64,000 nt of DNA from Oceaniglobus indicus (lineage in GTDB: Bacteria > Pseudomonadota > Alphaproteobacteria > Rhodobacterales > Rhodobacteraceae), in contig NZ_NMZM01000002.1 of assembly GCF_002751875.1 (NCBI RefSeq), positions 1-64,000 of the forward strand. The letters are read 5' to 3'. The notes below the pieces were generated by a model. The model was given only the letters and a program-made list of their open reading frames with translations, made no database searches and was not told the DNA's origin. Below are positions 1 through 64,000 of the stretch, one piece after another (positions within the stretch are counted from its first letter, which is position 1; the number at the start of each line of letters is the position of its first letter). The position numbers were made by a program, and so were the translations under genes.

Positions 1-1
1 T

Positions 2-151
2 GACAAGCGTCGGTACAAACGCCGCAACCGGATCGAGATCATGTTCGGCAGATTGAAGGACTGGCGACGGGTGGCAACCCGATACGACCGCTGTCCGAAG
101 GTCTTTCTGTCGACCATCGCGCTCGCAGCACTTGTCATCTATTGGCTATGA
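2..151 (+). pseudogene. IS5-family transposase, C-terminal fragment
   Basis: The open frame enters from the window edge and ends at the TGA at 149-151. It encodes a 49-residue tail with the pattern DKRRYKRRNRIEIMFGRLKDW followed by an arginine-rich stretch and a hydrophobic end, which is the usual carboxy end of IS5/IS427-group DDE transposases (it carries the catalytic Glu of the Y-(2)-R-(3)-E-(6)-K motif). Only the 3' end is visible, so it cannot be told whether the full element is intact to the left. It directly abuts a fragment of an IS3-family orfA. Confidence 0.75.
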
Positions 152-221
152 GTCCTGACCCTAAGGCCTCCAGCGCGACCTTCGCCTTGAACTCCGGCGC
201 ATGCTGCTTGCGTTTAGACAT
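152..221 (-). pseudogene. IS3-family orfA, 5' fragment interrupted by the IS5-type element
   Basis: Read on the minus strand from the ATG at 219-221, the frame begins MSKRKQHAPEFKAKVALEAL, the familiar start of the IS3-family OrfA helix-turn-helix protein. A strong ribosome binding site (AAGGAG) lies just upstream. The similarity stops after about 20 residues near a CTAA sequence at about 162-165, where the end of the IS5-type element begins. CTAA fits the YTAR target preference of IS5 elements, so this orfA was probably broken by that insertion. Confidence 0.65.
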
Positions 222-606
222 CTGTAATCTCCTTGGTGTTGAAGATCAGCAGACTGCATATCGTAGCTTATGTCAGTGTCCGAATTTCGGGGGGTAGCTT
301 ACCCCCTATCCCACAACACACAAGTGATAAAGCTGATTTCACTATCCGATTCGGCAAGCAGCTCTCACAAGGACGAAATAATACGATCACTTCACATGTT
401 CCAATTTCTAAGATTTGTGGAACATGCTGCTTTCAACACCGTGATTGTTGGCTTTTGGAAATCAGGATGTTCCAAAATCTGACTCCGCCGTGCGCTACAA
501 ATGCTCTCAAAACAATAGCTTGCATGACTTTCGGCAGTCTGCTCATCTTGTGGCATGAGGACTTCCAATCCGGCAGTTCTTGGAAAATCATAAGGAGGGT
601 TCGAAC
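222..606. other. Gene-free AT-rich stretch
   Basis: This 385-bp stretch has clearly lower GC than the rest of the window. Open frames across it lack a plausible ribosome binding site and resemble nothing I know. It ends with a good AAGGAGG-type site at about 592-599 that serves the small gene at 607. It may hold that gene's promoter, but I see no convincing -35/-10 pair. The composition points to foreign DNA. Confidence 0.5.
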
Positions 607-774
607 ATGACCGATGCAACAAGCCCCATGCACAAGATTATGGAAGCAGCGAACATTAACGCCGCGCCCAAGCCGACGCTGAGAGCCGACATCGATTTTA
701 GCGAACTCGAATTTGGTCTGATGGCGCCGCATCTGTCCGATGAAGAAGCGGACAAATTTATGGATGCACTTTGA
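607..774 (+). CDS. Small protein of unknown function (55 aa)
   Basis: The start at 607 (MTDATSP...) is chosen because a strong AAGGAGGG site lies 8-15 nt upstream. An in-frame ATG at 580 has no such site. The product is short, acidic at its C-terminal half (FSELEFGL, LSDEEADKFMDAL) and has no membrane segment, signal peptide or cysteine. I do not recognise a family. It is followed after 6 nt by a 39-aa frame, and both precede a serine-recombinase fragment, so they may be passengers or control genes of a lost mobile element. Confidence 0.5.
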   Translation: MTDATSPMHKIMEAANINAAPKPTLRADIDFSELEFGLMAPHLSDEEADKFMDAL

Positions 775-780
775 GAAATC

Positions 781-900
781 ATGATGACCTTCGTCGAGCT
801 TGGATTTGGCGTTCATCCAACTCAACAGGTCCTCAGTCCAGATGAAGTCCGGCAAGAGTTATTCGCGATGGCCGACAGAATTTTCAAAGCCGTCGCGTAA
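781..900 (+). CDS. Small protein of unknown function (39 aa)
   Basis: The frame begins with two ATG codons at 781 and 784 and ends with TAA at 898-900. The predicted peptide (MMTFVELGFGVHPTQQ...) has a hydrophobic N-terminal third and an amphipathic C-terminal helix (SPDEVRQELFAMADRIFKAV). It starts 6 nt after the stop of the 55-aa gene, which suggests translational coupling because no separate strong ribosome binding site is present. I recognise no family. The frame is short, so coding status is uncertain. Confidence 0.35.
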   Translation: MMTFVELGFGVHPTQQVLSPDEVRQELFAMADRIFKAVA

Positions 901-935
901 ATATTGCTGGTGCAAGGGAAAACAAGAGACGAATT

Positions 936-1066
936 GTGAAAGAACTGTGTGATAGAATCGCAGAGCGCTGCTTGATCTACTGCCGAGTTTCATCCGTGAA
1001 ACAAACAAAAGATGGTGCTGGCCTTTCTAGCCAAGAGCGAACCTGTCGTGAGTATGCAGAACGGGC
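936..1066 (+). pseudogene. Serine recombinase (resolvase/invertase type), N-terminal fragment
   Basis: From the GTG at 936 the frame reads CLIYCRVSSVKQTKDGAGLS and then SQERTCREYAE. This is the start of the catalytic domain of large serine recombinases: the YxRVS motif with its nucleophilic serine, then the SQ...C..YA helix. Homology ends at about residue 43. The frame continues for a few codons into DNA that is the antisense of an exbB gene, so the recombinase has lost most of its catalytic domain and all of its DNA-binding part. The breakpoint lies at about 1060-1068. Confidence 0.7.
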
Positions 1067-1552
1067 AACCCAGATGCCCCCCGCAAGCATGGACGGATCG
1101 ATCTGGCTTCCGGCGCGCTGCAAGGATTGAAACGCTTCGATCATGCCCAGAACAGTGCCGAAAAGTCCCAACAACGGTGCCAGTTGAGCCACGGAATCGA
1201 GCAATCGAAATCCGCGCTCAAGCATGGCGAATTGCGCCTCGGCCTCGGCCTCCAGACGGGCGCGGATGTCGGGCGCTGTGTGATGGTCGAGAGCCATGCG
1301 AAAGGTCGGCGCGAGATAGCTTGTGCTGGTGTCCAGGACGCTGATCGCCCGGACGCGCTCATTTCGATCCCAGGCGGCCACGGACCGCTGCAAGGCCGCG
1401 TGACGCCCGACGCCCGCCCGCCGGAATTGCCATATCTTGTAGAAAACGACGCCGGTTGTTACCACGGACACCGCGATCAGCACCGCCACCACCGGCCCGC
1501 CAAGATCGAACACCCGGCCAATGGCAGGGCCAAGTTTTTCCAGCGGGCTCAT
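1064..1552 (-). pseudogene. exbB: ExbB/TolQ/MotA-type proton channel protein, C-terminally truncated
   Basis: The minus-strand frame starts at the ATG at 1550-1552. It shows a first membrane segment (about residues 17-37), a cytoplasmic domain rich in charged residues, then the second membrane segment with the ExbB signature APLLGLFGTVLGMIEAF and the beginning of the third (SMLAGGIWVA, to residue 163). Homology stops exactly where the serine-recombinase fragment begins, so the end of the third helix and the C-terminus are lost. ExbB normally drives TonB-dependent uptake with ExbD. The neighbouring hmuV remnant points to haem uptake. Confidence 0.8.
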
Positions 1553-1589
1553 CTTAACAACTCGGTGCCGGTGCGACTGCTTGTTCCCA

Positions 1590-2116
1590 GAGCGTTACAC
1601 AGCGCGCTATGCGCCCCGCCTGTCCGCATGGGGTTGCTGCGCGGTATGTCGGGCCAGCGCAGCGACATACCCGCCCGCGCGCTCTGCGCTGTCGGACTGG
1701 AAGGATACGGCGCCAGATTCTATCAGGAGCTTTCGGGCGGCGAGCAGCAGCGCGCCCAACTGGCGCGCGTCCTGTGTCAGGTCTGGCACCCTGTTGTCGA
1801 GGGCAACCCCCGCTGGCTGTTGCTGGACGAACCGGTCGCGAGCCTCGACATTGGACACCAGCTTCTGGTGATGCGCTTGGTGAAGGACTTCGCGGCACGG
1901 GGCGGCGGCGTGGTGGCCGTGATGCACGATCTCAATCTCTCCGCCATGTTCGCCGACCGGATGACCATCATCACGGCCGGAAATCTGTTGCAGGCAGGTG
2001 CGCCTGCTGACGTCATGCAGGATGAAGTGCTTTCGCAAGCCTACGGTTGCGCTCTGAGGGTCAACACACCAGCGGCCGCAGGGCAGAGTTACCTGCTGCC
2101 GCATCACGCGCAGTGA
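1590..2116 (+). pseudogene. hmuV: Haem ABC transporter ATPase HmuV, C-terminal part
   Basis: The frame shows the ABC signature LSGGEQQR, a HmuV-type Q-loop-distal region, the Walker B motif WLLLDEPVASLD, the switch histidine in VMHDLNLS and the characteristic HmuV tail GCALRVNTP...YLLP. The Walker A half is missing. The sequence upstream of about 1640 does not resemble the family and runs into the divergent exbB start at 1552. The fragment cannot bind ATP properly. HmuV would energise the HmuTU haem permease at the inner membrane. The exact left breakpoint is uncertain by some tens of bases. Confidence 0.75.
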
Positions 2117-2128
2117 TGCCCCCCTTTT

Positions 2129-2325
2129 CATCGGACACCCCAGCGGTTTCGGTTTTGGGCCTGATGAACTCGCGGGGCGAGCGCCATTCCCGGCTGCTGT
2201 GGGGTGGTTTTCGCTAGAGTATCGATGACAGTGCAGTTTCGGCGTTTGGCCGCGGGTTGACGCGGACGTCGTTGCGCTTGAGCGTTTTCACGAATGTCTC
2301 TGACATGCCGTTGGAGTGCAGGCTG
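2129..2325 (-). pseudogene. IS3-family orfB transposase, degenerate C-terminal end
   Basis: On the minus strand from about 2325 the reading is HSNGMSETFVKTLKR and VRVNPRPNAET, the conserved region just past the catalytic Glu of IS3-family OrfB. A frameshift or internal deletion follows, and the end WRSPREFI resumes in another frame at about 2155-2180. The catalytic core is absent, so it is inactive. It directly abuts the degenerate Tn-copy that begins at about 2333. It is not in register with the orfA fragment at 152-221 and may come from another copy. Confidence 0.65.
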
Positions 2326-2332
2326 GCTACCC

Positions 2333-2645
2333 CTCGCAAATGCCCCCGCGCGTGGGGCCAAATTCGGACCGTCGCCGAAGCGAAGCGACTGATACCGGAC
2401 TGTTTCCGGCGCGACGCCGGCTGTCATGCACAGCAAAGACCCTCACCGTTCGACGCATTGAGGGCTTTTTTCGTGCTCGCCAGCCACTGGAAATTGCTGC
2501 CGTTCATCCGTTTATGTTGCGCATCAACACCCTGTGCCCCGCGATGTGATCCAGAACACAGCGCCGATTTTCCAAGAAACGGTCAAACAGAACTTCGAGA
2601 TCGAGCAGCGTCGCGCCTCATGAACCGCCTCGATCAGCAAAAAAA
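2333..2645 (+). repeat. Degenerate second copy of the tnsB-end / terminator / cargo junction
   Basis: Bases 2333-2619 align with 6821-7106 (offset about 4487) at roughly 80-85% by eye. The copy covers the last codons of tnsB, the inverted-repeat terminator (here mismatched, at about 2440-2472) and the 3' end of the convergent 146-aa gene. After the octamer CGCGCCTC at 2612-2619 the match jumps to 7769-7805, inside the neighbouring 140-aa gene. CGCGCCTC also stands at 7099-7106 and 7769-7776, so about 670 bp were lost between short direct repeats. All reading frames in this copy are broken. Confidence 0.75.
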
Positions 2646-3523
2646 AATCGAGAGTCGAAAGGCGTCCCCGAGTCACGTCAGCCATGATTCTAAAGATATG
2701 ACGATGCACCGATTTTGAACAACTCCTTCTCCGTCCTGAACCGATCATATTCATATGTTGGTCAGGGTGAACGCACGGCACTTGGCGGCCGTTTCGGGAA
2801 ATCCACTTGCGAGCAGAAAGGAGGCGAGATGGACTTTCCCGGCATCGCACGGCACGCCTGATGCGCGAGACCCCGTTGATCGCGCGGCGAAAAAGGCGGT
2901 TCACGCGCACCACGGACAGCGAACATGCCTGGCCTGTCGCCCCGAACCTCGTGGCGCCGGACTGCACGGCGGGTTGACCGGAGGTGCGGACATCTCCTGC
3001 AGCCGGACGGCAAAGGGGTGGCTCTACCTCGCGATCGTTCCGGACCTCTTCTTGCGCCGTGCAGCGCCGGCGCGGACCATCATCATATCGCTTGACCCTT
3101 CCCGGGGCTGGCGATGGCGCTTGCGATGCATCGATCCGCACGGATTCACATCATCTCCATTTCCTGAAAGCCACGGCCAGGGGCGTCGCGCATCGCGGCG
3201 GCCGCGTCGTTCGATGACGGCGTCAAGGTTGCGACGAATCACTGCGACGGTGTGACGGGCGCGCGCGAATGCCGTCGAATGCCATCCCCGTTCGAATGTG
3301 TTGCGCGAATACACAGCCTCAGCGCTCTGTTGGCGCGGCTTTCGGCACTTTCGAAAAGTCACGTCCCGGGCGCCGCGAGGCGGTGCCTGAGTCGATGACA
3401 CGTACCGCGTTGTTTTATCTCGACTTTATATTTCACCAGATCCCTATGGGATCATCCGGCGGTCTCCGGAAATTTTTTCTTCATTTAATTTTCGGCCAAA
3501 AATCGCGATTGCCTGCCCCGATC
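2646..3523. other. Stretch without supportable gene
   Basis: About 880 bp separate the degenerate copy from the putative left end of the Tn7-like element. Several open frames exist in this GC-rich DNA, but none has a convincing ribosome binding site or recognisable motif. The last 120 bp (about 3405-3515) are AT-rich. I see only decayed sequence here. Confidence 0.5.
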
Positions 3524-3545
3524 TGACGGGTAGTTTCTGGGTCTC
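3524..3545 (+). repeat. Candidate left end of the Tn7-like element
   Basis: TGACGGG followed by TAGTTT matches, in inverted orientation, the outermost bases of the right end (CCCGTCA at 9025-9031) and the ATAGTT core of the right-end repeats. Only one such unit is clear on this side, so the placement is tentative. Confidence 0.3.
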
Positions 3546-3856
3546 AAGCGAGGGCAAACGACGCAAACCACCCACCGGGGCGCAGAATTTTCTTCGTGAA
3601 ACGCACAACCGGCCAATCTTGCCATTGACGATATCGGGTCCCGGCGGGCGAGGGAAAGACCCCCTCCACCGCGAGACGACGATCAGAACCAGGATCGTGC
3701 TGCACCCCGACACCGATACCGCAGGTTGCAAGACCTGCATCCCATGCGCCCGAAACCGGGCAGCATCTCGAACAGACTGAAATTCAATATCGCAGCCTGC
3801 GGGCAGCGTCGGAGCGTTTTCCGGCGGGCGGTATCGTTATGTGGGAAGGACAGGAA

Positions 3857-4528
3857 ATGCCGATTTTTTCGGAGGGCACCGTGTTGCCTGAACACTCGCG
3901 CGCAGACCGCAAGATCCAGAACGTGTCGAAATGGCATTGCACCGCCCATGCCGTGCGCGGCGCCGGACCGGGCAGGCGCATGCAGGGGGAGAGCAAGCTG
4001 GAAATGGACCATCAGGCCATTCAGTTTTTGCAGCCCGATGTCGTCGACGTCGTCGAACAGGTCGAGTTCAAGTTCGGCTGGCGAAACGAGACGCGTCATG
4101 TCTTCGACATGCTGGTCACCACGACGGCCGGTGAGCAGATCGCATACACCGTCAAGCCGACATCGCGCCTCAATTCGAAAGATTTCCTCGGGAAAATGCA
4201 GGTGGTCGCCTGGTGGGTGCAGAAGAAGGAATTTGCATCGTCGGTGCGACTGCTGACCGAAGCGGATATCGACCCGATCGTCCTGCACAACGCCAACCTG
4301 AACGCGGCGGTACACGACAGCGATCCCGAGGCCGAGATCGCCGTGCGCGAGGTCGCCCGCAATCTCCGCGGGTCCGTCACCATTCGGACCCTCACACAAG
4401 AGGTCGGCCTGAAGGAACGCGGCTATCGCGCGATCCTGCGACTGATCTCGAACCGCGAGCTCAGGTCGGTGCACCACGAACGGACAACGCCGCACACCCT
4501 CATCGAATGGAAAGGCATTCAGTCATGA
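3857..4528 (+). CDS. tnsA: TnsA-like transposon endonuclease
   Basis: TnsA makes the 5'-strand cuts at Tn7 ends and turns replicative into cut-and-paste transposition. This 223-aa product has the family pattern: GESKLE with the acidic residue at about position 45-49, a hydrophobic strand with the catalytic-type Asp in HVFDMLVTT (D84), and the lysine of YTVKP (K100). A C-terminal winged-helix-like part with LTQEVGLKERGYRAIL follows. The start at 3857 is preferred because AAGGA lies 6 nt upstream. An in-frame ATG at 3839 is possible. The stop overlaps the tnsB start as ATGA (4525-4528), so the two are translated together. The PD of most TnsA proteins is FD here. Confidence 0.7.
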   Translation: MPIFSEGTVLPEHSRADRKIQNVSKWHCTAHAVRGAGPGRRMQGESKLEMDHQAIQFLQPDVVDVVEQVEFKFGWRNETRHVFDMLVTTTAGEQIAYTVKPTSRLNSKDFLGKMQVVAWWVQKKEFASSVRLLTEADIDPIVLHNANLNAAVHDSDPEAEIAVREVARNLRGSVTIRTLTQEVGLKERGYRAILRLISNRELRSVHHERTTPHTLIEWKGIQS

Positions 4529-6879
4529 ACGCAATTGTCGAAACCCGCGCCTTCGTCCACGCGGCGCCGGTCAAAACCGGCTTCCGGATCGAGGAATCCG
4601 ACCGCCTGACGATTGAAGGGCGGCATTTCGACTGGGCCGGACGATCGGGTGATACGATCTTCCTGCAGCCGTCGAGTGGTCAGGGGATGACCGAGCAATT
4701 CACCATGGGGACACTCTCGCGGCTCAGCGCATCCGGGGCAATCAAACATGAGGTGGGGTATTACCTGCCGGATGATCTGAAGACCGCTCCGCAGGCAAAA
4801 GGCGTCCAGTTTCGGCCCGAGGACCTGAACCCGGCTCAAAAGAAGCGGTTCTACAATCGCTTCGTGCAGATCATGGCGCTGGAGGACATGATCTCGGAGG
4901 GTATCATCCTGCCGCGCAAAACCGACATCAAAGCCTTTTCCAAGGAAATCGAAGATCGCGCGGCCGTGTATCTGAAGAAGGAGATCACCGAGCGCGACCT
5001 GCTGGATCATGCATTGAAGCATCGGGAGTTGCCGGCTGCGGTTGCGAAGACGGTGCGTAAGAGCCGTGGGGGCACGAACCGGGAGAGTGTCGCCCTCTAC
5101 ACGCCGGACTATCTGCGCAAGCTCTACCAGAACTACCGGAAACACGGGCTTTCCGCCCTGGCGGACTCGCTGTCGAGGTCGGGCAACCGGACGGGTTCCG
5201 GCCGGCCCGAAGAACAGGCATTGCTGATGAAAACCATCAGGACCAGCTATCTGACGCTCGAGCGGAAGACCCTGAAAGCAACCGTCATCGACGTCCAGCG
5301 GGCGTTCCGTGACGAGAACAAACGCCGTGAAAAACTGGAACACGAGGGGCCGCACGACAACGAACCCCGTCTGCCTCTTCGCGTCCCTGGACGGGATGCT
5401 GTCCGCAGCGCGATCGGCAAGCTGGATCCCCTGCGGGTCATGATCGCGCGTTACGGCCGGGAGCATGCGATCAAGAAGTTGCGTCCGGTCGGAAAGGGAC
5501 TGGAGGTCTCGCGGCCGGGGGAGCGCGTCGAGATGGACGAATGGTGCATCGACCTGCAGTCGATCATCCACTCTGCCAACCTCAGGGAATTCTTCGGCGA
5601 TGACCTTCTGGACCTGATCGGCCTCGACGGTGATACGGCCCGGTGGTGGCTTGTCCTGGCGATCGATTGTCGGACCAAGGTCATCCTGGGGATGAAGCTG
5701 ACCCGGAACCCCTGCACCAGCGCGGCGCAGGAATGCCTGCGCATGATCGTGAGCGACAAGGGCCGGCTGGCGGCCGCCTCGGGCGCACCGACGCCGTGGT
5801 CCATGGCCGTGAAACCCGAGGTGCTGGTCACGGACAACGGCCCGGCTTTCAAGTCGGAGGCCTTCACCAATTGTTGCCTGGACCTGCGCGTCGCGACACT
5901 GCGGACCCACGCCGGTGTTCCGGGAATGCGCGGTACGGGCGAGCGTATCTTCGGCACGCTCAGCACCGACCTGATGCCGCGGCTGAGGGGGCGCACCTTC
6001 TCCAACTCGATCGAACGCGGGGATTACAAATCGGAACACCGGGCCTGTCTCGATGCGGAAGATGTCGCCTTCATTCTGGTCCGATGGGTGGTCGATATCT
6101 ATCACAATTCCGCGCATCGCGGTCTCGGCGGGCTCACTCCGCTCGAGCAGTGGAACGCCGATATGGAAGACGGGAATTACCCCTTGAGCGGGTTGCCCGA
6201 TCTCGACACGAAACGTCTTGCCTTCGGCAAGCGCCTTGCGCGCAAGGTGGCGCAGGAGGGCATCGTGGTCATGGGGGTGCAGTATCAGAGCGCTGAGCTG
6301 GGCATGTACTTCATGGGAACGGAGCGCAGGCTGGTCGACGTTCGCTGGGATCCCGAAGACCTTGGCGCCATCAGTGTTTACCTCGAGGGCAAATGGCAGG
6401 TAATCCCCGCCGTGCATGACCGTTTCGTCGGCATGCACTTCCATGACTGGATGAAGGTTCGCCGCGCGCTGCGGGCGAAATCGGCCTCGCGCAAGGCCTG
6501 GAACCAGGAAATCGTGTTCAACGCGATCGATCAGATCGAGAACCTGGTCAAGGACCGCTCGATGGCGTTCGGGATCATCCACACGACCATCGGCGACACG
6601 GAGTTCAAAAGGATCGAGGAGGACTTCTTCTCGTCGTTCCGAATCGACGACACACCTCGTCTGCAAGCCGATGACGGGGGCCTTGGCCGGGTAATCGCGC
6701 CGCGCGCTCCGGACGCCGACATCGCCCCCGCGGGGTCCAGGGCCGATCCGATGGGCGCCACGGTGAAGCCGTTCCCGGAGTCCACCCCGGGTGAGGTCAC
6801 CGGAGACAGCAACCTCACCGCTCGCAAATCCCCCGCGCGTGGGGCCAAATTCGGGCTGCCGCCCAAGCGCAACGACTGA
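4525..6879 (+). CDS. tnsB: TnsB-like DDE transposase (Mu-transposase C-terminal type)
   Basis: The 784-aa protein has an N-terminal DNA-binding region, an rve/DDE integrase core and a Mu-type C-terminal barrel. The catalytic triad is readable: D338 in VEMDEW, D437 in VTDNGPAF and E473 in GTGERIFG, spaced as DD35E. YHNSAHRGLGGLTPLEQW lies after the core as in TnsB/TniA/MuA proteins. TnsB binds the transposon ends and joins 3' ends to target DNA, normally with TnsA and the ATPase TnsC. The gene overlaps tnsA by four bases. A strong terminator stands 42 bp after its stop, so no tnsC follows in the operon. The carboxy tail ends in a basic KSPARGAKFGLPPKRND segment. Confidence 0.85.
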   Translation: MNAIVETRAFVHAAPVKTGFRIEESDRLTIEGRHFDWAGRSGDTIFLQPSSGQGMTEQFTMGTLSRLSASGAIKHEVGYYLPDDLKTAPQAKGVQFRPEDLNPAQKKRFYNRFVQIMALEDMISEGIILPRKTDIKAFSKEIEDRAAVYLKKEITERDLLDHALKHRELPAAVAKTVRKSRGGTNRESVALYTPDYLRKLYQNYRKHGLSALADSLSRSGNRTGSGRPEEQALLMKTIRTSYLTLERKTLKATVIDVQRAFRDENKRREKLEHEGPHDNEPRLPLRVPGRDAVRSAIGKLDPLRVMIARYGREHAIKKLRPVGKGLEVSRPGERVEMDEWCIDLQSIIHSANLREFFGDDLLDLIGLDGDTARWWLVLAIDCRTKVILGMKLTRNPCTSAAQECLRMIVSDKGRLAAASGAPTPWSMAVKPEVLVTDNGPAFKSEAFTNCCLDLRVATLRTHAGVPGMRGTGERIFGTLSTDLMPRLRGRTFSNSIERGDYKSEHRACLDAEDVAFILVRWVVDIYHNSAHRGLGGLTPLEQWNADMEDGNYPLSGLPDLDTKRLAFGKRLARKVAQEGIVVMGVQYQSAELGMYFMGTERRLVDVRWDPEDLGAISVYLEGKWQVIPAVHDRFVGMHFHDWMKVRRALRAKSASRKAWNQEIVFNAIDQIENLVKDRSMAFGIIHTTIGDTEFKRIEEDFFSSFRIDDTPRLQADDGGLGRVIAPRAPDADIAPAGSRADPMGATVKPFPESTPGEVTGDSNLTARKSPARGAKFGLPPKRND

Positions 6880-6921
6880 TACCGGACTGTTTCCAACGCA
6901 ACGCCGACTGTCATGCACAGC

Positions 6922-6958
6922 AAAGGCCCTCACCGCTCGACGCAGTGAGGGCCTTTTT
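6922..6958. terminator. Bidirectional intrinsic terminator between tnsB and the convergent cargo gene
   Basis: AAAGGCCCTCAC (6922-6933) and GTGAGGGCCTTT (6945-6956) form a perfect 12-bp stem with an 11-nt loop, followed by further T residues on the plus strand and preceded by A residues that serve the minus strand. It lies between the 3' ends of tnsB and the 146-aa gene. A mutated form is present in the degenerate copy at about 2440-2472. Confidence 0.85.
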
Positions 6959-6990
6959 CATGCGCGCCGGTTGCCGGAAATCGCTGCCGT

Positions 6991-7431
6991 TCACCCCGTC
7001 ATGTTGCGCATCAACACCTTGTGCGCCGCGATATGATCCAGAACAGAGCGCCGGGTTTCGACGAAGCGGTCGAACAGGTTTTGCAGATCGAGCAACTCCG
7101 CGCCTCTCCGGGTATACACCGGGACCTCTCGAACTTCACCGTGCTGCCCGGCCTCATCGAACCGGGTTTCGACAAACCGATGGTCCGTTCCGGTTTTCTC
7201 GGCCTCGATATCGCGTTCGAGAATGTCGCGGACCGCGTCGAGGCCACCTTCGACAGAGGCGCAGAACGGTTCGCGGTCACGCAGCGATGCAAGGCAGCGC
7301 GCCACGAAAGCCACGTCCCGGGCGGTGCGTCCGAGGTGCAGCACGCGGGCCTGCTCGGCAACCTCGCGGCCGAGCCGGATCGCGGTGGCGGCAAGATCGT
7401 CGATATTGGAGGAAAGCTGGGTGGTGTTCAT
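6991..7431 (-). CDS. Unknown protein, 146 aa, Tn cargo
   Basis: The start at 7431 (MNTTQLSSNIDDLAATAIRLG) is chosen over an upstream frame extension because GGGAGA stands at the right distance before it. The product is soluble, largely helical and charged (REVAEQARVLHLGRTARDVAFVARCL, RDILERDIEAEKTG) and ends DHIAAHKVLMRNMTG. There is no signal peptide or membrane segment. I recognise no family. Its 3' end converges on tnsB across a shared terminator, and a degraded copy of that 3' end exists at about 2475-2619. Its ribosome binding site lies in a 12-bp inverted repeat (7435-7500), so translation may be controlled. It is probably the last gene of a three-gene unit. Confidence 0.6.
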   Translation of the reverse strand: MNTTQLSSNIDDLAATAIRLGREVAEQARVLHLGRTARDVAFVARCLASLRDREPFCASVEGGLDAVRDILERDIEAEKTGTDHRFVETRFDEAGQHGEVREVPVYTRRGAELLDLQNLFDRFVETRRSVLDHIAAHKVLMRNMTG

Positions 7432-7434
7432 GAT

Positions 7435-7500
7435 CGGATCTCCCGAAATCGGCGCGCCGGGACGGCGAGCCTTCAAGACGGCCGGACCTCGGGAGATCCG
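7435..7500 (-). promoter_or_regulatory. Inverted repeat that would mask the ribosome binding site of the 146-aa gene
   Basis: CGGATCTCCCGA at 7435-7446 and TCGGGAGATCCG at 7489-7500 are perfect 12-bp inverted repeats with 42 nt between. In the minus-strand transcript the second arm contains the GGGAGA ribosome binding site just 3 nt before the ATG at 7431. Pairing with the first arm would hide it. The role in translational control is inferred from position only. Confidence 0.5.
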
Positions 7501-7524
7501 GCCGTTTCGCATTTGCGGGGTCCG

Positions 7525-7947
7525 CTATGCCGCGGTCTCGAGCGTCAGCGTGCCGCATGCACAGCCGTCTGGTGCATCATCAGTGGCAATGTCGGCCAGC
7601 AAGGCCGCGAGGCGATCGGAGAGCCGACAGCACGCGATCACGAAGGGCGAGTCCGGGTCGATCTCGGCGAAGCGGGCCGTCTCGATGCGGTCGGGATCGC
7701 CCACATCCTGCAGGGTCAGCAGCCTGTGCAAGGCGATCAACTGACGGCGCTGTGCGCGGGTCAGGCGCCGCGCCTCACGAACCGCCTCGATCAGCAGAAA
7801 GACCCTTGCGCTGACCGCGGCGCCACCGAGGGTATGGGCCTTGCGCGCCAGGTCCGTTCCGTGATCGGCGAGGAACCTGCGGACCTGTTGCAGGTCGCCA
7901 TCCGGCGCGACTGCGGCGCCCGTTTCGATCTTGCGATGAATGGTCAT
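7525..7947 (-). CDS. Unknown protein, 140 aa, Tn cargo
   Basis: The start at 7947 (MTIHRKIETGAAV) is preferred because AGGAGGGAGAG lies about 10-19 nt upstream. The longer frame beginning at 8202 has no support. The product has a basic middle (FLLIEAVREARRLTRAQRRQLIALHRLL), an aspartate-rich stretch, and ends DDAPDGCACGTLTLETAA with two cysteines. No membrane segment is seen. I do not recognise it. A short mutated piece of this gene (HEARR region) survives in the degenerate copy near 2620-2645. It is probably co-transcribed with its neighbours, with 164 bp to the gene before and 93 bp to the gene after. Confidence 0.6.
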   Translation of the reverse strand: MTIHRKIETGAAVAPDGDLQQVRRFLADHGTDLARKAHTLGGAAVSARVFLLIEAVREARRLTRAQRRQLIALHRLLTLQDVGDPDRIETARFAEIDPDSPFVIACCRLSDRLAALLADIATDDAPDGCACGTLTLETAA

Positions 7948-8111
7948 TGGGGGACTCTCCCTCCTGTTTCGCTGCACCCATGCGGCAGCTTCAAGCGCCC
8001 GGCATCTCCTCTCATTGGGCCTGTGTGACCGGACCGGCTGTAGCAGCAGCATTGTCCGCTGGTCGTGGGTAAAATCGAAAGCAACCTTGCCTTTGCCCGG
8101 CAGAGGCCGGG

Positions 8112-8771
8112 TTACGGGATCGCGGGATGGATGCGCGCCGCAAACGCCTCGGGATCCGCATCGCGCAACCGCAGGGCCTCGTCGGACAGCGTCAACATCC
8201 AACTACCCTTGCGCAGCCTGCCGGGCATGCCGGTCAGCATGCAGCGGCCCGCACTGCACAGTTCCGCCCAGGCCTTGATCTGGCCCACGCGGGCGCGGGC
8301 GTACTGCCTCCCGGTCGTCTCGACGTAGAAGCGGAGCGTGCCGAACTTCTCCTTGATCTGCGTGATCCGGATCGCAATCGGTCGGTGTTCCGGCTGCCGC
8401 ATGACGTCGCTAAGGCCCGCCATGGCGCATTCCAGAACGGACAGCCATCCGGCGGGGATATGACGCAGATGTTCCGTGCCCAGTATCCCGGCGTCCTCGG
8501 CCAGGTTGCACAGCGCGCAAACGCGTCGCTGATACTCCGCAGGCGATCGCGGCGCGTTCCCCCAGCGCGGGGGCGTGACCGGTGTGGCGCGAACCGCAGC
8601 AATCGCCCAGGTCCCGGGCCAGGTCGACATTGCCTGTTCGGCCAAGGCGAACAGATCCGGCGTGGCCTCCGCCTCGGCCGACGTTTCGGCGAAGATGACG
8701 TCGCGATCACCGCTCCGAACATGGACCTCCCGTTTTACCGCAAACCGGTTTATCTGGCTTCCACCACCCAT
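8112..8771 (-). CDS. Unknown protein, 219 aa, Tn cargo
   Basis: The ATG at 8769-8771 is preceded by GGGAG at a proper distance. The product has no signal peptide or membrane segment. It contains a DVIFAETSAEAEATPDLFALAEQA helix, a tryptophan-rich part (STWPGTWAIAAV), a single RRVCALCNLAED CxxC pair, and a segment RITQIKEKFGTLRFYVETTG that recalls small plasmid/phage proteins of unknown role, followed by two further cysteines (LCSAGRCML). I cannot assign a function. It is the first gene of the minus-strand trio and starts about 190 bp inside the right-end repeats, so its promoter probably lies in the end region. Confidence 0.6.
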   Translation of the reverse strand: MGGGSQINRFAVKREVHVRSGDRDVIFAETSAEAEATPDLFALAEQAMSTWPGTWAIAAVRATPVTPPRWGNAPRSPAEYQRRVCALCNLAEDAGILGTEHLRHIPAGWLSVLECAMAGLSDVMRQPEHRPIAIRITQIKEKFGTLRFYVETTGRQYARARVGQIKAWAELCSAGRCMLTGMPGRLRKGSWMLTLSDEALRLRDADPEAFAARIHPAIP

Positions 8772-8961
8772 CTCGATCTCCCTGAATGACGCCGGGGTTG
8801 TTTCCGGCTCTCGCAGAGAAGGGCCGGAAACATCGCCGGAGGTGTTCGGAAGACCAACTCCTGCTGCCTCATACTCGAAGAAGTCAGCCCGGCGTGGGCC
8901 GGAGTCCTCCCCTCCAAACCAGGTTCGGAAAAATACCAGCGTTTACAATAACTTCAAAGAC

Positions 8962-9023
8962 TTGGCAAAACTATCCCCGCCGCGTGGCAAACCAAACCCC
9001 CGGTTTTGGCATAACTATGCCCG
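8962..9023 (-). repeat. Three 22-bp-period repeats, putative transposase-binding right end
   Basis: Units of 18 bp start at 8962, 8984 and 9006, exactly 22 bp apart. The first, TTGGCAAAACTATCCCCG, matches the third at 16 of 18 positions and the middle at 13 of 18. Evenly spaced repeats of about 22 bp are how TnsB-binding sites are arranged in Tn7-like right ends. The outermost unit is 2 bp from CCCGTCA (9025-9031) and 12 bp from the nrdJ stop codon. Confidence 0.5.
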
Positions 9024-9034
9024 TCCCGTCACCA

Positions 9035-11551
9035 TCACCCCGTGCACTTCGAGAAGCCGCATGTTGCGCAGATTTTGCAGCCTTCGATCATGCGCAGGTC
9101 GAAGCTGCCGCACGAACTGCAGGCTACGCCGCCGGATCTGCCCAGCGGGGAGGTGTCGGCCCGGGGGTCCGCTTTCAGGCCCATCCCCTCGCCTTCGATG
9201 AAGCCGATTGCGATCATGTGGCGTTCGATCACGCCACCGATCGCGGCCAGGATCGACGGGATGTACTTGCCTTGCACCCAGGCGCCGCCGCGGGGATCGA
9301 AGACGGCCTTCAATTCCTCGACCACGAAGGACACGTCGCCGCCGCGTCGGAAGACGGCGCTGATCATGCGGGTCAAGGCGACGGTCCAGGCGAAGTGCTC
9401 CATGTTCTTGGAATTGATGAAAACCTCGAACGGGCGGCGGTGTCCGCTGATGACGATGTCATTCACCGTGATGTAGAGCGCGTGTTCGCTGTCGGGCCAT
9501 TTCACCTTGTACGTGTTGCCCTCAAGGGCCTGCGGCCGGTCCAGCGGATCGGACATGTAGATCACGTCGCCATGGGGCTGTTGCGGCTCGCCATCGGTCG
9601 TCGCGCGGACTTCGGGGTCAGGTGTCCGAGTATTTACGTCGATGAGAAGTTCGGAAACAGGGACGTTGAGCGCCGTGGCAATCGGCAGGAGAACCGATTG
9701 TTCCGGCTGTGCGGTTCTGCCTTCGGCGATGTCCCGAATGACGGTCGGCTCCAGCCCCGTGGTCCGCGCCAGGCTTTCGATCGTGAGGCCGCGGTCGGCG
9801 ATCAGCTGTTTCAGTTTTCCGGCCAGGGTGTGGCCGGGCGCCGGCGCTTCCGTTTCGCTGGAAATGCTGAGAACCGATCCGGTCACCGCATTCGGCCGAT
9901 AGGTGGTGCAGCCTTTGCAGCCACTGTCCCACGCCGCCATGTAGACGTCCTTGAACGCATCGAAGCTGATGTCCTCGGGACAGTTGATCGTCTTCGAGAT
10001 CGATGAATCCACCCATTTCTGTGCCGCCGCCTGCATCTTGACGTGTTCGAGCGGGGCAAGCGTCTGGGCGTTGACGAAGTGGGCCGGCAGGTCTGCGTCG
10101 CCCATCCGGTCGCGCCACATCTGGACGGCATAGTCGACCACCTCCTCCTCGGTGCGCGATCCGTTCTTTTGCAGCACCTTGCGCTTGTAAGCGTAGGCGA
10201 AGACCGGCTCGATCCCCGATGATACGTTGCCGGCGTAAAGCGAGATGGTCCCGGTGGGCGCAACCGACGTCAACAGGGCGTTGCGAATGCCGTGTTCGGC
10301 GATGGCCGCGCGCACGTCGGCATCCATCTGCTGCATCGCACCGGACGCAAGGTATTTTTCGGCGTCGAACAGCGGAAACGCGCCCTTCTCGCGTGCCAGA
10401 TCCACCGACGCCAGATACGCGGCGCGGGCGATCCGGTGCATCCAGTGTTCGGTCAGACGCGCTGCCTCGTCCGAGCCATAGCGCACCCCGACCATCAACA
10501 GCGCATCGGCCAATCCGGTGACACCCAGACCGATGCGGCGCTTGGCCTGGGCTTCGGCGGCCTGTTGGGGCAGCGGAAAGCGCGACGCATCGACCACGTT
10601 GTCCATCATCCGCACGGCGACGCGCACCAGGTCGTCCAGCGTGTCCTCGTCCAGCGCGGCATCGTCGGCGAAAGGGTCGGGAATCAGCCGCGCCAGGTTG
10701 ACCGACCCCAGCAGGCAGGCGCCATAGGGCGGCAGGGGTTGTTCGCCGCAGGGGTTCGTGGCGGCGATCGTTTCGCAATACGCAAGGTTGTTGGCAGCGT
10801 TGATCCGGTCGATGAAGATCACGCCGGGTTCCGCGTAATCATAGGTGGCGCGCATGATCGCGTTCCACAGATCCAGTGCGCGGATGGTGCGATAGACGCG
10901 ACCATCGAACACCAGGTCCCAGGGGCCATCCGCCTTGACGGCCTCCATGAACGGATCTGTCACCAGGACCGAGACGTTGAAGTTGCGCAGCCGCGCCGCG
11001 TCGGATTTCGCGGCGATGAAATCCTCGATATCCGGGTGGTCGCAACGCAGGGTTGCCATCATCGCGCCCCGGCGCGATCCGGCGGACATGATCGTGCGGC
11101 ACATGGCGTCCCAGACATCCATGAACGACAGCGGGCCGCTGGCGTCCGCCGCCACGCCCTTGACGTCGGCCCCCTTGGGGCGGATCGTCGAGAAATCATA
11201 ACCGATCCCGCCGCCCTGCTGCATCGTCAGCGCGGCCTCTTTCAGCATGTCGAATATGCCGCCCATGGAATCCGGGATCGTGCCCATGACGAAACAGTTG
11301 AACAGGGTTACCGACCGTCCGGTGCCCGCCCCCGCGGTGATCCGGCCCGCCGGCAGATAGCGAAAGTCCGACAGCGCGTCAAAGAACACCTCTTCCCAAT
11401 GGGCCGGATCGCTTTCGACGGCCGCCGTGGCGCGCGCGATGCGCCGCCACGTGTCCTGCACGGTGCGGTCCACCGGGGTGCCGTCGGCCTCTTTCAGGCG
11501 ATATTTCATGTCCCAGATCTGCGCGGCGATGGGGGCGGCAAAGTCGGTCAT
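9035..11551 (-). CDS. nrdJ: Adenosylcobalamin-dependent (class II) ribonucleotide reductase
   Basis: It reduces ribonucleotides to deoxyribonucleotides with AdoCbl as radical source and needs no oxygen. The 838-aa protein shows LFNCF (C86), NPCGEQ with the radical-site cysteine C268, the GLGVTGLADALL and TGTISLYAGNVSSGIEP regions and a C-terminal redox pair within CSSCGSFDLRMIEGCKICATC. The start at 11551 (MTDFAAP) is chosen over the frame start at 11590 by family length. A helix-turn-helix-like segment lies at about residues 574-637, between the GCKGCTTYRPN motif and the C-terminal domain, where I would expect only a linker. The gene stands alone and its stop abuts the putative Tn end. The cobalamin genes further right would supply the cofactor. 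Confidence 0.9.
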   Translation of the reverse strand: MTDFAAPIAAQIWDMKYRLKEADGTPVDRTVQDTWRRIARATAAVESDPAHWEEVFFDALSDFRYLPAGRITAGAGTGRSVTLFNCFVMGTIPDSMGGIFDMLKEAALTMQQGGGIGYDFSTIRPKGADVKGVAADASGPLSFMDVWDAMCRTIMSAGSRRGAMMATLRCDHPDIEDFIAAKSDAARLRNFNVSVLVTDPFMEAVKADGPWDLVFDGRVYRTIRALDLWNAIMRATYDYAEPGVIFIDRINAANNLAYCETIAATNPCGEQPLPPYGACLLGSVNLARLIPDPFADDAALDEDTLDDLVRVAVRMMDNVVDASRFPLPQQAAEAQAKRRIGLGVTGLADALLMVGVRYGSDEAARLTEHWMHRIARAAYLASVDLAREKGAFPLFDAEKYLASGAMQQMDADVRAAIAEHGIRNALLTSVAPTGTISLYAGNVSSGIEPVFAYAYKRKVLQKNGSRTEEEVVDYAVQMWRDRMGDADLPAHFVNAQTLAPLEHVKMQAAAQKWVDSSISKTINCPEDISFDAFKDVYMAAWDSGCKGCTTYRPNAVTGSVLSISSETEAPAPGHTLAGKLKQLIADRGLTIESLARTTGLEPTVIRDIAEGRTAQPEQSVLLPIATALNVPVSELLIDVNTRTPDPEVRATTDGEPQQPHGDVIYMSDPLDRPQALEGNTYKVKWPDSEHALYITVNDIVISGHRRPFEVFINSKNMEHFAWTVALTRMISAVFRRGGDVSFVVEELKAVFDPRGGAWVQGKYIPSILAAIGGVIERHMIAIGFIEGEGMGLKADPRADTSPLGRSGGVACSSCGSFDLRMIEGCKICATCGFSKCTG

Positions 11552-11686
11552 GGGCGGTGTCCTGACGGCATTGTGGCGGAGCCGCGACAATACGCCAAAC
11601 CGTCAGCGCGGGCAATGCGGCACCACAAGCTCTTGCAGCTTTCGGCACACCCCCTACCATATGGGCGGATCACTGGGGGTGAGTCG

Positions 11687-12118
11687 ATGGCGGACCATGT
11701 CAACATGCTGAAACTCAGCGTCGGATCGGAGTCGGTCGAGTCCCTGATCGACTGGCAATGTGCGCGCAGCGGCCAGTTCGCCGATGGCGCCTATTACCAC
11801 ATCACGCGCATGTGGCCGAAACGGACCGCCGAAATACTGGCCGGCGGATCCATATACTGGGTCATCAACGGGTTGATCCAGTGCCGCCAGAAGATCACCG
11901 GCTTTCGCGAGGTGATCGGCAACGACGGGATTCGCCGCTGCGGCATCGTCCTGGACCGCGACGTGATCCGCACCGATACGGCGATCAAGCGGCCATTCCA
12001 GGGGTGGCGATACCTGGCGCCCGAGGACGCCCCCGCCGATCTGCGCAAGGGCGCTGCGTCGGACCCGGCGCTTCCCGCCGAACTGGCCGCCGCACTGTCG
12101 GAAATCGGCGTGCGCTGA
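11687..12118 (+). CDS. DUF1489 family protein
   Basis: The 143-aa product starts MADHVNMLKLSVG and has the conserved family features HITRMWPKR, GGSIYWVINGLIQCRQKI and the C-terminal RPFQGWRYL. The family is widespread in alphaproteobacteria and its function is unknown. It is soluble, without signal peptide. The ATG at 11687 is preceded by a GGGGGTGAG site. It diverges from nrdJ across about 135 bp and its 3' end faces hisG, 6 bp away. It is probably monocistronic. Confidence 0.8.
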   Translation: MADHVNMLKLSVGSESVESLIDWQCARSGQFADGAYYHITRMWPKRTAEILAGGSIYWVINGLIQCRQKITGFREVIGNDGIRRCGIVLDRDVIRTDTAIKRPFQGWRYLAPEDAPADLRKGAASDPALPAELAAALSEIGVR

Positions 12119-12124
12119 CGCGGA

Positions 12125-12823
12125 TCAGTCCAGCAGGTCCAGCTTCGCCTTCAACGCTTCCTTCGCGCCCAGCGCCGCTTCGTCCCAGGGGGCGGTCAGC
12201 GACATGAACAGCGTGGCCTGCGATTTGTGCACCGGTCCGCCGGACAGGATGCGCAAATGGTTGGCCCGCAGGGTTTCACCGGTTGAGGTGATGTCGGCCA
12301 CCGCCTCGGCGGTTTCGTTGCGCACCGTGCCTTCGGTTGCGCCTTGGCTGTCGACCAGTTGATAGTCGGCGACGCCGTGCAGGCGCAGATGATTGCGGAT
12401 CAGCCGGTGATACTTGGTTGCGATGCGCAGTCGGAAGCCGTGTCGCGCACGGAACGCGGCGGCGACGGCATCGAGGTCGTCCAGGGTTTCGACATCGACC
12501 CAATGATCGGGCACGGCAATCACCAGGTCGGCGTGCCCGAACCCCATCTCGGCCATCTCGGTCACCACCGAATCCCACATCGGCAGCTTTTCGCGGACCA
12601 GATCGGACCCGGTGACGCCCATGTGGATGCGTCCCGCCGCCAGTTCGCGGGGAATTTCACCCGCCGACAACAGCACCAGATCGATATCGTCCACGCCGTC
12701 GACAGCGCCCGCGTATTCGCGCTCGGATCCGGCGCGTCCCATGCCCACGCCATGGTTGCCGAACCATTCGAACGTCTTTTCCATCAGCCGCCCCTTGGAC
12801 GGCACGCCCAGTTTCAGGGTCAT
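12125..12823 (-). CDS. hisG: ATP phosphoribosyltransferase catalytic subunit (short form)
   Basis: HisG catalyses the first step of histidine synthesis, joining ATP and PRPP. At 232 aa it is the short HisG form that lacks the C-terminal regulatory domain and depends on HisZ. Visible motifs are LGVPSKGRLMEKT at the N-terminus, GVTGSDLVRE and the PRPP-binding ATGEGxT-like segment DITSTGETLRANHL. Its start overlaps the stop of hisZ as ATGA (12820-12823), consistent with balanced synthesis of the HisG-HisZ complex. It is the last gene of the hisS-hisZ-hisG operon. Confidence 0.93.
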   Translation of the reverse strand: MTLKLGVPSKGRLMEKTFEWFGNHGVGMGRAGSEREYAGAVDGVDDIDLVLLSAGEIPRELAAGRIHMGVTGSDLVREKLPMWDSVVTEMAEMGFGHADLVIAVPDHWVDVETLDDLDAVAAAFRARHGFRLRIATKYHRLIRNHLRLHGVADYQLVDSQGATEGTVRNETAEAVADITSTGETLRANHLRILSGGPVHKSQATLFMSLTAPWDEAALGAKEALKAKLDLLD

Positions 12824-13920
12824 CGCCCGCCCTCCGTGCCCAGACGCAGGGTCAGATCCGGGCGGATGACACCGCCCACCGCCGGGATCGCCCGCCCCTG
12901 CCCCAACACCCGCGTCAGCGCGTCATAGCGGCCACCCGTGGCGACGGGCGGCAGATCGGGGCGGCCGTCGGCGAAAAAGCCGAAGACGAAACCGTCGTAG
13001 TATTCCATCGACGTGCGCCCATAGCTTGCCTCGAAATCCAGCGTCTCGACGTCGATCCCCCGGTCGCCCAGCGCATCCAGCCGCCGTTCCATGCCCTGCA
13101 CCGCCGGCTGGATCGCCGGCAGGTCGACGGCAAGATCCTGCAGATGGCTCAGCGCGACGGGGGCCTTGGCCTGCAACGCCAGCAGGTCGTCGATCAGTTC
13201 GACCTCCAGCGCCGAAATCGGCGGCTCGTCGGCCTCGGCGCGCAGGGTGGCCAGACGCGCCTCGACCTCGGCGCGCGAACGCAGGCCGATGACCGGACCC
13301 GCCTTGGCGAACGGATCGGCCTGATCCAGAATCTTGCGGCGGGGCTTCGACGCGCTGCCATCGCTGAACCGGTCCAGCAGCGCGCGGAACCGCCGCGGCC
13401 GCCACAGGTGGCGCAGCAATGCCGCCTTGCGCGGCGCCGATGTCCGTAATCCGCGGATCGCGGCGCTGAGGATGCCGATATCGCCGATGGCCACCCGCAG
13501 GTCCAGCGGCGCCAGCGCGCCGGCGATGGTGGCGAAAACCTCGGCGTCCGACAGGGCCGGGTTGCCGCAATCGAACACCTCGTAGCCCGCCTGAAGGTAT
13601 TCGGTCGCACGCTCGGGATCATCCTCCTGGCGGCGAAACACCTGTCCGGAATAGCAATAGCGCGCGCGGTTCGCACCGTCGGTCATGTGCATCTGCACCA
13701 CCGGCACCGTGAAGTCGGGGCGCAGCATCATTTCACCGCGCAGCGGATCCTGGGTGGTGAAGGCCCGGGCGCGGATGTCCTCGCCATAGAGATCCAGCAA
13801 CAGGTCCGCCGGTTGCAGCAGGGTCGTCTCGACCGCCCGCGCACCCGCCGCCTCGAACAGCGCGCGCAAACGCGCTGCTTCGGCCAGTTTCGCGCGTGCC
13901 TTGTCCTGTGTCGCGCTCAT
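12820..13920 (-). CDS. hisZ: ATP phosphoribosyltransferase regulatory subunit
   Basis: HisZ is a catalytically inactive histidyl-tRNA synthetase paralogue that activates short HisG and gives it feedback control. This 366-aa product has class II synthetase-like motifs ([40 protein letters not shown]) and ends with ATGGRYDAL and the arginine-type motif region AVGGVIRPD. It starts at 13920 with an ATGA overlap with the hisS stop, and its own stop overlaps the hisG start in the same way. An upstream frame extension to 14001 lies inside hisS and is discarded. Confidence 0.9.
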
Positions 13921-15422
13921 GTATCGCGCGCCAGCCGTTTTTCGATTTCGGCGACCATGTCGGCGCGCGCACATTCGAACTGCGCGGGCTGATCCTTCCA
14001 TTCCTCATGGGTGACGCTGGCGGCCAGTTTCGCGCCAAGGTCCAGATCCTTGATCTGCACCACGCCGCGCTCCGCCTCGTCCGCGCCCTGGATCACGGCG
14101 ATGGGAGAGTTCCGCTTGTCGGCATATTTCAACTGGTTGCCGAAATTCTTGGGGTTGCCCAGATAGACCTCGGCCCGAATGCCGGCGCGGCGCAGGTCGG
14201 ACACCATCGCCTGGTAATCGGCCATCCGGTCACGGTCCATGACGGTGACGATCACGGGGCCGCGTTCGTCGCCCTCGGTTGCCCCCTTCGCCTCCAGCGC
14301 GGCCAGCAACCGGTCGACCCCGATGGAAACGCCGGTGGCCGGCACTTCCTGCCCGGTGAACCGTTTTACAAGGTCGTCATACCGGCCTCCGCCTGCGACC
14401 GACCCGAACTGGCGCGGACGGCCCTTCTCGTCGGTGATCTCGAAGGTCAGCTCCGCCTCGTAAACCGGACCGGTGTAGTAGCCGAGGCCACGGACCACCG
14501 AGGGATCAATGACGATACGATCGGGGCCATAGCCTTGGGCGGTCAGAAGGTTGCTGATGGTTCGCAATTCCTCGACCCCGCTTGCGCCTGTGGCCGAGCC
14601 TTCCACCAGTAGACCCAACCGTTGGATCGTTTCTTCGGCGTTGGCCTGTCGGCCGTTGACGAAACCGAGTATCAGTTGAACCTGATCACCACCGATCTGG
14701 GCACCTTCCGTGTGATCGCCGCTTTCGTCTGTCCGGCCTTCGGTCAAAAGCGCCAAAACACCAGCGTCACCAAGCCGATCATGCTTGTCGATGGTGCGCA
14801 AGACGACGCCACGCTGCCATTCGGTCCGCTCGTCGCCGCTGTCCTTCGGCAGGTTCGCGGCTTCGAGCACACCTTCCAGCACCTTGCGGTTATTCACGCG
14901 CACCACGTAATCGCCGCGCGCAATTCCCACGGCTTCCAGCACATCACACAGCATCGCGCAGATCTCGGCGTCGGCGGCGACCGACGGCGCGCCCACGGTG
15001 TCGGCGTCGCATTGATAGAACTGGCGGAACCGCCCCGGCCCCGGCTTTTCGTTGCGCCATACCGGGCCCATCGCATAGCGGCGATAGGGCGACGGCAGGT
15101 CGTTTCGGTATTGCGCCGCAACGCGGGCCAACGGCGCGGTCATGTCATAGCGCAGCGCCAGCCAATCGGCGCCCGACCCGGTGTCGTCCTCCTGCCAGGC
15201 GAAGACGCCTTCGTTGGGACGGTCTACATCGGGCAGGAACTTGCCCAGCGCCTCGACCGTTTCGACCGCCGGCGTTTCCAGCGCGTCGAAACCATAGAGA
15301 TGATACACCTTCGCGATGGTCTCCAGCATGTCGCGCCGGCGCGTCACCTCGGCGCCGAAATAATCGCGGAACCCCTTGGGCGCGGCGGCCTTGGGGCGGG
15401 GCTGTTTCTTGGGCTTGGCCAT
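13917..15422 (-). CDS. hisS: Histidyl-tRNA synthetase
   Basis: HisS charges tRNA-His. The 501-aa protein has the class II motifs: motif 2 [22 protein letters not shown], the histidine-specific motif [21 protein letters not shown], motif 3 [13 protein letters not shown] and a C-terminal anticodon-binding domain. It is longer than the E. coli enzyme because of an insertion at about residues 205-265 (RLGDAG...GFVNGRQAN), common in alphaproteobacterial HisS. ATG at 15422 is chosen; the frame also opens with TTG two codons earlier. It heads the hisS-hisZ-hisG operon, with overlapping start and stop to hisZ. Confidence 0.93.
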
Positions 15423-15536
15423 GGTCAATCTCGCTGATGCGGGTCGCGGCAGGCCTTATCGGATGGGCGCCACGGGGGCAAGGCGGGCCCGCACGCACAG
15501 CGCCCCGCGATGCCGAAAACCCGCGTCCGCCCCGGC

Positions 15537-16544
15537 CTAGAGCGTGATCTTGCACCCGCTGTCGGCCGACGCATAGACCGCATCCTTGATCCGGATCACA
15601 TCCAGATAATCCGTCGCGGTATTCTCGGGCGTCGCCCCCGACAGCACGCACTGAACCACATGGCGTTGCAGGGCATGGACGCAATCGCCGCCGAACCCGT
15701 CGTGGGTGTCGGGGGGCAACAGCTGTTCCGCCTGCGTGTCGCCGAACCGGCGCAGATGCACGGCACCGTCGCCGGTCAGGGTCAGGGTGCCGGCGGTGCC
15801 CTCGATCAGCGCCTCGCCCATGGTGCGACGCTGGTTGTCGGCGGCGTGGTCCAGATGCCGGTTGCCGTCGAACAGGGCGCGCAGACCGTTCGGATGGTCG
15901 AAGATCACATATCCCGCATCTTCGCCCGCAATCGCCGGATTGACCCGCCGCAGATCGGCATAGACCGCGGTGGGGGCGCCGAAGAGATAGCGGAAGGTAT
16001 CGATCCAGTGGACGCCGGTTTCATGGATCAGCAGGCGCGGCATCGTCTGGAAATACGGCTGCCGGTCCAGATAGGCGCGCGGCCCCTGCCCGTCGCCCGG
16101 ACGCAGGCGGAACGTGGCCTGGAACGGCGTGCCGATCCGCCCCTGCTCCAGGGCCCGCGCGATCGCCCGATACCACGGCATGAAGCGGAAATTCTCATGC
16201 ACGATCAGGATCGTGCCCGCTTGCGCGGCCTCTTGGGCGATGGCTTCGGCCTCGGCCAGATCCTGGCAGAAGGGTTTCTGACAGATCACGGTCCTGACGC
16301 CCGCCGCGATGGCGGAGCGGATCGCCCCGGCATGGGCCGCGGGCGGCAGGATGATGTCCAGGATATCGGGTAGTCCGGCCGTCAGCATCGCATCCAGCCC
16401 GTCGAACGCCGGCAGGCCGGTGGCCACGGCGGCCGCAAGATCGCGATCCGCGGCGCCGATCAACCGCACCTCGGGGATTCGCGCCCATGCATCGTAATGA
16501 AAGCGGCTGAAATATCCCGCACCAAGGCAGGCGACCGTCGGCAT
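15537..16544 (-). CDS. Gfo/Idh/MocA family oxidoreductase
   Basis: The 335-aa product begins with an NAD(P)-binding Rossmann motif (VACLGAGYFSRFHYDAW) and has the family's catalytic-type lysine in CQKPFCQDLAEA, then the substrate domain with MPRLLIHETGVHWIDTFRYLFG. Members oxidise or epimerise sugars and polyols. The substrate is not evident. It overlaps by one base (TGATG) the end of the isopropylmalate-dehydrogenase-like gene upstream, so the two form an operon that is probably read from the operator region near 17660. Confidence 0.85.
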   Translation of the reverse strand: MPTVACLGAGYFSRFHYDAWARIPEVRLIGAADRDLAAAVATGLPAFDGLDAMLTAGLPDILDIILPPAAHAGAIRSAIAAGVRTVICQKPFCQDLAEAEAIAQEAAQAGTILIVHENFRFMPWYRAIARALEQGRIGTPFQATFRLRPGDGQGPRAYLDRQPYFQTMPRLLIHETGVHWIDTFRYLFGAPTAVYADLRRVNPAIAGEDAGYVIFDHPNGLRALFDGNRHLDHAADNQRRTMGEALIEGTAGTLTLTGDGAVHLRRFGDTQAEQLLPPDTHDGFGGDCVHALQRHVVQCVLSGATPENTATDYLDVIRIKDAVYASADSGCKITL

Positions 16545-17623
16545 CAGAGGCGCGCCATGACGGCTGCCGCCGCCTGTCCGGTGGTTGCGGTGCCGCCGAG
16601 GTCGCCGGTCAGCGTGGTGCCCTCGGCGATCACCGCCTCGACCGCTTCACGCAGGCGGGTGCCATCGGCAACCATGCCGGGGTGATCGTGCTTGACTCCC
16701 AGCCAGTCCAGCATCATCGCGCCCGACAGGATCATCGCCAGCGGATTGGCGATGCCTTGCCCCGCGATGTCGGGGGCCGATCCGTGGCACGGCTGGAACA
16801 CGGCGTGATGCTCGCCGATGTCGGCGGACGGCGCCACGCCAAGCCCGCCCATCAGGCCCGCCCCCAGATCGGACAGGATGTCGCCGAACATGTTTTCGGT
16901 CACCAGCACGTCGAAATCCCAGGGCTTCAGCACGAACCACAATGCGGTGGCATCGACATAGGCATGATCGGCAATCAGGTCGGGGTGCCTTTTGGCTTCG
17001 GCGTCGAAAATCGCACGGAAGAAGGCGAAGGCGCGGAACACGTTGGCCTTGTCCACGCAGGTCACGCGGCCCTTGCCGCGCCCCTGATCCTTGCGGGTCT
17101 GTGCCAGGTTGAACGCGAAGCGAAACAGCTTTTCCGAGATCTCGCGCGTGATCAGCAACGTTTCGCGCGCTTCCTTCTCGGACACCTCGCCGCGACCCTG
17201 GGTGTGGAACAACCCTTCGGTGCTTTCGCGGATCAGGACGAAATCCACCTCGCGCCCCTCGGGCATGTTCAGCGGCGTCTGCTGGCCCGGGAAGATCCGC
17301 ACGGGCCGCACGCCTGCGAACAGGGTCAGCGCCTTGCGCAGGTCGATCTGCGGCGAAATTTCGGTTCCGTCGGGATAGCGGACCGACGGCAGCCCCATGG
17401 CCGACAGCAGGATCGCATCCGCCGCGCGGGCGGCGTCCATGGATGCCGCGGGCAGCGACTCGCCCGTTCGGTCATAATGCGCCGCCCCGGCCGGGACGTG
17501 TTCGAAGGCAAGCTCATAGTTGCCGGATTGCGCAAGGAATGTAAGGATCTCGACGGCAGGGGCCATGATTTCGGGGCCGATCCCGTCGCCATCGAAAACT
17601 GCGATCTTAAATGCGCGTTCCAT
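16544..17623 (-). CDS. Isocitrate/isopropylmalate dehydrogenase family protein (tartrate/malate dehydrogenase-like)
   Basis: The 359-aa protein carries the beta-decarboxylating dehydrogenase pattern: FDGDGIGPEI at the N-terminus, RESTEGLF, the metal and substrate site DATALWFVLKP...VTENMFGDILSDLGAGLMGGLG, and HGSAPDIAGQGIANP. It lacks the leucine operon context and is closer in look to tartrate or D-malate dehydrogenases than to LeuB. The substrate is inferred only loosely. The start at 17623 (MERAFKIAV) has GGAG upstream and excludes a 13-codon extension that would run into the divergent promoter. First gene of a two-gene operon with the Gfo/Idh/MocA oxidoreductase. Confidence 0.8.
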   Translation of the reverse strand: MERAFKIAVFDGDGIGPEIMAPAVEILTFLAQSGNYELAFEHVPAGAAHYDRTGESLPAASMDAARAADAILLSAMGLPSVRYPDGTEISPQIDLRKALTLFAGVRPVRIFPGQQTPLNMPEGREVDFVLIRESTEGLFHTQGRGEVSEKEARETLLITREISEKLFRFAFNLAQTRKDQGRGKGRVTCVDKANVFRAFAFFRAIFDAEAKRHPDLIADHAYVDATALWFVLKPWDFDVLVTENMFGDILSDLGAGLMGGLGVAPSADIGEHHAVFQPCHGSAPDIAGQGIANPLAMILSGAMMLDWLGVKHDHPGMVADGTRLREAVEAVIAEGTTLTGDLGGTATTGQAAAAVMARL

Positions 17624-17658
17624 TCTATACTCCGGTGTGACTTGATGTGACCTGTTGT

Positions 17659-17676
17659 GCATGCATTAATGTATGC
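17659..17676. promoter_or_regulatory. Palindromic operator between divergent operons
   Basis: GCATGCATTAATGTATGC is an imperfect 18-bp palindrome (two mismatching positions) in the 78-bp space between the dehydrogenase operon (start 17623) and the monooxygenase operon (start 17702). AT-rich palindromes of this shape are typical of GntR/FCD-type regulators, but no regulator gene lies nearby. It could control both directions. Confidence 0.5.
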
Positions 17677-17701
17677 GCTAACGCAAAACAAGGATTTTCG
17701 A

Positions 17702-17992
17702 ATGTTCGCAGTTCTGGTCGACTTTCATATCAAGCCGGATCGCATTGCCGATTTCATTCCGCTTGTCCGCGAAAACGCAGCCGCATCGCTGAGGAACGAA
17801 CAGGGCTGTCACCGTTTCGACGTGCTGACAGACCCTGACCATCCCGGCGACGTGTTCCTCTACGAACTCTACACCGATCTCGCGGCGTTCCACGCCCACC
17901 TCGAGACGGCGCATTTCAAGACCTTCGACGAAGCGGGCTTTACCATGATCGACACCAAGCAGGTGCGGACATTCCGCCAGGTGGTGACGTGA
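17702..17992 (+). CDS. Putative quinol monooxygenase / antibiotic biosynthesis monooxygenase (ABM) domain protein
   Basis: The 96-aa product is a single ABM ferredoxin-like domain: FAVLVDFHIKPDRIADFIPL, then SLRNEQGCHRFDV and the conserved ELYTDLAAFHAHLETAHFKTF. Such small enzymes oxidise quinols or aromatic rings without cofactor, or simply degrade reactive carbonyl compounds. The substrate is unknown here. The start at 17702 is preferred to upstream ATGs that lie within the operator. The stop overlaps the next gene's GTG start (GTGA, 17989-17992). Confidence 0.8.
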   Translation: MFAVLVDFHIKPDRIADFIPLVRENAAASLRNEQGCHRFDVLTDPDHPGDVFLYELYTDLAAFHAHLETAHFKTFDEAGFTMIDTKQVRTFRQVVT

Positions 17993-18786
17993 GCGTCTGG
18001 CAGATCCACGCCGTCAAATACGCCGAGCGTGCGGCGCGGCGACGGGGCGACAGCTTTGTCTTCGATGACAACCACGACGCGCCCCACCCGATGGATTATT
18101 TCATGTGGGTTCTGAAGCGCGACGACGATGTGATCCTTGTCGATACCGGATACGACGGCGCCGAGGCCACGACGCGCGGCCGCCCCATCGCGATGGAGCC
18201 GGCGGCCGCGCTGGCGCCGCTGGGCCTGAGCCCCGAAGACATCACGCAGGTCATCGTGACCCACCTGCATTATGACCATGCCGGGGGCCTGCATCTGTTT
18301 CCGAACGCACGTCTGCACATGCAGGCGGCGGAAATGGCCTATGCCACCGGACCCTGCATGTGCCACGACACGCTGCGGATGCCATTCACGGCGGACCATG
18401 TCTGCGAGGCGGTCAAGCGGCTGTATTCCGGGCAGGTGATCTTCCACGACGGGGACGGTGAAATCGCCGATGGCGTCACGGTGCATTGCATCGGCGGCCA
18501 TTCGCGCGGCCTGCAATGCGTGCGGGTGCGCACCGCGCAGGGATGGATGGTGCTGGCGTCGGACGCCACGCATTATTACGAGAACTTCATGCGCCGCAAA
18601 CCGTTTCCGATTGTCGTCGATGTCCAGGATATGCTGAACGGCTTTGCCACCCTGGAACGTCTGACCAGCCGTCCCGACCTGATCGTGCCCGGCCACGATC
18701 CGCTGGTGACACGGATTTTCCCCCAGGGTGTGGCGGATCATATCTGGCGTCTCGATCCCGGACCGCAGGCGCCAATCACGGTGTAG
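17989..18786 (+). CDS. Metallo-beta-lactamase fold hydrolase, N-acyl homoserine lactonase-like
   Basis: The 265-aa protein has the complete zinc signature THLHYDHAGG (about residues 91-100), a later GGHSRGLQCVRV histidine, SDATHYYENF with the bridging Asp, and a C-terminal GHDPLV histidine. This pattern is shared by AiiA-type lactonases and related lactone hydrolases. A link to quorum sensing is not shown. With the ABM protein and the divergent dehydrogenases it may open a lactone intermediate of a catabolic route. It starts with GTG at 17989, overlapping the stop before it. Confidence 0.8.
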   Translation: MSVWQIHAVKYAERAARRRGDSFVFDDNHDAPHPMDYFMWVLKRDDDVILVDTGYDGAEATTRGRPIAMEPAAALAPLGLSPEDITQVIVTHLHYDHAGGLHLFPNARLHMQAAEMAYATGPCMCHDTLRMPFTADHVCEAVKRLYSGQVIFHDGDGEIADGVTVHCIGGHSRGLQCVRVRTAQGWMVLASDATHYYENFMRRKPFPIVVDVQDMLNGFATLERLTSRPDLIVPGHDPLVTRIFPQGVADHIWRLDPGPQAPITV

Positions 18787-18842
18787 GGGCCCGCCCCGCC
18801 GGCAGACCACCCTTGACCCGACCGACCGTTCCGCGCCACATG

Positions 18843-19045
18843 GACGGGCATGGTGCCCCCGTCACCCGTGCCACGCACGAGGGGGCCAAATGGGAATGCG
18901 GAACGGGCGACCCACACAGGGGCCCGCCACCGCAGCCGCCCCCGCGACTGTCCGCGGCGAGCGTGTGTCACAGGCCACTGGAGCGATCCGGGAAGGCGAC
19001 ACCACGCGTTGACCCGCCAGCCAGGAGACCAGCCATGCGTGTGTG
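18843..19045 (+). promoter_or_regulatory. Cobalamin riboswitch upstream of cbtB-cbtA
   Basis: The leader contains the known conserved elements in order: GGGAATGCGG (about 18892-18901), GCCGCCCCCGCGACTG (about 18935-18950), the B12-box core GCCACTG (18974-18980), CGGGAAGGCGA (18988-18998) and AGCCAGGAGACC (19019-19030). Outer segments pair to close the structure. Just after it CCCGTC (19053-19058) and GACGGG (19065-19070) can form a hairpin immediately before the AAGGAG ribosome binding site (19074-19079) of cbtB, which suggests translational control. Established knowledge: AdoCbl binding shuts off such genes. Confidence 0.9.
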
Positions 19046-19086
19046 AAACCCTCCCGTCGGGTGTGACGGGGCAAAGGAGAACGATT

Positions 19087-19260
19087 ATGAATACCGCGAC
19101 CCACGATCTTCCGGTCCAGTCCCTGGCCAACCCCGCCGCCATCGCGTTCGCGCTGCTGGCCGGTCTGGCGCTTCTCACCGTGTCGGGCATGGCCCAGGCG
19201 ACGGTGCTGCACGATGCGGCCCACGATCAGCGTCACGCCATGGCATTTCCCTGCCACTGA
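19087..19260 (+). CDS. cbtB: Cobalt transporter subunit CbtB
   Basis: This 57-aa protein has one membrane helix (AIAFALLAGLALLTVSGMAQA) and a histidine-rich C-terminus (HDAAHDQRHAMAFPCH) typical of CbtB, which is thought to bind cobalt for uptake with CbtA. It starts at 19087, seven nt after AAGGAG, directly behind a cobalamin riboswitch. The gene lies 13 bp before cbtA. Cobalt is the metal inserted by the CobN complex encoded just downstream. Confidence 0.9.
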   Translation: MNTATHDLPVQSLANPAAIAFALLAGLALLTVSGMAQATVLHDAAHDQRHAMAFPCH

Positions 19261-19273
19261 ACCGCGACCTGTC

Positions 19274-19975
19274 ATGTTCAGAAATCTGCTGACCAGCGCC
19301 GTGTTCGCTGGCCTGGGTGCGGGGCTGATTGCCGCCGCGCTCCAGTTCGTGTTCGTCATCCCGCTTCTGCTGGAAGGTGAATTGTATGAAACCGGTGCGC
19401 GGATCCACTTCGCCACCGACAGCTCGACCCAGAGCATTTCCGAGGCACCCGGCCTTGGCGGCGAATGGGCCCGTCACGGCATGACCGTCGCCTTCAACCT
19501 GGTCAGCTATACCGGCTATGGCTTTGTCCTGGTCGCGCTGATGGGCCTGGCGGCGCTGCGCGGCTTTGCGCTGACGGCGCGCACCGGGCTGCTCTGGGGC
19601 ATCTGCGGCTTCATCGCCGTGCAACTGGCTCCCGCGATGGGCCTGCCGCCCGAATTGCCCGGCACCCCGGCGGCTGAGCTGCAACCGCGCCAGATCTGGT
19701 GGGTGTCGACGATCATCGCCACCGCGGCCGGCTTGGGGCTGATCGTGTTCGCGCGCGGGTTCCTTCCGCTGCTCGGGATCGTTTTGATCGCCGCGCCGCA
19801 GTTGATCGGCGCGCCGCATCTGGACACGTATTTCGGCGTCGCACCCCCCGAACTGTCGGCCCAATTCGTCACCCAGAGTCTGGGTTGCGCCCTTGTCGGC
19901 TGGAGCGTTCTGGGCTTTCTCGGCGCCTGGTTCCTGACCCGGACGGCCGAAGCGACACGACCGGCGTTCGCCTGA
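19274..19975 (+). CDS. cbtA: Cobalt transporter subunit CbtA
   Basis: The 233-aa protein has about five membrane helices, beginning FRNLLTSAVFAGLGAGLIAAALQFVFVIPL, with the CbtA features QLAPAMGLPPELPGTPAA and PQLIGAP. It is the predicted permease of the CbtAB cobalt uptake pair, inner membrane. It is co-transcribed with cbtB behind the cobalamin riboswitch. Its 3' end faces a DUF1636 gene 4 bp away. Confidence 0.9.
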   Translation: MFRNLLTSAVFAGLGAGLIAAALQFVFVIPLLLEGELYETGARIHFATDSSTQSISEAPGLGGEWARHGMTVAFNLVSYTGYGFVLVALMGLAALRGFALTARTGLLWGICGFIAVQLAPAMGLPPELPGTPAAELQPRQIWWVSTIIATAAGLGLIVFARGFLPLLGIVLIAAPQLIGAPHLDTYFGVAPPELSAQFVTQSLGCALVGWSVLGFLGAWFLTRTAEATRPAFA

Positions 19976-19979
19976 TCGA

Positions 19980-20303
19980 TCAGACCGGCACCCGGCCGAC
20001 AAGGCAGTGACGCAACCGGCCCGCCGGTCTGGCATCTTCGATCCACCCCTTCGGCGCCGCCCGATACAAGGCGCCGAAGGCGGCGATATCGGCCAGATCG
20101 CCGGCGTTCAGACCCGAAAACAGATAGGTCGCCCGTCCGTCACCGCGAAATGCCACGCTGACCGGATTGGCGCACATCGACATGCATTCGACCCGCCGCA
20201 GGGTGAACCCCGACGGACAGGACGCCGCAAGCGCATCGGCCAATGCCGCGCCCGCATCCACGCCCGACCGGCAGGTTTCGCATATGACGATCTCGTCTCC
20301 CAT
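19980..20303 (-). CDS. DUF1636 family metal-binding protein
   Basis: The 107-aa product has cysteines arranged like thioredoxin-type [2Fe-2S] ferredoxins: CETCRSG near the N-terminus, then RRVECMSMCANPV. DUF1636 genes are regularly found beside cobW and other cobalamin genes in alphaproteobacteria, and the role is unknown. It is divergent from cobW with only 50 bp between the starts and converges on cbtA. Confidence 0.85.
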   Translation of the reverse strand: MGDEIVICETCRSGVDAGAALADALAASCPSGFTLRRVECMSMCANPVSVAFRGDGRATYLFSGLNAGDLADIAAFGALYRAAPKGWIEDARPAGRLRHCLVGRVPV

Positions 20304-20353
20304 TCCCCGCGCCTAGCCCAACGGCGCGCCCCGATCAACCAGAGGACCACACC

Positions 20354-21406
20354 ATGCCCGCAAAGATCCCCGCCACCGTCATCACCGGCTTTCTCGGCTC
20401 CGGCAAGACGACGCTGATCCGCAACATCCTGTCCCAGGCCGACGGCAAGCGGATCGCCCTGATCATCAACGAATTCGGCGATCTCGGCGTCGACGGCGAA
20501 ATCCTGAAAGGTTGCGGCGACGAGGCCTGCGCCGACGAAGACGTGGTCGAACTGTCCAACGGCTGCATCTGCTGCACCGTGGCCGAGGATTTCATCCCGA
20601 CCCTGGAAAAGCTGCTCGACCGGCCCAATCCGCCCGAACACATCGTCATCGAAACCTCGGGCCTCGCGCTGCCGCAACCCCTGGTGCGGGCCTTCGCCTG
20701 GCCGGGCATTTCGACCCGCGTGACGGTGGACGGCGTGGTGACCGTGGTGGACGGCAAGGCCGTGACCGAGGGCCGCTTTGCCCACAACGTCGCCGCCGTG
20801 GACGCCCAGCGCGCCCAGGACGAAAACCTTGATCACGAAACGCCCCTGTCGGACCTGTTCGAGGATCAGATCGCCTGCGCCGACATGATCGTGGTCAACA
20901 AGACCGACCTGATGACGGCCGATGAAACCACCACGCTGACAACCCGCCTGCGCGCCGAAAGCCGCGATGGCGTGCAGGTTGTCGCGGCGTCCATGGGCGC
21001 GCTGCCGCTGTCGGTGCTGCTGGGCCAGAACGCCGCCGCCGAAACGAACCTGGACGCCCGCCACGAGGTGCACCACCACCACCATGACGACGAAGACGAC
21101 CACCACCACGAACACGGCCATGACGAATTCGACAGCTTCGTCGTCACCCTGCCCGAACTGACCGATCCAGCCGCGTTCTCGGCCAAGGTCGTAAAGGTCA
21201 TCGGCGCCCACGACATCCTGCGTCTCAAGGGTTTCGCTGCCGTCCAGGGCAAACCGATGCGCCTGACGTTGCAGGCGGTCGGCCCCCGGATCGACACCTA
21301 TTTCGACCGTCCCATTGCCGCGCACGAGGCGCGCGAGACCCGGCTGGTCGTGATCGGCAACGCCGGACTGGACCGCGCGGCCATCACCGCCGCGCTGTCG
21401 GCCTGA
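20354..21406 (+). CDS. cobW: CobW GTPase, cobalamin biosynthesis
   Basis: CobW is a G3E-family GTPase thought to deliver cobalt to the chelatase during aerobic cobalamin synthesis. The 350-aa protein shows the P-loop GFLGSGKTTL, the metal motif CICCT within ELSNGCICCTVAEDF, the base-recognition NKTD, and a histidine/aspartate-rich loop at about residues 237-257 suited to metal binding. It is followed by cobN after 159 bp, which contains a large hairpin. Confidence 0.93.
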   Translation: MPAKIPATVITGFLGSGKTTLIRNILSQADGKRIALIINEFGDLGVDGEILKGCGDEACADEDVVELSNGCICCTVAEDFIPTLEKLLDRPNPPEHIVIETSGLALPQPLVRAFAWPGISTRVTVDGVVTVVDGKAVTEGRFAHNVAAVDAQRAQDENLDHETPLSDLFEDQIACADMIVVNKTDLMTADETTTLTTRLRAESRDGVQVVAASMGALPLSVLLGQNAAAETNLDARHEVHHHHHDDEDDHHHEHGHDEFDSFVVTLPELTDPAAFSAKVVKVIGAHDILRLKGFAAVQGKPMRLTLQAVGPRIDTYFDRPIAAHEARETRLVVIGNAGLDRAAITAALSA

Positions 21407-21413
21407 TGCCGAC

Positions 21414-21456
21414 GGCCGGACGTGGTGCCCCGGTGTGTCCGGGGCCACGTCCGGCC
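21414..21456 (+). repeat. Large hairpin between cobW and cobN
   Basis: GGCCGGACGTGG-TG-CCCCGG (21414-21433) pairs with CCGGGGCCACGTCCGGCC (21439-21456): 18 bp of stem with a two-base bulge and a 5-nt loop. No T-run follows, so it is not a standard intrinsic terminator. It could slow RNA decay, attenuate transcription or be a palindromic intergenic repeat. Confidence 0.6.
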
Positions 21457-21565
21457 CGGCATGAAACCCGCGCACCGCTGCGGCAACGTGGCCAGCCCCT
21501 GTCGTTCGCGCCGCGACCATGGGACACAGGCTTCGCGACCACGGAAACACCACTGGAATAACGCC

Positions 21566-24500
21566 ATGCATCTTCTCGCCGCCACACCCGGTCAGATCGA
21601 AACCGGCGACGAGCCCGTCGATCTGGGCCAAACGCCCGCCGACCTGGTGGTCATATCGGCCGCCGACACCGAACTGGCCGCCCTGTCCGAAGCGCGCGCG
21701 ACGATGGACGCACCGCCGACCCTGCGTCTGGCGAACCTGTCGCACCTCGCGCATCCGATGGCGGTCGATCTGCACCTCGACACCTGCGCGACGCAATCCC
21801 GCCTGGTGGTGGCGCGGATCCTCGGCGGCGCGGGATACTGGCGCTATGGGTTCGAACAATACGCCGCCCGCCTGCACGCCGCCGGCATCCCCTTCGCCGC
21901 CCTCCCCGGCGACGACCGCCCCGACGGCGACCTGCGCGCCTTGTCCACCGTCAGCGATGAAGACTATGACGCTCTGTGGTCCTATCTGGTCGAGGGCGGG
22001 GCACAGAACGCCGCCGGCTTCCTGTCCTACGCCCGCGCCATGCTGGACGCCCCCGACGACCGCGCCACGATTCCCGCCGCCACATCGCTGCTGCGCGCCG
22101 GCGTCTACTGGCCCGGCACCGGCCAGACGACGCTGGACGCCGTGCGCCGCGAATGGCACGCCGACGCGCCCACGGTGCCCATCGTTTTCTATCGCGCCCT
22201 GGTGCAGGGGGCGGGTCTTCACCCCGTCAACCGGCTGGTCAAGGCCCTGCTGCGCGAGGGGTTGAATCCACTTCCCGTGTTCGTCGCATCGCTCAAGGAT
22301 CCGGTGTCCGCGGCAACGCTAGATCACCTGTTCCGCGAAACGAACCCCGACGCGATCCTGAACGCCACCGCCTTTGCCACCGGCTCGGCCCATGCGGACG
22401 ATCCCGACGACACGAACCCCCTCGCTGCGCCATCGGCCAACGCGGCCCCCGTGTTCCAGATCGTGCTCGCCGCCACGTCCGAAGAAGCATGGGCCGACAG
22501 CGCCGCCGGACTCTCGGCCCGCGACATCGCCATGAACGTGGCCCTCCCCGAAGTCGACGGCCGCATCCTGTCGCGCGCCATATCGTTCAAGGACACCGCC
22601 TTCTTCGACGAGGCAACGCAGTGCCCCATCGCGACCTACCGCGCCCGCGGCGACCGCGTGACCTTCGTCGCGCGCCTTACCGCCAACTGGTGCCGCCTGC
22701 GCCGGACCGCGCCGGACCACCGCAAGGTCGCGCTGATCCTCGCGAATTACCCCAACAAGGACGGCCGCCTCGCCAACGGTGTCGGCCTCGACACCCCCGC
22801 CGCCACGACACATGCCCTCACCCTTTTGCACGACGCCGGCTACCGGATCGACAACGCCCCCGACGACAGCGCCGCCCTGATGGAGCGCCTGATGGCCGGT
22901 CCCACCAACTGGCTCACCCACCGGGCCGAGCGGACCGGCGGAGAAACCCTGCCCCTCGCCGCCTACCTCGAACACTACAAAACGCTTCCCCTGGCCATCC
23001 GCGATGCCATGGAAACGCGCTGGGGCGCGCCCGAATCCGATCCCTTTTTCTTGCCCGAAATACTCCCCCCGGAGGGGCCCGCATCCGCCGCGCACGCAGG
23101 CTTCAAGCTGTCGATCCACCGCTTCGGCCATGCCGTCGTCGCCCTGCAACCGGCCCGCGGCTACAACATCGACCCCACCGATACCTACCACGCACCCGAC
23201 CTGGTGCCGCCGCACAACTATCTCGCCTTCTACATCTGGTTGCGCGAACACTGGGGCGCCCATGCGCTGGTGCACATGGGCAAGCATGGCAACCTCGAAT
23301 GGCTGCCGGGCAAATCCCTGGCCCTGTCCGAAGCCTGCTTTCCCGAAGCGGTCTTCGGACCGATGCCGCACATCTATCCCTTCATCGTAAACGACCCCGG
23401 CGAAGGCACCCAGGCCAAGCGCCGCGCACAGGCCGTGATCGTCGATCACCTGACGCCGCCCCTGACACGGGCGGAAACCTACGGCCCCCTGCGTGATCTC
23501 GAATCCCTGGTCGACGAATATTATGAGGCGGCCGGCATCGATCCCCGCCGCATAAAGCTGCTGCGCGAGCAGATCCTGTCCCTGACCCAGACCAGCGGCC
23601 TTGATGCCGATGCGGGCTTCACCGGCGATGCCGACACGGATCTGGCCAAGCTCGACGCCTACCTCTGCGAGTTGAAAGAAGCCCAGATCCGCGACGGTCT
23701 GCATATCTTCGGCCAATCCCCCACGGGCGATCTGCATTGCAACCTGACGATCGCGCTGGCCCGGATCCCGCGCGGGGCCGGCAAGGGCGGGGATGCCTCG
23801 CTTCTGCGCGCGATGGCGGCGGACCTCGGTCTGGGTTTCGACCCGCTCGATTGCGACATGGCCGCACCATGGAGCGGCCCGAAACCGACAATCCTCGCCG
23901 ACGGCCAGATCTGGCGCACCCATGGCGACACGGTCGAACGGCTCGAAACACTGGCGCGAACGCTCGTGCGGGACGGCGGGTGGGGCGACGTGGCGCAGCC
24001 ACGAGCGTCACGCGTCGGTCCCGCCACACAGCAGGTGCTGCACGAGATCACCACCCGCATCGCGCCCGCCGTCACCGCCTGTGGCCCCGCCGAGGGGGCG
24101 GGCCTGCTGCGCGCGCTGGACGGCCGGTTCCTGGCCCCCGGCCCGTCGGGTGCGCCGACACGCGGGCGGCTCGACACGCTGCCGACGGGGCGCAACTTCT
24201 TCTCCGTCGACAGCCGCGCGGTGCCCACCCCCACCGCCTGGACGCTGGGCTGGAAATCCGCCAACCTGCTGATCGAACGCCATCGTCAGGATCAGGGCGA
24301 CTGGCCGCGCGCGATGCTGCTGACCGCCTGGGGCACCGCCAACATGCGCACCGGCGGTGACGACATCGCGCAATGCCTCGCGCTCATGGGGGTCAAGCCG
24401 ACATGGGATGCGGCCAATCGCCGTGTTACCGGCTTTGAAGTCATGCCCGCCTCGGCCCTCGGCCGCCCCCGCGTCGATGTCACGCTGCGCATCTCGGGCT

Positions 24501-25321
24501 TCTTCCGCGACGCTTTCCCGCAGTTGATCGACCTTGTCGATTCGGCCGCCCGCGCCGTCATGGCGCTGGACGAACCCGAAGACATCAACCCCGCCGCCGC
24601 CCGCGCGCGGCGCGAAAACACCACCACCCGCGTTTTCGGCTCCAAGCCGGGGGCCTATGGCGCGGGTCTGCAAGCAATGATCGACGAACGGCTCTGGGCG
24701 GACAAGGCCGCGCTGGCCGACGCCTATCTGACATGGGGCAGCTATGCCTATGGCGGCGGAGCCGAGGGCAAACCGGACCGGCGAGGTCTTGAAACACGCC
24801 TGAGTCAGGCCGAAGCCATCGTTCAGAACCAGGACAACCGCGAACACGATCTTCTGGATTCAGACGATTACTACCAGTTCGAAGGCGGGGCCGCCGCCGC
24901 CGTTGCCACCCTGCAAGGCCACGACCGGCCGATCTATCACAACGATCATTCCCGCCCCGAACGCCCCCTGATCCGCACCCTCGACGACGAGATCGGGCGC
25001 GTCGTGCGATCCCGTGTCGTCAATCCGAAATGGATCGCGGGGGTGAAACGCCACGGCTATAAGGGCGCCTTCGAAATCGCGGCGACAGTGGATTACATGT
25101 TCGCCTTCGCCGCCACCACCGGGGCGGTGAAATCGCACCATTTCGACTTGGTCCATGCCGCATTTCTCGAGGACGAGGACACCCGGCAATTCATCGAGGA
25201 CGCCAACGCCCCCGCCCTGCGCGAAATCGCGCAGCGTCTGGACGAGGCCATCGAACGGGGTCTTTGGACGCCAAAATCAAACTCGGCCCGCGCGCTGATT
25301 GACCGGCTCAAGGGGGCGTGA
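21566..25321 (+). CDS. cobN: Cobaltochelatase subunit CobN
   Basis: CobN is the large subunit that inserts cobalt into hydrogenobyrinic acid a,c-diamide with CobS and CobT and ATP. The 1251-aa length fits. Recognisable regions are NYPNKDGRLANGVGLDTP, HMGKHGNLEWLPGKSLALSE, and the C-terminal SYAYGGGAEGK with YYQFEGGAAAAV. The start at 21566 (MHLLAATPGQ) excludes a 48-codon extension that lies in the hairpin region. At 23057-23075 the reading frame contains a copy of a short sequence also found between genes in this window (peptide EILPPEG). CobS and CobT are not in the window. Confidence 0.95.
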   Translation: MHLLAATPGQIETGDEPVDLGQTPADLVVISAADTELAALSEARATMDAPPTLRLANLSHLAHPMAVDLHLDTCATQSRLVVARILGGAGYWRYGFEQYAARLHAAGIPFAALPGDDRPDGDLRALSTVSDEDYDALWSYLVEGGAQNAAGFLSYARAMLDAPDDRATIPAATSLLRAGVYWPGTGQTTLDAVRREWHADAPTVPIVFYRALVQGAGLHPVNRLVKALLREGLNPLPVFVASLKDPVSAATLDHLFRETNPDAILNATAFATGSAHADDPDDTNPLAAPSANAAPVFQIVLAATSEEAWADSAAGLSARDIAMNVALPEVDGRILSRAISFKDTAFFDEATQCPIATYRARGDRVTFVARLTANWCRLRRTAPDHRKVALILANYPNKDGRLANGVGLDTPAATTHALTLLHDAGYRIDNAPDDSAALMERLMAGPTNWLTHRAERTGGETLPLAAYLEHYKTLPLAIRDAMETRWGAPESDPFFLPEILPPEGPASAAHAGFKLSIHRFGHAVVALQPARGYNIDPTDTYHAPDLVPPHNYLAFYIWLREHWGAHALVHMGKHGNLEWLPGKSLALSEACFPEAVFGPMPHIYPFIVNDPGEGTQAKRRAQAVIVDHLTPPLTRAETYGPLRDLESLVDEYYEAAGIDPRRIKLLREQILSLTQTSGLDADAGFTGDADTDLAKLDAYLCELKEAQIRDGLHIFGQSPTGDLHCNLTIALARIPRGAGKGGDASLLRAMAADLGLGFDPLDCDMAAPWSGPKPTILADGQIWRTHGDTVERLETLARTLVRDGGWGDVAQPRASRVGPATQQVLHEITTRIAPAVTACGPAEGAGLLRALDGRFLAPGPSGAPTRGRLDTLPTGRNFFSVDSRAVPTPTAWTLGWKSANLLIERHRQDQGDWPRAMLLTAWGTANMRTGGDDIAQCLALMGVKPTWDAANRRVTGFEVMPASALGRPRVDVTLRISGFFRDAFPQLIDLVDSAARAVMALDEPEDINPAAARARRENTTTRVFGSKPGAYGAGLQAMIDERLWADKAALADAYLTWGSYAYGGGAEGKPDRRGLETRLSQAEAIVQNQDNREHDLLDSDDYYQFEGGAAAAVATLQGHDRPIYHNDHSRPERPLIRTLDDEIGRVVRSRVVNPKWIAGVKRHGYKGAFEIAATVDYMFAFAATTGAVKSHHFDLVHAAFLEDEDTRQFIEDANAPALREIAQRLDEAIERGLWTPKSNSARALIDRLKGA
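23057..23075 (-). repeat. Copy of the GGAGTATTT intergenic repeat inside cobN
   Basis: GAAATACTCCCCCCGGAGG agrees with the sequence at 59768-59786 at 18 of 19 positions. On the minus strand it reads CCTCC-GG-GGGAGTATTTC. It encodes part of PEILPPEG in CobN, a stretch that looks like a linker insertion. Confidence 0.5.
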
Positions 25322-25329
25322 CGCCCAGC

Positions 25330-25647
25330 CTAGCCACAGTCCAGCCTGGCGCGCTGGATCGCCTGATCGCCGCTCAGCCCGGCCTTGGTGATGGCGCATC
25401 CCGACGCCTGTTCGATGGCCTTGGCTGCGCGCGCCATGACGACGCTTTCGGCCGGGCGAAATTCGCGACTGGTGCGCAACGCCTCGGCCCGGTCACCCCG
25501 CACGCGCACCGAGAACGTCGAACCGTCCACCGTGACGGATGTGGCGGGCACGCCGGAAAACGCCGGACTGGGGCTGTCGCATCCGGCGTTGACAGCCAGG
25601 GCAGCAAGGCCCGCAAGGATCGATCGGGGAAAATCAGGATATCTCAT
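25330..25647 (-). CDS. Putative lipoprotein of unknown function
   Basis: The 105-aa product begins MRYPDFPRSILAGLAALAVNAGC, a signal peptide with a lipobox-like end (VNAGC), so it is probably a lipoprotein. The rest is small and soluble with one further cysteine near each end (GCAITK, RLDCG). No family is recognised. The start at 25647 follows the signal-peptide logic. Its 3' end faces cobN 8 bp away. Confidence in coding is moderate. Confidence 0.6.
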   Translation of the reverse strand: MRYPDFPRSILAGLAALAVNAGCDSPSPAFSGVPATSVTVDGSTFSVRVRGDRAEALRTSREFRPAESVVMARAAKAIEQASGCAITKAGLSGDQAIQRARLDCG

Positions 25648-25799
25648 GCCGGCAGTCTGGCGCACGTTTGGTTAACCAAGGATTAACGGCGAGCATCCCT
25701 TCAACATCCTGACGCAAAATGATTTTCAGATGTCGTGAACGCTGTTTCGCCGGGGCGGCATCGCTTAATCCGAAACGATTGACACCTTCGGAGCAACCC

Positions 25800-26336
25800 A
25801 TGTCACGTTCAGCTCTCGCCCTCTGTGTTCCCGCGTTCCTTGCCGCCTGTGTCGGGGCCGAAGTCACCACGCCCCCGGTCAACATCACGCCAAAGGTGCA
25901 GGCCGACGCCGTCGGTCTGGATGTCTATGCCCGGCCCCGCGCGCAGGGCAATCCGGTGCCGCGCTTCCGCGGCCAGGAAACGCTGACGATCCGCACGCGC
26001 GGCAAGGGGGAAAAGGGCGGCAACACCGAAATCTCGGGCCTCGCCTGCACCCTCGATTCCGGGATCTATACCGCACGGTTTCAGACCCCCGCCAACGTGA
26101 TCGTGCCCAATTACGGGCCGAATTCGCCCGCCGTCTTCGTGCGCTGCATGCATCCCGACGGGCGCAGCGGATCGACCACGGTCAGCCCCTACAACTTTAC
26201 CGCCGCGCAACGCAGCAACAACGCGGTGGGCGCGGGCGTTCTGGGGGCGCTGGTCGTCGGGGCCATCAACGCGGCCTCGATCAATCCCGAAAAGGACGAA
26301 TTCAAGTATTATCCGGTAACCGTCAACGTGAAGTAA
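25800..26336 (+). CDS. Putative lipoprotein of unknown function
   Basis: The 178-aa protein starts MSRSALALCVPAFLAACVGAE, a clear lipoprotein signal with the lipobox LAAC. The mature part has a proline-rich opening and conserved-looking ISGLACTLDSGIYTARF and PAVFVRCMHPDGRSG, with two cysteines that could pair, then a glycine/alanine-rich hydrophobic stretch (VGAGVLGALVVGAINAASI). The start at 25800 is chosen for the signal. Related lipoproteins occur in Rhodobacteraceae, with no function known to me. It precedes cobO by 59 bp. Confidence 0.7.
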   Translation: MSRSALALCVPAFLAACVGAEVTTPPVNITPKVQADAVGLDVYARPRAQGNPVPRFRGQETLTIRTRGKGEKGGNTEISGLACTLDSGIYTARFQTPANVIVPNYGPNSPAVFVRCMHPDGRSGSTTVSPYNFTAAQRSNNAVGAGVLGALVVGAINAASINPEKDEFKYYPVTVNVK

Positions 26337-26395
26337 ATTCGCTTGCGTCCCGCATCCGGGGGCGACACCCTGCCCCCGACAAGAAGGAGACCGCC

Positions 26396-27040
26396 ATGAC
26401 CGAAACGCCGGACGCCCCGTCCCCCGACGCCTCGAAGGCAGATCTGGAACGCCACGCCGCCAAGATGGCCAAGAAGAAGGCCGCGCGTGACAAGATCATG
26501 GCGACCAAGACCGACAAGAAAGGTCTGGTGATCGTCCACACCGGCAAGGGCAAGGGCAAATCCTCGGCCGCCTTCGGGATGATCTTCCGGTGCATCGCCC
26601 ACGACATGCAATGCGCCGTCGTGCAGTTCATCAAGGGCGGCATGTCCACCGGCGAACGCGACCTGATCCTGCGCCATTTCACCGACACCTGCGCGTTTCA
26701 CACCATGGGCGAAGGGTTCACATGGGAAACCCAGGACAAGTCACGCGACATGGAAATGGCCGCCGCGGCGTGGGAAAAGGCCAAGGAGCTGATCCTGGAT
26801 CCCGCCAACCACATGGTTCTGCTGGACGAGATCAACATCGCCCTGCGCTATGATTATCTGGACGTGAACGAAGTGGTGGCGTTCCTGCGCGACCGGAAGC
26901 CCGAGATGACCCATGTCGTACTGACCGGTCGCAACGCCAAGGACGAGCTGATCGAACTGGCGGACCTGGCGACCGAGATGGAGCTTCTCAAGCATCCGTT
27001 CCGCGCCGGGATCAAGGCGCAGATCGGCGTCGAATACTGA
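26396..27040 (+). CDS. cobO: Cob(I)yrinic acid a,c-diamide adenosyltransferase
   Basis: CobO attaches the adenosyl group to cobalt, giving the AdoCbl form used by enzymes such as the class II reductase in this window. The 214-aa protein has the P-loop VHTGKGKGKSSAAFG, the LLDEINIALRYDYLD acidic motif and the C-terminal HPFRAGIKAQIGVEY, all typical of the CobO/BtuR family. An AAGGAG site precedes the ATG. It lies on the same strand as cobW and cobN but after a divergent small gene, so it has its own promoter or shares that of the lipoprotein gene. Confidence 0.95.
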   Translation: MTETPDAPSPDASKADLERHAAKMAKKKAARDKIMATKTDKKGLVIVHTGKGKGKSSAAFGMIFRCIAHDMQCAVVQFIKGGMSTGERDLILRHFTDTCAFHTMGEGFTWETQDKSRDMEMAAAAWEKAKELILDPANHMVLLDEINIALRYDYLDVNEVVAFLRDRKPEMTHVVLTGRNAKDELIELADLATEMELLKHPFRAGIKAQIGVEY

Positions 27041-27064
27041 CACCGCCCCGACAGGCGTCGACCG

Positions 27065-27523
27065 TCAGGCCTGGTGGCGGCGGGCGATGTCGCGGGCGAA
27101 ATCGCCGACACGCCTGGACAGCCGGCCGTTGAGGTTGCACTTGGCCAGCTTCATCGTCTGCACCATCATCCGCGCCGTCATGCTTCGCGGTTTCAGGACC
27201 ACCGACAGGACCATCCGCGTCTGCACCCGCGACAGCGCGATGAGTTCGACGGCAAGCGCGACGTCCATCCCTTCGGTCTGTCCCGCGACGGTCAGGCCGT
27301 TGGGCTTGTCGAACCGTTCGACACGCGCATCCAGCGTGCGCGGCTTGCCCTTGACCGCGAACTTTAGCCGCCACGCCGCCTTGGCCGGATCGTTGCCACC
27401 TTGCGTCCGCTCGACCTCGATGCCACGGCGCAGCGCCTGCCGCTCGAGCGCCGAAAAATCGGTGCAGGCGGCGAAAACGGCGTCGATGGGCGCGGCGATA
27501 TCGTGTTGCGTGCCAAGTTGCAT
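27065..27523 (-). CDS. SRPBCC family protein
   Basis: The 152-aa product has the START-like fold pattern: HDIAAPIDAVFAACTDFSALERQALRRG at the N-terminus, beta strands in the middle (DARVERFDKPNGLTVAGQ) and a long C-terminal helix (MMVQTMKLAKCNLNGRLSRRVGDFARDI). Such proteins bind lipids or hydrophobic ligands. The ligand is unknown here. The start at 27523 is chosen by domain fit, and a longer frame to 27748 runs into nudC. It lies downstream of nudC on the same strand, 58 bp apart. Confidence 0.8.
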   Translation of the reverse strand: MQLGTQHDIAAPIDAVFAACTDFSALERQALRRGIEVERTQGGNDPAKAAWRLKFAVKGKPRTLDARVERFDKPNGLTVAGQTEGMDVALAVELIALSRVQTRMVLSVVLKPRSMTARMMVQTMKLAKCNLNGRLSRRVGDFARDIARRHQA

Positions 27524-27581
27524 GATTTCTGCATCTTTCCCGTGGTTCCGATCATGACGCGCGATACTGCTTTGCGCCGCG

Positions 27582-28571
27582 CTAGTCCAGACGATCGGCG
27601 ACCCAGTGCTCCAGCAGAAAGCCGGCGATGGCCCCCTTGCGCGGCGGACGGATGCGCGGGTCTTCATCGGCAAAGACCTGAACCATGTCCTCGCGGCTGA
27701 CCCAGAGCGCCTCTTCGATCTCGGTCGGATCGACGGTGATCGCGTCATCCAGCGCGACGCCCCGACATCCCAGCATCAGGGACGCCGGAAAGGCCCAGGG
27801 CTGGCTGGCCAGGTAACCGACCTCGCCGACGTGGATGCCGGCCTCCTCGAAGACCTCGCGGCGCACCGCCGCCTCCATCGTTTCGCCGGGTTCGATGAAA
27901 CCCGCCAGCAGGGAAAACATCCGTTCGGGCCAGCCGGGCGACCGCCCCAGAAGAACCGAATTGCCGCGCGTGATCAGCATGATCACCACCGGATCGGTGC
28001 GCGGAAAATGATGCGCCCGACAGGCCGGACAGTTGCGTTGCCAGCCGCCCATGGCCGGAACCGTTTCGACACCGCAGCGCGCACAGAACCGATGGCTGAC
28101 GTGCCAGCCAAGAACCGCCTTGGCGGTGGCGGCCAGTTCGGCCGCGCGCGGGGTCAGCGCGCACATGATGCCGCGCAATTCGGCAAACGCCTGGGTTGCG
28201 GGCAGATCGGGATGGTTCTGGCGCGACGTGTCGAGAAAGGCATCCAGGTGATCGGGCATCGCCTCGGGCTCCCACGCGGACAGGTCGATCGCAAAGCGGG
28301 CCGCGCCGCGGGCGCCATCGCCGGTCTGCGCGCCTTCGAACCCCAGAAGCACGCGCACGCCGGCACCGGCCATGATCGGATGATCCGGCGGCAGCCACAC
28401 CAGGTCGTCGCCCGTCGCACCCGTCCGGCAGAGCGGCTTGCCACGCCAGATCGGCAGGACGCGCGCGCCCGGCTGATGCCACAGCGCCTCCTGCGTCGCC
28501 GCATCGGCCCGCAGATCACCGGCCCGGTCCAAGGCGCTGCCCCCGAAGGTCACCGTTTCCGCCCGCTTCAT
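27582..28571 (-). CDS. nudC: NAD(+)/NADH diphosphatase NudC
   Basis: NudC hydrolyses NAD(H) and can remove NAD caps from RNA. The 329-aa protein contains the zinc ribbon CARCGVETVPAMGGWQRNCPAC, the Nudix box GFIEPGETMEAAVRREVFEEAGI and the NudC-specific tail SQPWAFPASLMLG. The start at 28571 (MKRAETVTFGG) is preferred. It diverges from cpdB across about 245 bp in which I see no other gene. Confidence 0.93.
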   Translation of the reverse strand: MKRAETVTFGGSALDRAGDLRADAATQEALWHQPGARVLPIWRGKPLCRTGATGDDLVWLPPDHPIMAGAGVRVLLGFEGAQTGDGARGAARFAIDLSAWEPEAMPDHLDAFLDTSRQNHPDLPATQAFAELRGIMCALTPRAAELAATAKAVLGWHVSHRFCARCGVETVPAMGGWQRNCPACRAHHFPRTDPVVIMLITRGNSVLLGRSPGWPERMFSLLAGFIEPGETMEAAVRREVFEEAGIHVGEVGYLASQPWAFPASLMLGCRGVALDDAITVDPTEIEEALWVSREDMVQVFADEDPRIRPPRKGAIAGFLLEHWVADRLD

Positions 28572-28815
28572 GTTGTGCCCCCTGTTGCTGGCTGTCGTCG
28601 CCCCAGCGTTGCCACGCAGGTCGCGTAAGGTAAATGCAACACCTCGCAAAAAGACACCGCTCAACCGGAGGGTGAATTGACGCGCGGCCGTCCACTGGAT
28701 ACCTCGAACATTGGCTTCGGCTGCCCGGGAACCGCTGACGTTCGGGCATTTCTGCCCCTTTCACGCTTCTCGCGCGTCGCATGCCGGACCGCCAGCTCGC
28801 ACGGATTCCTTGCCC

Positions 28816-30744
28816 ATGACCGATCACGCCGTTCCCTTCGATGCCCGCAGTTTCGGGCGCCGTCTGGCCGGCGACCAGGTGCATCTGCGCCTTCTGGCGA
28901 CGACCGACATGCATGTGCATCTGCATCCCTATGATTATTACGGTGACCGCCCCGACGACAGCATTGGATTGGCGCGGGTGGCGGGGCACGTGCGCCAGTT
29001 GCGCCAGACGGCGCAGAACGCGCTTCTGATGGACATCGGAGATTGCCTTCAGGGCAGCCCGATGGGTGATTACGTGGCCTATGAACGCGGCGTTGGGCCC
29101 GACCGACCGCACCCCGCAATCGTCGCGATGAACGCGCTGGGGGTGGATGCCGCAACCCTGGGCAATCACGATTTCAACTTCGGGCTGGACCATCTGAAAG
29201 CCGCGATCGACGGCGCCGACTTTCCGGTGGTATCCGCCAACACCATCACGCACGCGGGCGCGACACCGGACAAGGACCGGACCCTGGTGCCGCCCTTTGC
29301 GCTGCTCGAGCGCGAAATGCGCGACGGCGACGGGCGCCGCCACCGGATCCGGATCGGCGTGATCGGTTTCCTGCCGCCCCAGATCGTGATCTGGGACCGT
29401 CGGCACCTGAGCGGCCGGATCACCACCCGTGATATCGTGGAAAGTGCGCGCGCCCACATCCCGCGCCTGCGAGCCGCGGGGGCGGATATCGTCGTGGCCT
29501 TGTCCCATTCGGGGATCGAGGGCGAATTCGAATCCGCCACCCACGAAAATGCGACGCGCGCCCTGTCCACGGTGCCCGGCATCGACGCGATCCTGGCCGG
29601 TCACACGCATCAGACGTTTCCCGGCCCGGCCCATCACGGCCAGGCGGGGATCGACGTGCGGCGCGGAACGCTGAACGGCGTGCCCACCGTGATGCCCGGC
29701 TTCTGGGGCAGTCACCTGGGGATGATCGATCTTGCCCTGCATCGGTGCGACGGTGCCTGGCGGATCGCGGCGTTCGACGTCGCGGCCCATCCGATCGCCG
29801 CGCGGGCCGCCGATGGCGTGCAATATCCCCTGATCGACAGCGACCCGGCGATCCTGACCGCGACTCAGGACGTGCACCGCGAAACATTGGCCTATATCCG
29901 GCGCCCGGTGGGCCGCACCACCGCCCCGCTGAACAGCTATTTCACCCAGATCGCCGATTGCGCCAGCCTGCAACTGGTGAATGCGGCACAATCCGACCAC
30001 GTCGCCCGCGCCATCGCCGGCACGCCGGATGCCGACCTGCCGCTGTTGTCGGCGGCGGCGCCGTTCAAGGTCGGCGGTCGCGGACGACCCGACCAATACA
30101 TCGACCTGCCGGCCGGCGATCTGGTGTTGCGCAACATCGCCGATCTCTATCTCAACCCCAACCTGGTGCGCGCCATCCGGATCAGCGGTGCCGAACTGCT
30201 GGAATGGCTTGAGCGGAGCGCCGGGCAATTCCACCGCATCCGTCCGGGGGGCTGCGGTCAGACCCTGCTGAACGCCGATTTTCCAAGCTACAATTTCGAC
30301 GTGATCGACGGTGTGACCTATGCGATCGACCTGTCACAGCCGTCGCGCTTCGATCTCGACGGCAACATGGCGGATCCTGACGCGCACCGGATCGTCGCGC
30401 TGTGTCACGATGGCCGCCCGGTCGCGCCGGACCAGATGTTCGTCCTGGCGACCAACAGCTATCGCGCGGCGGGGGGCGGCACCTTCCCGGCCACCGGGCG
30501 CGCCCGCGTCATCTACAGATCCCACACCCGAAGCCGCGATGCCCTGCACGCTTATGTGGCGCGGAATGGCGTGATCACGCCCCAGCGGCGGCCCACGTGG
30601 TCATTCGTTCCCATGCCCGAAACCTCGGTGCAGTTCGACACCGGCCCGGGTGCGATCAGGCACCTCGAGGCGATCGCGCACCTGTCGCCCGAACCCCTTG
30701 GGCAGACTGCCGACGGCTTCCTGCGGCTGCACCTCCACCTCTAG
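28816..30744 (+). CDS. cpdB: 2',3'-cyclic-nucleotide 2'-phosphodiesterase / 3'-nucleotidase family protein
   Basis: The 642-aa protein has the 5'-nucleotidase/CpdB metallophosphoesterase motifs: LLATTDMHVHLHPYDYY, MDIGDCLQGSPM, TLGNHDFNFGL, SHSG and AGHTHQTFPG, then the C-terminal substrate domain with a YNFDVIDGVTYAIDLS segment. The enzyme normally works in the periplasm, yet from the ATG at 28816 (MTDHAVPFDARSFGRR) there is no signal peptide, and extending to 28711 does not give one. It may act in the cytoplasm or be exported with partners. It precedes a HAD phosphatase gene by 76 bp. Confidence 0.85.
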   Translation: MTDHAVPFDARSFGRRLAGDQVHLRLLATTDMHVHLHPYDYYGDRPDDSIGLARVAGHVRQLRQTAQNALLMDIGDCLQGSPMGDYVAYERGVGPDRPHPAIVAMNALGVDAATLGNHDFNFGLDHLKAAIDGADFPVVSANTITHAGATPDKDRTLVPPFALLEREMRDGDGRRHRIRIGVIGFLPPQIVIWDRRHLSGRITTRDIVESARAHIPRLRAAGADIVVALSHSGIEGEFESATHENATRALSTVPGIDAILAGHTHQTFPGPAHHGQAGIDVRRGTLNGVPTVMPGFWGSHLGMIDLALHRCDGAWRIAAFDVAAHPIAARAADGVQYPLIDSDPAILTATQDVHRETLAYIRRPVGRTTAPLNSYFTQIADCASLQLVNAAQSDHVARAIAGTPDADLPLLSAAAPFKVGGRGRPDQYIDLPAGDLVLRNIADLYLNPNLVRAIRISGAELLEWLERSAGQFHRIRPGGCGQTLLNADFPSYNFDVIDGVTYAIDLSQPSRFDLDGNMADPDAHRIVALCHDGRPVAPDQMFVLATNSYRAAGGGTFPATGRARVIYRSHTRSRDALHAYVARNGVITPQRRPTWSFVPMPETSVQFDTGPGAIRHLEAIAHLSPEPLGQTADGFLRLHLHL

Positions 30745-30820
30745 GGCGGCTGCGGGCTGGCCCCCTTGGCGCCTGACGGCTATGTCAGGGTATGCAATCC
30801 CAGCTGAGAAGGGGCGAGCG

Positions 30821-31459
30821 ATGCAATTTTCGGCAGTGATCTTCGATCTGGACGGCCTGCTGCTGGATACCGAGCGGGTTGCAATCGACGCCGGCGTCCT
30901 TGCGCTGGCGCAGATGGGTCACGCCGTCGGCCCGGATTTCCTGACGTCGCTGATCGGCTTCGATCACGACGAGGGATTGGTGCGCCTCAGCCGGCATATC
31001 GGCGTGCCGCTGGATTCCGCGACGCTGCACCACGCCTGGGACGCCGCGATGGAAGAACACGACGACGTGCCGGTGAAGCCCGGTGCGCTGCAACTGCTGG
31101 ACCGGCTTCAGGTGCTGCGCCTGCCCTTCGGGGTTGCCACCAACAGTCGCCGCGCCTCGGCCCACAGCAAGCTGGACCGCTCGGCGCTGGTCGGGCGGAT
31201 CACCACGCTGACCAGCTATGAGGACGTGGCACGCGGCAAACCGGCCCCCGACGTCTATCTGGAAACCGCCCGCAAGCTGGGCTGTCCGCCCGAACGCGCG
31301 CTGGCGTTCGAAGATAGCGACGTGGGCGCCGCCGCCGCCCGTGCGGCCGGCATGACGGTGATCCAGGTGCCCGACCTGCTGGCGCCCACCGGCGACGTGC
31401 CCCACCATGTCGCCGACGACCTGATCGCCGGGGCGATCTGGGCCGGGCTGATCGACTGA
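30821..31459 (+). CDS. HAD family phosphatase
   Basis: The 212-aa protein has the HAD motifs I VIFDLDGLLLDTE with the nucleophile Asp, II ATNS, III with the lysine in ARGKPAPDVYLET, and IV AFEDSDVGAAAARAAGM. It belongs to the beta-phosphoglucomutase/phosphatase-like subgroup with a helical cap. The substrate cannot be told. A GAAGGGGCGAG site precedes the ATG at 30821. It lies between cpdB and the SRP RNA gene. Confidence 0.87.
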   Translation: MQFSAVIFDLDGLLLDTERVAIDAGVLALAQMGHAVGPDFLTSLIGFDHDEGLVRLSRHIGVPLDSATLHHAWDAAMEEHDDVPVKPGALQLLDRLQVLRLPFGVATNSRRASAHSKLDRSALVGRITTLTSYEDVARGKPAPDVYLETARKLGCPPERALAFEDSDVGAAAARAAGMTVIQVPDLLAPTGDVPHHVADDLIAGAIWAGLID

Positions 31460-31524
31460 CGCGCGATCTGCACCGCGCGCCCGGCGCCCCCTTGAACTCT
31501 GCCGTCGGTTTGCGTATCTGAAGC

Positions 31525-31622
31525 GTGAGAGGTTGGCGCGGGCAGGCACCTCGCCAACCCGGTCAGGTCCGGAAGGAAGCAGCCGTAACGAGCCTCGCTT
31601 GGGTCGTTGTCCAGCCTCTCAC
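31525..31622 (+). ncRNA. ffs: Signal recognition particle RNA, small (4.5S) type
   Basis: The ends GTGAGAGGTTGG and CCAGCCTCTCAC pair to form the long hairpin, and the conserved apical core GGTCAGGTCCGGAAGGAAGC is present at 31560-31580. The total length of about 98 nt is right for the bacterial small SRP RNA that works with Ffh in membrane targeting. No T-run terminator is visible after it. Exact ends are set by the terminal pairing. Confidence 0.93.
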
Positions 31623-31746
31623 CCACTTCCCCCATTCACCCCGGTCGTTGCGAAATCGCTGATCCGGCGGCCTGCGCCCTTTTCCGGTCGCGTGGAACAT
31701 GGCACGCCGGGCGTTTATGGTGGCGCGGCAACATCGGAGGATGCGG

Positions 31747-32202
31747 ATGCAGATCAAGGTTTTGGACGCGCGACTGTTCGACTGGGGCCTTCCCCGCTAT
31801 CAAACCGAAGGATCCGCCGCGATCGATCTTCATGCCTGCGTGGACGATGCCGAATGGGTCCACGCCCAGGCGCCGGCGATCCTTGTGAGATCGGGCCTGG
31901 CCGTTTCCTTCGGGGATCTGTCGCTTGCCGGCTTGGTGCTGCCGAGATCGGGACTGGGACACAAGAAGGGTCTGGTGCTGGGAAACACGGTTGGCCTGAT
32001 CGATCCGGATTATTCTGGCGAAATCCTGATCAGTGTCTGGAACCGCAACCCGGACGGAACACCGCCGATCAGGATCGAGGCCGGCGATCGGATCGGCCAG
32101 CTGGTGTTCGTCCCGATCGTGCGGCCAACGTTCGAGGTTGTGGACGACTTCACCCATGAAACCGCGCGCGGCGCCGGAGGCTTCGGCTCGACTGGGACGT
32201 AA
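31747..32202 (+). CDS. dut: dUTP diphosphatase
   Basis: Dut hydrolyses dUTP to dUMP, keeping uracil out of DNA and feeding dTMP synthesis. The 151-aa protein has the five trimeric dUTPase motifs, including SAAIDLHA, PRSGLGHKKGLVLGN, GLIDPDYSGEI, GDRIGQLVF and the P-loop-like C-terminal RGAGGFGSTG. The ATG at 31747 is chosen since CGGAGG is 7 nt upstream. The ATG at 31741 would touch that site. An upstream promoter may be shared with ffs. Confidence 0.93.
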   Translation: MQIKVLDARLFDWGLPRYQTEGSAAIDLHACVDDAEWVHAQAPAILVRSGLAVSFGDLSLAGLVLPRSGLGHKKGLVLGNTVGLIDPDYSGEILISVWNRNPDGTPPIRIEAGDRIGQLVFVPIVRPTFEVVDDFTHETARGAGGFGSTGT

Positions 32203-32214
32203 CGCGCGGCGGCC

Positions 32215-32694
32215 TCACCGGATCTGTGTGTCGCCGCCCCGGATGGCGGTGCGCATCTGGTCGAGGATCTGCGTCGATGGGGTCTGGAACGCCCATTGGG
32301 GACACGGTCCGATCTCAAGGACATACCCGCCGATTCGCCGTTCGAGAAAGGCGAGGTAGTCGATATCGGCGCCGATTCCGCCGCACCACGGGCCGGCACA
32401 GGACACGTTCAGCGTGACCCCCATCGCAAGCGGCGTGGTGAACCCTTCAACGGTCAGCCCCGCGCCTTCGAACCGGGCGGGAATGGCCACCGGGGGCTGT
32501 TGGCTCTGGTTGTCGCCCCGGGGCAATTCGCCCGCATCAAAGGCGAACCGCCCGTGGACGACGATGAAGTTGCCATCGGATTTCGCCGCGGCATCAAAGC
32601 TGCGCTGGGCATCCGGCGCGCGACAGCTGAGCGCCGCCGCCTGCCCGGCCATGGCCAGCACCATCAGGCCGGTCACGACGAGCCGTCGGATCAT
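32215..32694 (-). CDS. Exported protein of unknown function
   Basis: The 159-aa product begins with a clear signal peptide ([21 protein letters not shown]) and continues with a beta-rich domain that has cysteines at [17 protein letters not shown] and GPCPQW, two disulfides likely in the periplasm. I do not recognise a characterised family, though similar proteins occur in Rhodobacteraceae. It starts inside the stop of rppH (ATGA, 32691-32694), so it is the last gene of that operon. Its 3' end converges on dut. Confidence 0.75.
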
Positions 32695-33170
32695 GGCCGG
32701 TGCCCAAGCTGAGACAACACCGCTTTATAAACGCCGCGCTTGAACGGAACGATATGGTCCAGCACTGCCGCCTGCGGCAACCACTGCCAGCGGGCGAATT
32801 CGGGCGGCGGGCCCGATATGTCGATCTGTCCGTCGGTGCCGGTGAACCGCAGTCGGAACCAACGCTGCCGCTGGCCGCGATAGCGGCCATGCCACAGCTT
32901 CGGCACCAGGTCGGGGGGCAGATCGTAATAGACCCAGCCATCGGTTTCGGCTTCGACGCTTACCGATCGGGGATCAAGACCGGTTTCCTCGCGCAGTTCG
33001 CGCAACGCGGCGGTGCGGGCATCTTCGCCGGGATCGATCCCGCCCTGGGGCATCTGCCAGGCTCCCGGGGTATCGATGCGTTCGCCGACGAAAACCTGCC
33101 CCTCGGCGTTCACGAGCATGACGCCGACACAGTCGCGATAGGGAAGATGTTCGATCTCATCGCGCGTCAT
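32691..33170 (-). CDS. rppH: RNA pyrophosphohydrolase
   Basis: RppH removes pyrophosphate from RNA 5' ends and so starts mRNA decay. The 159-aa protein has the RppH order: [24 protein letters not shown], and the Nudix box with REL-REETGL. It ends [11 protein letters not shown]. The start at 33170 ([12 protein letters not shown]) is chosen from the family, and longer frames overlap ctpA. It is 64 bp downstream of ctpA on the same strand and overlaps the next gene by four bases. Confidence 0.93.
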
Positions 33171-33234
33171 GGGGCACCTTTGCAATCGTGATCGTTGATC
33201 CGCGCGGCGGGCGCGCGGATCGGTTCGGGATGGA

Positions 33235-34569
33235 TTATTCCTTGGGGCCGAGCGCCGACAACCCCTTGAGGATGTCGATGGCATAGGCCAACTGGTAGTC
33301 CTCGTCGCGCAGCTTGGCCGCCTGTCGTGCCTTTTCCTGTTCTTCCAGGATGATCTTGCGCTCGTCCTCGGAGACCGAATCGTTCGTGATGGCGCCCCGC
33401 AGATCCGCTTCCGAGCGGGACGGGCGCAGGACCGATTCCTCTTCTTCCGCCTCGGGGCGGCGCGAAGGCTGGGCAACCACGATGTCGGGCGACACGCCCA
33501 GGCTCTGGATGGAACGGCCCGACGGGGTGTAGTAGCGCGCAGTGGTCAGCCGCATGGCGCCGTCGCCCTTCAGCGGCATGACCGTCTGCACCGATCCCTT
33601 GCCGAAGCTTTTCGTGCCGATGACGATGGCGCGGCGGTGGTCCTGCAACGCACCGGCAACGATTTCCGACGCCGAGGCCGACCCGCCGTTGATCAGCACG
33701 ACCAGCGGCTTGCCCATGGCCAGATCGCCCGCGGTCGCATTATAACGGTCGCTGTCGGCCGGATCGCGGCCCCTGGTCGATACGATTTCGCCGGATTCCA
33801 GGAACGCGTCGGACACCCGGATCGCCTGGGTCAGCAGACCGCCGGGGTTGTTGCGCAGATCGATGACGAAGCCGTTGACGTTGTCGATGCCGCCGGCCTC
33901 TTCGACCTGCTCGGCCAGCCCTTCCTTGAGGTTCGGGAAGGTCTGATCGTTGAACGTGGTGATCCGAAGCACGACCGAATCGCCTTCGCGCCGCGGGCGC
34001 ACCGCCGTCAGCTTGATCGTGTCGCGGATGATCGAGATTTCCAGAGGCTCCTCGCGGCCTTCGCGCACCACGGTGATCAGGATCTCGCTGCCCACCGGGC
34101 CGCGCATCAGGTCAACCGCCTTGTCCAGCGTCAGGCCCAGCACAGATTCGCCATCGACGTGGGTGATGAAATCGCCGGCCTCGACGCCGGCCTCGTCCGC
34201 CGGGGTGCCATCCATCGGCGCCACGACCTTGACGAAGCCTTCTTCCTGCGTGACCTCGATCCCCAGGCCGCCGAATTCGCCCCGGGTCTGCACCTGCATG
34301 GCGGCCGCGTCCTCGGGCGACAGATAGGACGAATGCGGATCCAGCGATGTCAGCATGCCGTCGATGGCGCTTTCGATCAGATCCTTCGGTTCGACCTCTT
34401 CGACGTATTGCGCGCGGATCCGTTCGAAAATGTCACCGAACAGGTCAAGTTGTTCATAGACGCCCGAATTCTTCGCGCTTTCCTGCGCCAGGAGCGGCCC
34501 CGCCACCTGGGTGGTCAGAAGGACGCCCGCCAGTGTTCCGCCAAGGGCGGCAACTGCGAATTTTCTCAT
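33235..34569 (-). CDS. ctpA: C-terminal processing peptidase (S41 family)
   Basis: CtpA is a periplasmic serine protease that trims or degrades envelope proteins. The 444-aa protein has a signal peptide ([18 protein letters not shown]...AQE), a PDZ domain ([13 protein letters not shown]...[12 protein letters not shown]) and the S41 core with [15 protein letters not shown] (catalytic Ser) and [11 protein letters not shown] (catalytic Lys). The ATG at 34569 fits the signal peptide. The frame start 7 codons upstream would overlap the envC stop. An envC-type gene lies directly upstream, a pairing often conserved for peptidoglycan remodelling. Confidence 0.93.
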
Positions 34570-34576
34570 GTCTCGA

Positions 34577-35734
34577 TCATTCCTCATCAATTCTGAACCA
34601 CGGCGCGGGGTCCACCGGACCTTGCCCTTCTCTCAGTTCCAAATAAAGCGTCTCGCGCGGATCTTGGCCATCCCCGCCCGCGCCTTGCGTCATGAACCCT
34701 TCCAGGCCGTCCGCGCCCCCGCCCATCAGGCCAACGGGCGTGTCGGCGGGGATGACCTGTCCGGTTTCTCCGTAAACCGTCGCAAGCCCCGCGAGAACCA
34801 ACAGATAGCCTGCGGCGGGTTCAAGGATCATCACGTTTTCGTAGTCGGCCAAAGGTCCGCGATACCGGATCGTCGCGGGCCAGGGCGTCGTGACCAGGGC
34901 CCCCGGCGCCGTCGCCAACAGCAGACCCGGCCGCGCCACCCCCGCCGCATCCGCGGCCTTGAACCCCGCCACGACCGTACCGCGCACCGGCAGCATCAGA
35001 TCGCCCTTGGCAAAGGCGAAATCGGGCGCGACCAGGCCATCGTCCGTTGGCAGCGCCTCAAGCTCGGCGGCGAAGCCTTCAAGCGATTGCGCGCTTTCGG
35101 CCAGGCGCGCCATCTGTTCGGCGTTGTCGGTCAGGCGTTGCGGCAGATCGGTGCGATCCGAAATCGCAAGGCTGAGCGTGGTGCGGGCCTTCTGGATCCC
35201 GGCCAGCGCTTCCCCCAGGGTTTCGGCGGCCCGTGCCTCCAGCGCGCGCAGGCTGGCGATTTCGGCAAGATCGCGGCGCAGGCTGTCGACCTGGCCCAAC
35301 AGCGCCGGTGTGACATCCGACAGGATCATCCCCGAACGCGCGGTCCCCAGCGCGCCATCGGGATGCAGAAGCAACAGCGCCTCGGGAGACCCCTGCATCG
35401 TCTGCAACGCCCCTATCAGGCCGGCCAGTCGGCGGTTTTCGGTCTCGAAAACGGCGCGGATCTCGGCCTCGCGCTGGTTGGCCTGGCGCACGCCTTCGCG
35501 CAGGGCGGACAACCCCCGTTCATAGGCGCGGATCGTATCTGTCAGCGCGGCAATGCGGTCGCGCGACCCTTCGGCCGCGGCCAATGCGGCACCTGCCTGT
35601 TCCAGTTGCGCAACGGCGCGGCGGGCGATCTGACCGGGATCGGCCTGGGCCTGAACCCCGTCCGCACTTGCACCCAGCATCGCCGCACACAGCCACGCGC
35701 CAAGCGCCCGTCGGAAGGCGCGCGCGCCGATCAT
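34577..35734 (-). CDS. envC: Murein hydrolase activator, EnvC family (coiled coil plus degenerate M23 domain)
   Basis: The 385-aa product starts MIGARAFRRALGAWLCAAMLG...QA, a signal peptide, followed by a long coiled coil rich in A, L, E and R (about residues 35-240) and a LytM/M23-like domain near the C-terminus (GTVVAGFKAADAAG, then VYGETGQVIPADTPVGLMG). The active-site histidines of true M23 peptidases are not evident, as in EnvC, which activates amidases at the septum. It overlaps gpmI by ATGA at its start (35731-35734) and ends 7 bp before ctpA. Confidence 0.85.
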   Translation of the reverse strand: MIGARAFRRALGAWLCAAMLGASADGVQAQADPGQIARRAVAQLEQAGAALAAAEGSRDRIAALTDTIRAYERGLSALREGVRQANQREAEIRAVFETENRRLAGLIGALQTMQGSPEALLLLHPDGALGTARSGMILSDVTPALLGQVDSLRRDLAEIASLRALEARAAETLGEALAGIQKARTTLSLAISDRTDLPQRLTDNAEQMARLAESAQSLEGFAAELEALPTDDGLVAPDFAFAKGDLMLPVRGTVVAGFKAADAAGVARPGLLLATAPGALVTTPWPATIRYRGPLADYENVMILEPAAGYLLVLAGLATVYGETGQVIPADTPVGLMGGGADGLEGFMTQGAGGDGQDPRETLYLELREGQGPVDPAPWFRIDEE

Positions 35735-37248
35735 CCCGCGATCAGGCTTTCGCCGGTCATTTCCTCGGGCTGCTCCAGCCCCATCAACGCCAGCAGGGTC
35801 GGCGCCAGATCGGCCAGGCGCCCGTCCTTCAGGGTTGCGCCCTCGGGTCCGCCGACCAGGATCACGGGCACCAGGTTTGTGGTGTGGCTGGTGTGCGGGC
35901 CGCCGGTTTCGGGATCGACCATGGTTTCGCAGTTGCCGTGATCGGCCGCGATGATCATGGCACCGCCGGCCTTTTCCAGCGCATCGAGCACCCGCGCCAG
36001 CCCCTTGTCGACCGCCGCGCAGGCCGCTTTCGCCGCTTCCAGGTCGCCGGAATGGCCGACCATGTCGGGGTTGGCAAAGTTGCACACGATCAGGTCATAG
36101 GGCTTTTCGATCGCCTCGACGAAGCGATCCGTCACCTCGGCTGCCGACATTTCCGGTTGCAGATCATAGGTCGCGACCTTGGGCGACTTCGGCATGGCCC
36201 GATCTTCGCCGTCATAGGGCTGCTCGCGCCCGCCGTTCAGGAAGAACGTCACGTGGGGGTATTTCTCGGTTTCGGCCAGACGGAACTGTGTCCGACCCTG
36301 TTTCGACACCCATTCGCCCAGGGTGTTCACCAGCTTCCGCTTGGGAAAGACCGCCTGCATATAGTCATTGTGGCGATCCGAATACTCGACCATGCCCAGC
36401 ATGGCGGCGAACTGCGGCTGGTCCGCGTCGAAGCCGTCGAACGCGGGATCGCCCATCGCGGCCAGAAGCTCGCGCGCGCGGTCGGCCCGGAAGTTGAGGC
36501 AGAAGAACCCGTCGCCTTTCCGCACGCCGGGATATTCGCCGATCACCGTGGCGGGAATGAACTCATCCGTCTTGCCCGCGTCGGCCGCGGCCTTGATCGC
36601 CGCCTGTGGATCGTCCGCCATGGCACCGCGGGCGTGGACGATGGCATCGAATGCGGTTTGCACCCGGTCCCAGCGGTTGTCGCGATCCATGGCGAAATAC
36701 CGCCCGATCACCGTGGCGATCCGCGCTCCGTCGGGCAGCCCGGACTGGAGCGTATCGACGAAACCGGGCGCCGAATTGGGCGCCACATCGCGCCCGTCGG
36801 TGATTGCGTGGATGGCCACGGGCACACCCCGCGCGGCAATCGCGCGGGCCGTCACGATCAGATGCGCGACATGACCGTGGACGCCACCGTCCGACGCCAC
36901 CCCCATCAGGTGCGCCGTGCCGCCGGATGCCTTCAGCGTCTCGATGAAATCGTTCAGCGCCGGCTTGTCGAAATAGCTTTCGTCCTCGATCGCCAGATCA
37001 ATCTGGCCCAGGTCCATCGCCACGACGCGGCCCGCCCCGATGTTCGTATGACCCACCTCGGAATTGCCCATCTGCCCCTTCGGCAGGCCCACATCGGGCC
37101 CATGGGTCGTCAGCCGTGCGTTGGGACAGGTGGCCATGATCCGGTCGAACGCCGGAGTATCGGCCAGGACGGGCGCGTTGGCGGATGTGTCGGGGTTGAT
37201 GCCCCATCCATCCAGGATGCAGAGAACGACGGGTCTGGGAACGGTCAT
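35731..37248 (-). CDS. gpmI: 2,3-bisphosphoglycerate-independent phosphoglycerate mutase
   Basis: GpmI interconverts 3- and 2-phosphoglycerate in glycolysis and gluconeogenesis. The 505-aa protein begins RPVVLCILDGWG, has the metal-bound serine motif GNSEVGHTNIGAGR, and the metal-binding NFANPDMVGHSG and IIAADHGNCE segments. It heads an operon gpmI-envC-ctpA. The stop overlaps the envC start by four bases. Confidence 0.95.
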   Translation of the reverse strand: MTVPRPVVLCILDGWGINPDTSANAPVLADTPAFDRIMATCPNARLTTHGPDVGLPKGQMGNSEVGHTNIGAGRVVAMDLGQIDLAIEDESYFDKPALNDFIETLKASGGTAHLMGVASDGGVHGHVAHLIVTARAIAARGVPVAIHAITDGRDVAPNSAPGFVDTLQSGLPDGARIATVIGRYFAMDRDNRWDRVQTAFDAIVHARGAMADDPQAAIKAAADAGKTDEFIPATVIGEYPGVRKGDGFFCLNFRADRARELLAAMGDPAFDGFDADQPQFAAMLGMVEYSDRHNDYMQAVFPKRKLVNTLGEWVSKQGRTQFRLAETEKYPHVTFFLNGGREQPYDGEDRAMPKSPKVATYDLQPEMSAAEVTDRFVEAIEKPYDLIVCNFANPDMVGHSGDLEAAKAACAAVDKGLARVLDALEKAGGAMIIAADHGNCETMVDPETGGPHTSHTTNLVPVILVGGPEGATLKDGRLADLAPTLLALMGLEQPEEMTGESLIAG

Positions 37249-37356
37249 GATGGCTCACCTCTCGCTATGGGACGCGATGTAGCGTGAATCGAAAAGCGTT
37301 TCGACCGCCGAATGTGCCGTCACGGGCGATTGGCCGACAAAATATCCACGGCCGCG

Positions 37357-37827
37357 TCATGCGCGGTGATAGGGCGCACCGGCAAGAATCGAGGTGGCCC
37401 GGTATAATTGTTCGCTCAGCATCACCCGGACCAGCATGTGCGGCCACACCATCGCACCGAACGACAGCCTGAAATCGGCCGCGTCCCGCAGATCCGCATC
37501 AAGACCGTCGGCGCCGCCGATCACGAAAGCGACGTCCTGACGCCCCTGGTCGCGCCACGATGCAAGGTGATCGGCAAATTGCGGAGACGACAGGGTGCGG
37601 CCACGTTCGTCCATCGCACAGACCAGTGCGCCGGCCGGGATCGCACGACGCAACAGCGCGGCTTCGCCCGCCTTGCCGGCGCCCTTCTTGTCCTCGACCT
37701 CGGACAGGGTGCCAAAGCTCAGCGACAGGGCGCGGCCGGATTTGTCGAGCCGGGCGAGATAATCGTCACAGAGTGCTTTTTCGGGGCCGGCCCGCAACCG
37801 GCCCACCGCGGCAATATGGAGACGCAT
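37357..37827 (-). CDS. rlmH: 23S rRNA (pseudouridine1915-N3)-methyltransferase
   Basis: RlmH is a SPOUT-class enzyme that methylates pseudouridine 1915 in helix 69. The 156-aa length is standard. Motifs are MRLHIAAVGRLRAGPE at the start, FVIGGADGLDADLRDAA and the knot/C-terminal MVWPHMLVRVMLSEQLYRA with the final PYHRA. It follows rsfS by 19 bp on the same strand, the usual pair for ribosome maturation. Confidence 0.95.
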   Translation of the reverse strand: MRLHIAAVGRLRAGPEKALCDDYLARLDKSGRALSLSFGTLSEVEDKKGAGKAGEAALLRRAIPAGALVCAMDERGRTLSSPQFADHLASWRDQGRQDVAFVIGGADGLDADLRDAADFRLSFGAMVWPHMLVRVMLSEQLYRATSILAGAPYHRA

Positions 37828-37846
37828 TCAATACGTCTCCGCCCGT

Positions 37847-38212
37847 TCAGGCCTGCGACGCGTCATCACCCGAAGGCAGCCACATCTTTTCGAGCTGGTA
37901 GAATTCACGCACTTCGGGACGAAACACGTGAACGATCACGTCGCCGGTGTCGATCAGCACCCAATCGCCGGTTTCCTTGCCCTCGACCTTCGAGGCGCGA
38001 CCGTGATCCTGCTTCAGCCGATCGACAAGGTTCTGGGCAATCGACATGACCTGACGGGATGAACGGCCCGAACAGATGACCATGTAATCGCCCATCTCGG
38101 ACTTGCCGCGCAGGTTGATCTTGACCACGTCCTCGGCCTTGTCTTCATCCAGCGATGCAAGAATGTGAGCCAGCAATTCATCGCTGGACAGGGGGGAATG
38201 CGCATCGGTCAT
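37847..38212 (-). CDS. rsfS: Ribosomal silencing factor RsfS
   Basis: RsfS binds L14 and blocks joining of ribosomal subunits when nutrients are low. The 121-aa product has the family core LDEDKAEDVVKINL, DYMVICSGRSSRQVMSIA and DWVLIDTGDVIVHVFRPEVREFYQLEKMW. The start at 38212 is chosen by family length, and in-frame upstream ATGs (for example 38305) would add an unrelated stretch. It is divergent from the small membrane gene at 38439 and upstream of rlmH. Confidence 0.92.
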   Translation of the reverse strand: MTDAHSPLSSDELLAHILASLDEDKAEDVVKINLRGKSEMGDYMVICSGRSSRQVMSIAQNLVDRLKQDHGRASKVEGKETGDWVLIDTGDVIVHVFRPEVREFYQLEKMWLPSGDDASQA

Positions 38213-38381
38213 GACCGGCGCCCGCGCGACCGTGGAACCGGTCGCATCTTGTGACAGAGACAGGACATCGTCCTCCTTCGTAACACGCCGTGAAGCCCCG
38301 GCGCCGGGCATTTCCGAGATATAGCAATCGCCAGCCGCTTTCTCAATGGATCGCCGTGATTGCATCGTATCGGCGGCGGCC

Positions 38382-38407
38382 GGAACCCGCAACCGGCGCA
38401 AAGCGTT
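38382..38407 (+). promoter_or_regulatory. EcfG-type general stress promoter
   Basis: GGAAC at 38382-38386 and CGTT at 38404-38407 are 17 nt apart, matching the known alphaproteobacterial EcfG consensus. It points at the small membrane protein gene at 38439, giving a short leader. The ecfG gene itself is 4 kb to the right. Confidence 0.6.
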
Positions 38408-38438
38408 GCGAAAGTGCAACCTGAACGGAGAGAATACA

Positions 38439-38624
38439 ATGTCGGGACTTGGCGGGCTGGGCGGACTTATCGTCCTTGTGCTTGATATATGGGCGCTTAT
38501 TTCGATCTTCAATTCAAACGCGACGACAGGTCAGAAGGCGCTGTGGATCATCCTGGTCCTGGTCTTGCCCGTCATCGGGTTCATCATCTGGTTCTTCGCC
38601 GGACCGCGCGGCCAATCCGTCTAG
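38439..38624 (+). CDS. Small membrane protein, PLDc_N-like
   Basis: This 61-aa protein has two membrane helices (LGGLIVLVLDIWALISIF and ALWIILVLVLPVIGFIIWFFAG) separated by a short NATTGQK linker, and ends GPRGQSV. This matches the phospholipase-D N-terminal transmembrane domain found alone in many small bacterial proteins, of unknown role. GGAGAG precedes the ATG at 38439. An EcfG-type promoter lies upstream, suggesting a stress-induced envelope protein. The YihY gene follows 40 bp on. Confidence 0.75.
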   Translation: MSGLGGLGGLIVLVLDIWALISIFNSNATTGQKALWIILVLVLPVIGFIIWFFAGPRGQSV

Positions 38625-38664
38625 CAAAGCGGCACTTCCGGCGTTTCCGTCAAGGAGCATGCGT

Positions 38665-39591
38665 GTGACGCCGGCCTGGAAAATCTGGTGGCGGGCTTCG
38701 GTCGCTGTCTTCAACGGAATGCACGAACTGAACCTTGGCCTGATTTCGGCCGGGGTGGCGTTTTACGGTATCCTGGCAATCTTTCCCGCGGTGGCCGCGG
38801 TGATCGCGATGTGGGGCGTGTTTGCGGACCCCGCGATCGTCGAAGGGCAATTGCAACTTCTCAGGAATTTCGTGCCCGCCGAAGCGTTCAAGATCCTCGA
38901 CACTCAGGTCAATCAGCTGATCCTGACCACCAGCAGCGCACTGGGCTGGACCACCGTGATTTCGACCGGTGCGGCCCTGTGGAGCGCGCGGGCCGGGGTC
39001 GCGGCGCTGATCCGCGGGCTGAACGCCATCTATCGCATATCCAACCGTCCAAGCGTCTGGCAGGCCATGGTGGCCATGATCGTCACGCTGGCGTTGATCG
39101 GTGTCGCGCTGGTGGCGCTGGCCTCGGTCATCGTCGTGCCGATCCTGCTGGTGTTTCTGCCACTTGGTCCGTTGACGCAACTGGCCTTGTCCGCCGCCCG
39201 CTGGGCCATCGTCGTCGCGGTGGTCATGGGGGGATTGGCGGTCATCTATCGCTTCGGGCCGAACCGGCGTGGCAGCCGGCCCAAATGGCTGACGCCCGGT
39301 GCATTGGTCGCTGTCGTGATCTGGGTGGCGGCGTCCTATGGGTTTTCGATCTACCTGTCGAATTTCGGACGATACAACGAGATTTACGGCGCCTTGGGAG
39401 CGGTCGTGATCCTGCTGTTGTGGCTTTATATCAGCGCCTATGTGATCCTTCTGGGAGGCTTCCTGAACGCCGAGCTTGAGCGCGCGCGCCGTGCCGCGAC
39501 ACCCGGCGAGGTCCCGCCCAGAACCACGCCGTTGCCCGATCCCTTATCGCCGGATTCGGAACAGGAGGCCCCGGGGCAACTGACTACATGA
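38665..39591 (+). CDS. YihY/virulence factor BrkB family membrane protein
   Basis: The 308-aa inner-membrane protein has about six helices and the family's hallmarks: LNLGLISAGVAFYGILAIFP near the N-terminus, IRGLNAIYR and a late NFGRYNEIYGALGAVVILLLWLYISAY. Function is unknown despite the former link to RNase BN. GTG at 38665 is preferred because AAGGAG is 7 nt before it. The ATG at 38659 is only 1 nt from that site. It may be co-transcribed with the small stress-type membrane gene before it. Its 3' end overlaps the Crp/Fnr gene tail by 8 bp. Confidence 0.85.
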   Translation: MTPAWKIWWRASVAVFNGMHELNLGLISAGVAFYGILAIFPAVAAVIAMWGVFADPAIVEGQLQLLRNFVPAEAFKILDTQVNQLILTTSSALGWTTVISTGAALWSARAGVAALIRGLNAIYRISNRPSVWQAMVAMIVTLALIGVALVALASVIVVPILLVFLPLGPLTQLALSAARWAIVVAVVMGGLAVIYRFGPNRRGSRPKWLTPGALVAVVIWVAASYGFSIYLSNFGRYNEIYGALGAVVILLLWLYISAYVILLGGFLNAELERARRAATPGEVPPRTTPLPDPLSPDSEQEAPGQLTT

Positions 39592-40333
39592 GCGGGCGAC
39601 GCTCTTCCTGTTCCAGATCGACCTGCGCGAGCTGCGCCAGTTTCTCGACATTCATCAGGCGCAATGTCCCATCGCTCCACGAGGCAAGCTGTCGGTCGCG
39701 CAATTTGGCCAGCGTCTTGTTCGTGTGAACCAGGGACAGGCCCAAGGCATCGGCAAGATCCTGCTGACGATACGGCATCGGCATCGACTGGCCTTGGGTC
39801 ATATTGAGGGCTTCGGCACGCCGGAAAATGCGCACCATGGCCCAGGCGATACGCTCGATCGCCGTCCGCTGACCGATCGACGCCAGCGCGTCGCCCAGAA
39901 AATGCTCTTCCGCGGCTGAGGACCATGTCATGTCAAAGGCGCGTTGCGGCTGGTTCTTGAATACGTTCCAGATGTCGCTGCGGGCGAAGACACAGAGCGT
40001 CATCTTCGTGCTCGCCTCGAACGAATGCTTCATTTCGCCCATGATTCCGGCCTGCAAACCGATGAAATCCCCGGGAAACGCGAAATTCACGACCTGCCGT
40101 CGCCCTTCCTCGAGCATCTTGTAGCGCAGGCCCATTCCCCTGAGCACCGTGAACAACTGCGGCGAATTGGATCCTTCCATCAGGATCTGGGTTCCCTTTT
40201 GAACCGTTAATTCGCCGGTCTTGAAGCGCTTCATGAACGCGACTTCGTCTTCCGTCAGCGGAACAAACAAATCCAGACCGCGCAACGGGCAGTTCGTGCA
40301 ATTGGTCGCCATTTCGGCCCTGTTCTGTGTCAT
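39584..40333 (-). CDS. Crp/Fnr family transcriptional regulator
   Basis: The 249-aa protein has an N-terminal CTNCPLRGLDLF segment, a cyclic-nucleotide-binding-type beta barrel (GTQILMEGSNSPQLFTVLRG, FPGDFIGLQAG) and a winged helix with YRQQDLADALGLSLVHTNKTLAKL. Only two closely spaced N-terminal cysteines and no full Fnr cysteine set are seen, so an oxygen-sensing cluster is doubtful. The effector is unknown. It is divergent from the receiver-like gene at 40402 and overlaps YihY at its 3' end by 8 bp. Confidence 0.87.
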   Translation of the reverse strand: MTQNRAEMATNCTNCPLRGLDLFVPLTEDEVAFMKRFKTGELTVQKGTQILMEGSNSPQLFTVLRGMGLRYKMLEEGRRQVVNFAFPGDFIGLQAGIMGEMKHSFEASTKMTLCVFARSDIWNVFKNQPQRAFDMTWSSAAEEHFLGDALASIGQRTAIERIAWAMVRIFRRAEALNMTQGQSMPMPYRQQDLADALGLSLVHTNKTLAKLRDRQLASWSDGTLRLMNVEKLAQLAQVDLEQEERRPLM

Positions 40334-40401
40334 AGTTTAATGCGCCGGCTCCGGTGTTCGTTCCATAAGGTGGAAATACCACTAAAAAGGCCATCCGTAT
40401 C

Positions 40402-40779
40402 ATGAAACCCTTCAATCCATGGACCGAGCGGCAAAAATCCATCCTCGTGCTTGAGCAGGACATCATCATCGCGCAGGATCTTGCGGAATGCCTGCGCGAA
40501 ATCGACCCGCTGGTTGACGTTGTTTCCGTCTTCACGTTCGACAAGCTGAGGGAGGCTCTGGGCACCGGCCAGATGTATCACCTTGCCATCGTGCCGCTGA
40601 AAATACGAAACGCCCCCAATAACGAACTGTTCTCGTTATTGAAGGCCAAGGTCGCAACCCTCGTGTTTCATGGCGACCGCGTTGGTCGCTGCGCAGACGA
40701 GGAAGACCTTCACGTTCTGGAAAAGCCTTTCTCGGTCGAAACGGTCCGCACGCTCTACGGCAACGTCACTTCCGCTTGA
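40402..40779 (+). CDS. Degenerate response-regulator receiver protein
   Basis: The 125-aa product is a stand-alone receiver-like domain: SILVLEQDIIIAQDLAECL corresponds to the first strand and acidic pocket, and VLEKPFSVETVRTLY to the conserved lysine and last helix. The phosphoacceptor aspartate after the third strand is missing (LAIVPLKIRNAP). It may bind partners without phosphorylation. It lies next to the PhyR stress locus, which uses receiver proteins, so a regulatory link is possible but unproven. It overlaps the holin-like gene tail by 14 bp. Confidence 0.7.
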   Translation: MKPFNPWTERQKSILVLEQDIIIAQDLAECLREIDPLVDVVSVFTFDKLREALGTGQMYHLAIVPLKIRNAPNNELFSLLKAKVATLVFHGDRVGRCADEEDLHVLEKPFSVETVRTLYGNVTSA

Positions 40780-41110
40780 TCTTGCCCCCTGCCGCAAGGC
40801 CGCTGAGGAAGGCGTTTACAAGTGCCACGGTATCGACCGCGGCGGGGGGTGGTGGTGGAGGTGGTGCGACGTGGCGCACGGGGTTTCGCAGCCCAAGCGC
40901 CAGAACGATCAGCCCGATCCCGATGAACACCAGCCCCAGGATCAGCGCAGCCAGCCCCGAGCCGAGCTGCTGCGCGAGGAAAATCCATGCGGCAATGGTC
41001 AGGAACACGCTTCCGACCAGAATCAGAAGGCCGGCGGCAGAGCCGAAAACGGCCCGCCGCACAGCCAGCGCTATCGCCCGCCGCAGCGGGTAGATGAGGG
41101 GGGCGATCAT
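40766..41110 (-). CDS. Small membrane protein, phage-holin-X/YqjE-like
   Basis: The 114-aa protein has two hydrophobic helices (AAGLLILVGSVFLTIAAWIFLA and LAALILGLVFIGIGLIVLALGL) followed by a run of seven prolines and a basic end GGKIKRK. The arrangement with a DUF883 gene immediately upstream recalls the enteric yqjD-yqjE pair, which are stress-induced membrane proteins. It begins 3 bp after the DUF883 stop. Tail-to-tail overlap of 14 bp with the receiver-like gene. Confidence 0.75.
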   Translation of the reverse strand: MIAPLIYPLRRAIALAVRRAVFGSAAGLLILVGSVFLTIAAWIFLAQQLGSGLAALILGLVFIGIGLIVLALGLRNPVRHVAPPPPPPPAAVDTVALVNAFLSGLAAGGKIKRK

Positions 41111-41113
41111 CGA

Positions 41114-41422
41114 TCAGCGACGTGAGCCGAGGAAGCCGACCAGAAACCCGAAACCGGCCGCGATCCCGATGGCCGCTGCGGGGTTCGTGCGGACATAGTT
41201 TTCGGCATCGCGATACTTGTCTTCCGCCTGAAGTTGAACGGCGGCCAAATGATCCTGCCCCGCTGCGCGTGCGGCGCGGGCCTGTTCGCGGACCGAACGC
41301 GACACTTCCTCGCCCTTGGCGCGACCGAGGTCGCCGATGGACTGGGTCAACGTGGCGATGTCGGTCTTCAACTGGTCGACCTGCTTGGCGAGATCTTCGG
41401 TGGTGATATCCTTGGTGGCCAT
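41114..41422 (-). CDS. DUF883 (ElaB/YqjD) family protein
   Basis: The 102-aa product has a charged coiled-coil body (TTEDLAKQVDQLKTDIATLTQSIGD) and a C-terminal membrane anchor GIAAGFGFLVGFLGSRR. ElaB/YqjD proteins bind ribosomes and attach them to the inner membrane in stationary phase in E. coli. The start at 41422 has AGGAGAG at a proper distance. A GGAAC-N16-CGTT promoter for EcfG lies upstream, fitting stress induction. Likely an operon with the holin-like gene. Confidence 0.87.
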   Translation of the reverse strand: MATKDITTEDLAKQVDQLKTDIATLTQSIGDLGRAKGEEVSRSVREQARAARAAGQDHLAAVQLQAEDKYRDAENYVRTNPAAAIGIAAGFGFLVGFLGSRR

Positions 41423-41458
41423 TTGGCTCTCCTGAAAAAAAGTGGCGCCTAACGGCTC

Positions 41459-41483
41459 AACGCCGGATCGCGCGACATGTTCC
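41459..41483 (-). promoter_or_regulatory. EcfG-type promoter of the DUF883 operon
   Basis: On the minus strand GGAAC (41479-41483) and CGTT (41459-41462) are 16 nt apart. The leader to the ATG at 41422 would be about 30 nt. It lies in the 93-bp space after phyR. Confidence 0.6.
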
Positions 41484-41515
41484 GCGCGATCCGGCACTGG
41501 CCTTGCACCGTTGCG

Positions 41516-42343
41516 TCAGACGGGCGCCTTCAGCGTCTCGGTGCTTGAAAAGAACATAGCCTGACTGACCGCCGAACGCACCTGGTCTTCGGTATAGGGT
41601 TTGGAGATCAGGAACGCCGGTTCGGGGCGATCACCGGTCAACAGCCGTTCCGGGAAGGCCGTGATGAAGATGACCGGCAGATCCTCGAACTGGGCGAGGA
41701 TATCGTTGACTGCATCGATGCCCGACGAATTATCGGCCAGCTGGATATCGGTCAGGATGAGGTCCGGCCGCTTCTTGCTTGCCAGTTCGACCGCAGCACT
41801 TCGCGTGCGGGCTATCCCGGTGACCTCATGCCCCATGTCAGAGACGATGGAATGGATGTCCATCGCGATGATCGCTTCATCCTCGATGATCATGACGCGA
41901 CCGGCCATCGACCGCTCCATTTCGGAAATGGCGATGCCGACCAGTTCCGATGCCTCGTCGGCCGTGATGTCCATCACCTTGGCAATCTCGTCGAATGTGA
42001 AAGATTCGATGGTCGAGAGCAAAAGCGCCTCGCGGCTGTTGTTGGTCAGCCCCGACATGTGATCCAGCGCCGCGGATTCCAGCCGACTGACCGGATCTTC
42101 GGTGTCGGCCGTCGGCGCCCCCGATGTCGCCCAGATCATGTGGAACGCACGGAAAAGCGCAACCTTTGGCGTGAAAGTCGCATCGAAGATGGATCTGTCC
42201 ACCAGAATGGCCTCAAGCGTGGCGGCGGCATACCGGTCGCCGGTCTCCTGGCTGCCGGTGAGCGCGCGTGCATAACGCCGAAGATAAGGCAGATCTCCGG
42301 CAATCTGCGATGACAGGTCTTGTTCGTTCACACTCGGAGCCAT
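41516..42343 (-). CDS. phyR: General stress response anti-anti-sigma factor PhyR
   Basis: PhyR holds an N-terminal EcfG-like domain (about residues 10-130, ending with DEIAKVMDITADEASELV) and a C-terminal receiver (about 148-270) with the acidic pocket IIEDEAI, the phosphoacceptor Asp in LILTDIQLAD and the lysine in LISKPY. When phosphorylated it captures NepR and frees EcfG. The 275-aa length is standard. It is divergent from nepR-ecfG with 102 bp between, carrying EcfG promoters for both sides. Confidence 0.95.
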   Translation of the reverse strand: MAPSVNEQDLSSQIAGDLPYLRRYARALTGSQETGDRYAAATLEAILVDRSIFDATFTPKVALFRAFHMIWATSGAPTADTEDPVSRLESAALDHMSGLTNNSREALLLSTIESFTFDEIAKVMDITADEASELVGIAISEMERSMAGRVMIIEDEAIIAMDIHSIVSDMGHEVTGIARTRSAAVELASKKRPDLILTDIQLADNSSGIDAVNDILAQFEDLPVIFITAFPERLLTGDRPEPAFLISKPYTEDQVRSAVSQAMFFSSTETLKAPV

Positions 42344-42378
42344 GCGTCGTTCTATCCTCGAAATAACTTACGTTGTCT

Positions 42379-42404
42379 GGAACCGAACGCGCGTGGGCCG
42401 CGTT
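42379..42404 (+). promoter_or_regulatory. EcfG-type promoter of nepR-ecfG
   Basis: GGAAC at 42379-42383 and CGTT at 42401-42404 are 17 nt apart, a full match to the known EcfG consensus, about 40 bp before the nepR start. It indicates self-activation of the sigma factor operon. Confidence 0.75.
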
Positions 42405-42410
42405 GGTTCC
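42386..42410 (-). promoter_or_regulatory. EcfG-type promoter of phyR
   Basis: On the minus strand GGAAC (42406-42410) and CGTT (42386-42389) are 16 nt apart. It overlaps the opposite promoter of nepR almost completely, so the two may be fired by the same sigma factor but exclude each other on one molecule. Confidence 0.65.
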
Positions 42411-42445
42411 CGACTTGTAGCAATAACATAAGCGACTGCCCCCGC

Positions 42446-42598
42446 ATGGACCGTGATCAGGAAACTTCCCGCGTTATGAAGCACATCGACGAAAATCTGC
42501 GGCGGGTCTACCGCGACGTGGAGCAGGACGAGGTGCCCGATCGGTTTAAATTGCTGCTTGATCGCCTTCGCGAGCAGGAAAAATCCAATGACAAGTAA
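42446..42598 (+). CDS. nepR: Anti-sigma factor NepR
   Basis: NepR holds EcfG inactive until PhyR-P binds it. The 50-aa product contains the conserved core HIDENLRRVYRDVEQDEVPDRF flanked by acidic and basic ends. The ATG at 42446 is chosen by family size, and the frame opens further upstream but lies over the promoter. The gene overlaps the ecfG start by 11 bp, coupling the amounts of both proteins. Confidence 0.9.
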   Translation: MDRDQETSRVMKHIDENLRRVYRDVEQDEVPDRFKLLLDRLREQEKSNDK

Positions 42599-43145
42599 CA
42601 TGGACCCGCGCGATGAGCTGGTCACCCATCTTCCTGCACTGCGTGCCTTCGCCATGTCCCTGACCCGGAATCCGTCGCAGGCCGACGACCTGGTTCAGGA
42701 CACGATCGAAAAGGCATGGAAGAACATCAAGTCGTTCACGCCCGGCACGAACCTGCGCGCCTGGCTGTTCACCATCCAGCGGAACGCATTCTATTCCAGC
42801 CGCCGCAAGGTCAAGCGCGAGGTTGCGGATGTCGACGGGATCATGGCGGCATCCCTGGCCGTCAAGCCCGACCATGACGGACGTCTGGCGCTGAACGATT
42901 TTCGCGTGGCGTTCGAACAATTGCCGGTCGAACAGCGTGAGGCGCTGATTCTTGTTGGCGGATCCGGCTTTGCCTATGAGGAAGCCGCGGAAATGTGCGG
43001 TGTTGCCATCGGCACCATCAAGAGCCGGGCCAATCGGGGGCGCAAGCGCCTGGCGGAATTGATGCATCTGGCCGAAGGGGAAGATCCGACGATTTCGGAC
43101 TCGAACACGGCGTCGATCTTGTCGGCATCGCCGCAGAACGGCTGA
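42588..43145 (+). CDS. ecfG: General stress sigma factor EcfG
   Basis: This 185-aa ECF sigma factor has region 2 (LRAFAMSLTRNPSQADDLVQDTIEKAWKN, with LRAWLFTIQRN) and region 4 (LPVEQREALILVGGSGFAYEEAAEMCGVAIGTIKSRANRGRKRL). These are typical of ECF15/EcfG. The start at 42588 (MTSNMDPRDE) has AGGA 8 nt upstream. The ATG at 42600 is an alternative. It lies between nepR and a histidine kinase gene, 1 nt before the latter, in one operon. Confidence 0.93.
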   Translation: MTSNMDPRDELVTHLPALRAFAMSLTRNPSQADDLVQDTIEKAWKNIKSFTPGTNLRAWLFTIQRNAFYSSRRKVKREVADVDGIMAASLAVKPDHDGRLALNDFRVAFEQLPVEQREALILVGGSGFAYEEAAEMCGVAIGTIKSRANRGRKRLAELMHLAEGEDPTISDSNTASILSASPQNG

Positions 43146-43146
43146 G

Positions 43147-44871
43147 ATGGTTCCCGGCGTTCAAGGATTCGGTCCGCTGGACCGGCTGGGACTTCGCTTG
43201 GCCGTCGTGTTGGGTGTTGCACTGCTGCCGCTGGGGATGATTGCAATCTACCAGACCTATCGCGTGATCGACGAAGCGAACGAAAGGGTCGAAGCGGCAT
43301 TGTTGGGCGAAACGCTGAACGCCGCTGCGGCCGAACGTCGGATCGTCACCCATACGATGGGCGTCGGCGATACGTTGGCAAAGTTCATTCCCGACCTGCT
43401 TGACGATCCCGAGGCCTGCAACACCCGGATGAAAGATGCCGTCAACGGCAATCCGAACATCGTGTTCGCCGGTTTCATCACCAAGGATGGCCTTCTGCGC
43501 TGTGCGTCCGAAGGGGTCGGACGCGACCTTTCGGATCGCGCGACATTCCTGGACTGGCGCAAGTCGCCACGCGCCATCGTCACCATCGCGGCCGAGACGG
43601 CCATCACCAAGCAGACGGCGATCGTGGTCATCGATCCCGTGATCGTAAATGGCGAGCCGATCGGATATATCGCGCTGACCGTTCCCAACATGGCCATCGC
43701 GATCGAAAACGTATCCGATCAGAAGATTTCCCCCTTCGACATCCTGACCTTCGATGCCGAAGGCAAATCCCTGACCTCGACGGCCGGTCTTCAGTCGGTG
43801 CAGTCCCGCCTGCCGGCCTCGCGCGCGTTGTCGACGCTGAATGTCTCGCGCGGGGTGGTGTTTCGCGACATGGACGCGGCCGGACGCAACCGGATCTTCA
43901 CCGTGGTGCCTTTGGTCAGCGACCAGATCTTCGCCCTGGCCACATGGCCCGCATCCGAGGCGTTGATCACGCCCGGGCGGCTAATGTCGACGGTGGCCCT
44001 GCCCATCCTGATGTGGCTGACCAGCGTCGTCGTCGCCTATATCGCCGTGCATCGCCTGGTGATCCGCCACATCCGCAATCTGCGCCGCAATATCCGGACG
44101 TTCAGCGCATCGCGCCGGATCAGAATGGACATGGACACGTCCAACATCACCGCCGAGCTGCGCGAGGTGATTGATGCCTTCGTGCACATGACCGACCGGA
44201 TCATCCGCGACGAGGCCGAGCAGGAAGACCTGCTGCACGAAAAGGACGTGTTGCTGAAAGAGGTTCACCACCGGGTCAAGAACAACCTGCAACTGATCGC
44301 CTCGATCACCAACATGCAGATCCGCAAGGCACAGCACCCCGAAGCGCGATTCCTGCTGCGTCGTCTTCAGGACCGGGTCATGGGCCTGGCGACCGTGCAT
44401 CGCAGCCTGTACGAGGCCAGCGTTTTCTCGGAAATCCGCGCCGACACGCTGATCGCGGACATCGCGCGTCAGCTTGCCAATTCCGCGATCATTCCGGGCA
44501 CCAAGGTTCAGTTCACGCTGAAGACCGATCCGGTGACGCTGTACCCCGATCAGGCCGTTCCGCTGTCGCTTCTGGTGACCGAGGCGGTGACCAACGCCTT
44601 CAAATACCTCGGCCGACCCGACAGTGGCGCGCCATGGGTGTCGGTGACGCTGACCAAGAACGATGATGGTGCGGTCATGCTCGAGGTGGCGAATTCGACC
44701 GGCACCCCCGTGATGCCCCACGACGAAAGCGCGGTGTCCGGCCTCGGATCGCAACTGATCGGCGCGTTCATCATGCAACTGGGCGGTCACGGCGACATCG
44801 GCGAAAAAGATGGCGTCTATCGCGCGAATGTCGTGTTCGATCCCGCCGACTTTGAAAAACAGGACGGCTGA
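43147..44871 (+). CDS. HWE/HisKA_2-type sensor histidine kinase, stress-locus kinase
   Basis: The 574-aa kinase has a membrane helix at about 15-37, a periplasmic sensor region to about 275 (Cache-like pattern), a second helix (STVALPILMWLTSVVVAYIAV), a HAMP-like linker and the HisKA_2 motif LLKEVHHRVKNNLQL with the phosphorylatable His at 374-375. The ATP site follows (LLVTEAVTNAFKYL, then SGLGSQLIGAF). Kinases of this type in the same operon as ecfG phosphorylate PhyR. The signal is unknown. It starts one base after the ecfG stop. Confidence 0.9.
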   Translation: MVPGVQGFGPLDRLGLRLAVVLGVALLPLGMIAIYQTYRVIDEANERVEAALLGETLNAAAAERRIVTHTMGVGDTLAKFIPDLLDDPEACNTRMKDAVNGNPNIVFAGFITKDGLLRCASEGVGRDLSDRATFLDWRKSPRAIVTIAAETAITKQTAIVVIDPVIVNGEPIGYIALTVPNMAIAIENVSDQKISPFDILTFDAEGKSLTSTAGLQSVQSRLPASRALSTLNVSRGVVFRDMDAAGRNRIFTVVPLVSDQIFALATWPASEALITPGRLMSTVALPILMWLTSVVVAYIAVHRLVIRHIRNLRRNIRTFSASRRIRMDMDTSNITAELREVIDAFVHMTDRIIRDEAEQEDLLHEKDVLLKEVHHRVKNNLQLIASITNMQIRKAQHPEARFLLRRLQDRVMGLATVHRSLYEASVFSEIRADTLIADIARQLANSAIIPGTKVQFTLKTDPVTLYPDQAVPLSLLVTEAVTNAFKYLGRPDSGAPWVSVTLTKNDDGAVMLEVANSTGTPVMPHDESAVSGLGSQLIGAFIMQLGGHGDIGEKDGVYRANVVFDPADFEKQDG

Positions 44872-44888
44872 GCGGCCATTGCCGCCGC

Positions 44889-47800
44889 TCAGTAGTCTTT
44901 CTCGAAGAAGATCCCCAACGACGTTTCACCCGAATTGCTGGCACCGCCGCGCACGGTCAGGGAATCCGTCAGGTCCAGGTTCAGGTTGATCTCGGCCTCG
45001 CCGCCCGCTTCCACGGTGACATCGGTATAGACGTTTTCCGACAGATAGGCGCCGGCACGCACGCCGGCATTGCCATCTTCGTCGGTCGTGATGTCCAGAT
45101 CGTCCAACCCGAAACTGTCGCGTAGCTTCGAGACGACACCGTCACCCCCCTTGCCCGCCAACGTCGCCACAGCCGATGCAAGCTGGGCCGCCTGAAGCGG
45201 CGATATCGACGAGATCGACTTGCCAAAAAGCAGGCGCGCCAGAACTTCGTCCTCGGGCAGTTCCGGTTCCGAGCGGAAGTCGATGTCGGGCGCCAGCGCG
45301 TCCCCCTCGATCACGATCAGAACCACGGTGTCGCCGGCATCCGTTCGGGCCACAAGGCGGATATAGGGCGTGAAATCGCCCTGCAGCGTCACCTGCCCCT
45401 CGTCCATGGTCAACCGCTTGCCCAGCAGGTCAAGACGACCGCGGATCAGCTCGAACTGGCCCGACGGGATGATGTTTGCCGTGGTGCCGCCGATGGTCAG
45501 GCTGCCGCCCAATTCGGCGTCCAGACCCCGGCCGCGAATGAAGATGCGGTTTTCGGCCACGATGGTCACGTCGATCGGATACGGCCGCGCGGTGCCACCG
45601 CCACCCCCGGTGCCGCCCCCTTCTTCGATCAAACCGGCCCGCCGACGCGTGGCGCGCACATCCGCCGGTTCGGCCACATGAACCAGACCGTCGGGAATCG
45701 GCCCGGTGGCCCCAAGTCCGGTGGAGGGGATCCTGATTTCGGTTTCGTCCAGATCCAGCCGGCCGGCAATGCGCGCCCCGCCCGCAAGCGGACCCGTCAC
45801 GCTAAGGGCGCCGTCCACCGTGGTGCGATAGAGGCGCGGATCCTCGACCACGATACCGGCCAGCCGGATCGCCAGATCGGCGTTCAACCCGCCGGTCAGG
45901 CTGATCGGCCCCGACGCCGTGATCTCGCCCCCTGCCTGTTTGCGTCCACGCACATCCAGCCGGACTGTCGAATTGGCGATATCCGCCCGCAGCGAAATGT
46001 CTTCGATCACGATGGCAAGACTTGGCACGACAACCCGGGCGTCGCTGCTGCTCAGGGTGCCGCGCACCGATGACAGGGCCAGCGGGCCGTTGACCGAGAC
46101 GTCATAGTTCAAGGTGCCATCGATCGAGCGCGGCGAGATGAACGGATCGGCCAGGCCCAGCGGGGCGCTGCCCGACGCATCGATGTTCGCGCGCGAGAAA
46201 TCCTGCGCGATGGTTCCGTCGGCACGCAGGGTCATTCCCCCCGGACCGCTGCCGGTGACGTTCAGCCCCAGGTTGCTGCCGGATTGCGACACGCGCCCCT
46301 GCGCCGTCACCGGGCCGTTGAACCCCTCGACGAACGCGCCGACGTCGGCGAGCCGCGCATCGAAGGTCAGGTTGCTGCCGCTGCCCAAGATTGCGCCATT
46401 GGCGTTCACGGTCAGCATCGGCGTCGTCACATCCAGACGTTGCACGTTGATCGGGGCATCGGGTCCGGTGCGGCTGGCGCGCAGCTGGGCATTGGTGCGC
46501 CCGCCCAGGATCTTGTCCGCCTCGGCAATCCCGGTGCGCAGGTTGTTGGCAACGACATCGGCGGTGACGTCGAACTTGCCCAGGTCGGCGCGCAGATTGC
46601 CGTTGGCCGTCGCATTCACCGACCCGCGCAGAGGCCGGTTCACCAGGGGCGCGAACCGCGACAGGTCGGGCGCATTCAGGCGCGCCGAGCCGTCGATGGT
46701 CGGGTTGCCCGACAGGGGGTCGCGCACCTCGGCCATCGCCTCGATCACGGCGCCGGCGCCTTCCCCATCCAGCGACACCTGCCAGACCTCGCCGGTTTCC
46801 TCGGCAAACAGGTTGATCCGGGCGTTGCCCTGCATCCGGGCGTCGAGATCGCGCAGATCCGCGATGACCACGTCCGCACGCAGCGCGCTTTCGCCCTTGG
46901 CATAGCGTCCGTCGGCCTCGGCCCGGATCTGCGGATTGACGAGGTTGAAACGCGGCAATGCGATCGTGTCGCCGTCCCGTTTCGCGGTGATGCCCAACTC
47001 GGTGACCCCGCGCAAAAGGCGGTCGGCATTTTCCTGGCCGACCTTTACCGAACGCGCGGTGCCGTCCACCACCACGTCCAGAACGCTCAGGTCGGTCCTG
47101 ACCTGTCCGTCGACATCCAGATCCAGCGCGCCGGCCAGATCCCGTTTGGCCAGATTGGAAAATTTCGACAGATCGTCCACTGCCACCTTGGCATCCGCCT
47201 GGATCAGCGGCGCGGCGCCAGTCAGCCCGGTCGCGGTTCCAGATCCTGCCAGCCGCAGACCGGGACCGGTTGCGTTCAGGTCCAGGCGGTTGACGCTGAT
47301 GGTGTCGCCGGTTCGCACGATGTCGGCGTCCAGTTCCACAAGGCCGGCGATGATCGGATCGATCTCGGCCATTCCGGCCCTCAGGGACCGGCCCGTCGCC
47401 TTCACGGTTGCGTCCACCTCCGAGCCGTCGATCGTCGCCCGCCCGTTGATGGCGGCGTCCAGCGCCCCGCCCAGGTCACGCCCGGCCAGACCGGAAAAGG
47501 GTGCCAGGTCATCGGCCGCGATCGTCATGTCAGCGGTAATCGCCGGAGTCTGCCCCGCGATCTGCACGTTCTCGGCGCTGCCGCTTCCCTCGACCCGCAG
47601 GCCGATGCCCTGCCCGTTCAGCGTCAGGTTCTCGACCGTGACCGACCCTTCGTTGCGCAAAATGCGCGTCTCCAGTTCGGTGCGCCCCGCCAACAGCGGA
47701 TCAATCCGCCCGTCGCCGATCCGCAGATCCAGCAGGGTGCCCTCGACCGTCATGGCCGCCTGTTGCAGGTCGGAGGTGATCACACCGTCGATCGAAAGGT

Positions 47801-49859
47801 TGGCGGCCCCGTTCAGATCGCGGCCGGTCAGCGCCGCGAACACGCTGATATCGCGCGCATTCAGCCGCGTGTCGCTGGTCAGCGTGCGCACCGGCTCGCT
47901 CAGGTTCGCGACCGTGCCCTTCGATTCGAGCGTCGTTTCAGGCGCCACGACCGTCGCGGTGTAATCCCACGCGTCGTCGCGCTGGGTGGCGTCGATCTTG
48001 GCCTTCGCCGGGCCGGACAGGTCGCCATCCAGGATCGACGTGTCCGCCATCGCGATATCGGCCCGCAGGGTGCTGGCACCGGTTTTCAGATCGGCCGAAG
48101 CGTTCAGCGTGACGGCAGGATTTTCGACGGTCAGCGTCGAAAGCCGGGTGCCGGTTTCATCCCGATCGGCGCGCAGCGTCAGCAGGGTGCGTCCCGCCAG
48201 CAGGGCATCGGCCTGCTCCTGCCCGATCCGCGCGTCGTCGACGGTTCCGTCCAGCGCAATGTCGAAACCGGCATCGGACAGCGACACATCGGCCGTCAGG
48301 TCCAGATCGCCGGACCCGCCCAGCGTGCGCCCGGCCAAGCCCGAGAATGCGTTGAAATCACCGGCCTGCAGTTTCGCGTTCAGCGTCGCCACTGGACCGT
48401 CTGTTCCCGTCGCGTCGATGATGGCGTCGCCGTTCAACGCGAAACTTGCGCCCGTGACGCGGATCGTTTCGATGCGCACCGGTTCGCCGCTTTCCCATTC
48501 GATGGTGACAGCGCCGTCCGCCGCGCGGCCCAAGGCCTGCTGCACGCCGGGATCGCGGGCCTCAAGGCCCGACGCCGCGAACTCAAGGTCCGCCGATACG
48601 GCCTTGCCGCCGGCGTCGGTTTCGGCGATCCGGCCGGTTCCCCGCAGGCTGGCTTCGGCGATGTCCAGATCCGCAAGGTCCAGATCGCGAATTGTGATGT
48701 TGCCTGTCCAGTCCTCGCTTTCGGCGGCGTCGAACTGCACCGACAGGCCCGCCCGCCCGACGCGGGTTCCGCCGCCCGCAACGGGCAACAGGACGGGGGA
48801 TCCGTCGTCGGACGCGATTTCGCCGGTCACGTCGATCTTTTCGGGCAGCCCGCCGGCGCCGATCTCGACCATGCCGCTCAGCGTCAGGGCCTGCGCGTTC
48901 AGATCAAGCCGGTCCAGCCGGAAACCGCCATCGACAAGCGTGCGCCCCGACGTCTCAAGCCGGACTTCGGGGCCGAAGAATGCGTGATACTGGGGGGCGA
49001 ACACCGGGGCCAGATCGCCGCCCAGCGTCGCGGTAAACCCGCGCGTCGCCGTCTCGCCCTCGCCGCTTTCGCTCAGGGCGACACGACCGCTCAGGCGGTC
49101 CTCGCCGTTGGTGGCCAGCCTGATGTCGGCGGCGAATTCCGACAGCGGCCCCGCGCCCTCTACCGACAATTCGACCGATGGCCGGCCCGGCAGGTTCAGA
49201 AGGTTGGCCGCGATCCCGTCCGCGCCTTCGCGAAGCCCCAGGTCCAGCGCAAGGACCGATGTCGCGTTCTCGAAACTCGCGTCGAGCGTCAGCGCACCGG
49301 TCTTGCCGTCGATCCGTTCAATCGACAGGTTCGCCGCACCCTCGCCGTCGGCCAGCGACATGGACCCGTCCAGCGACACGTCGGCCGCGGCGCCGAACAG
49401 GGCTGCGCCCAACTCGACCCGCTCGGCCAGGATCTTCTGGATCTGCACCGAAACCGGCAGATCGGGCAGGCTGAACGGTGTCGCTTCGGGCGCCGGGGCA
49501 TCGGCCTGCGCCTGGCCCCTGGGCAGCCGCGGCAGCAGGATCTCTTCTGCCGAAAGCTCCTCGACCTCCAGACGGCCCCTCAACAATGCCGACCGCTTCC
49601 AGTCCAGCGTGGCGCCACGCAGGGTCAGCCAGACGCCGTCCTCATCGGAGATGGTCAGCTGGTCCAGCGACGCCTTCGAACTCAGCGCACCCCGGAAGCC
49701 GCGGATGTCGACGTTGCGCCCGGCGCCCGAGAGGTTGTCCTCGATCAGGCGCTCGAGAAAGCCGCCACCGTCGTCCTCATCGGCGCTCTGCGCCCATGCG
49801 GTCATGCCCAGACCTAGACCCGCTGACAGGACGACAACCGAAACCCACGCAATACGCAT
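44889..49859 (-). CDS. tamB: Translocation and assembly module protein TamB
   Basis: TamB spans the periplasm and with TamA helps move lipids or proteins to the outer membrane. The 1656-aa protein begins with a signal anchor (MRIAWVSVVVLSAGLGLGMTAWAQ), continues as a very long series of repeated beta strands (recurrent LNATGPGLRLAGSG- and AGRTELETR-like units, about residues 60-1350) and ends with the conserved TamB domain (LASAVATLAGKGGDG, VRGGASNSGETSLGIFFEKDY). Its ATG overlaps the tamA stop by one base (TGATG). It converges on the kinase gene 17 bp away. Confidence 0.93.
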   Translation of the reverse strand: MRIAWVSVVVLSAGLGLGMTAWAQSADEDDGGGFLERLIEDNLSGAGRNVDIRGFRGALSSKASLDQLTISDEDGVWLTLRGATLDWKRSALLRGRLEVEELSAEEILLPRLPRGQAQADAPAPEATPFSLPDLPVSVQIQKILAERVELGAALFGAAADVSLDGSMSLADGEGAANLSIERIDGKTGALTLDASFENATSVLALDLGLREGADGIAANLLNLPGRPSVELSVEGAGPLSEFAADIRLATNGEDRLSGRVALSESGEGETATRGFTATLGGDLAPVFAPQYHAFFGPEVRLETSGRTLVDGGFRLDRLDLNAQALTLSGMVEIGAGGLPEKIDVTGEIASDDGSPVLLPVAGGGTRVGRAGLSVQFDAAESEDWTGNITIRDLDLADLDIAEASLRGTGRIAETDAGGKAVSADLEFAASGLEARDPGVQQALGRAADGAVTIEWESGEPVRIETIRVTGASFALNGDAIIDATGTDGPVATLNAKLQAGDFNAFSGLAGRTLGGSGDLDLTADVSLSDAGFDIALDGTVDDARIGQEQADALLAGRTLLTLRADRDETGTRLSTLTVENPAVTLNASADLKTGASTLRADIAMADTSILDGDLSGPAKAKIDATQRDDAWDYTATVVAPETTLESKGTVANLSEPVRTLTSDTRLNARDISVFAALTGRDLNGAANLSIDGVITSDLQQAAMTVEGTLLDLRIGDGRIDPLLAGRTELETRILRNEGSVTVENLTLNGQGIGLRVEGSGSAENVQIAGQTPAITADMTIAADDLAPFSGLAGRDLGGALDAAINGRATIDGSEVDATVKATGRSLRAGMAEIDPIIAGLVELDADIVRTGDTISVNRLDLNATGPGLRLAGSGTATGLTGAAPLIQADAKVAVDDLSKFSNLAKRDLAGALDLDVDGQVRTDLSVLDVVVDGTARSVKVGQENADRLLRGVTELGITAKRDGDTIALPRFNLVNPQIRAEADGRYAKGESALRADVVIADLRDLDARMQGNARINLFAEETGEVWQVSLDGEGAGAVIEAMAEVRDPLSGNPTIDGSARLNAPDLSRFAPLVNRPLRGSVNATANGNLRADLGKFDVTADVVANNLRTGIAEADKILGGRTNAQLRASRTGPDAPINVQRLDVTTPMLTVNANGAILGSGSNLTFDARLADVGAFVEGFNGPVTAQGRVSQSGSNLGLNVTGSGPGGMTLRADGTIAQDFSRANIDASGSAPLGLADPFISPRSIDGTLNYDVSVNGPLALSSVRGTLSSSDARVVVPSLAIVIEDISLRADIANSTVRLDVRGRKQAGGEITASGPISLTGGLNADLAIRLAGIVVEDPRLYRTTVDGALSVTGPLAGGARIAGRLDLDETEIRIPSTGLGATGPIPDGLVHVAEPADVRATRRRAGLIEEGGGTGGGGGTARPYPIDVTIVAENRIFIRGRGLDAELGGSLTIGGTTANIIPSGQFELIRGRLDLLGKRLTMDEGQVTLQGDFTPYIRLVARTDAGDTVVLIVIEGDALAPDIDFRSEPELPEDEVLARLLFGKSISSISPLQAAQLASAVATLAGKGGDGVVSKLRDSFGLDDLDITTDEDGNAGVRAGAYLSENVYTDVTVEAGGEAEINLNLDLTDSLTVRGGASNSGETSLGIFFEKDY

Positions 49860-51667
49860 CAGAATGACTGCCCTATGCCAACGTAAACCTGATAACCCGA
49901 ACCGCGACCCCCGACCGGTGCCGCCAGATCCAGACGGATCGGGCCGATCGGCGTCAGGTAACGCAACCCGATCCCGGCGCCGGCGTGGGTTGCCGAATCC
50001 GAGTCGGGAAAGCTGTCCTCGCCCACGATGCCGAAGTCGGCAAAGGCGACCAGCCCGATCTTTTCGCGGACCTGCGCGCGCACCTCACCGGAAAAAACGG
50101 CAAAGGATCGCCCCCCCGACAGAAAATCCGGCGTAAGCTGAATGCCCAGCGACTGATATTCCTGGCCACGCACCGTGCCGCCACCGCCCGAATAGAAACG
50201 ATCGTCGTTCGGAACGCCGGTCAGCGACGCCCCCATGATCGAACCGCCCTGAAGGCGCCCGGCCAGCACGATATTCTCCTGTTTGCCGAATGCCAGATAG
50301 GCGCGTGTGTCAAAGGTCGCGCGCAGGCCGCTGTCACTGCCGGACACGCCCACGAAGGGGGTCGCGGTGATATCGGCGAAATACCCCTTCTTCGCGTCCA
50401 GCGGCATGTCGCGGCTGTCATAGGTCGCCTTGAGCGGCAACAGAAGCTGATGGTATTCGCGCGTGCCGGTCGCGTCCTTGTCCTTGGAAAACTGGTACGA
50501 AAGACCCCCTTCGAGGGTCAATTCGTCCGTCGCATAACGCGTGAACCCCAGGCCGATGGTCGCGCGGTCGCTGGTGTATTCCTCTTCGTCGATCCGTTCG
50601 ACCCGCGCCAGCGCGAAGGCGTCGATGTCGGCCTTGGGGGTGGCGGGTCGGTCGATCCGCACGCCCAGGCTGTAATCCAGACCGCCGCCCGTGCTGCCGC
50701 CGATATTCGCCACCTCACCCTCGATGCGCAACCGTTCGGCGCCGCCCAACAGGTTGCGATGCATCCAGAACGCCGTGATTTTCGCGCCCTCGGTCGACGA
50801 GAACACCGCCCCCGCGCCAATCCGCCGGGGTTTCTGTTCATCGAGAACGGCGGTGATGTCCATCGTGTCGCCCGCACCGAGCGTTTCGGCCTCGGTCACC
50901 GCGACCGACCGGAACACACCCGTCCGGCGCAGACGTTTTTCGACCTTTTCCAGTTCGGTGGGATCATAGACCGTCCCGACCGGCAGGCCGGCGATCTTGC
51001 GAAGCCGGTCTTCGCGCACCGAATCGCCACCTTTCAGGATCAGATCGCCGAACCGCACGACCGGTCCGGGGGCGATGCCCACATCGACGCCGACCGCGTC
51101 GTCGTCATGGTTCGCGACCACCTTCTGGCTGCCGACCTTTGCCTTGGCATTGCCGACATTGCGCCAGCCGTCCACGACGGTGGCCACGGCGTCGCGGATC
51201 ACCGGCGTGCGCGCCGGCTCACCGACCGCAAATGCGGGATCGACCTCGGTGTTCGGGGCCTGGGGTTCGATCCGGGCACGCGAAAACCGGTATTGCGGCC
51301 CCACGTCGATCGTCACCTTGATGGTCGAAATCGTCTTGGGCGGGTTCAGCGGCGGAATTTCCGCGGCTTCGCGCCCGTCGATCAGGATGTTGATGACACC
51401 GCCGAAGCGGCCCTCGGAATAAAGCGCGCCGACCAGTCGGCCATAGTCGGCATTGGCCGAGGCCAAGACTTCCTGGGGATCATGGGTGCCCGCGGTCTTG
51501 GCCGCCACCAGAAGCGAAGCGGCGCGCAGATCCTCAAGCAGCGCCTCGTCCGCACCCGGTGCATAAAAACCCAGCGCGTCGAACGCCGATGCTGCGGGTG
51601 CGGTGGCCACCCCCGCCATCGCGCAGACAACAAAACCCGCCGAAATCCGTGTCACCAATCCGTCCAT
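49859..51667 (-). CDS. tamA: Translocation and assembly module protein TamA (Omp85 family)
   Basis: TamA is an outer-membrane barrel of the Omp85 family. The 602-aa protein has a signal peptide (to about PAASAFDALG), POTRA domains (about residues 40-270, with DLILKGGDSVREDRLRKIAGLP and VEKRLRRTGVFRSVAV) and a 16-strand-type barrel with GGTVRGQEYQSLG (the RGY-like motif) ending GIGQSF. ATG at 51667 is used; the frame also opens with GTG two codons before. tamB follows with a one-base overlap. Confidence 0.92.
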   Translation of the reverse strand: MDGLVTRISAGFVVCAMAGVATAPAASAFDALGFYAPGADEALLEDLRAASLLVAAKTAGTHDPQEVLASANADYGRLVGALYSEGRFGGVINILIDGREAAEIPPLNPPKTISTIKVTIDVGPQYRFSRARIEPQAPNTEVDPAFAVGEPARTPVIRDAVATVVDGWRNVGNAKAKVGSQKVVANHDDDAVGVDVGIAPGPVVRFGDLILKGGDSVREDRLRKIAGLPVGTVYDPTELEKVEKRLRRTGVFRSVAVTEAETLGAGDTMDITAVLDEQKPRRIGAGAVFSSTEGAKITAFWMHRNLLGGAERLRIEGEVANIGGSTGGGLDYSLGVRIDRPATPKADIDAFALARVERIDEEEYTSDRATIGLGFTRYATDELTLEGGLSYQFSKDKDATGTREYHQLLLPLKATYDSRDMPLDAKKGYFADITATPFVGVSGSDSGLRATFDTRAYLAFGKQENIVLAGRLQGGSIMGASLTGVPNDDRFYSGGGGTVRGQEYQSLGIQLTPDFLSGGRSFAVFSGEVRAQVREKIGLVAFADFGIVGEDSFPDSDSATHAGAGIGLRYLTPIGPIRLDLAAPVGGRGSGYQVYVGIGQSF

Positions 51668-51828
51668 ACACACGACCGCCCCGCCCCTGTTTCACAACGT
51701 TTAACGAGCGTGCCATGGCTAGGCCAGTGTGGACAGCTCACTTTATCGTCGGATAACGGCGGTTTTACGCTGTTTGTATGTCAATTGACGTCCGATTGGT
51801 CAAAAAAGCGGGGTTTGGCGATCGGGGC

Positions 51829-53172
51829 TCAGCCGGGTCCGTCTTCGGTTTTCTGCGCCGCTGCGGCGGAAGCGGGATCGTCGAGGATCTTCACCTCGCG
51901 TTGCGGGAACGGGATCGAGATGCCGTTTTCGCGGAACGCATCCCACAGCGCCAGATAGACATTGCCGCGGATGTTGGTCAGCCCGGCCGCCGGATCCCGG
52001 ATCCAGAAGCGCAGGATGTAATCCACCGAACTGTCGCCGAAGCCGACGATGTGGCAGACAGCGGGTTTCGAGGCCAGCACCCGATCGACCCCCATGGACG
52101 CCTTGATCGCGACCCGCCGCACCAGATGGGGATCGTCGCCATAGGCACAACCGAAATGGATGTCGAGCCGCACGAAATCGTTGGAATGGGACCAGTTGAC
52201 GACCTGGCCCGTGATCAGATCCTCGTTCGGGATCAGGTATTCCTTGCCGTCCCGCGTCGTGATCGAGACATAGCGCGCGCCCAGCGCGTTGATCCAGCCG
52301 AAGGTTTCGCCGGTCGAGATCACGTCGCCGGGCTTGATCGACTTGTCCAGCAGCAGGATGATCCCCGACACGAGGTTCGAGATCACCTTTTGCAGACCGA
52401 AGCCGATGCCGACGCCGATGGCCCCCGACAGCACGGCAAGGCCGGTCAGGTCCACGCCGACCGATTTCAGCCCCAGAAAGAACGCCGCGCCATAGAACGA
52501 CAGTTGCAGCGCCTTGATCGACAGCACCTGCATCGACGGGCTGATGTGATCGTTGCGGCGGATCTGCGCCGCACTGGTCTGGGTGATGATGCGGGCGATG
52601 GTGAACAGCACCGCCACCACCACGGCCGCGTGGATCAGCACCAGGGCCGACAGGCGGAACGCACCAAAGTTGATGGCAAGCCGGTCCAGGAACGCCGATG
52701 CCTCGTCGATCAGCCCGAGGTAATACAGCGTCACCCAGATCCAAAGCCCCCAGCGCACCAGCAGGCGCAACAGCGGATGGCGCACCAGCCGCGTCAGGAA
52801 ATCCACCACCAGCCAGGCGGTCGCGATGCTGGCCGCCAGATACAGAAGGAACGTGCGGGACGGAAAGATATGGATCGCCTGCATGATCCAGGTGGCCAGC
52901 CAGATCAGTGCCACGAACCAGATCAGCGCCAGGCGCTTGTTGATCGTCAGCAGGATACGCAGCCGCCATTTCGGCCAGCCTTCCAGCGTCCGCATCCAGT
53001 CGCGCATCCGTTCGCGGCTGACGCGGGCCAGCAGGAACGCGACCGCCATGCATCCGGCGATCAGGGCGAACTGCCACAACCGCGACGGCAACAGAAGGTT
53101 GGCGACCTGCGCCTGCAACTGGGCCCAAAGGGTGCCCAGCTGCGCGACGACGGCATCAAGTCCCAGTTCCAT
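51829..53172 (-). CDS. Mechanosensitive ion channel, MscS family
   Basis: The 447-aa protein has several N-terminal membrane helices and the MscS pore and upper beta domain: SGAIGVGIGFGLQKVISNLVSGIILLLDKSIKPGDVIS, followed by GWINALGARYVSITTRDGKEYLIPNEDLI. It opens under hypoosmotic stress. It is a mid-size MscS form. It lies alone between tamA and yqgE, with no good terminator seen. The ATG at 53172 (MELGLDAVV) is preferred. Confidence 0.9.
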   Translation of the reverse strand: MELGLDAVVAQLGTLWAQLQAQVANLLLPSRLWQFALIAGCMAVAFLLARVSRERMRDWMRTLEGWPKWRLRILLTINKRLALIWFVALIWLATWIMQAIHIFPSRTFLLYLAASIATAWLVVDFLTRLVRHPLLRLLVRWGLWIWVTLYYLGLIDEASAFLDRLAINFGAFRLSALVLIHAAVVVAVLFTIARIITQTSAAQIRRNDHISPSMQVLSIKALQLSFYGAAFFLGLKSVGVDLTGLAVLSGAIGVGIGFGLQKVISNLVSGIILLLDKSIKPGDVISTGETFGWINALGARYVSITTRDGKEYLIPNEDLITGQVVNWSHSNDFVRLDIHFGCAYGDDPHLVRRVAIKASMGVDRVLASKPAVCHIVGFGDSSVDYILRFWIRDPAAGLTNIRGNVYLALWDAFRENGISIPFPQREVKILDDPASAAAAQKTEDGPG

Positions 53173-53256
53173 GTCGTGAATCCGCCCTTTTCAGACGGGC
53201 AAACTGGCACGGGCGCGCGCCTCAGGCAAGCGGCGCGTCACGTCCGGGCCGGCCCC

Positions 53257-53844
53257 TCAGGCGCGCCCGGCCGCCCCCGACAGGGTGCGCGGATCGACCC
53301 CCATGGAACCCAACGCGGCCGCCCACTTGCCCTCGGCGTCGGGTGCGAACACGATCTCGGGATCGGCGGCGCAGATCAGCCAGCCGTTGCCCATGATCTC
53401 GTCCATCAACTGTCCCGGACCCCAGCCGGCATAGCCAAGGGCGAACAGCGATCGCGTGGGCCCCGTGCCCTGGGCCAGCGCCCCGAGGATGTCGGTCGTC
53501 GCGGTCAGCGCGAAATCGGCGTTGATCCGTATCGTGCCCTCGGCACTGTCGTAATCGTCGGAATGCAGAACGAACCCCCGCGCCTTTTCCACCGGGCCGC
53601 CGAAATACACGCCGATATCCGCCGCCCGTGGCCCGCCCTCGATCTGGAGCTGCTCCAGCAGGGTGGTGAAATCCAGTTCGCTCACCGGCTTGTTGACGAT
53701 CAGCCCCATCGAGCTGGTCGCGTCATGTTCGCAAAGATAGATCACCGACCGCTCGAATCGCGGATCGCCCATGCCGGGCATCGCGATCAGCAGCTTGCCG
53801 ATCAGGTCTTCGGAAACGGTTTCGGTGCTTGGGTTCATGCTCAT
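53257..53844 (-). CDS. yqgE: YqgE/AlgH family protein (DUF179)
   Basis: The 195-aa protein has the DUF179 pattern: LIGKLLIAMPGMGDPRFERSVIYLCEHDATSSMGLIVNKP, VYFGGPVEKARGFVLHS and FALGYAGWGPGQLMDEI. Function is unclear; a role in gene regulation or in tRNA/redox metabolism has been proposed for relatives. The start at 53844 is used, and 53838 is equally possible. It is divergent from the DsbD-type gene at 53960. Confidence 0.9.
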   Translation of the reverse strand: MSMNPSTETVSEDLIGKLLIAMPGMGDPRFERSVIYLCEHDATSSMGLIVNKPVSELDFTTLLEQLQIEGGPRAADIGVYFGGPVEKARGFVLHSDDYDSAEGTIRINADFALTATTDILGALAQGTGPTRSLFALGYAGWGPGQLMDEIMGNGWLICAADPEIVFAPDAEGKWAAALGSMGVDPRTLSGAAGRA

Positions 53845-53959
53845 GTCCCAAGCGTGGCGATTCCGGTCGAGGGTTACAAGTCTGCCGGGCCAAGGAACGT
53901 CACATTCCGTCGCTGGTTTGTGATTTCCAATCTCCGGCCCCATGGCTAGGGTCGCCTGC

Positions 53960-54757
53960 ATGAACAGATCATCCCTCGCCCTTGCCGCCACATTGGCCGC
54001 CGCCGTCCCGTTCAGCCTGCAGGCGGCGGGCGATCCGGCGCGCCTTGACGTGCTGCCCGGCTGGCGCACCGACCGCGGAACGGTGATCGCCGCGATCCGG
54101 ATCCAGCTGGATCCGGGATGGAAGACCTATTGGCGGACGCCCGGCGATGCCGGAATTCCGCCGCAGTTTTCGTGGGCCGGATCATCGAACCTTGCCAGCG
54201 TCGCGCTGCACTGGCCGATCCCCGAAACCTTTGGATCGAACGGATATACCTCGATCGGCTATCACGATCAGCTGATCCTGCCGATCGAGCTGACGCCGCG
54301 TGACCCGGCGCGCCCGATCGGCTTGCGCGGACAGGCCGACATCGGCGTCTGCGCCGACATCTGCGTGCCGTTTTCATCGGGCTTCAGCGCCAACCTGGCC
54401 GCCGACGCCGGGCGGCGCGATGCGCGGATCGTGGCCAACCTTGCCGCCCGCCCGATATCGGCGCGCGCCGCACAGGTCAGCGCCGTGCACTGTGACCTGA
54501 CCGCGCAGGACGGCCAATATGCGCTGCGCGCGGACGTGACGATGCCCAGCGCCGGGCGGGATGAACATGCCGTGATCGAATTGCCCGGCCAACCGGTCTG
54601 GGTGTCACAGGCCGAGACCGCGCGCAGCGGCGACACCCTGTCCGCCACGGTCGAGATCGTGCCCGAGCCCGGCAAGACCCTGATGCTGGACCGATCCAAG
54701 GTGCGCATCACGGTGCTGGCCGGGCGCAATGCCGTGGATATACGCGGCTGTTCCTGA
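53960..54757 (+). CDS. Exported protein with DsbD N-terminal-type thiol domain
   Basis: The 265-aa product has a signal peptide (MNRSSLALAATLAAAVPFSLQAAG) and a periplasmic immunoglobulin-like domain with GWKTYWRTPGDAGIPPQFSWAGS and the thiol pair CADIC in GQADIGVCADICVPF, as in DsbD alpha domains. No membrane or thioredoxin domain follows. It probably exchanges disulfides with a separate partner. Two more cysteines occur (VHCDLTA and the C-terminal GCS). It is a single gene, divergent from yqgE. Confidence 0.8.
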   Translation: MNRSSLALAATLAAAVPFSLQAAGDPARLDVLPGWRTDRGTVIAAIRIQLDPGWKTYWRTPGDAGIPPQFSWAGSSNLASVALHWPIPETFGSNGYTSIGYHDQLILPIELTPRDPARPIGLRGQADIGVCADICVPFSSGFSANLAADAGRRDARIVANLAARPISARAAQVSAVHCDLTAQDGQYALRADVTMPSAGRDEHAVIELPGQPVWVSQAETARSGDTLSATVEIVPEPGKTLMLDRSKVRITVLAGRNAVDIRGCS

Positions 54758-54808
54758 CGACGTGACGCCCGGTGGTGACGCGGCACCGCCGGCCATGCGC
54801 ACGGTCCG

Positions 54809-55351
54809 TCATTTCCGTTGGCGATGCTCGTCAAGACGCGGAAAGATCTCGACAAAGTTGCAGGGGCGGTGGCGGTAATCCAGCTGCAACGACAGGATCT
54901 CGTCCCACGCATCCTTGCACGCGCCCGGACTGCCCGGCAGGGCGAACAGATACGTGCCATGGGCGACACCGCCGCACGCGCGGCTTTGCACCGCACTGGT
55001 GCCGATCTTCTTCATGGATACGATCGTGAAAACCGTGGCGAAGGCGTCGATTTCCTTTTCATAGACATCGCGGTGCGCCTCGACCGTGACATCGCGCCCG
55101 GTCAGACCGGTGCCACCGGTCGATATGACGACATCGATGCCCGGATCGGCGCACCAGTCCCGCAACTGCGCGGCGATGGCGGCGCGGTCGTCCTGGACGA
55201 TGGCGCGCGCCGCCAGCAAGTGACCCGCCGCACCCAGCCGCGCGACAAGGGTGTCGCCGGAACGATCCTCGGCCGGGGTGCGGGTATCCGAGACGGTCAG
55301 CACGGCGATCCGCACGGGGATGAAATCGAGGGTGTCATCGATGCGCGACAT
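54809..55351 (-). CDS. moaB: Molybdenum cofactor biosynthesis protein MoaB
   Basis: The 180-aa protein is a MoaB/Mog-type MPT adenylyltransferase-like protein with RIAVLTVSDTRTPAEDRSGD, VVISTGGTGLTGRDVTVEA and LFALPGSPGACKDAWDEIL. It prepares molybdopterin for metal insertion. The ATG at 55351 has AGGAG 8 nt upstream and excludes a 38-codon extension that contains an intergenic repeat. It lies downstream of the udg gene by about 110 bp on the same strand. Confidence 0.92.
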   Translation of the reverse strand: MSRIDDTLDFIPVRIAVLTVSDTRTPAEDRSGDTLVARLGAAGHLLAARAIVQDDRAAIAAQLRDWCADPGIDVVISTGGTGLTGRDVTVEAHRDVYEKEIDAFATVFTIVSMKKIGTSAVQSRACGGVAHGTYLFALPGSPGACKDAWDEILSLQLDYRHRPCNFVEIFPRLDEHRQRK

Positions 55352-55412
55352 GATTGTAACTCCTGGCGGGATGCCCTGTCGGGCGATGGGTTGCGGGGGA
55401 TCTGTGGGATTC

Positions 55413-55436
55413 GAGTATTTGGAGCAAGAAAAAGCC
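55413..55436 (+). repeat. GAGTATTT-type intergenic repeat
   Basis: GAGTATTTGGAGCAAGAAAA and the following AGCC lie between moaB and udg. The GAGTATTT core is shared, in inverse orientation, with the copies at 23057-23075 and 59768-59786. From general familiarity such sequences are common between genes in Rhodobacteraceae; this was not counted here. Confidence 0.4.
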
Positions 55437-55461
55437 AGGTGGTCGGAAAGCGGCCGTGCGA

Positions 55462-56268
55462 TCACTGGCGCAGGCGGGCCCGGAGCATCAGCAGGTCATG
55501 CCATGCCTCGCGCTTTGCCGGCGGATTTCGCAGCAGATACGCCGGATGGAACATCGGCAGGGTCGGCCGGCCAAGCGCTTCGGTCCAGGCACCGCGCAGG
55601 CGCGTGATGCCCTTGCGCCCGAGCAGCGCCAGACAGCTGACGTTGCCCATCAGGATCAGGATGTCGGGTGCCGCCAGTTCGATGTGGCGATGGACGAAGG
55701 GCAGCATCATGGCGATTTCGGCCGCATCGGGATCGCGATTTCCGGGCGGATGCCAGGGCAATGTGTTGGTGATGTAAAGGCCGTCGGCGCCGGAGGCCGT
55801 GCGCGACAACCCGATGGCGTCGAACATCCGGTCGAGAAACTGACCTGCCTTGCCGATGAAGGGTTTGCCCCTGGCGTCTTCCTCGCGGCCCGGCGCCTCA
55901 CCCACGATCATGACCCGAGCGCCCGGATCGCCGTCGGAAAACACCAGGTTGCGCGCGCCCTTGCGCAATTCGCACCCTTCAAAGGCCGCCATAGCATCGC
56001 GCAATTCGGCCAGGGTCGTGGCCCCGGCGGCGGCGGCTTGCGCATCTGCCACGGGATCGGCCAGCACGATGGGCGGCGGCGGGGGTGTCGGGCGCTTGCG
56101 CGCATCCGGCTGCGCCTGCGGCGAGGCCGGCCTGGCCGGTGCGGCCGGCAGCTCGTAACGGTTCACCGGGGCTTCGCCGATCGCTTCGGTCGCGCCCAGT
56201 TCGACCTGCCATTCCAGCAGGGCGGCGGCGTGCCACCAGTCGTCGGGGGATGATGCCTGCGAATCCAT
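55462..56268 (-). CDS. Uracil-DNA glycosylase (family 4-like)
   Basis: The enzyme removes uracil from DNA. The 268-aa protein shows VMIVGEAPGREEDARGKPFIGKAGQFLDRM, TNTLPWHPPGNRDPDAAEI and MFHPAYLLRNPPAKREAW. An N-terminal extension of about 90 residues contains a proline-rich run. The usual CxxC of iron-sulfur family 4 enzymes is reduced to one cysteine here (GCELRKGARN), so cluster binding is doubtful. A form like this appears common in alphaproteobacteria. Start at 56268 (MDSQASSPDDWW). Confidence 0.87.
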   Translation of the reverse strand: MDSQASSPDDWWHAAALLEWQVELGATEAIGEAPVNRYELPAAPARPASPQAQPDARKRPTPPPPPIVLADPVADAQAAAAGATTLAELRDAMAAFEGCELRKGARNLVFSDGDPGARVMIVGEAPGREEDARGKPFIGKAGQFLDRMFDAIGLSRTASGADGLYITNTLPWHPPGNRDPDAAEIAMMLPFVHRHIELAAPDILILMGNVSCLALLGRKGITRLRGAWTEALGRPTLPMFHPAYLLRNPPAKREAWHDLLMLRARLRQ

Positions 56269-56381
56269 GGGCCGCAGTCTAGGCCGCTTTGGGCGCAATG
56301 TGCAGACCCCCCGTCGTCGCAGCGCCCTTGCCCGGCCCGGCGCGCCTTCCTATAACCGCGAAACGCCAAGGAGCTTGCCAC

Positions 56382-57335
56382 ATGACCTTTCGCGCCCGCC
56401 ACCTTCTGGGGATCGAGCATCTTCACCCCGTTGAAATCACGACCGTCCTGGATCTGGCCGACAGCTATGTCGACCTGAACCGGGGGGCGCGCAAACATGG
56501 CGATGCCCTGGCCGGGCTGACGCAGATCAACATGTTTTTCGAAAACTCCACCCGCACCCAGGCCAGTTTCGAGCTGGCGGGCAAGCGGTTGGGTGCCGAC
56601 GTGATGAACATGTCGATGCAGGCGAGCAGCATCAAGAAGGGCGAGACGCTCATCGACACGGCGATGACCCTGAACGCCATGCACCCCGATCTTCTGGTGG
56701 TGCGCCATCCGCAGTCGGGCGCCGTCAACCTTCTGGCCGAAAAGGTGAATTGCGCCGTTCTGAACGCCGGCGACGGGCGGCACGAGCATCCGACACAGGC
56801 GTTGCTGGACGCGCTGACGATCCGCCGCGCCAAGGGACGGTTGCACCGTTTGACCGTCGCGATCTGCGGCGACATCGCCCATTCGCGGGTGGCGCGCTCG
56901 AACATCCTGCTGCTGGGCAAGATGGAATCGCGGATCCGCCTGATCGGTCCGCCGACGCTGATTCCCGCCGGCGCGCAGGACTGGGGGGTCGAGGTCTTTG
57001 ACGACATGAAAGCAGGTTTGGAGGGCGCCGACGTGGTGATGATGCTGCGACTTCAGAAGGAACGGATGGACGGCGGTTTCATCCCCTCGGAACGGGAATA
57101 CTATCACCGGTTCGGTCTGGATGCCGAAAAACTGGCCCACGCAAGGGAGGACGCGATCGTGATGCACCCCGGTCCGATGAACCGCGGCGTCGAGATCGAC
57201 GGCACGCTGGCCGATGACATCAACCGGTCGGTCATTCAGGAACAGGTCGAGATGGGCGTCGCCGTGCGCATGGCGGCCATGGATCTTCTGGCGCGAAACC
57301 TGGTTGCGGACAATGCCGCCGGAGTGATGGCATGA
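56382..57335 (+). CDS. pyrB: Aspartate carbamoyltransferase catalytic subunit
   Basis: PyrB makes carbamoyl aspartate in pyrimidine synthesis. The 317-aa protein has the carbamoyl-phosphate motif [44 protein letters not shown] and the C-terminal [18 protein letters not shown] precedes the ATG at 56382. It heads a tightly coupled operon: its stop overlaps the start of the next gene (ATGA, 57332-57335), and two membrane-protein genes lie between it and the dihydroorotase-like gene. Confidence 0.95.
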
Positions 57336-57901
57336 CCCCCCCGCGCGAGGCGAACGGCGTGGCCAGCCGCAAGATCCAGGTTTCCGCCGGGGAACACGGC
57401 GTGCTGCGTCTGTTTTCCCTGTCGATGCCCCCCGAGGAGGCGGCAACGCTGCGCGACGGCAAGGCGCTGAGTGCGGCGTTGGGCGCCAGCCACATCGACC
57501 CGGAACACGCCGAGGTGATCGCGCTGAACGACATCGGCGGCATCGGCCTGTCGTCCTATCTGACCGAAGGTGTGGGGATACGGGCCGACGAGGTGCGCGC
57601 CGAACGCGCCCGGCTGGACGCGCTGGAAGGACATGTTCTGCTGCTGCGGTCGTCCGCGGTCGGGGCCCGGGCGCAGCAACTGACGCCCGATCCGCGGCTG
57701 ACCCTGATCGCGACCCTGCACGAGGATGCGCCGGCGCCGCCGCCGATGGACCCGCTGCGCAGCGACAGCGCCAAGGGCACCATCACCCCCGCCGATCGCG
57801 CCGCGGCCGCCCCCGCCAAGCGCAAGAGCCGCGCCAAACTGCTTGCCGTGATCTGCGCCATTGCTGCGCTGCTGCTTCTGGCGCTTGCCCTGGGGCGGTG
57901 A
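57332..57901 (+). CDS. Unknown protein with C-terminal membrane anchor
   Basis: The 189-aa product has a soluble, beta-rich N-terminal part ([18 protein letters not shown]..., [19 protein letters not shown]), a long charged middle, a proline/alanine-rich linker and one C-terminal helix ([19 protein letters not shown]). No characterised family comes to mind. It starts with ATGA overlap with pyrB and ends with a TGATG overlap with the next gene, so it is made together with the pyrimidine enzymes in this genome. Whether it affects them is unknown. Confidence 0.75.
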
Positions 57902-58473
57902 TGGAGACGCGGGATGCCACGCCCGGCTGGGAGGATATCCTGGACAGCGACGAAGACCTGATCTGGCAGGGCAATCCCCGTCCCGGCCTGACGTCGCCCG
58001 GCAAGACGGTGTTCCTGTCGATCTTCGGCCTGCCGTTCCTGGGCGCCGGGCTGGCCGTCTTCGGCTTTGGCGTGTTCGCCCTGTTCTCGCTCGGCGGCAG
58101 CGCCGATATCGTCAGCGCGCTGTTCGCCATACCGTTCAGCGTCCCGTTCATCGGTGTGGGGCTGCACCTGGTGGTGTTCAGCTGGTACAAGGCCCTGACC
58201 GCCCATCGCCATGTCCATTATTCGCTCAGCAACAAGCGGGCCTATATCGCCACCGACTATTGGAAGCGGACGCTGGAAAGCTATCCGGTCCGGCCGGACA
58301 GCCGGATTCAACTCGACACCGGGGGGCGCGGCGATACGGTGTGGTTCGACGTCAAGACCCGGCGTGGGCAGAAGGGTCGCACCATCGAGACACCGGTGGG
58401 ATTCGAACATATCGTTGACGGCAGCCGCGTCTATCGGCTGCTGCGAGACATTCAGAGGGAGCAGACACAATGA
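57901..58473 (+). CDS. Membrane protein of unknown function in the pyr operon
   Basis: The 190-aa product begins [14 protein letters not shown], has an EDLIWQGNPRPG segment like that of PH-domain-type membrane proteins, two helices (about residues 35-95) and a soluble end (RAYIATDYWKRTLESYPV). ATG at 57901 is used; the base is shared with the previous stop (TGATG). Its stop overlaps the start of the dihydroorotase-like gene by four bases. Function unknown. Confidence 0.75.
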   Translation: METRDATPGWEDILDSDEDLIWQGNPRPGLTSPGKTVFLSIFGLPFLGAGLAVFGFGVFALFSLGGSADIVSALFAIPFSVPFIGVGLHLVVFSWYKALTAHRHVHYSLSNKRAYIATDYWKRTLESYPVRPDSRIQLDTGGRGDTVWFDVKTRRGQKGRTIETPVGFEHIVDGSRVYRLLRDIQREQTQ

Positions 58474-59735
58474 GCCTGCTGTTCACCAACGCACGCCTGA
58501 TCGATCCCGAACGCGGTGAACTGCGCGAGGGCGATCTGCTGGTCTCGGGGGGAGTGATCCAGCCGGACGGCACCGATCGGAAAGCCGCCGCCGTCATCAA
58601 CTGCGCCGGTATGTGCCTGGCGCCCGGCATCGTCGACATCGGCGTCAAGGTCAGCGAGCCGGGCGAGCGGCACAAGGAATCGTTCCGCTCGGCGGGGCGG
58701 GCGGCGGCGGCGGGCGGGATCACCACGATGGTTACCCGCCCCGACACCGACCCGCCCATCGACACGCCCGAGGTGCTGGAATTCGTCACCCGCCGCGCCC
58801 GCGCCGACAGCCCGGTGCGGGTGCTGCACATGGCCGCCCTGACCAAGGGGCGTGCCGGGCGCGAGATGACCGAGATCGGGTTCCTGCGCGATGCGGGGGC
58901 GGTTGCCTTCACCGACTGCGACCGGGTGGTCGAAGACACCAAGGTGTTCGCCCGCGCGCTGACCTATGCGCGTTCGCTGGGGGCGCTTGTCATCGCGCAC
59001 CCCCAGGATCCGGGCCTGTCGCGCGGCGCCTGCACGACGTCGGGCAAGTTCGCGTCGCTGCGCGGCCTGCCCGCCGTGACGCCCATGGCCGAACGCATGG
59101 CGCTGGACCGCGACATGGCCTTGGTGGAAATGACCGGCGCGCGCTATCACGCCGATCAGATCACGACGGCGCGCAGCCTGCCCGCGCTGGAACGGGCCAA
59201 GCGCAACGGGCTGGACGTGACGGCAGGGGTCGGCATCCACCACCTGACCCTGAACGAACTGGACGTCGGCGATTACCGCACCTTCTTCAAGATCAAGCCG
59301 CCCCTGCGCTCGGAAGACGACCGCAAGGCGATGGTCGCGGCGCTGGCCTCGGGGCTGATCGACGTGCTGTGTTCCATGCACACCCCCCAGGACGAGGAAT
59401 CCAAGCGCCTCCCGTTCGAGGAGGCGGCCAGCGGCGCGGTGGGCCTGCAGACCCTGCTGCCCGCCGCCATGCGGCTGGTCCATTCCGGCGACATCGACCT
59501 GCCGACACTGTGGCGCGCGCTGTCGCTGAATCCGGCGCGCCGGCTGGGCCTGCCCGCGGGGCGGCTGTCGCCCGGCGCGCCTGCCGATCTGGTGCTGTTC
59601 GATCCCGACGCGCCGTTCCTTCTCGACCGCTTCACGCTGGCCTCCAAGTCCAAGAACACGCCCTTCGACGGCCAGCGGATGGAAGGCCAGGTGACCGGCA
59701 CATGGGTCGCGGGCGAACGGGTGTTCACGCGATGA
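58470..59735 (+). CDS. pyrC: Dihydroorotase-like protein, probably non-catalytic (PyrX type)
   Basis: The 421-aa protein follows the dihydroorotase fold throughout (APGIVDIG, AGGITTMVTRPDT, HHLTLNELD, KPPLRSEDDR, ALSLNPARRLGL). However, the zinc motif HVHLREPG is replaced by GVKVSEPG at residues 58-65, losing both histidines and the arginine, and the TDHAPH motif is CSMHTPQ, losing the catalytic Asp. Such proteins pair with PyrB in some bacteria to build the enzyme complex while a true dihydroorotase is encoded elsewhere. The start overlaps the previous gene by ATGA. plsY follows 91 bp on. Confidence 0.85.
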   Translation: MSLLFTNARLIDPERGELREGDLLVSGGVIQPDGTDRKAAAVINCAGMCLAPGIVDIGVKVSEPGERHKESFRSAGRAAAAGGITTMVTRPDTDPPIDTPEVLEFVTRRARADSPVRVLHMAALTKGRAGREMTEIGFLRDAGAVAFTDCDRVVEDTKVFARALTYARSLGALVIAHPQDPGLSRGACTTSGKFASLRGLPAVTPMAERMALDRDMALVEMTGARYHADQITTARSLPALERAKRNGLDVTAGVGIHHLTLNELDVGDYRTFFKIKPPLRSEDDRKAMVAALASGLIDVLCSMHTPQDEESKRLPFEEAASGAVGLQTLLPAAMRLVHSGDIDLPTLWRALSLNPARRLGLPAGRLSPGAPADLVLFDPDAPFLLDRFTLASKSKNTPFDGQRMEGQVTGTWVAGERVFTR

Positions 59736-59767
59736 CAGCCCGCACCACGCCCGGCTTCTCATTGACC

Positions 59768-59786
59768 GAAATACTCCCGCCGGAGG
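59768..59786 (-). repeat. GAAATACTCCC repeat between pyrC and plsY
   Basis: GAAATACTCCCGCCGGAGG agrees with the copy within cobN (23057-23075) at 18 of 19 positions. It contains a small inverted repeat (CTCC...GGAG). It lies in the only longer gap of this operon, 41 bp before plsY. Confidence 0.5.
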
Positions 59787-59826
59787 CATCCGCCCCCGCG
59801 GCTTCCACACCCTGGCGGACGCTCCC

Positions 59827-60408
59827 ATGACCCTGATCCTGACCGCCATCGCGGCCTATCTGCTGGGCGCCGTCCCGTTCGGCATCGTCATGGCGCGGCT
59901 GTTCGGGCTGGGCGATCTGCGCACCATCGGGTCGGGCAACATCGGGGCGACCAATGTGTTGCGCACCGGCAACCGGACGGCGGCGTTCCTGACGCTGGTG
60001 CTGGACGCCGCCAAGGGCGGGATCGCGGTTCTGCTGGCGCGCTGGCTGGTCGGGGACAACGGCGCGCAGGTTGCCGGGTTCGCGGCGTTCCTCGGGCATT
60101 GTTACCCGGTTTACCTGGGGTTCAAGGGCGGCAAGGGCGTGGCCACGTTCCTTGGCACGCTGCTGGCGCTGGCCTGGCCCCTGGGGCTGATCGCCTGTGG
60201 CATCTGGGCCGCGACCGCGGCTGCGTTCCGGTATTCGTCTCTGGCCGCGCTGGTGGCGGCGGTCACGTCGCCGCTGGTGGCGATGATTGCCGGATACGAC
60301 CAGATGGCGGTGCTTCTGGCGCTGCTGGCGGGGCTGATCGTTTTGCGTCACAGCACCAACATCGCGCGCCTGCGGGCCGGCACGGAACCCAGGATCGGGC
60401 GGAAATGA
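59827..60408 (+). CDS. plsY: Glycerol-3-phosphate acyltransferase (acyl-phosphate type)
   Basis: PlsY uses acyl-phosphate to make lysophosphatidic acid, the first step of phospholipid synthesis. The 193-aa inner-membrane protein has the three motifs LRTIGSGNIGATNVLR, FKGGKGVATFLG and HSTNIARLRAGTEPRIG, with about five helices. Its stop overlaps the start of the next gene as ATGA (60405-60408). Confidence 0.95.
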   Translation: MTLILTAIAAYLLGAVPFGIVMARLFGLGDLRTIGSGNIGATNVLRTGNRTAAFLTLVLDAAKGGIAVLLARWLVGDNGAQVAGFAAFLGHCYPVYLGFKGGKGVATFLGTLLALAWPLGLIACGIWAATAAAFRYSSLAALVAAVTSPLVAMIAGYDQMAVLLALLAGLIVLRHSTNIARLRAGTEPRIGRK

Positions 60409-60944
60409 TGCGCCAGGCCAGCCTGTTTTCAATCGTATGTTTCGCAACTGTCTTCGGTATGACATCCGTCGGCACCGCCGACGTCGCACCGATCAATGAC
60501 CGGGTCGATGCGATCCTCACCGCTGCCGAAGCGGAATGCGTCGCCGATGTGCGGGGCGACGACCCGACCGCGCCGATGCCCGAACTGCTGGTGGAACCCG
60601 GCGCACTGACCTTCGTCACGCTGGACCCCGACGACGAGGCGAAGGACGATGTGATCCTCGACTTCAACCATGTGCTGTGTTCGCTGAACTATTCGCTGTG
60701 GCACGGCACCGGCGGCAGCATCATCCACGTGGTGCGCAACGGCGAAACCTCGGCCAGCTGGACCGGCGGACGCTGGCGGCTGAGCGAATTCGACGGCACG
60801 CCGCTGCTGCTGATCGGGCGGCACGGCGGCAATTGCGACGGCTACGGCGCACAGCCCTGCGTGCAGGCAATTTCGTTCTACGAGGGTGGCTTTTCGACGG
60901 TGCGGTTTCCCGCATCGCTGGAAGAGAAACCGCCCGAGGAATGA
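60405..60944 (+). CDS. Exported protein of unknown function
   Basis: The 179-aa product begins with a signal peptide (MMRQASLFSIVCFATVFGMTSVGTA) and has a beta-rich domain with LDFNHVLCSLNYSLWHGTGG, VVRNG and RHGGNCDGYGAQPCVQA, whose cysteines may pair in the periplasm. Similar proteins are common in Rhodobacteraceae, role unknown. It starts within the plsY stop and ends within the next start (ATGA), so the three are translationally coupled. Confidence 0.75.
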   Translation: MMRQASLFSIVCFATVFGMTSVGTADVAPINDRVDAILTAAEAECVADVRGDDPTAPMPELLVEPGALTFVTLDPDDEAKDDVILDFNHVLCSLNYSLWHGTGGSIIHVVRNGETSASWTGGRWRLSEFDGTPLLLIGRHGGNCDGYGAQPCVQAISFYEGGFSTVRFPASLEEKPPEE

Positions 60945-61354
60945 CCGGCCCGCGGCCGATACCGTTTGTCATCGCGACGGTTCTTTCACCACTCCTTCTG
61001 ACGATCGCAAGTCGGGCTTTGGTCGACGTGGTCGGCGTGGGGTTCGTGATCCCGTTCTTTGCCGGGGTCATCGGCGCGCCCAGCTATCTGTTGCTCGGAT
61101 TGCCCGCGATGTATCTGACCACCCGCCGATGGGGCGCGCGGGTGCGTGTCTTCACGCTGGCGGGGATGGCGGCCAGCCTGCTGTCGCCGCTTCTCGTCGT
61201 CGCACAGCTTCTGATGGATGGCAGAACGATAGATCCGCAGATGCGCTGGCTTCTGTTCTTCGGGCTGCTGCCGATGGGCCTGATTTTCTCGGCGCTCTGG
61301 TGCGGTTTCGCCGGGCTTCTGTATCGCTGGATCGACCGCCGCTTTCCTCAGTAA
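60941..61354 (+). CDS. Small membrane protein of unknown function
   Basis: The 137-aa product has about four helices (VIATVLSPLLLTIASRAL, VGFVIPFFAGVIGAPSYLLLGLPAMYL, FTLAGMAASLLSPLLVVAQLL, LLFFGLLPMGLIFSALWCGFAGLLYRW). No family is recognised. It starts with ATGA overlap at 60941-60944. The 3' end overlaps the tail of gshA by 7 bp. Confidence 0.7.
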   Translation: MTGPRPIPFVIATVLSPLLLTIASRALVDVVGVGFVIPFFAGVIGAPSYLLLGLPAMYLTTRRWGARVRVFTLAGMAASLLSPLLVVAQLLMDGRTIDPQMRWLLFFGLLPMGLIFSALWCGFAGLLYRWIDRRFPQ

Positions 61355-62718
61355 CTATGCTCGGCATAGATCCGCTTCAGATCGCCGTCCCAGACGGTAT
61401 CGTATTCGTCCAGCAGGTCATCGGCGGGCGTCTTGCCCGTCTCGACGCTTTCCTTCAGGGCGTTCAGGAAATGCGTCTCGTCCGGGATCAGGCCGCCGGC
61501 GCCGCTGCGCCCACGTGCCTTGAGGCCGGCATCGGCGATCATCACCGTCTCGCGCGCCAGATCGTGCAGCGACAGGCCATTGACGCGGCCCTGCAATCCC
61601 TGTTCGGAAGCTGCAACGCGCAACGCCTCGCGGGTGTCGGTGTCCCAATCCTTGACCATGTCCCATGCGGCGTCCAGCGCGCTCTGGTCATACATCAGCC
61701 CGACCCAGTAAGCGGGCAGCGCACAAAGACGGCGCCACGGGCCGCCGTCGGCGCCGCGCATCTCGATGAATTTCTTGATCCGCGCCTCGGGAAACAGGGT
61801 GGTCAGGTGATCGGCCCAATCGCTCAGCGTCGGGGTTTCACCGGGCAGCGCAGGCAGTTCGCCCTTCAGGAAATCGCGGAACGACTGGCCCAGGGCGTCG
61901 ATGTATTTCCCGTCGCGATAGACGAAATACATCGGCACATCCAAGGCGTATTGCACCCAGCCTTCAAACCCGAAACCTTCGTCGAAGACGAACGGCACCA
62001 TGCCGGTGCGCGCATCGTCCAGCCCCCGCCAGACCCGCGAGCGCCAGGATTTGTGGCCGTTCTTCTTCCCCTCGAAGAAGGGGGAATTGGCGAACAGCGC
62101 GGTGGCGACCGGTTGCAGGGCGATGGCGACGCGCAGTTTCTGCACCATGTCGGCCTCGGACGCGAAGTCCAGGTTGACCTGCACCGTGCAGGTGCGGCGC
62201 ATCATCTGGGTGCCATGGGTGCCTACGCGGCCCATGTAGCTGTCCATCAGCTTGTAACGCCCCTTGGGCATCAGCGGCATCTGTTCGTGGGTCCATTCGG
62301 GGGCGGCACCAAGGCCGATGAAGCCGACGCCGATCTCGTCGGCCACCGATTTCACCTCGCGCAGGTGCACGTTCACCTCGTCACAGGTTTCATGGATCGT
62401 GCGGACCGGCGCGCCCGACAGTTCCAGTTGTCCGCCCGGTTCCAGCGAGACGTTCGCGCCGTCCTTTTCCAGCCCCAGCAGCTTGTCGTTCTCGGTCACC
62501 GGCGCCCAGCCGAAGCGATCGCGCAGGCCCGACAGGACGGCGTGGATCGACCGCTCGCCCTCATAGGGCAGCGGTTTCAGGGTGTCCTTGCAATAGCCGA
62601 ACTTCTCGTGCTCGGTGCCGATGCGCCAGTCGTCCTTGGGCTTGCAGCCGTCTGCCAGGTATTCGGCAAGCTGTTCGTGCCGTTCGATCGGGCCGCCACC
62701 GGACTGGGGAATGGACAT
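61348..62718 (-). CDS. gshA: Glutamate-cysteine ligase (plant/alphaproteobacterial type)
   Basis: The enzyme makes gamma-glutamylcysteine, the first step of glutathione synthesis. The 456-aa protein matches the plant-type GshA2: IGTEHEKFGYC, VSLEPGGQLELSGAPVRTIHETCDE, MMRRTCTVQVNLDFASE and FPEARIKKFIEMRGADGGPW. The start at 62718 follows a GGAGA site. It runs opposite to the plsY operon and overlaps its last gene by 7 bp at the 3' ends. Confidence 0.94.
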   Translation of the reverse strand: MSIPQSGGGPIERHEQLAEYLADGCKPKDDWRIGTEHEKFGYCKDTLKPLPYEGERSIHAVLSGLRDRFGWAPVTENDKLLGLEKDGANVSLEPGGQLELSGAPVRTIHETCDEVNVHLREVKSVADEIGVGFIGLGAAPEWTHEQMPLMPKGRYKLMDSYMGRVGTHGTQMMRRTCTVQVNLDFASEADMVQKLRVAIALQPVATALFANSPFFEGKKNGHKSWRSRVWRGLDDARTGMVPFVFDEGFGFEGWVQYALDVPMYFVYRDGKYIDALGQSFRDFLKGELPALPGETPTLSDWADHLTTLFPEARIKKFIEMRGADGGPWRRLCALPAYWVGLMYDQSALDAAWDMVKDWDTDTREALRVAASEQGLQGRVNGLSLHDLARETVMIADAGLKARGRSGAGGLIPDETHFLNALKESVETGKTPADDLLDEYDTVWDGDLKRIYAEHSY

Positions 62719-62781
62719 GAACGTGATCTCCGATGGGTTGCGCGCAATCAGACCGAGGGGTGGAAGGTTTCGCGCGCCTTG

Positions 62782-63312
62782 TCAATGCAGGCGGGGGCGA
62801 TGCTTTTGCCAGATGACGAACAGGCCGGGGGCGCCGCCGCTGCCCGCGTCGATGGCGCGGGCGTAATCCACGCCGGGCAAGGGGGCCAGCGCGTCGAACA
62901 GCGCGGCGGCGTTTTCCGCATCGCCGGGGATGGTCAGCGGCGCCATGCCGTCGGCGTGCAGGATCCACGTCAGACCGGCGGGCGCGGCCCGGGCCGCGTC
63001 GCGTTCGATTTCGACACGGGCCAGCGCGTCGATGGACACGGCCCCGCCGCCACCGGGGCCGAAATAGGTGATCTGGCGTTCATCCACGTCGACCACCCCT
63101 GCCCCGCCCCCCGCACCGGGAAAGCGCGCGCGCCGGATCCCCTGGGCGCCCAGCGCGGCACCGCCCAGCATCAGGACCACCCCGGCCGCCCGCAACAGCC
63201 CGCCGCCGCCCAGCACCCAGAACGCGCCGATGACGACAAGCACGACGGCGATCAGCACGTCGCGCCAGCGCAGCATCAGCGCAATGGCCTCGGGGCGCAG
63301 GAACCGGCTCAC
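62782..63312 (-). CDS. Membrane protein of unknown function
   Basis: From a GTG at 63312 the 176-aa product reads (V)SRFLRPEAIALMLRWRDVL, has two helices (VLIAVVLVVIGAFWVLGGGGLLRAAGVVLMLGG) and a soluble end with VVDVDERQITYFGPGGGGAVSIDALARVEIE and a C-terminal WILHAD part. It resembles small proteins often found next to rsmE in Rhodobacteraceae, role unknown. The GTG overlaps the rsmE stop (GTGA, 63309-63312), which decides the start. A longer frame to 63798 is antisense to nothing useful and out of frame with rsmE. Confidence 0.75.
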   Translation of the reverse strand: MSRFLRPEAIALMLRWRDVLIAVVLVVIGAFWVLGGGGLLRAAGVVLMLGGAALGAQGIRRARFPGAGGGAGVVDVDERQITYFGPGGGGAVSIDALARVEIERDAARAAPAGLTWILHADGMAPLTIPGDAENAAALFDALAPLPGVDYARAIDAGSGGAPGLFVIWQKHRPRLH

Positions 63313-64000
63313 CGCCAGTCGCCGATGCGCAACTGCCACAGGGTCAGCGCCGCCACCGCCGCCGTATCGGCGCGCAGGATGCGGGGGCCGAGCGAGACCG
63401 GATGCGATCCAGCCATCTGCGACAGGCGCACCCGTTCGGAATCGGAAAATCCGCCTTCGGGGCCGATCAGGATCGCCCAGGGGTCGGCCGCGCCCACGGT
63501 GTCGGGCAAGGGCGCGGCGGTTCCGGCCAGCGCTTCGTCGCAGAACATCAGCCGGCGGTCGCCCGGCCAATCGTCCAGCAGGGCGCCCAGCCTGGCGATC
63601 TGTGTCACCTCGGGCACCATCGTGGCGCCGCATTGCTCGGCTGCCTCGATCGCGTGTGCCTGCAGACGGTCGTGGCGGATACGCTCGGCGTTGGTAAAGT
63701 CGGTGTGGACGGGGACAATCCGCGCCGCGCCCATCTCGACCGCCTTCTCGACGATGAAATCCGTGCGCGCCTTCTTGATCGGCGCGAACATCAGCCACAG
63801 GTCGGGGGGCGGTTGCAGGGGGGCAGTCTGTTCGCCCACCGCCAGCGTGCCCTTGCGCTTGTCGGCCCGGGTGACGGTGGCCGCAAAGGCGCCCTCGCGC
63901 CCATTGAACAGAGTGACGGTCGCGCCTTCGCTCAGGCGCATCACCGCGAACAGGTAATGCGCCTGCGGCTGCGTCAGGGCGACGGATTGCCCCGGACCAA
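63309..64000 (-). CDS. rsmE: 16S rRNA (uracil1498-N3)-methyltransferase, 5' end outside the window
   Basis: RsmE methylates U1498 in 16S rRNA. The readable part shows the N-terminal PUA-like segment (QAHYLFAVMRLSEGATVTLFNG), then WLMFAPIKKARTDFIVEKAVEMGA, ILIGPEGGFSDSE and the SPOUT knot end SLGPRILRADTAAVAAL. Codons upstream of the ATG at 63944 stay in frame to the window edge (GPGQSVALTQPQ) and fit the family, so the true start lies beyond 64000. Operon with the membrane protein gene after it. Confidence 0.93.
   Translation of the reverse strand, partial: GPGQSVALTQPQAHYLFAVMRLSEGATVTLFNGREGAFAATVTRADKRKGTLAVGEQTAPLQPPPDLWLMFAPIKKARTDFIVEKAVEMGAARIVPVHTDFTNAERIRHDRLQAHAIEAAEQCGATMVPEVTQIARLGALLDDWPGDRRLMFCDEALAGTAAPLPDTVGAADPWAILIGPEGGFSDSERVRLSQMAGSHPVSLGPRILRADTAAVAALTLWQLRIGDWR

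Follow-up and report, generated by a model that had tools for sequence, protein, structure and literature searches.

Tn7 encodes TnsABCD and has its attachment site at glmS. A locus in the genome of Oceaniglobus indicus shares with it a TnsA fold, a DDE-type TnsB with a Mu-transpos_C domain and several TnsB-type sites at the element end, and the family to which the locus belongs also inserts immediately downstream of a conserved gene, at its 3' end, with a 5-bp duplication in the relatives. It differs from Tn7 in that the gene is nrdJ and that no tnsC, tniQ or left end was found in this genome. We analysed the locus within a stretch of 64,000 nucleotides that runs from base 1 of contig C16, here called the window (Table 1), and consider it about 85% probable that what we see is the remaining right-end half of a Tn7-like transposon that has decayed, one of a family homing to the nrdJ 3' end; the data are best explained by loss of the left half. 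Of the two options left by a preliminary description of this DNA, the relic is supported and the two-gene unit independent of TnsC is not.

Table 1. Coordinates of the features at the nrdJ locus, in positions of the window.
Feature	Position	Strand	Remarks
IS5-family transposase gene, 3' end	1..165	+	identified by megablast; very start of contig
Remnant of a second related element	2329..2645	.	tnsB 3' end, terminator, h1 tail joined to h2 piece
Leader before tnsA	3470..3856	+	conserved in the clade
tnsA	3857..4528	+	TnsA-like endonuclease, 223 aa
tnsB	4525..6879	+	DD35E transposase, Tn7 TnsB family, 784 aa
Intrinsic terminator after tnsB	6922..6957	+	from fold energy; starts 42 bp past tnsB stop
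h1	6991..7431	-	putative accessory protein; homologues in related elements
h2	7525..7947	-	small helical putative accessory protein; recurrent near nrdJ-proximal right end
h3	8112..8771	-	219 aa
Transposon right end	8962..9031	-	three TnsB-type sites, 22-bp spacing; outer terminus 9031
nrdJ	9035..11590	-	adenosylcobalamin (B12)-dependent ribonucleotide reductase; ORF coordinates, likely true start near 11551

Both tns genes are intact and overlap by ATGA at 4525-4528. The start of tnsA was corrected to 3857 since four relatives (L031, L032, L034 and G349) have a stop at codon 2 of the longer ORF. As had been proposed, the first protein has the candidate catalytic residues of a TnsA-like nuclease, E45, E49, D84 and K100; among 31 aligned TnsA rows E49 and D84 are invariant, 28 have E at position 45, and position 100 is occupied by K (24 rows) or R (7 rows). 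The match to the Pfam model PF08722 is below threshold (E 6e-4, 20.7 bits against a cut-off of 26.5 bits). The top three PDB matches of the AlphaFold2 model (pLDDT 90.4) are Tn7 TnsA (E 8e-9 to 2e-7), including 1t0f and 1f1z, and by its predicted structure the first protein is a TnsA-fold nuclease; this structural check could have contradicted the preliminary description and instead returned the TnsA fold. The second protein is the DD35E TnsB that had been described, with D338, D437 and E473 as its triad and 35 residues separating D437 and E473. It matches Mu-transpos_C above the Pfam cut-off (7e-8) and rve slightly below it (4e-7), and its closest PDB relative by sequence is the TnsB of Tn6677 (E 3e-24). 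Two features of autonomous Tn7-like transposons, a TnsA-fold endonuclease and a DDE transposase with Mu-transpos_C, are present at the locus.

Intact copies of both genes are also found in L031, L032 and L034. Pairwise dN/dS values of tnsA and tnsB between the window and the close clade were 0.07-0.14, and the window could not be separated from the tnsC-keeping L034 either by dN/dS or by lineage-specific changes per codon position. The comparison of L031 with L032, both from genomes without TnsC of this clade type, yielded 0.18-0.19, and these two loci have in common a 4.4-kb tnsAB block of 90% identity with differing surroundings. The leader before tnsA is about 70% identical between the relatives and the window, 77-79% among L031/L032, L034 and G349, and 90% between L031 and L032; no reading frame is open across it in every clade member. 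The strong terminator reported just after tnsB was recovered at its position with a fold energy of -28.1 kcal/mol (z -5.6) that was matched by 0 of 200 shuffles, and was not listed by a simple terminator scan. A search of positions 1-20000 against Rfam gave a single match, a cobalamin riboswitch.

The right end lies just past the 3' end of nrdJ, the feature by which we define a nrdJ-homing Tn7-like family in this analysis. Its three TnsB-type sites span 8962-9023 beside the nrdJ stop codon, from which bases 9032-9034 separate the terminus. In a scan for clusters of such sites it was the sole cluster in the 64-kb window, and 195 kb of shuffled sequence contained none; the window itself supplied 3 of the 16 training sites. 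Two details set it apart from its relatives: the terminus reads TGA, whereas seven other right ends of the TnsB clade read TGT or TAT, and the distance from the last Cys codon of nrdJ to the end is 12 bp as against 22-27 bp in 11 relatives (read by eye).

The TnsB clade comprises seven genomes, namely this one (G000), G349 and G394 to G398. The same type of right end follows nrdJ in G394, G395, G396 and G397 as in this genome, and lies within a stack adjoining nrdJ in G349, next to element 1, and in G398. The preliminary description had suggested that recurrence of the unit at different sites would support a new element type; such recurrence was not seen, all seven clade genomes having their right ends at nrdJ or in the stack beside it. 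Among the top-ranking TnsB places that share a contig with nrdJ, 17 of 18 are near it (3 of these 17 on contigs shorter than 100 kb, where closeness says little) and one is far, at 2.7 Mb in G316. A generic repeat-spacing test for Tn7-like ends gave p < 0.05 for 9 of 38 nrdJ flanks, one further flank being too short; the test alone does not prove ends in the remaining flanks, and that most flanks carry an end was judged by eye.

Perfect 5-bp target duplications were found in element 1 of G349 (CCTAT) and in P. seriniphilus (ACAAG), and the flanks on two contigs match in G396 (TGTTG), while those of G349 element 2 mismatch (CCTAT/CTTGT); this genome offers one end only for the comparison. G349 has three right ends in a row at nrdJ, the third recognised by eye, and stacked elements at nrdJ carry defence cargo. 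A split layout occurs in two elements (25.4 and 26.3 kb) whose 5-bp duplications are perfect: tnsAB lies at the nrdJ end and tnsC-tniQ at the opposite end, reading outward. The literature searched contained no link between nrdJ and Tn7. The nrdJ 3' end appears to be a recurrent and unreported attachment site at which elements stack, and the split arrangement of the core genes likewise looks new.

The preliminary description had noted that tnsC and tniQ are missing, and neither was detected anywhere in this genome. A single TnsC query gave no match at E 0.001, and the best place in a search with a 20-row TnsC profile reached E 0.055 against the same threshold. For TniQ, the Pfam model PF06527 had no match in this genome at E 0.001; of the 10 genomes or records searched 7 had a match, as against 0 of 14 control genomes, and TniQ was detected in both G349 and G396 (E 1e-15 to 1e-19), although Pfam models can miss this family, as the genome scan with PF08722 missed the window's own tnsA. 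No left end was found in this genome by an end search allowing at most 2 mismatches, which could overlook a diverged one, and the site-cluster scan missed the known left end of L034. The locus has one TnsB-site array where an autonomous Tn7-like element has two, and neither the AAA+ regulator TnsC nor the target selector TniQ/TnsD was found in the genome.

In the clade, a left end and a clade-type tnsC are both present in two of the seven genomes (G349 and G396) and both absent in four (G000, G394, G395 and G397); in G398 a left end is absent and the TnsC is that of a different element. Two further places with 2 mismatches in G394 were isolated sites with neither an array nor tns genes. G394, G395 (a MAG) and G397 are drafts, and missing sequence could account for part of this pattern. 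In Phaeobacter CECT 5382 (L034 plus contig C1 of G396) the right end is at nrdJ and the left end beyond tniQ, on two contigs, and tnsC follows tnsB after about 3.6 kb on the same strand. In G349 element 2, tnsC-tniQ is at the far end and tnsAB faces the nrdJ end. Relatives with tnsC and tniQ directly after tnsB had been named as evidence against the unit, and such evidence is nearly at hand: both genes do occur in the same clade, in these two elements, but do not directly follow tnsB. Their TnsC and TniQ are 80% and 64% identical, the highest values in the pairwise comparison, and the TnsB tree joins the window with G349 (support 87/73) and both with L033 (95/91). As judged from these sequences, tnsC and tniQ are at least as old as the last ancestor shared by L034 and G349 element 2, from which the window also descends by the TnsB tree. 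In a genome of the same genus (G183), a left end of the clade type lies beside a TniQ fragment 54% identical to that of L034, and a search of that genome for TnsC found none.

The sequence to the left of tnsA is scrambled, with pieces of ExbB and ABC-transporter genes, a second tnsB tail and an IS5 fragment. The fragment at 1-165 showed 83-87% identity to the best 15 of 67 megablast records, 14 of these 15 being annotated as IS5 transposase. The second tnsB-terminator-cargo junction that had been placed at 2333-2645 is present: 2329-2619 matches 6817-7106 at 84% identity over 291 bp, and 2608-2643 matches 7765-7800 at 92%. The terminator of this copy has a fold energy of -17.1 kcal/mol (z -3.1), which 5 of 200 shuffles matched. 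From this copy the layout had been taken as ancestral; the orientation of tnsAB towards the nrdJ end is indeed also seen in G349 element 2; tnsC, however, seems to have been lost.

It is highly improbable that TnsA and TnsB mobilise the element as a two-gene unit without TnsC, perhaps with the products of the three minus-strand ORFs downstream of tnsB (h1, h2 and h3) as partners. Such a reading could draw on the missing clade-type TnsC in four of seven clade genomes, on the intact and constrained tnsAB, and on the tnsAB block of L031 and L032 in its different surroundings. A TnsC-free transposon would be complete, with both ends, but no left end was found in the four tnsC-less genomes, and tnsC-tniQ appears ancestral to the window's part of the clade. 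We set the reading aside because the tnsC-less genomes show no left end and relatives hold tnsC-tniQ. The idea that the three proteins replace the usual partners also seems unlikely: all three lack a Walker A motif, and homologues of h1 or h2 accompany tnsC-bearing elements, occurring near nrdJ in six genomes with tnsB-tnsC-tniQ further along the same contig (G009, G071, G222, G231, G232 and G353). They were rejected as stand-ins for TnsC. Searches of Pfam and NCBIfam with h1 gave no match, the h2 model (pLDDT 77.6) had no significant fold match among PDB and viral models, and a scan of 108 loci found no h3 homologue beyond the window's own copy. A tblastn search for h2 on plasmids found 2 records and was insensitive, missing two plasmid elements in which a profile finds h2.

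A living but non-autonomous element that has retained TnsAB and relies on the TnsC and TniQ of other nrdJ-homing arrivals in the same cell would be compatible with the relic, and could explain the constraint on tnsAB and the preserved right-end sites at a place where elements stack, as the three right ends of G349 illustrate. It is very doubtful, however, with no TnsC in the genome now and an altered right terminus; moreover, no left end was found in this genome, and therefore there is no donor of this TnsB type. It is also unlikely, if slightly less so, that the left end, tnsC and tniQ exist in the strain and went unassembled, which would be compatible with the other readings. The assembly has 26 contigs and this one begins within an IS5 copy, 3.9 kb ahead of tnsA, but the completeness rating of the genome is 99.98%, tnsC and tniQ would not be expected to be repetitive, and the same joint absence is seen in three other genomes.

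The decayed nrdJ-homing element is favoured by the right end beside nrdJ and its counterparts in the relatives, the age of tnsC and tniQ in the clade, the TGTTG flank shared by the two G396 ends, the joint pattern of left end and tnsC, the left end and TniQ fragment of G183, the scrambled left side, the 12-bp spacing and the TGA terminus. Against it, decay is not visible in tnsA and tnsB, which are intact with low dN/dS, and dN/dS between L031 and L032 is 0.18-0.19 although their genomes lack the clade TnsC. We regard it as very unlikely that a lineage of nrdJ-homing elements has lost tnsC, tniQ and the left end again and again under selection to keep tnsAB and the right end, with these leftovers being of use to the host or to the stack already in place, for instance through action on elements that reach nrdJ later. 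By analogy with Tn7, TniQ of an intact relative would bind the nrdJ end, and TnsC would bridge it to TnsAB on the element ends. Insertion would take place about 22-27 bp past the last nrdJ Cys codon and duplicate 5 bp, the position and the duplications being those seen in the relatives. Newcomers would land beside nrdJ and push older elements outward, and the stacked elements would decay by deletions. What is missing here is the left part, with its end, tniQ, tnsC and any cargo it had; tnsAB, the small genes near the right end and that end itself are still there. Such an element should not be self-mobile; TnsAB might be active if TnsC and TniQ came in trans and a left end existed.

These results remove the tempting claim of TnsC-free transposition, which is probably wrong, and put in its place a Tn7-type attachment site at nrdJ in Rhodobacterales that appears not to have been reported, with stacking and defence systems, and a split layout of the core genes. 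Together with the TniQ proteins expected to read it, the nrdJ site would be a new protein-guided landing site, and its stacks make the decay of elements and the competition among them visible. Among described elements, the type I-F3 Tn7-like element Tn6677 has a TnsB of the same family as the window and the closest in the PDB. A Tn7-like element on a plasmid of Ketogulonicigenium vulgare (L037) has a TnsB 38.8% identical over 97% of the query, but unlike the window it holds tnsA, tnsB, ATPase and TniQ genes all in one row, beside a fumarylacetoacetate hydrolase family gene. The split relatives depart from Tn7 in placing tnsAB at the attachment-gene end and tnsC-tniQ opposite. The element of Phaeobacter sp. 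CECT 5382 shares with the window its TnsB clade, its type of end and its position at nrdJ; unlike the window it keeps tnsC, tniQ, a left end and the matching TGTTG flanks, and it has tnsAB and tnsC-tniQ on one strand, with the roughly 3.6 kb between them taken up by cargo.

Downstream of tnsB are three minus-strand ORFs (h1 to h3), followed by the proposed attachment gene nrdJ, which encodes an adenosylcobalamin-dependent ribonucleotide reductase and is oriented toward tnsB. The nrdJ-proximal (right) transposon end is located between h3 and nrdJ; in it, a 16-base TnsB-type site occurs three times, spaced by exactly 22 bp. Its outer terminus at 9031 is 3 bases away from the nrdJ stop codon and 12 bp from the last nrdJ Cys codon. 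A weight matrix built from known ends of the clade, in which 3 of the 16 training sites are the window's own, gave no cluster in the 64-kb window other than this one, and zero clusters in 195 kb of shuffled sequence; the matrix fails to detect the left end of L034, the element of Phaeobacter sp. CECT 5382. The clade is here the TnsB-tree group that includes the window element, L034, L031, L032 and element 2 of the stack by nrdJ in genome G349.

Features in and around the element in the window
Feature	Position	Strand	Product	Remark
ExbB-type channel gene and ABC-transporter ATPase gene	977-2116			both fragmentary; left of tnsA; E 2e-19 (ExbB), E 7e-5, just below its cut-off (ABC)
Second tnsB tail	left of tnsA
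IS5 fragment	left of tnsA
Leader of tnsA	3470-3856
tnsA	3857-4528		223 aa	ORF intact
tnsB	4525-6879		784 aa	ORF intact
h1	6991-7431	-
h2	7525-7947	-
h3	8112-8771	-
TnsB-type sites	8963, 8985, 9007
nrdJ	9035-11590	-
Cobalamin riboswitch	18834-19051	+		Rfam RF00174 (88 bits); past the B12-dependent nrdJ, at a distance of about 7 kb

The preliminary description was borne out for the transposase operon: tnsA, whose start is revised to the position in the table, is coupled to tnsB by an ATGA overlap, and a strong terminator starts 42 bp past tnsB. The first protein had been taken for a TnsA-fold nuclease, and its predicted structure supports this, the top three PDB matches of the model all being Tn7 TnsA; the sequence itself gave no significant match in PDB. 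TnsB carries a DD35E triad, and its nearest PDB relative by sequence is Tn6677 TnsB. The leader is conserved across the clade, yet no frame is open in all members; relatives have a peptide-like stretch GSFWxSSEG followed by a stop that is not seen in the window.

Some fuller relatives have a split layout. Both ends and a perfect 5-bp duplication are present in element 1 of G349 (25,426 bp; CCTAT) and in the Paracoccus seriniphilus element (26,266 bp; ACAAG); in each, tnsAB is on the nrdJ side and tnsC-tniQ at the opposite end, reading outward. The same layout is seen in G349 element 2 (41,842 bp), which groups next to the window element in the TnsB tree (support 87/73) and is damaged: tnsB is broken, tnsC contains a stop and the flanks are mismatched. 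The element of Phaeobacter CECT 5382 has its right end next to nrdJ on contig C1, and contig C32 runs from tnsA-tnsB over cargo, tnsC and tniQ to the left end; TGTTG borders both ends. TnsC and TniQ of this element are 80% and 64% identical to those of G349 element 2. Matches to tnsB, tnsC and tniQ followed each other on the same strand at 35 of 49 loci. At locus L088, a second TniQ gene (8799-10622) beyond the left end and the tniQ of the element face each other; L061 has a similar convergent pair.

The searches of the whole genome of the window found no tnsC or tniQ, as reported for the locus, and no left end either. The proposal of a two-gene, TnsC-free element type is not supported; the tnsC-less state is probably a loss. 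Among the seven genomes of the clade, the left end and the clade tnsC are jointly present in two and jointly absent in four. In genome G398, tnsB is truncated, a left end is missing and the TnsC is that of a different element. The TnsC and TniQ fragments in S. brevis (G394) are apparently of another type, and two stray site matches there, with 2 mismatches, are not ends; the TniQ gene of G395 lies within another element type. Against loss stand the tnsAB genes, which are intact and under constraint, the possibility that draft genomes lack sequence, and the limited reach of the end searches. Moreover, the Pfam TnsA model, with matches in 8 of 34 rows scanned, is blind even to the window's tnsA (PF08722, E 6e-4, under the Pfam cut-off). 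In a genome of the same genus (G183), a window-type left end with a TniQ fragment is located 3-4 kb from tnsAB of another clade, an arrangement that fits a deletion inside a stack. At C6:74600-75100 of G183 (L170), window-type left and right ends lie 8 bp apart, adjoining a TniQ fragment; these are tandem elements at nrdJ.

We also examined the association with nrdJ. TnsB matches were found in 103 of 394 family genomes, with at most two candidates scored per genome. At E <1e-80 there were 32 places, 18 of them on the contig with nrdJ (17 at a distance of at most 45 kb), 11 on a contig without it and 3 in genomes that gave no nrdJ match at E 1e-60. The tnsAB genes adjoin nrdJ also in Rhodobacter CZR27 and P. 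seriniphilus, window-type ends follow nrdJ in G394, G395, G396 and G397, and other Tn7-like ends, judged by eye, do so in many further genomes; an automatic repeat test supported ends on only 9 of 38 nrdJ flanks. The terminus, placed by eye, was 22-27 bp beyond the last nrdJ Cys codon in 11 relatives (G349, G183, P. seriniphilus, CZR27, G047, G402, G007 and G394-G397). Repeated GTGCGCAA- or TGCGCAA-like motifs downstream of nrdJ in G316, G270, G046 and L093 are possibly ends of another Tn7-like type.

Of 45 genomes or records, 17 have an h1 or h2 homologue at most 3 kb from the 3' end of nrdJ: the window, G349, G183, CZR27, P. seriniphilus and 12 of 40 nrdJ flanks. Five of the 40 flanks extend <1.1 kb beyond the gene, and one lacks the nrdJ end. 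The predicted structure of h2 is all-helical, and a fold search with the model gave no significant match. On the Pseudorhodobacter turbinis replicon NZ_CP039965.1, an h2 homologue lies >100 kb from a tnsB piece with 77% DNA identity over 353 bp; the two are possibly remains of other copies. Relatives carry, among other cargo, type I restriction genes, a SIR2-domain protein next to a HerA-type helicase plus a reverse transcriptase (L034), and a UvrD-type helicase (L032).

No report was found that ties Tn7 or Tn7-like elements to nrdJ, nor anything on tnsA/B/C in Roseobacter, most subscription papers and bioRxiv preprints being outside reach. For Tn7-like elements and Rhodobacteraceae, one tool review was found, and among the papers listed in three separate sets there was no mention of ribonucleotide reductase, of Rhodobacterales and of the B12-reductase, respectively. 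A term search for 'nrd' found nothing in PMC10293859 and PMC8649781. The attachment sites named in passages of PMC10293859, PMC8649781 and PMC11406308 are glmS, tRNA genes, parE and comM, and tnsC is carried by 96% of delineated Tn7-like transposons, according to PMC8649781.
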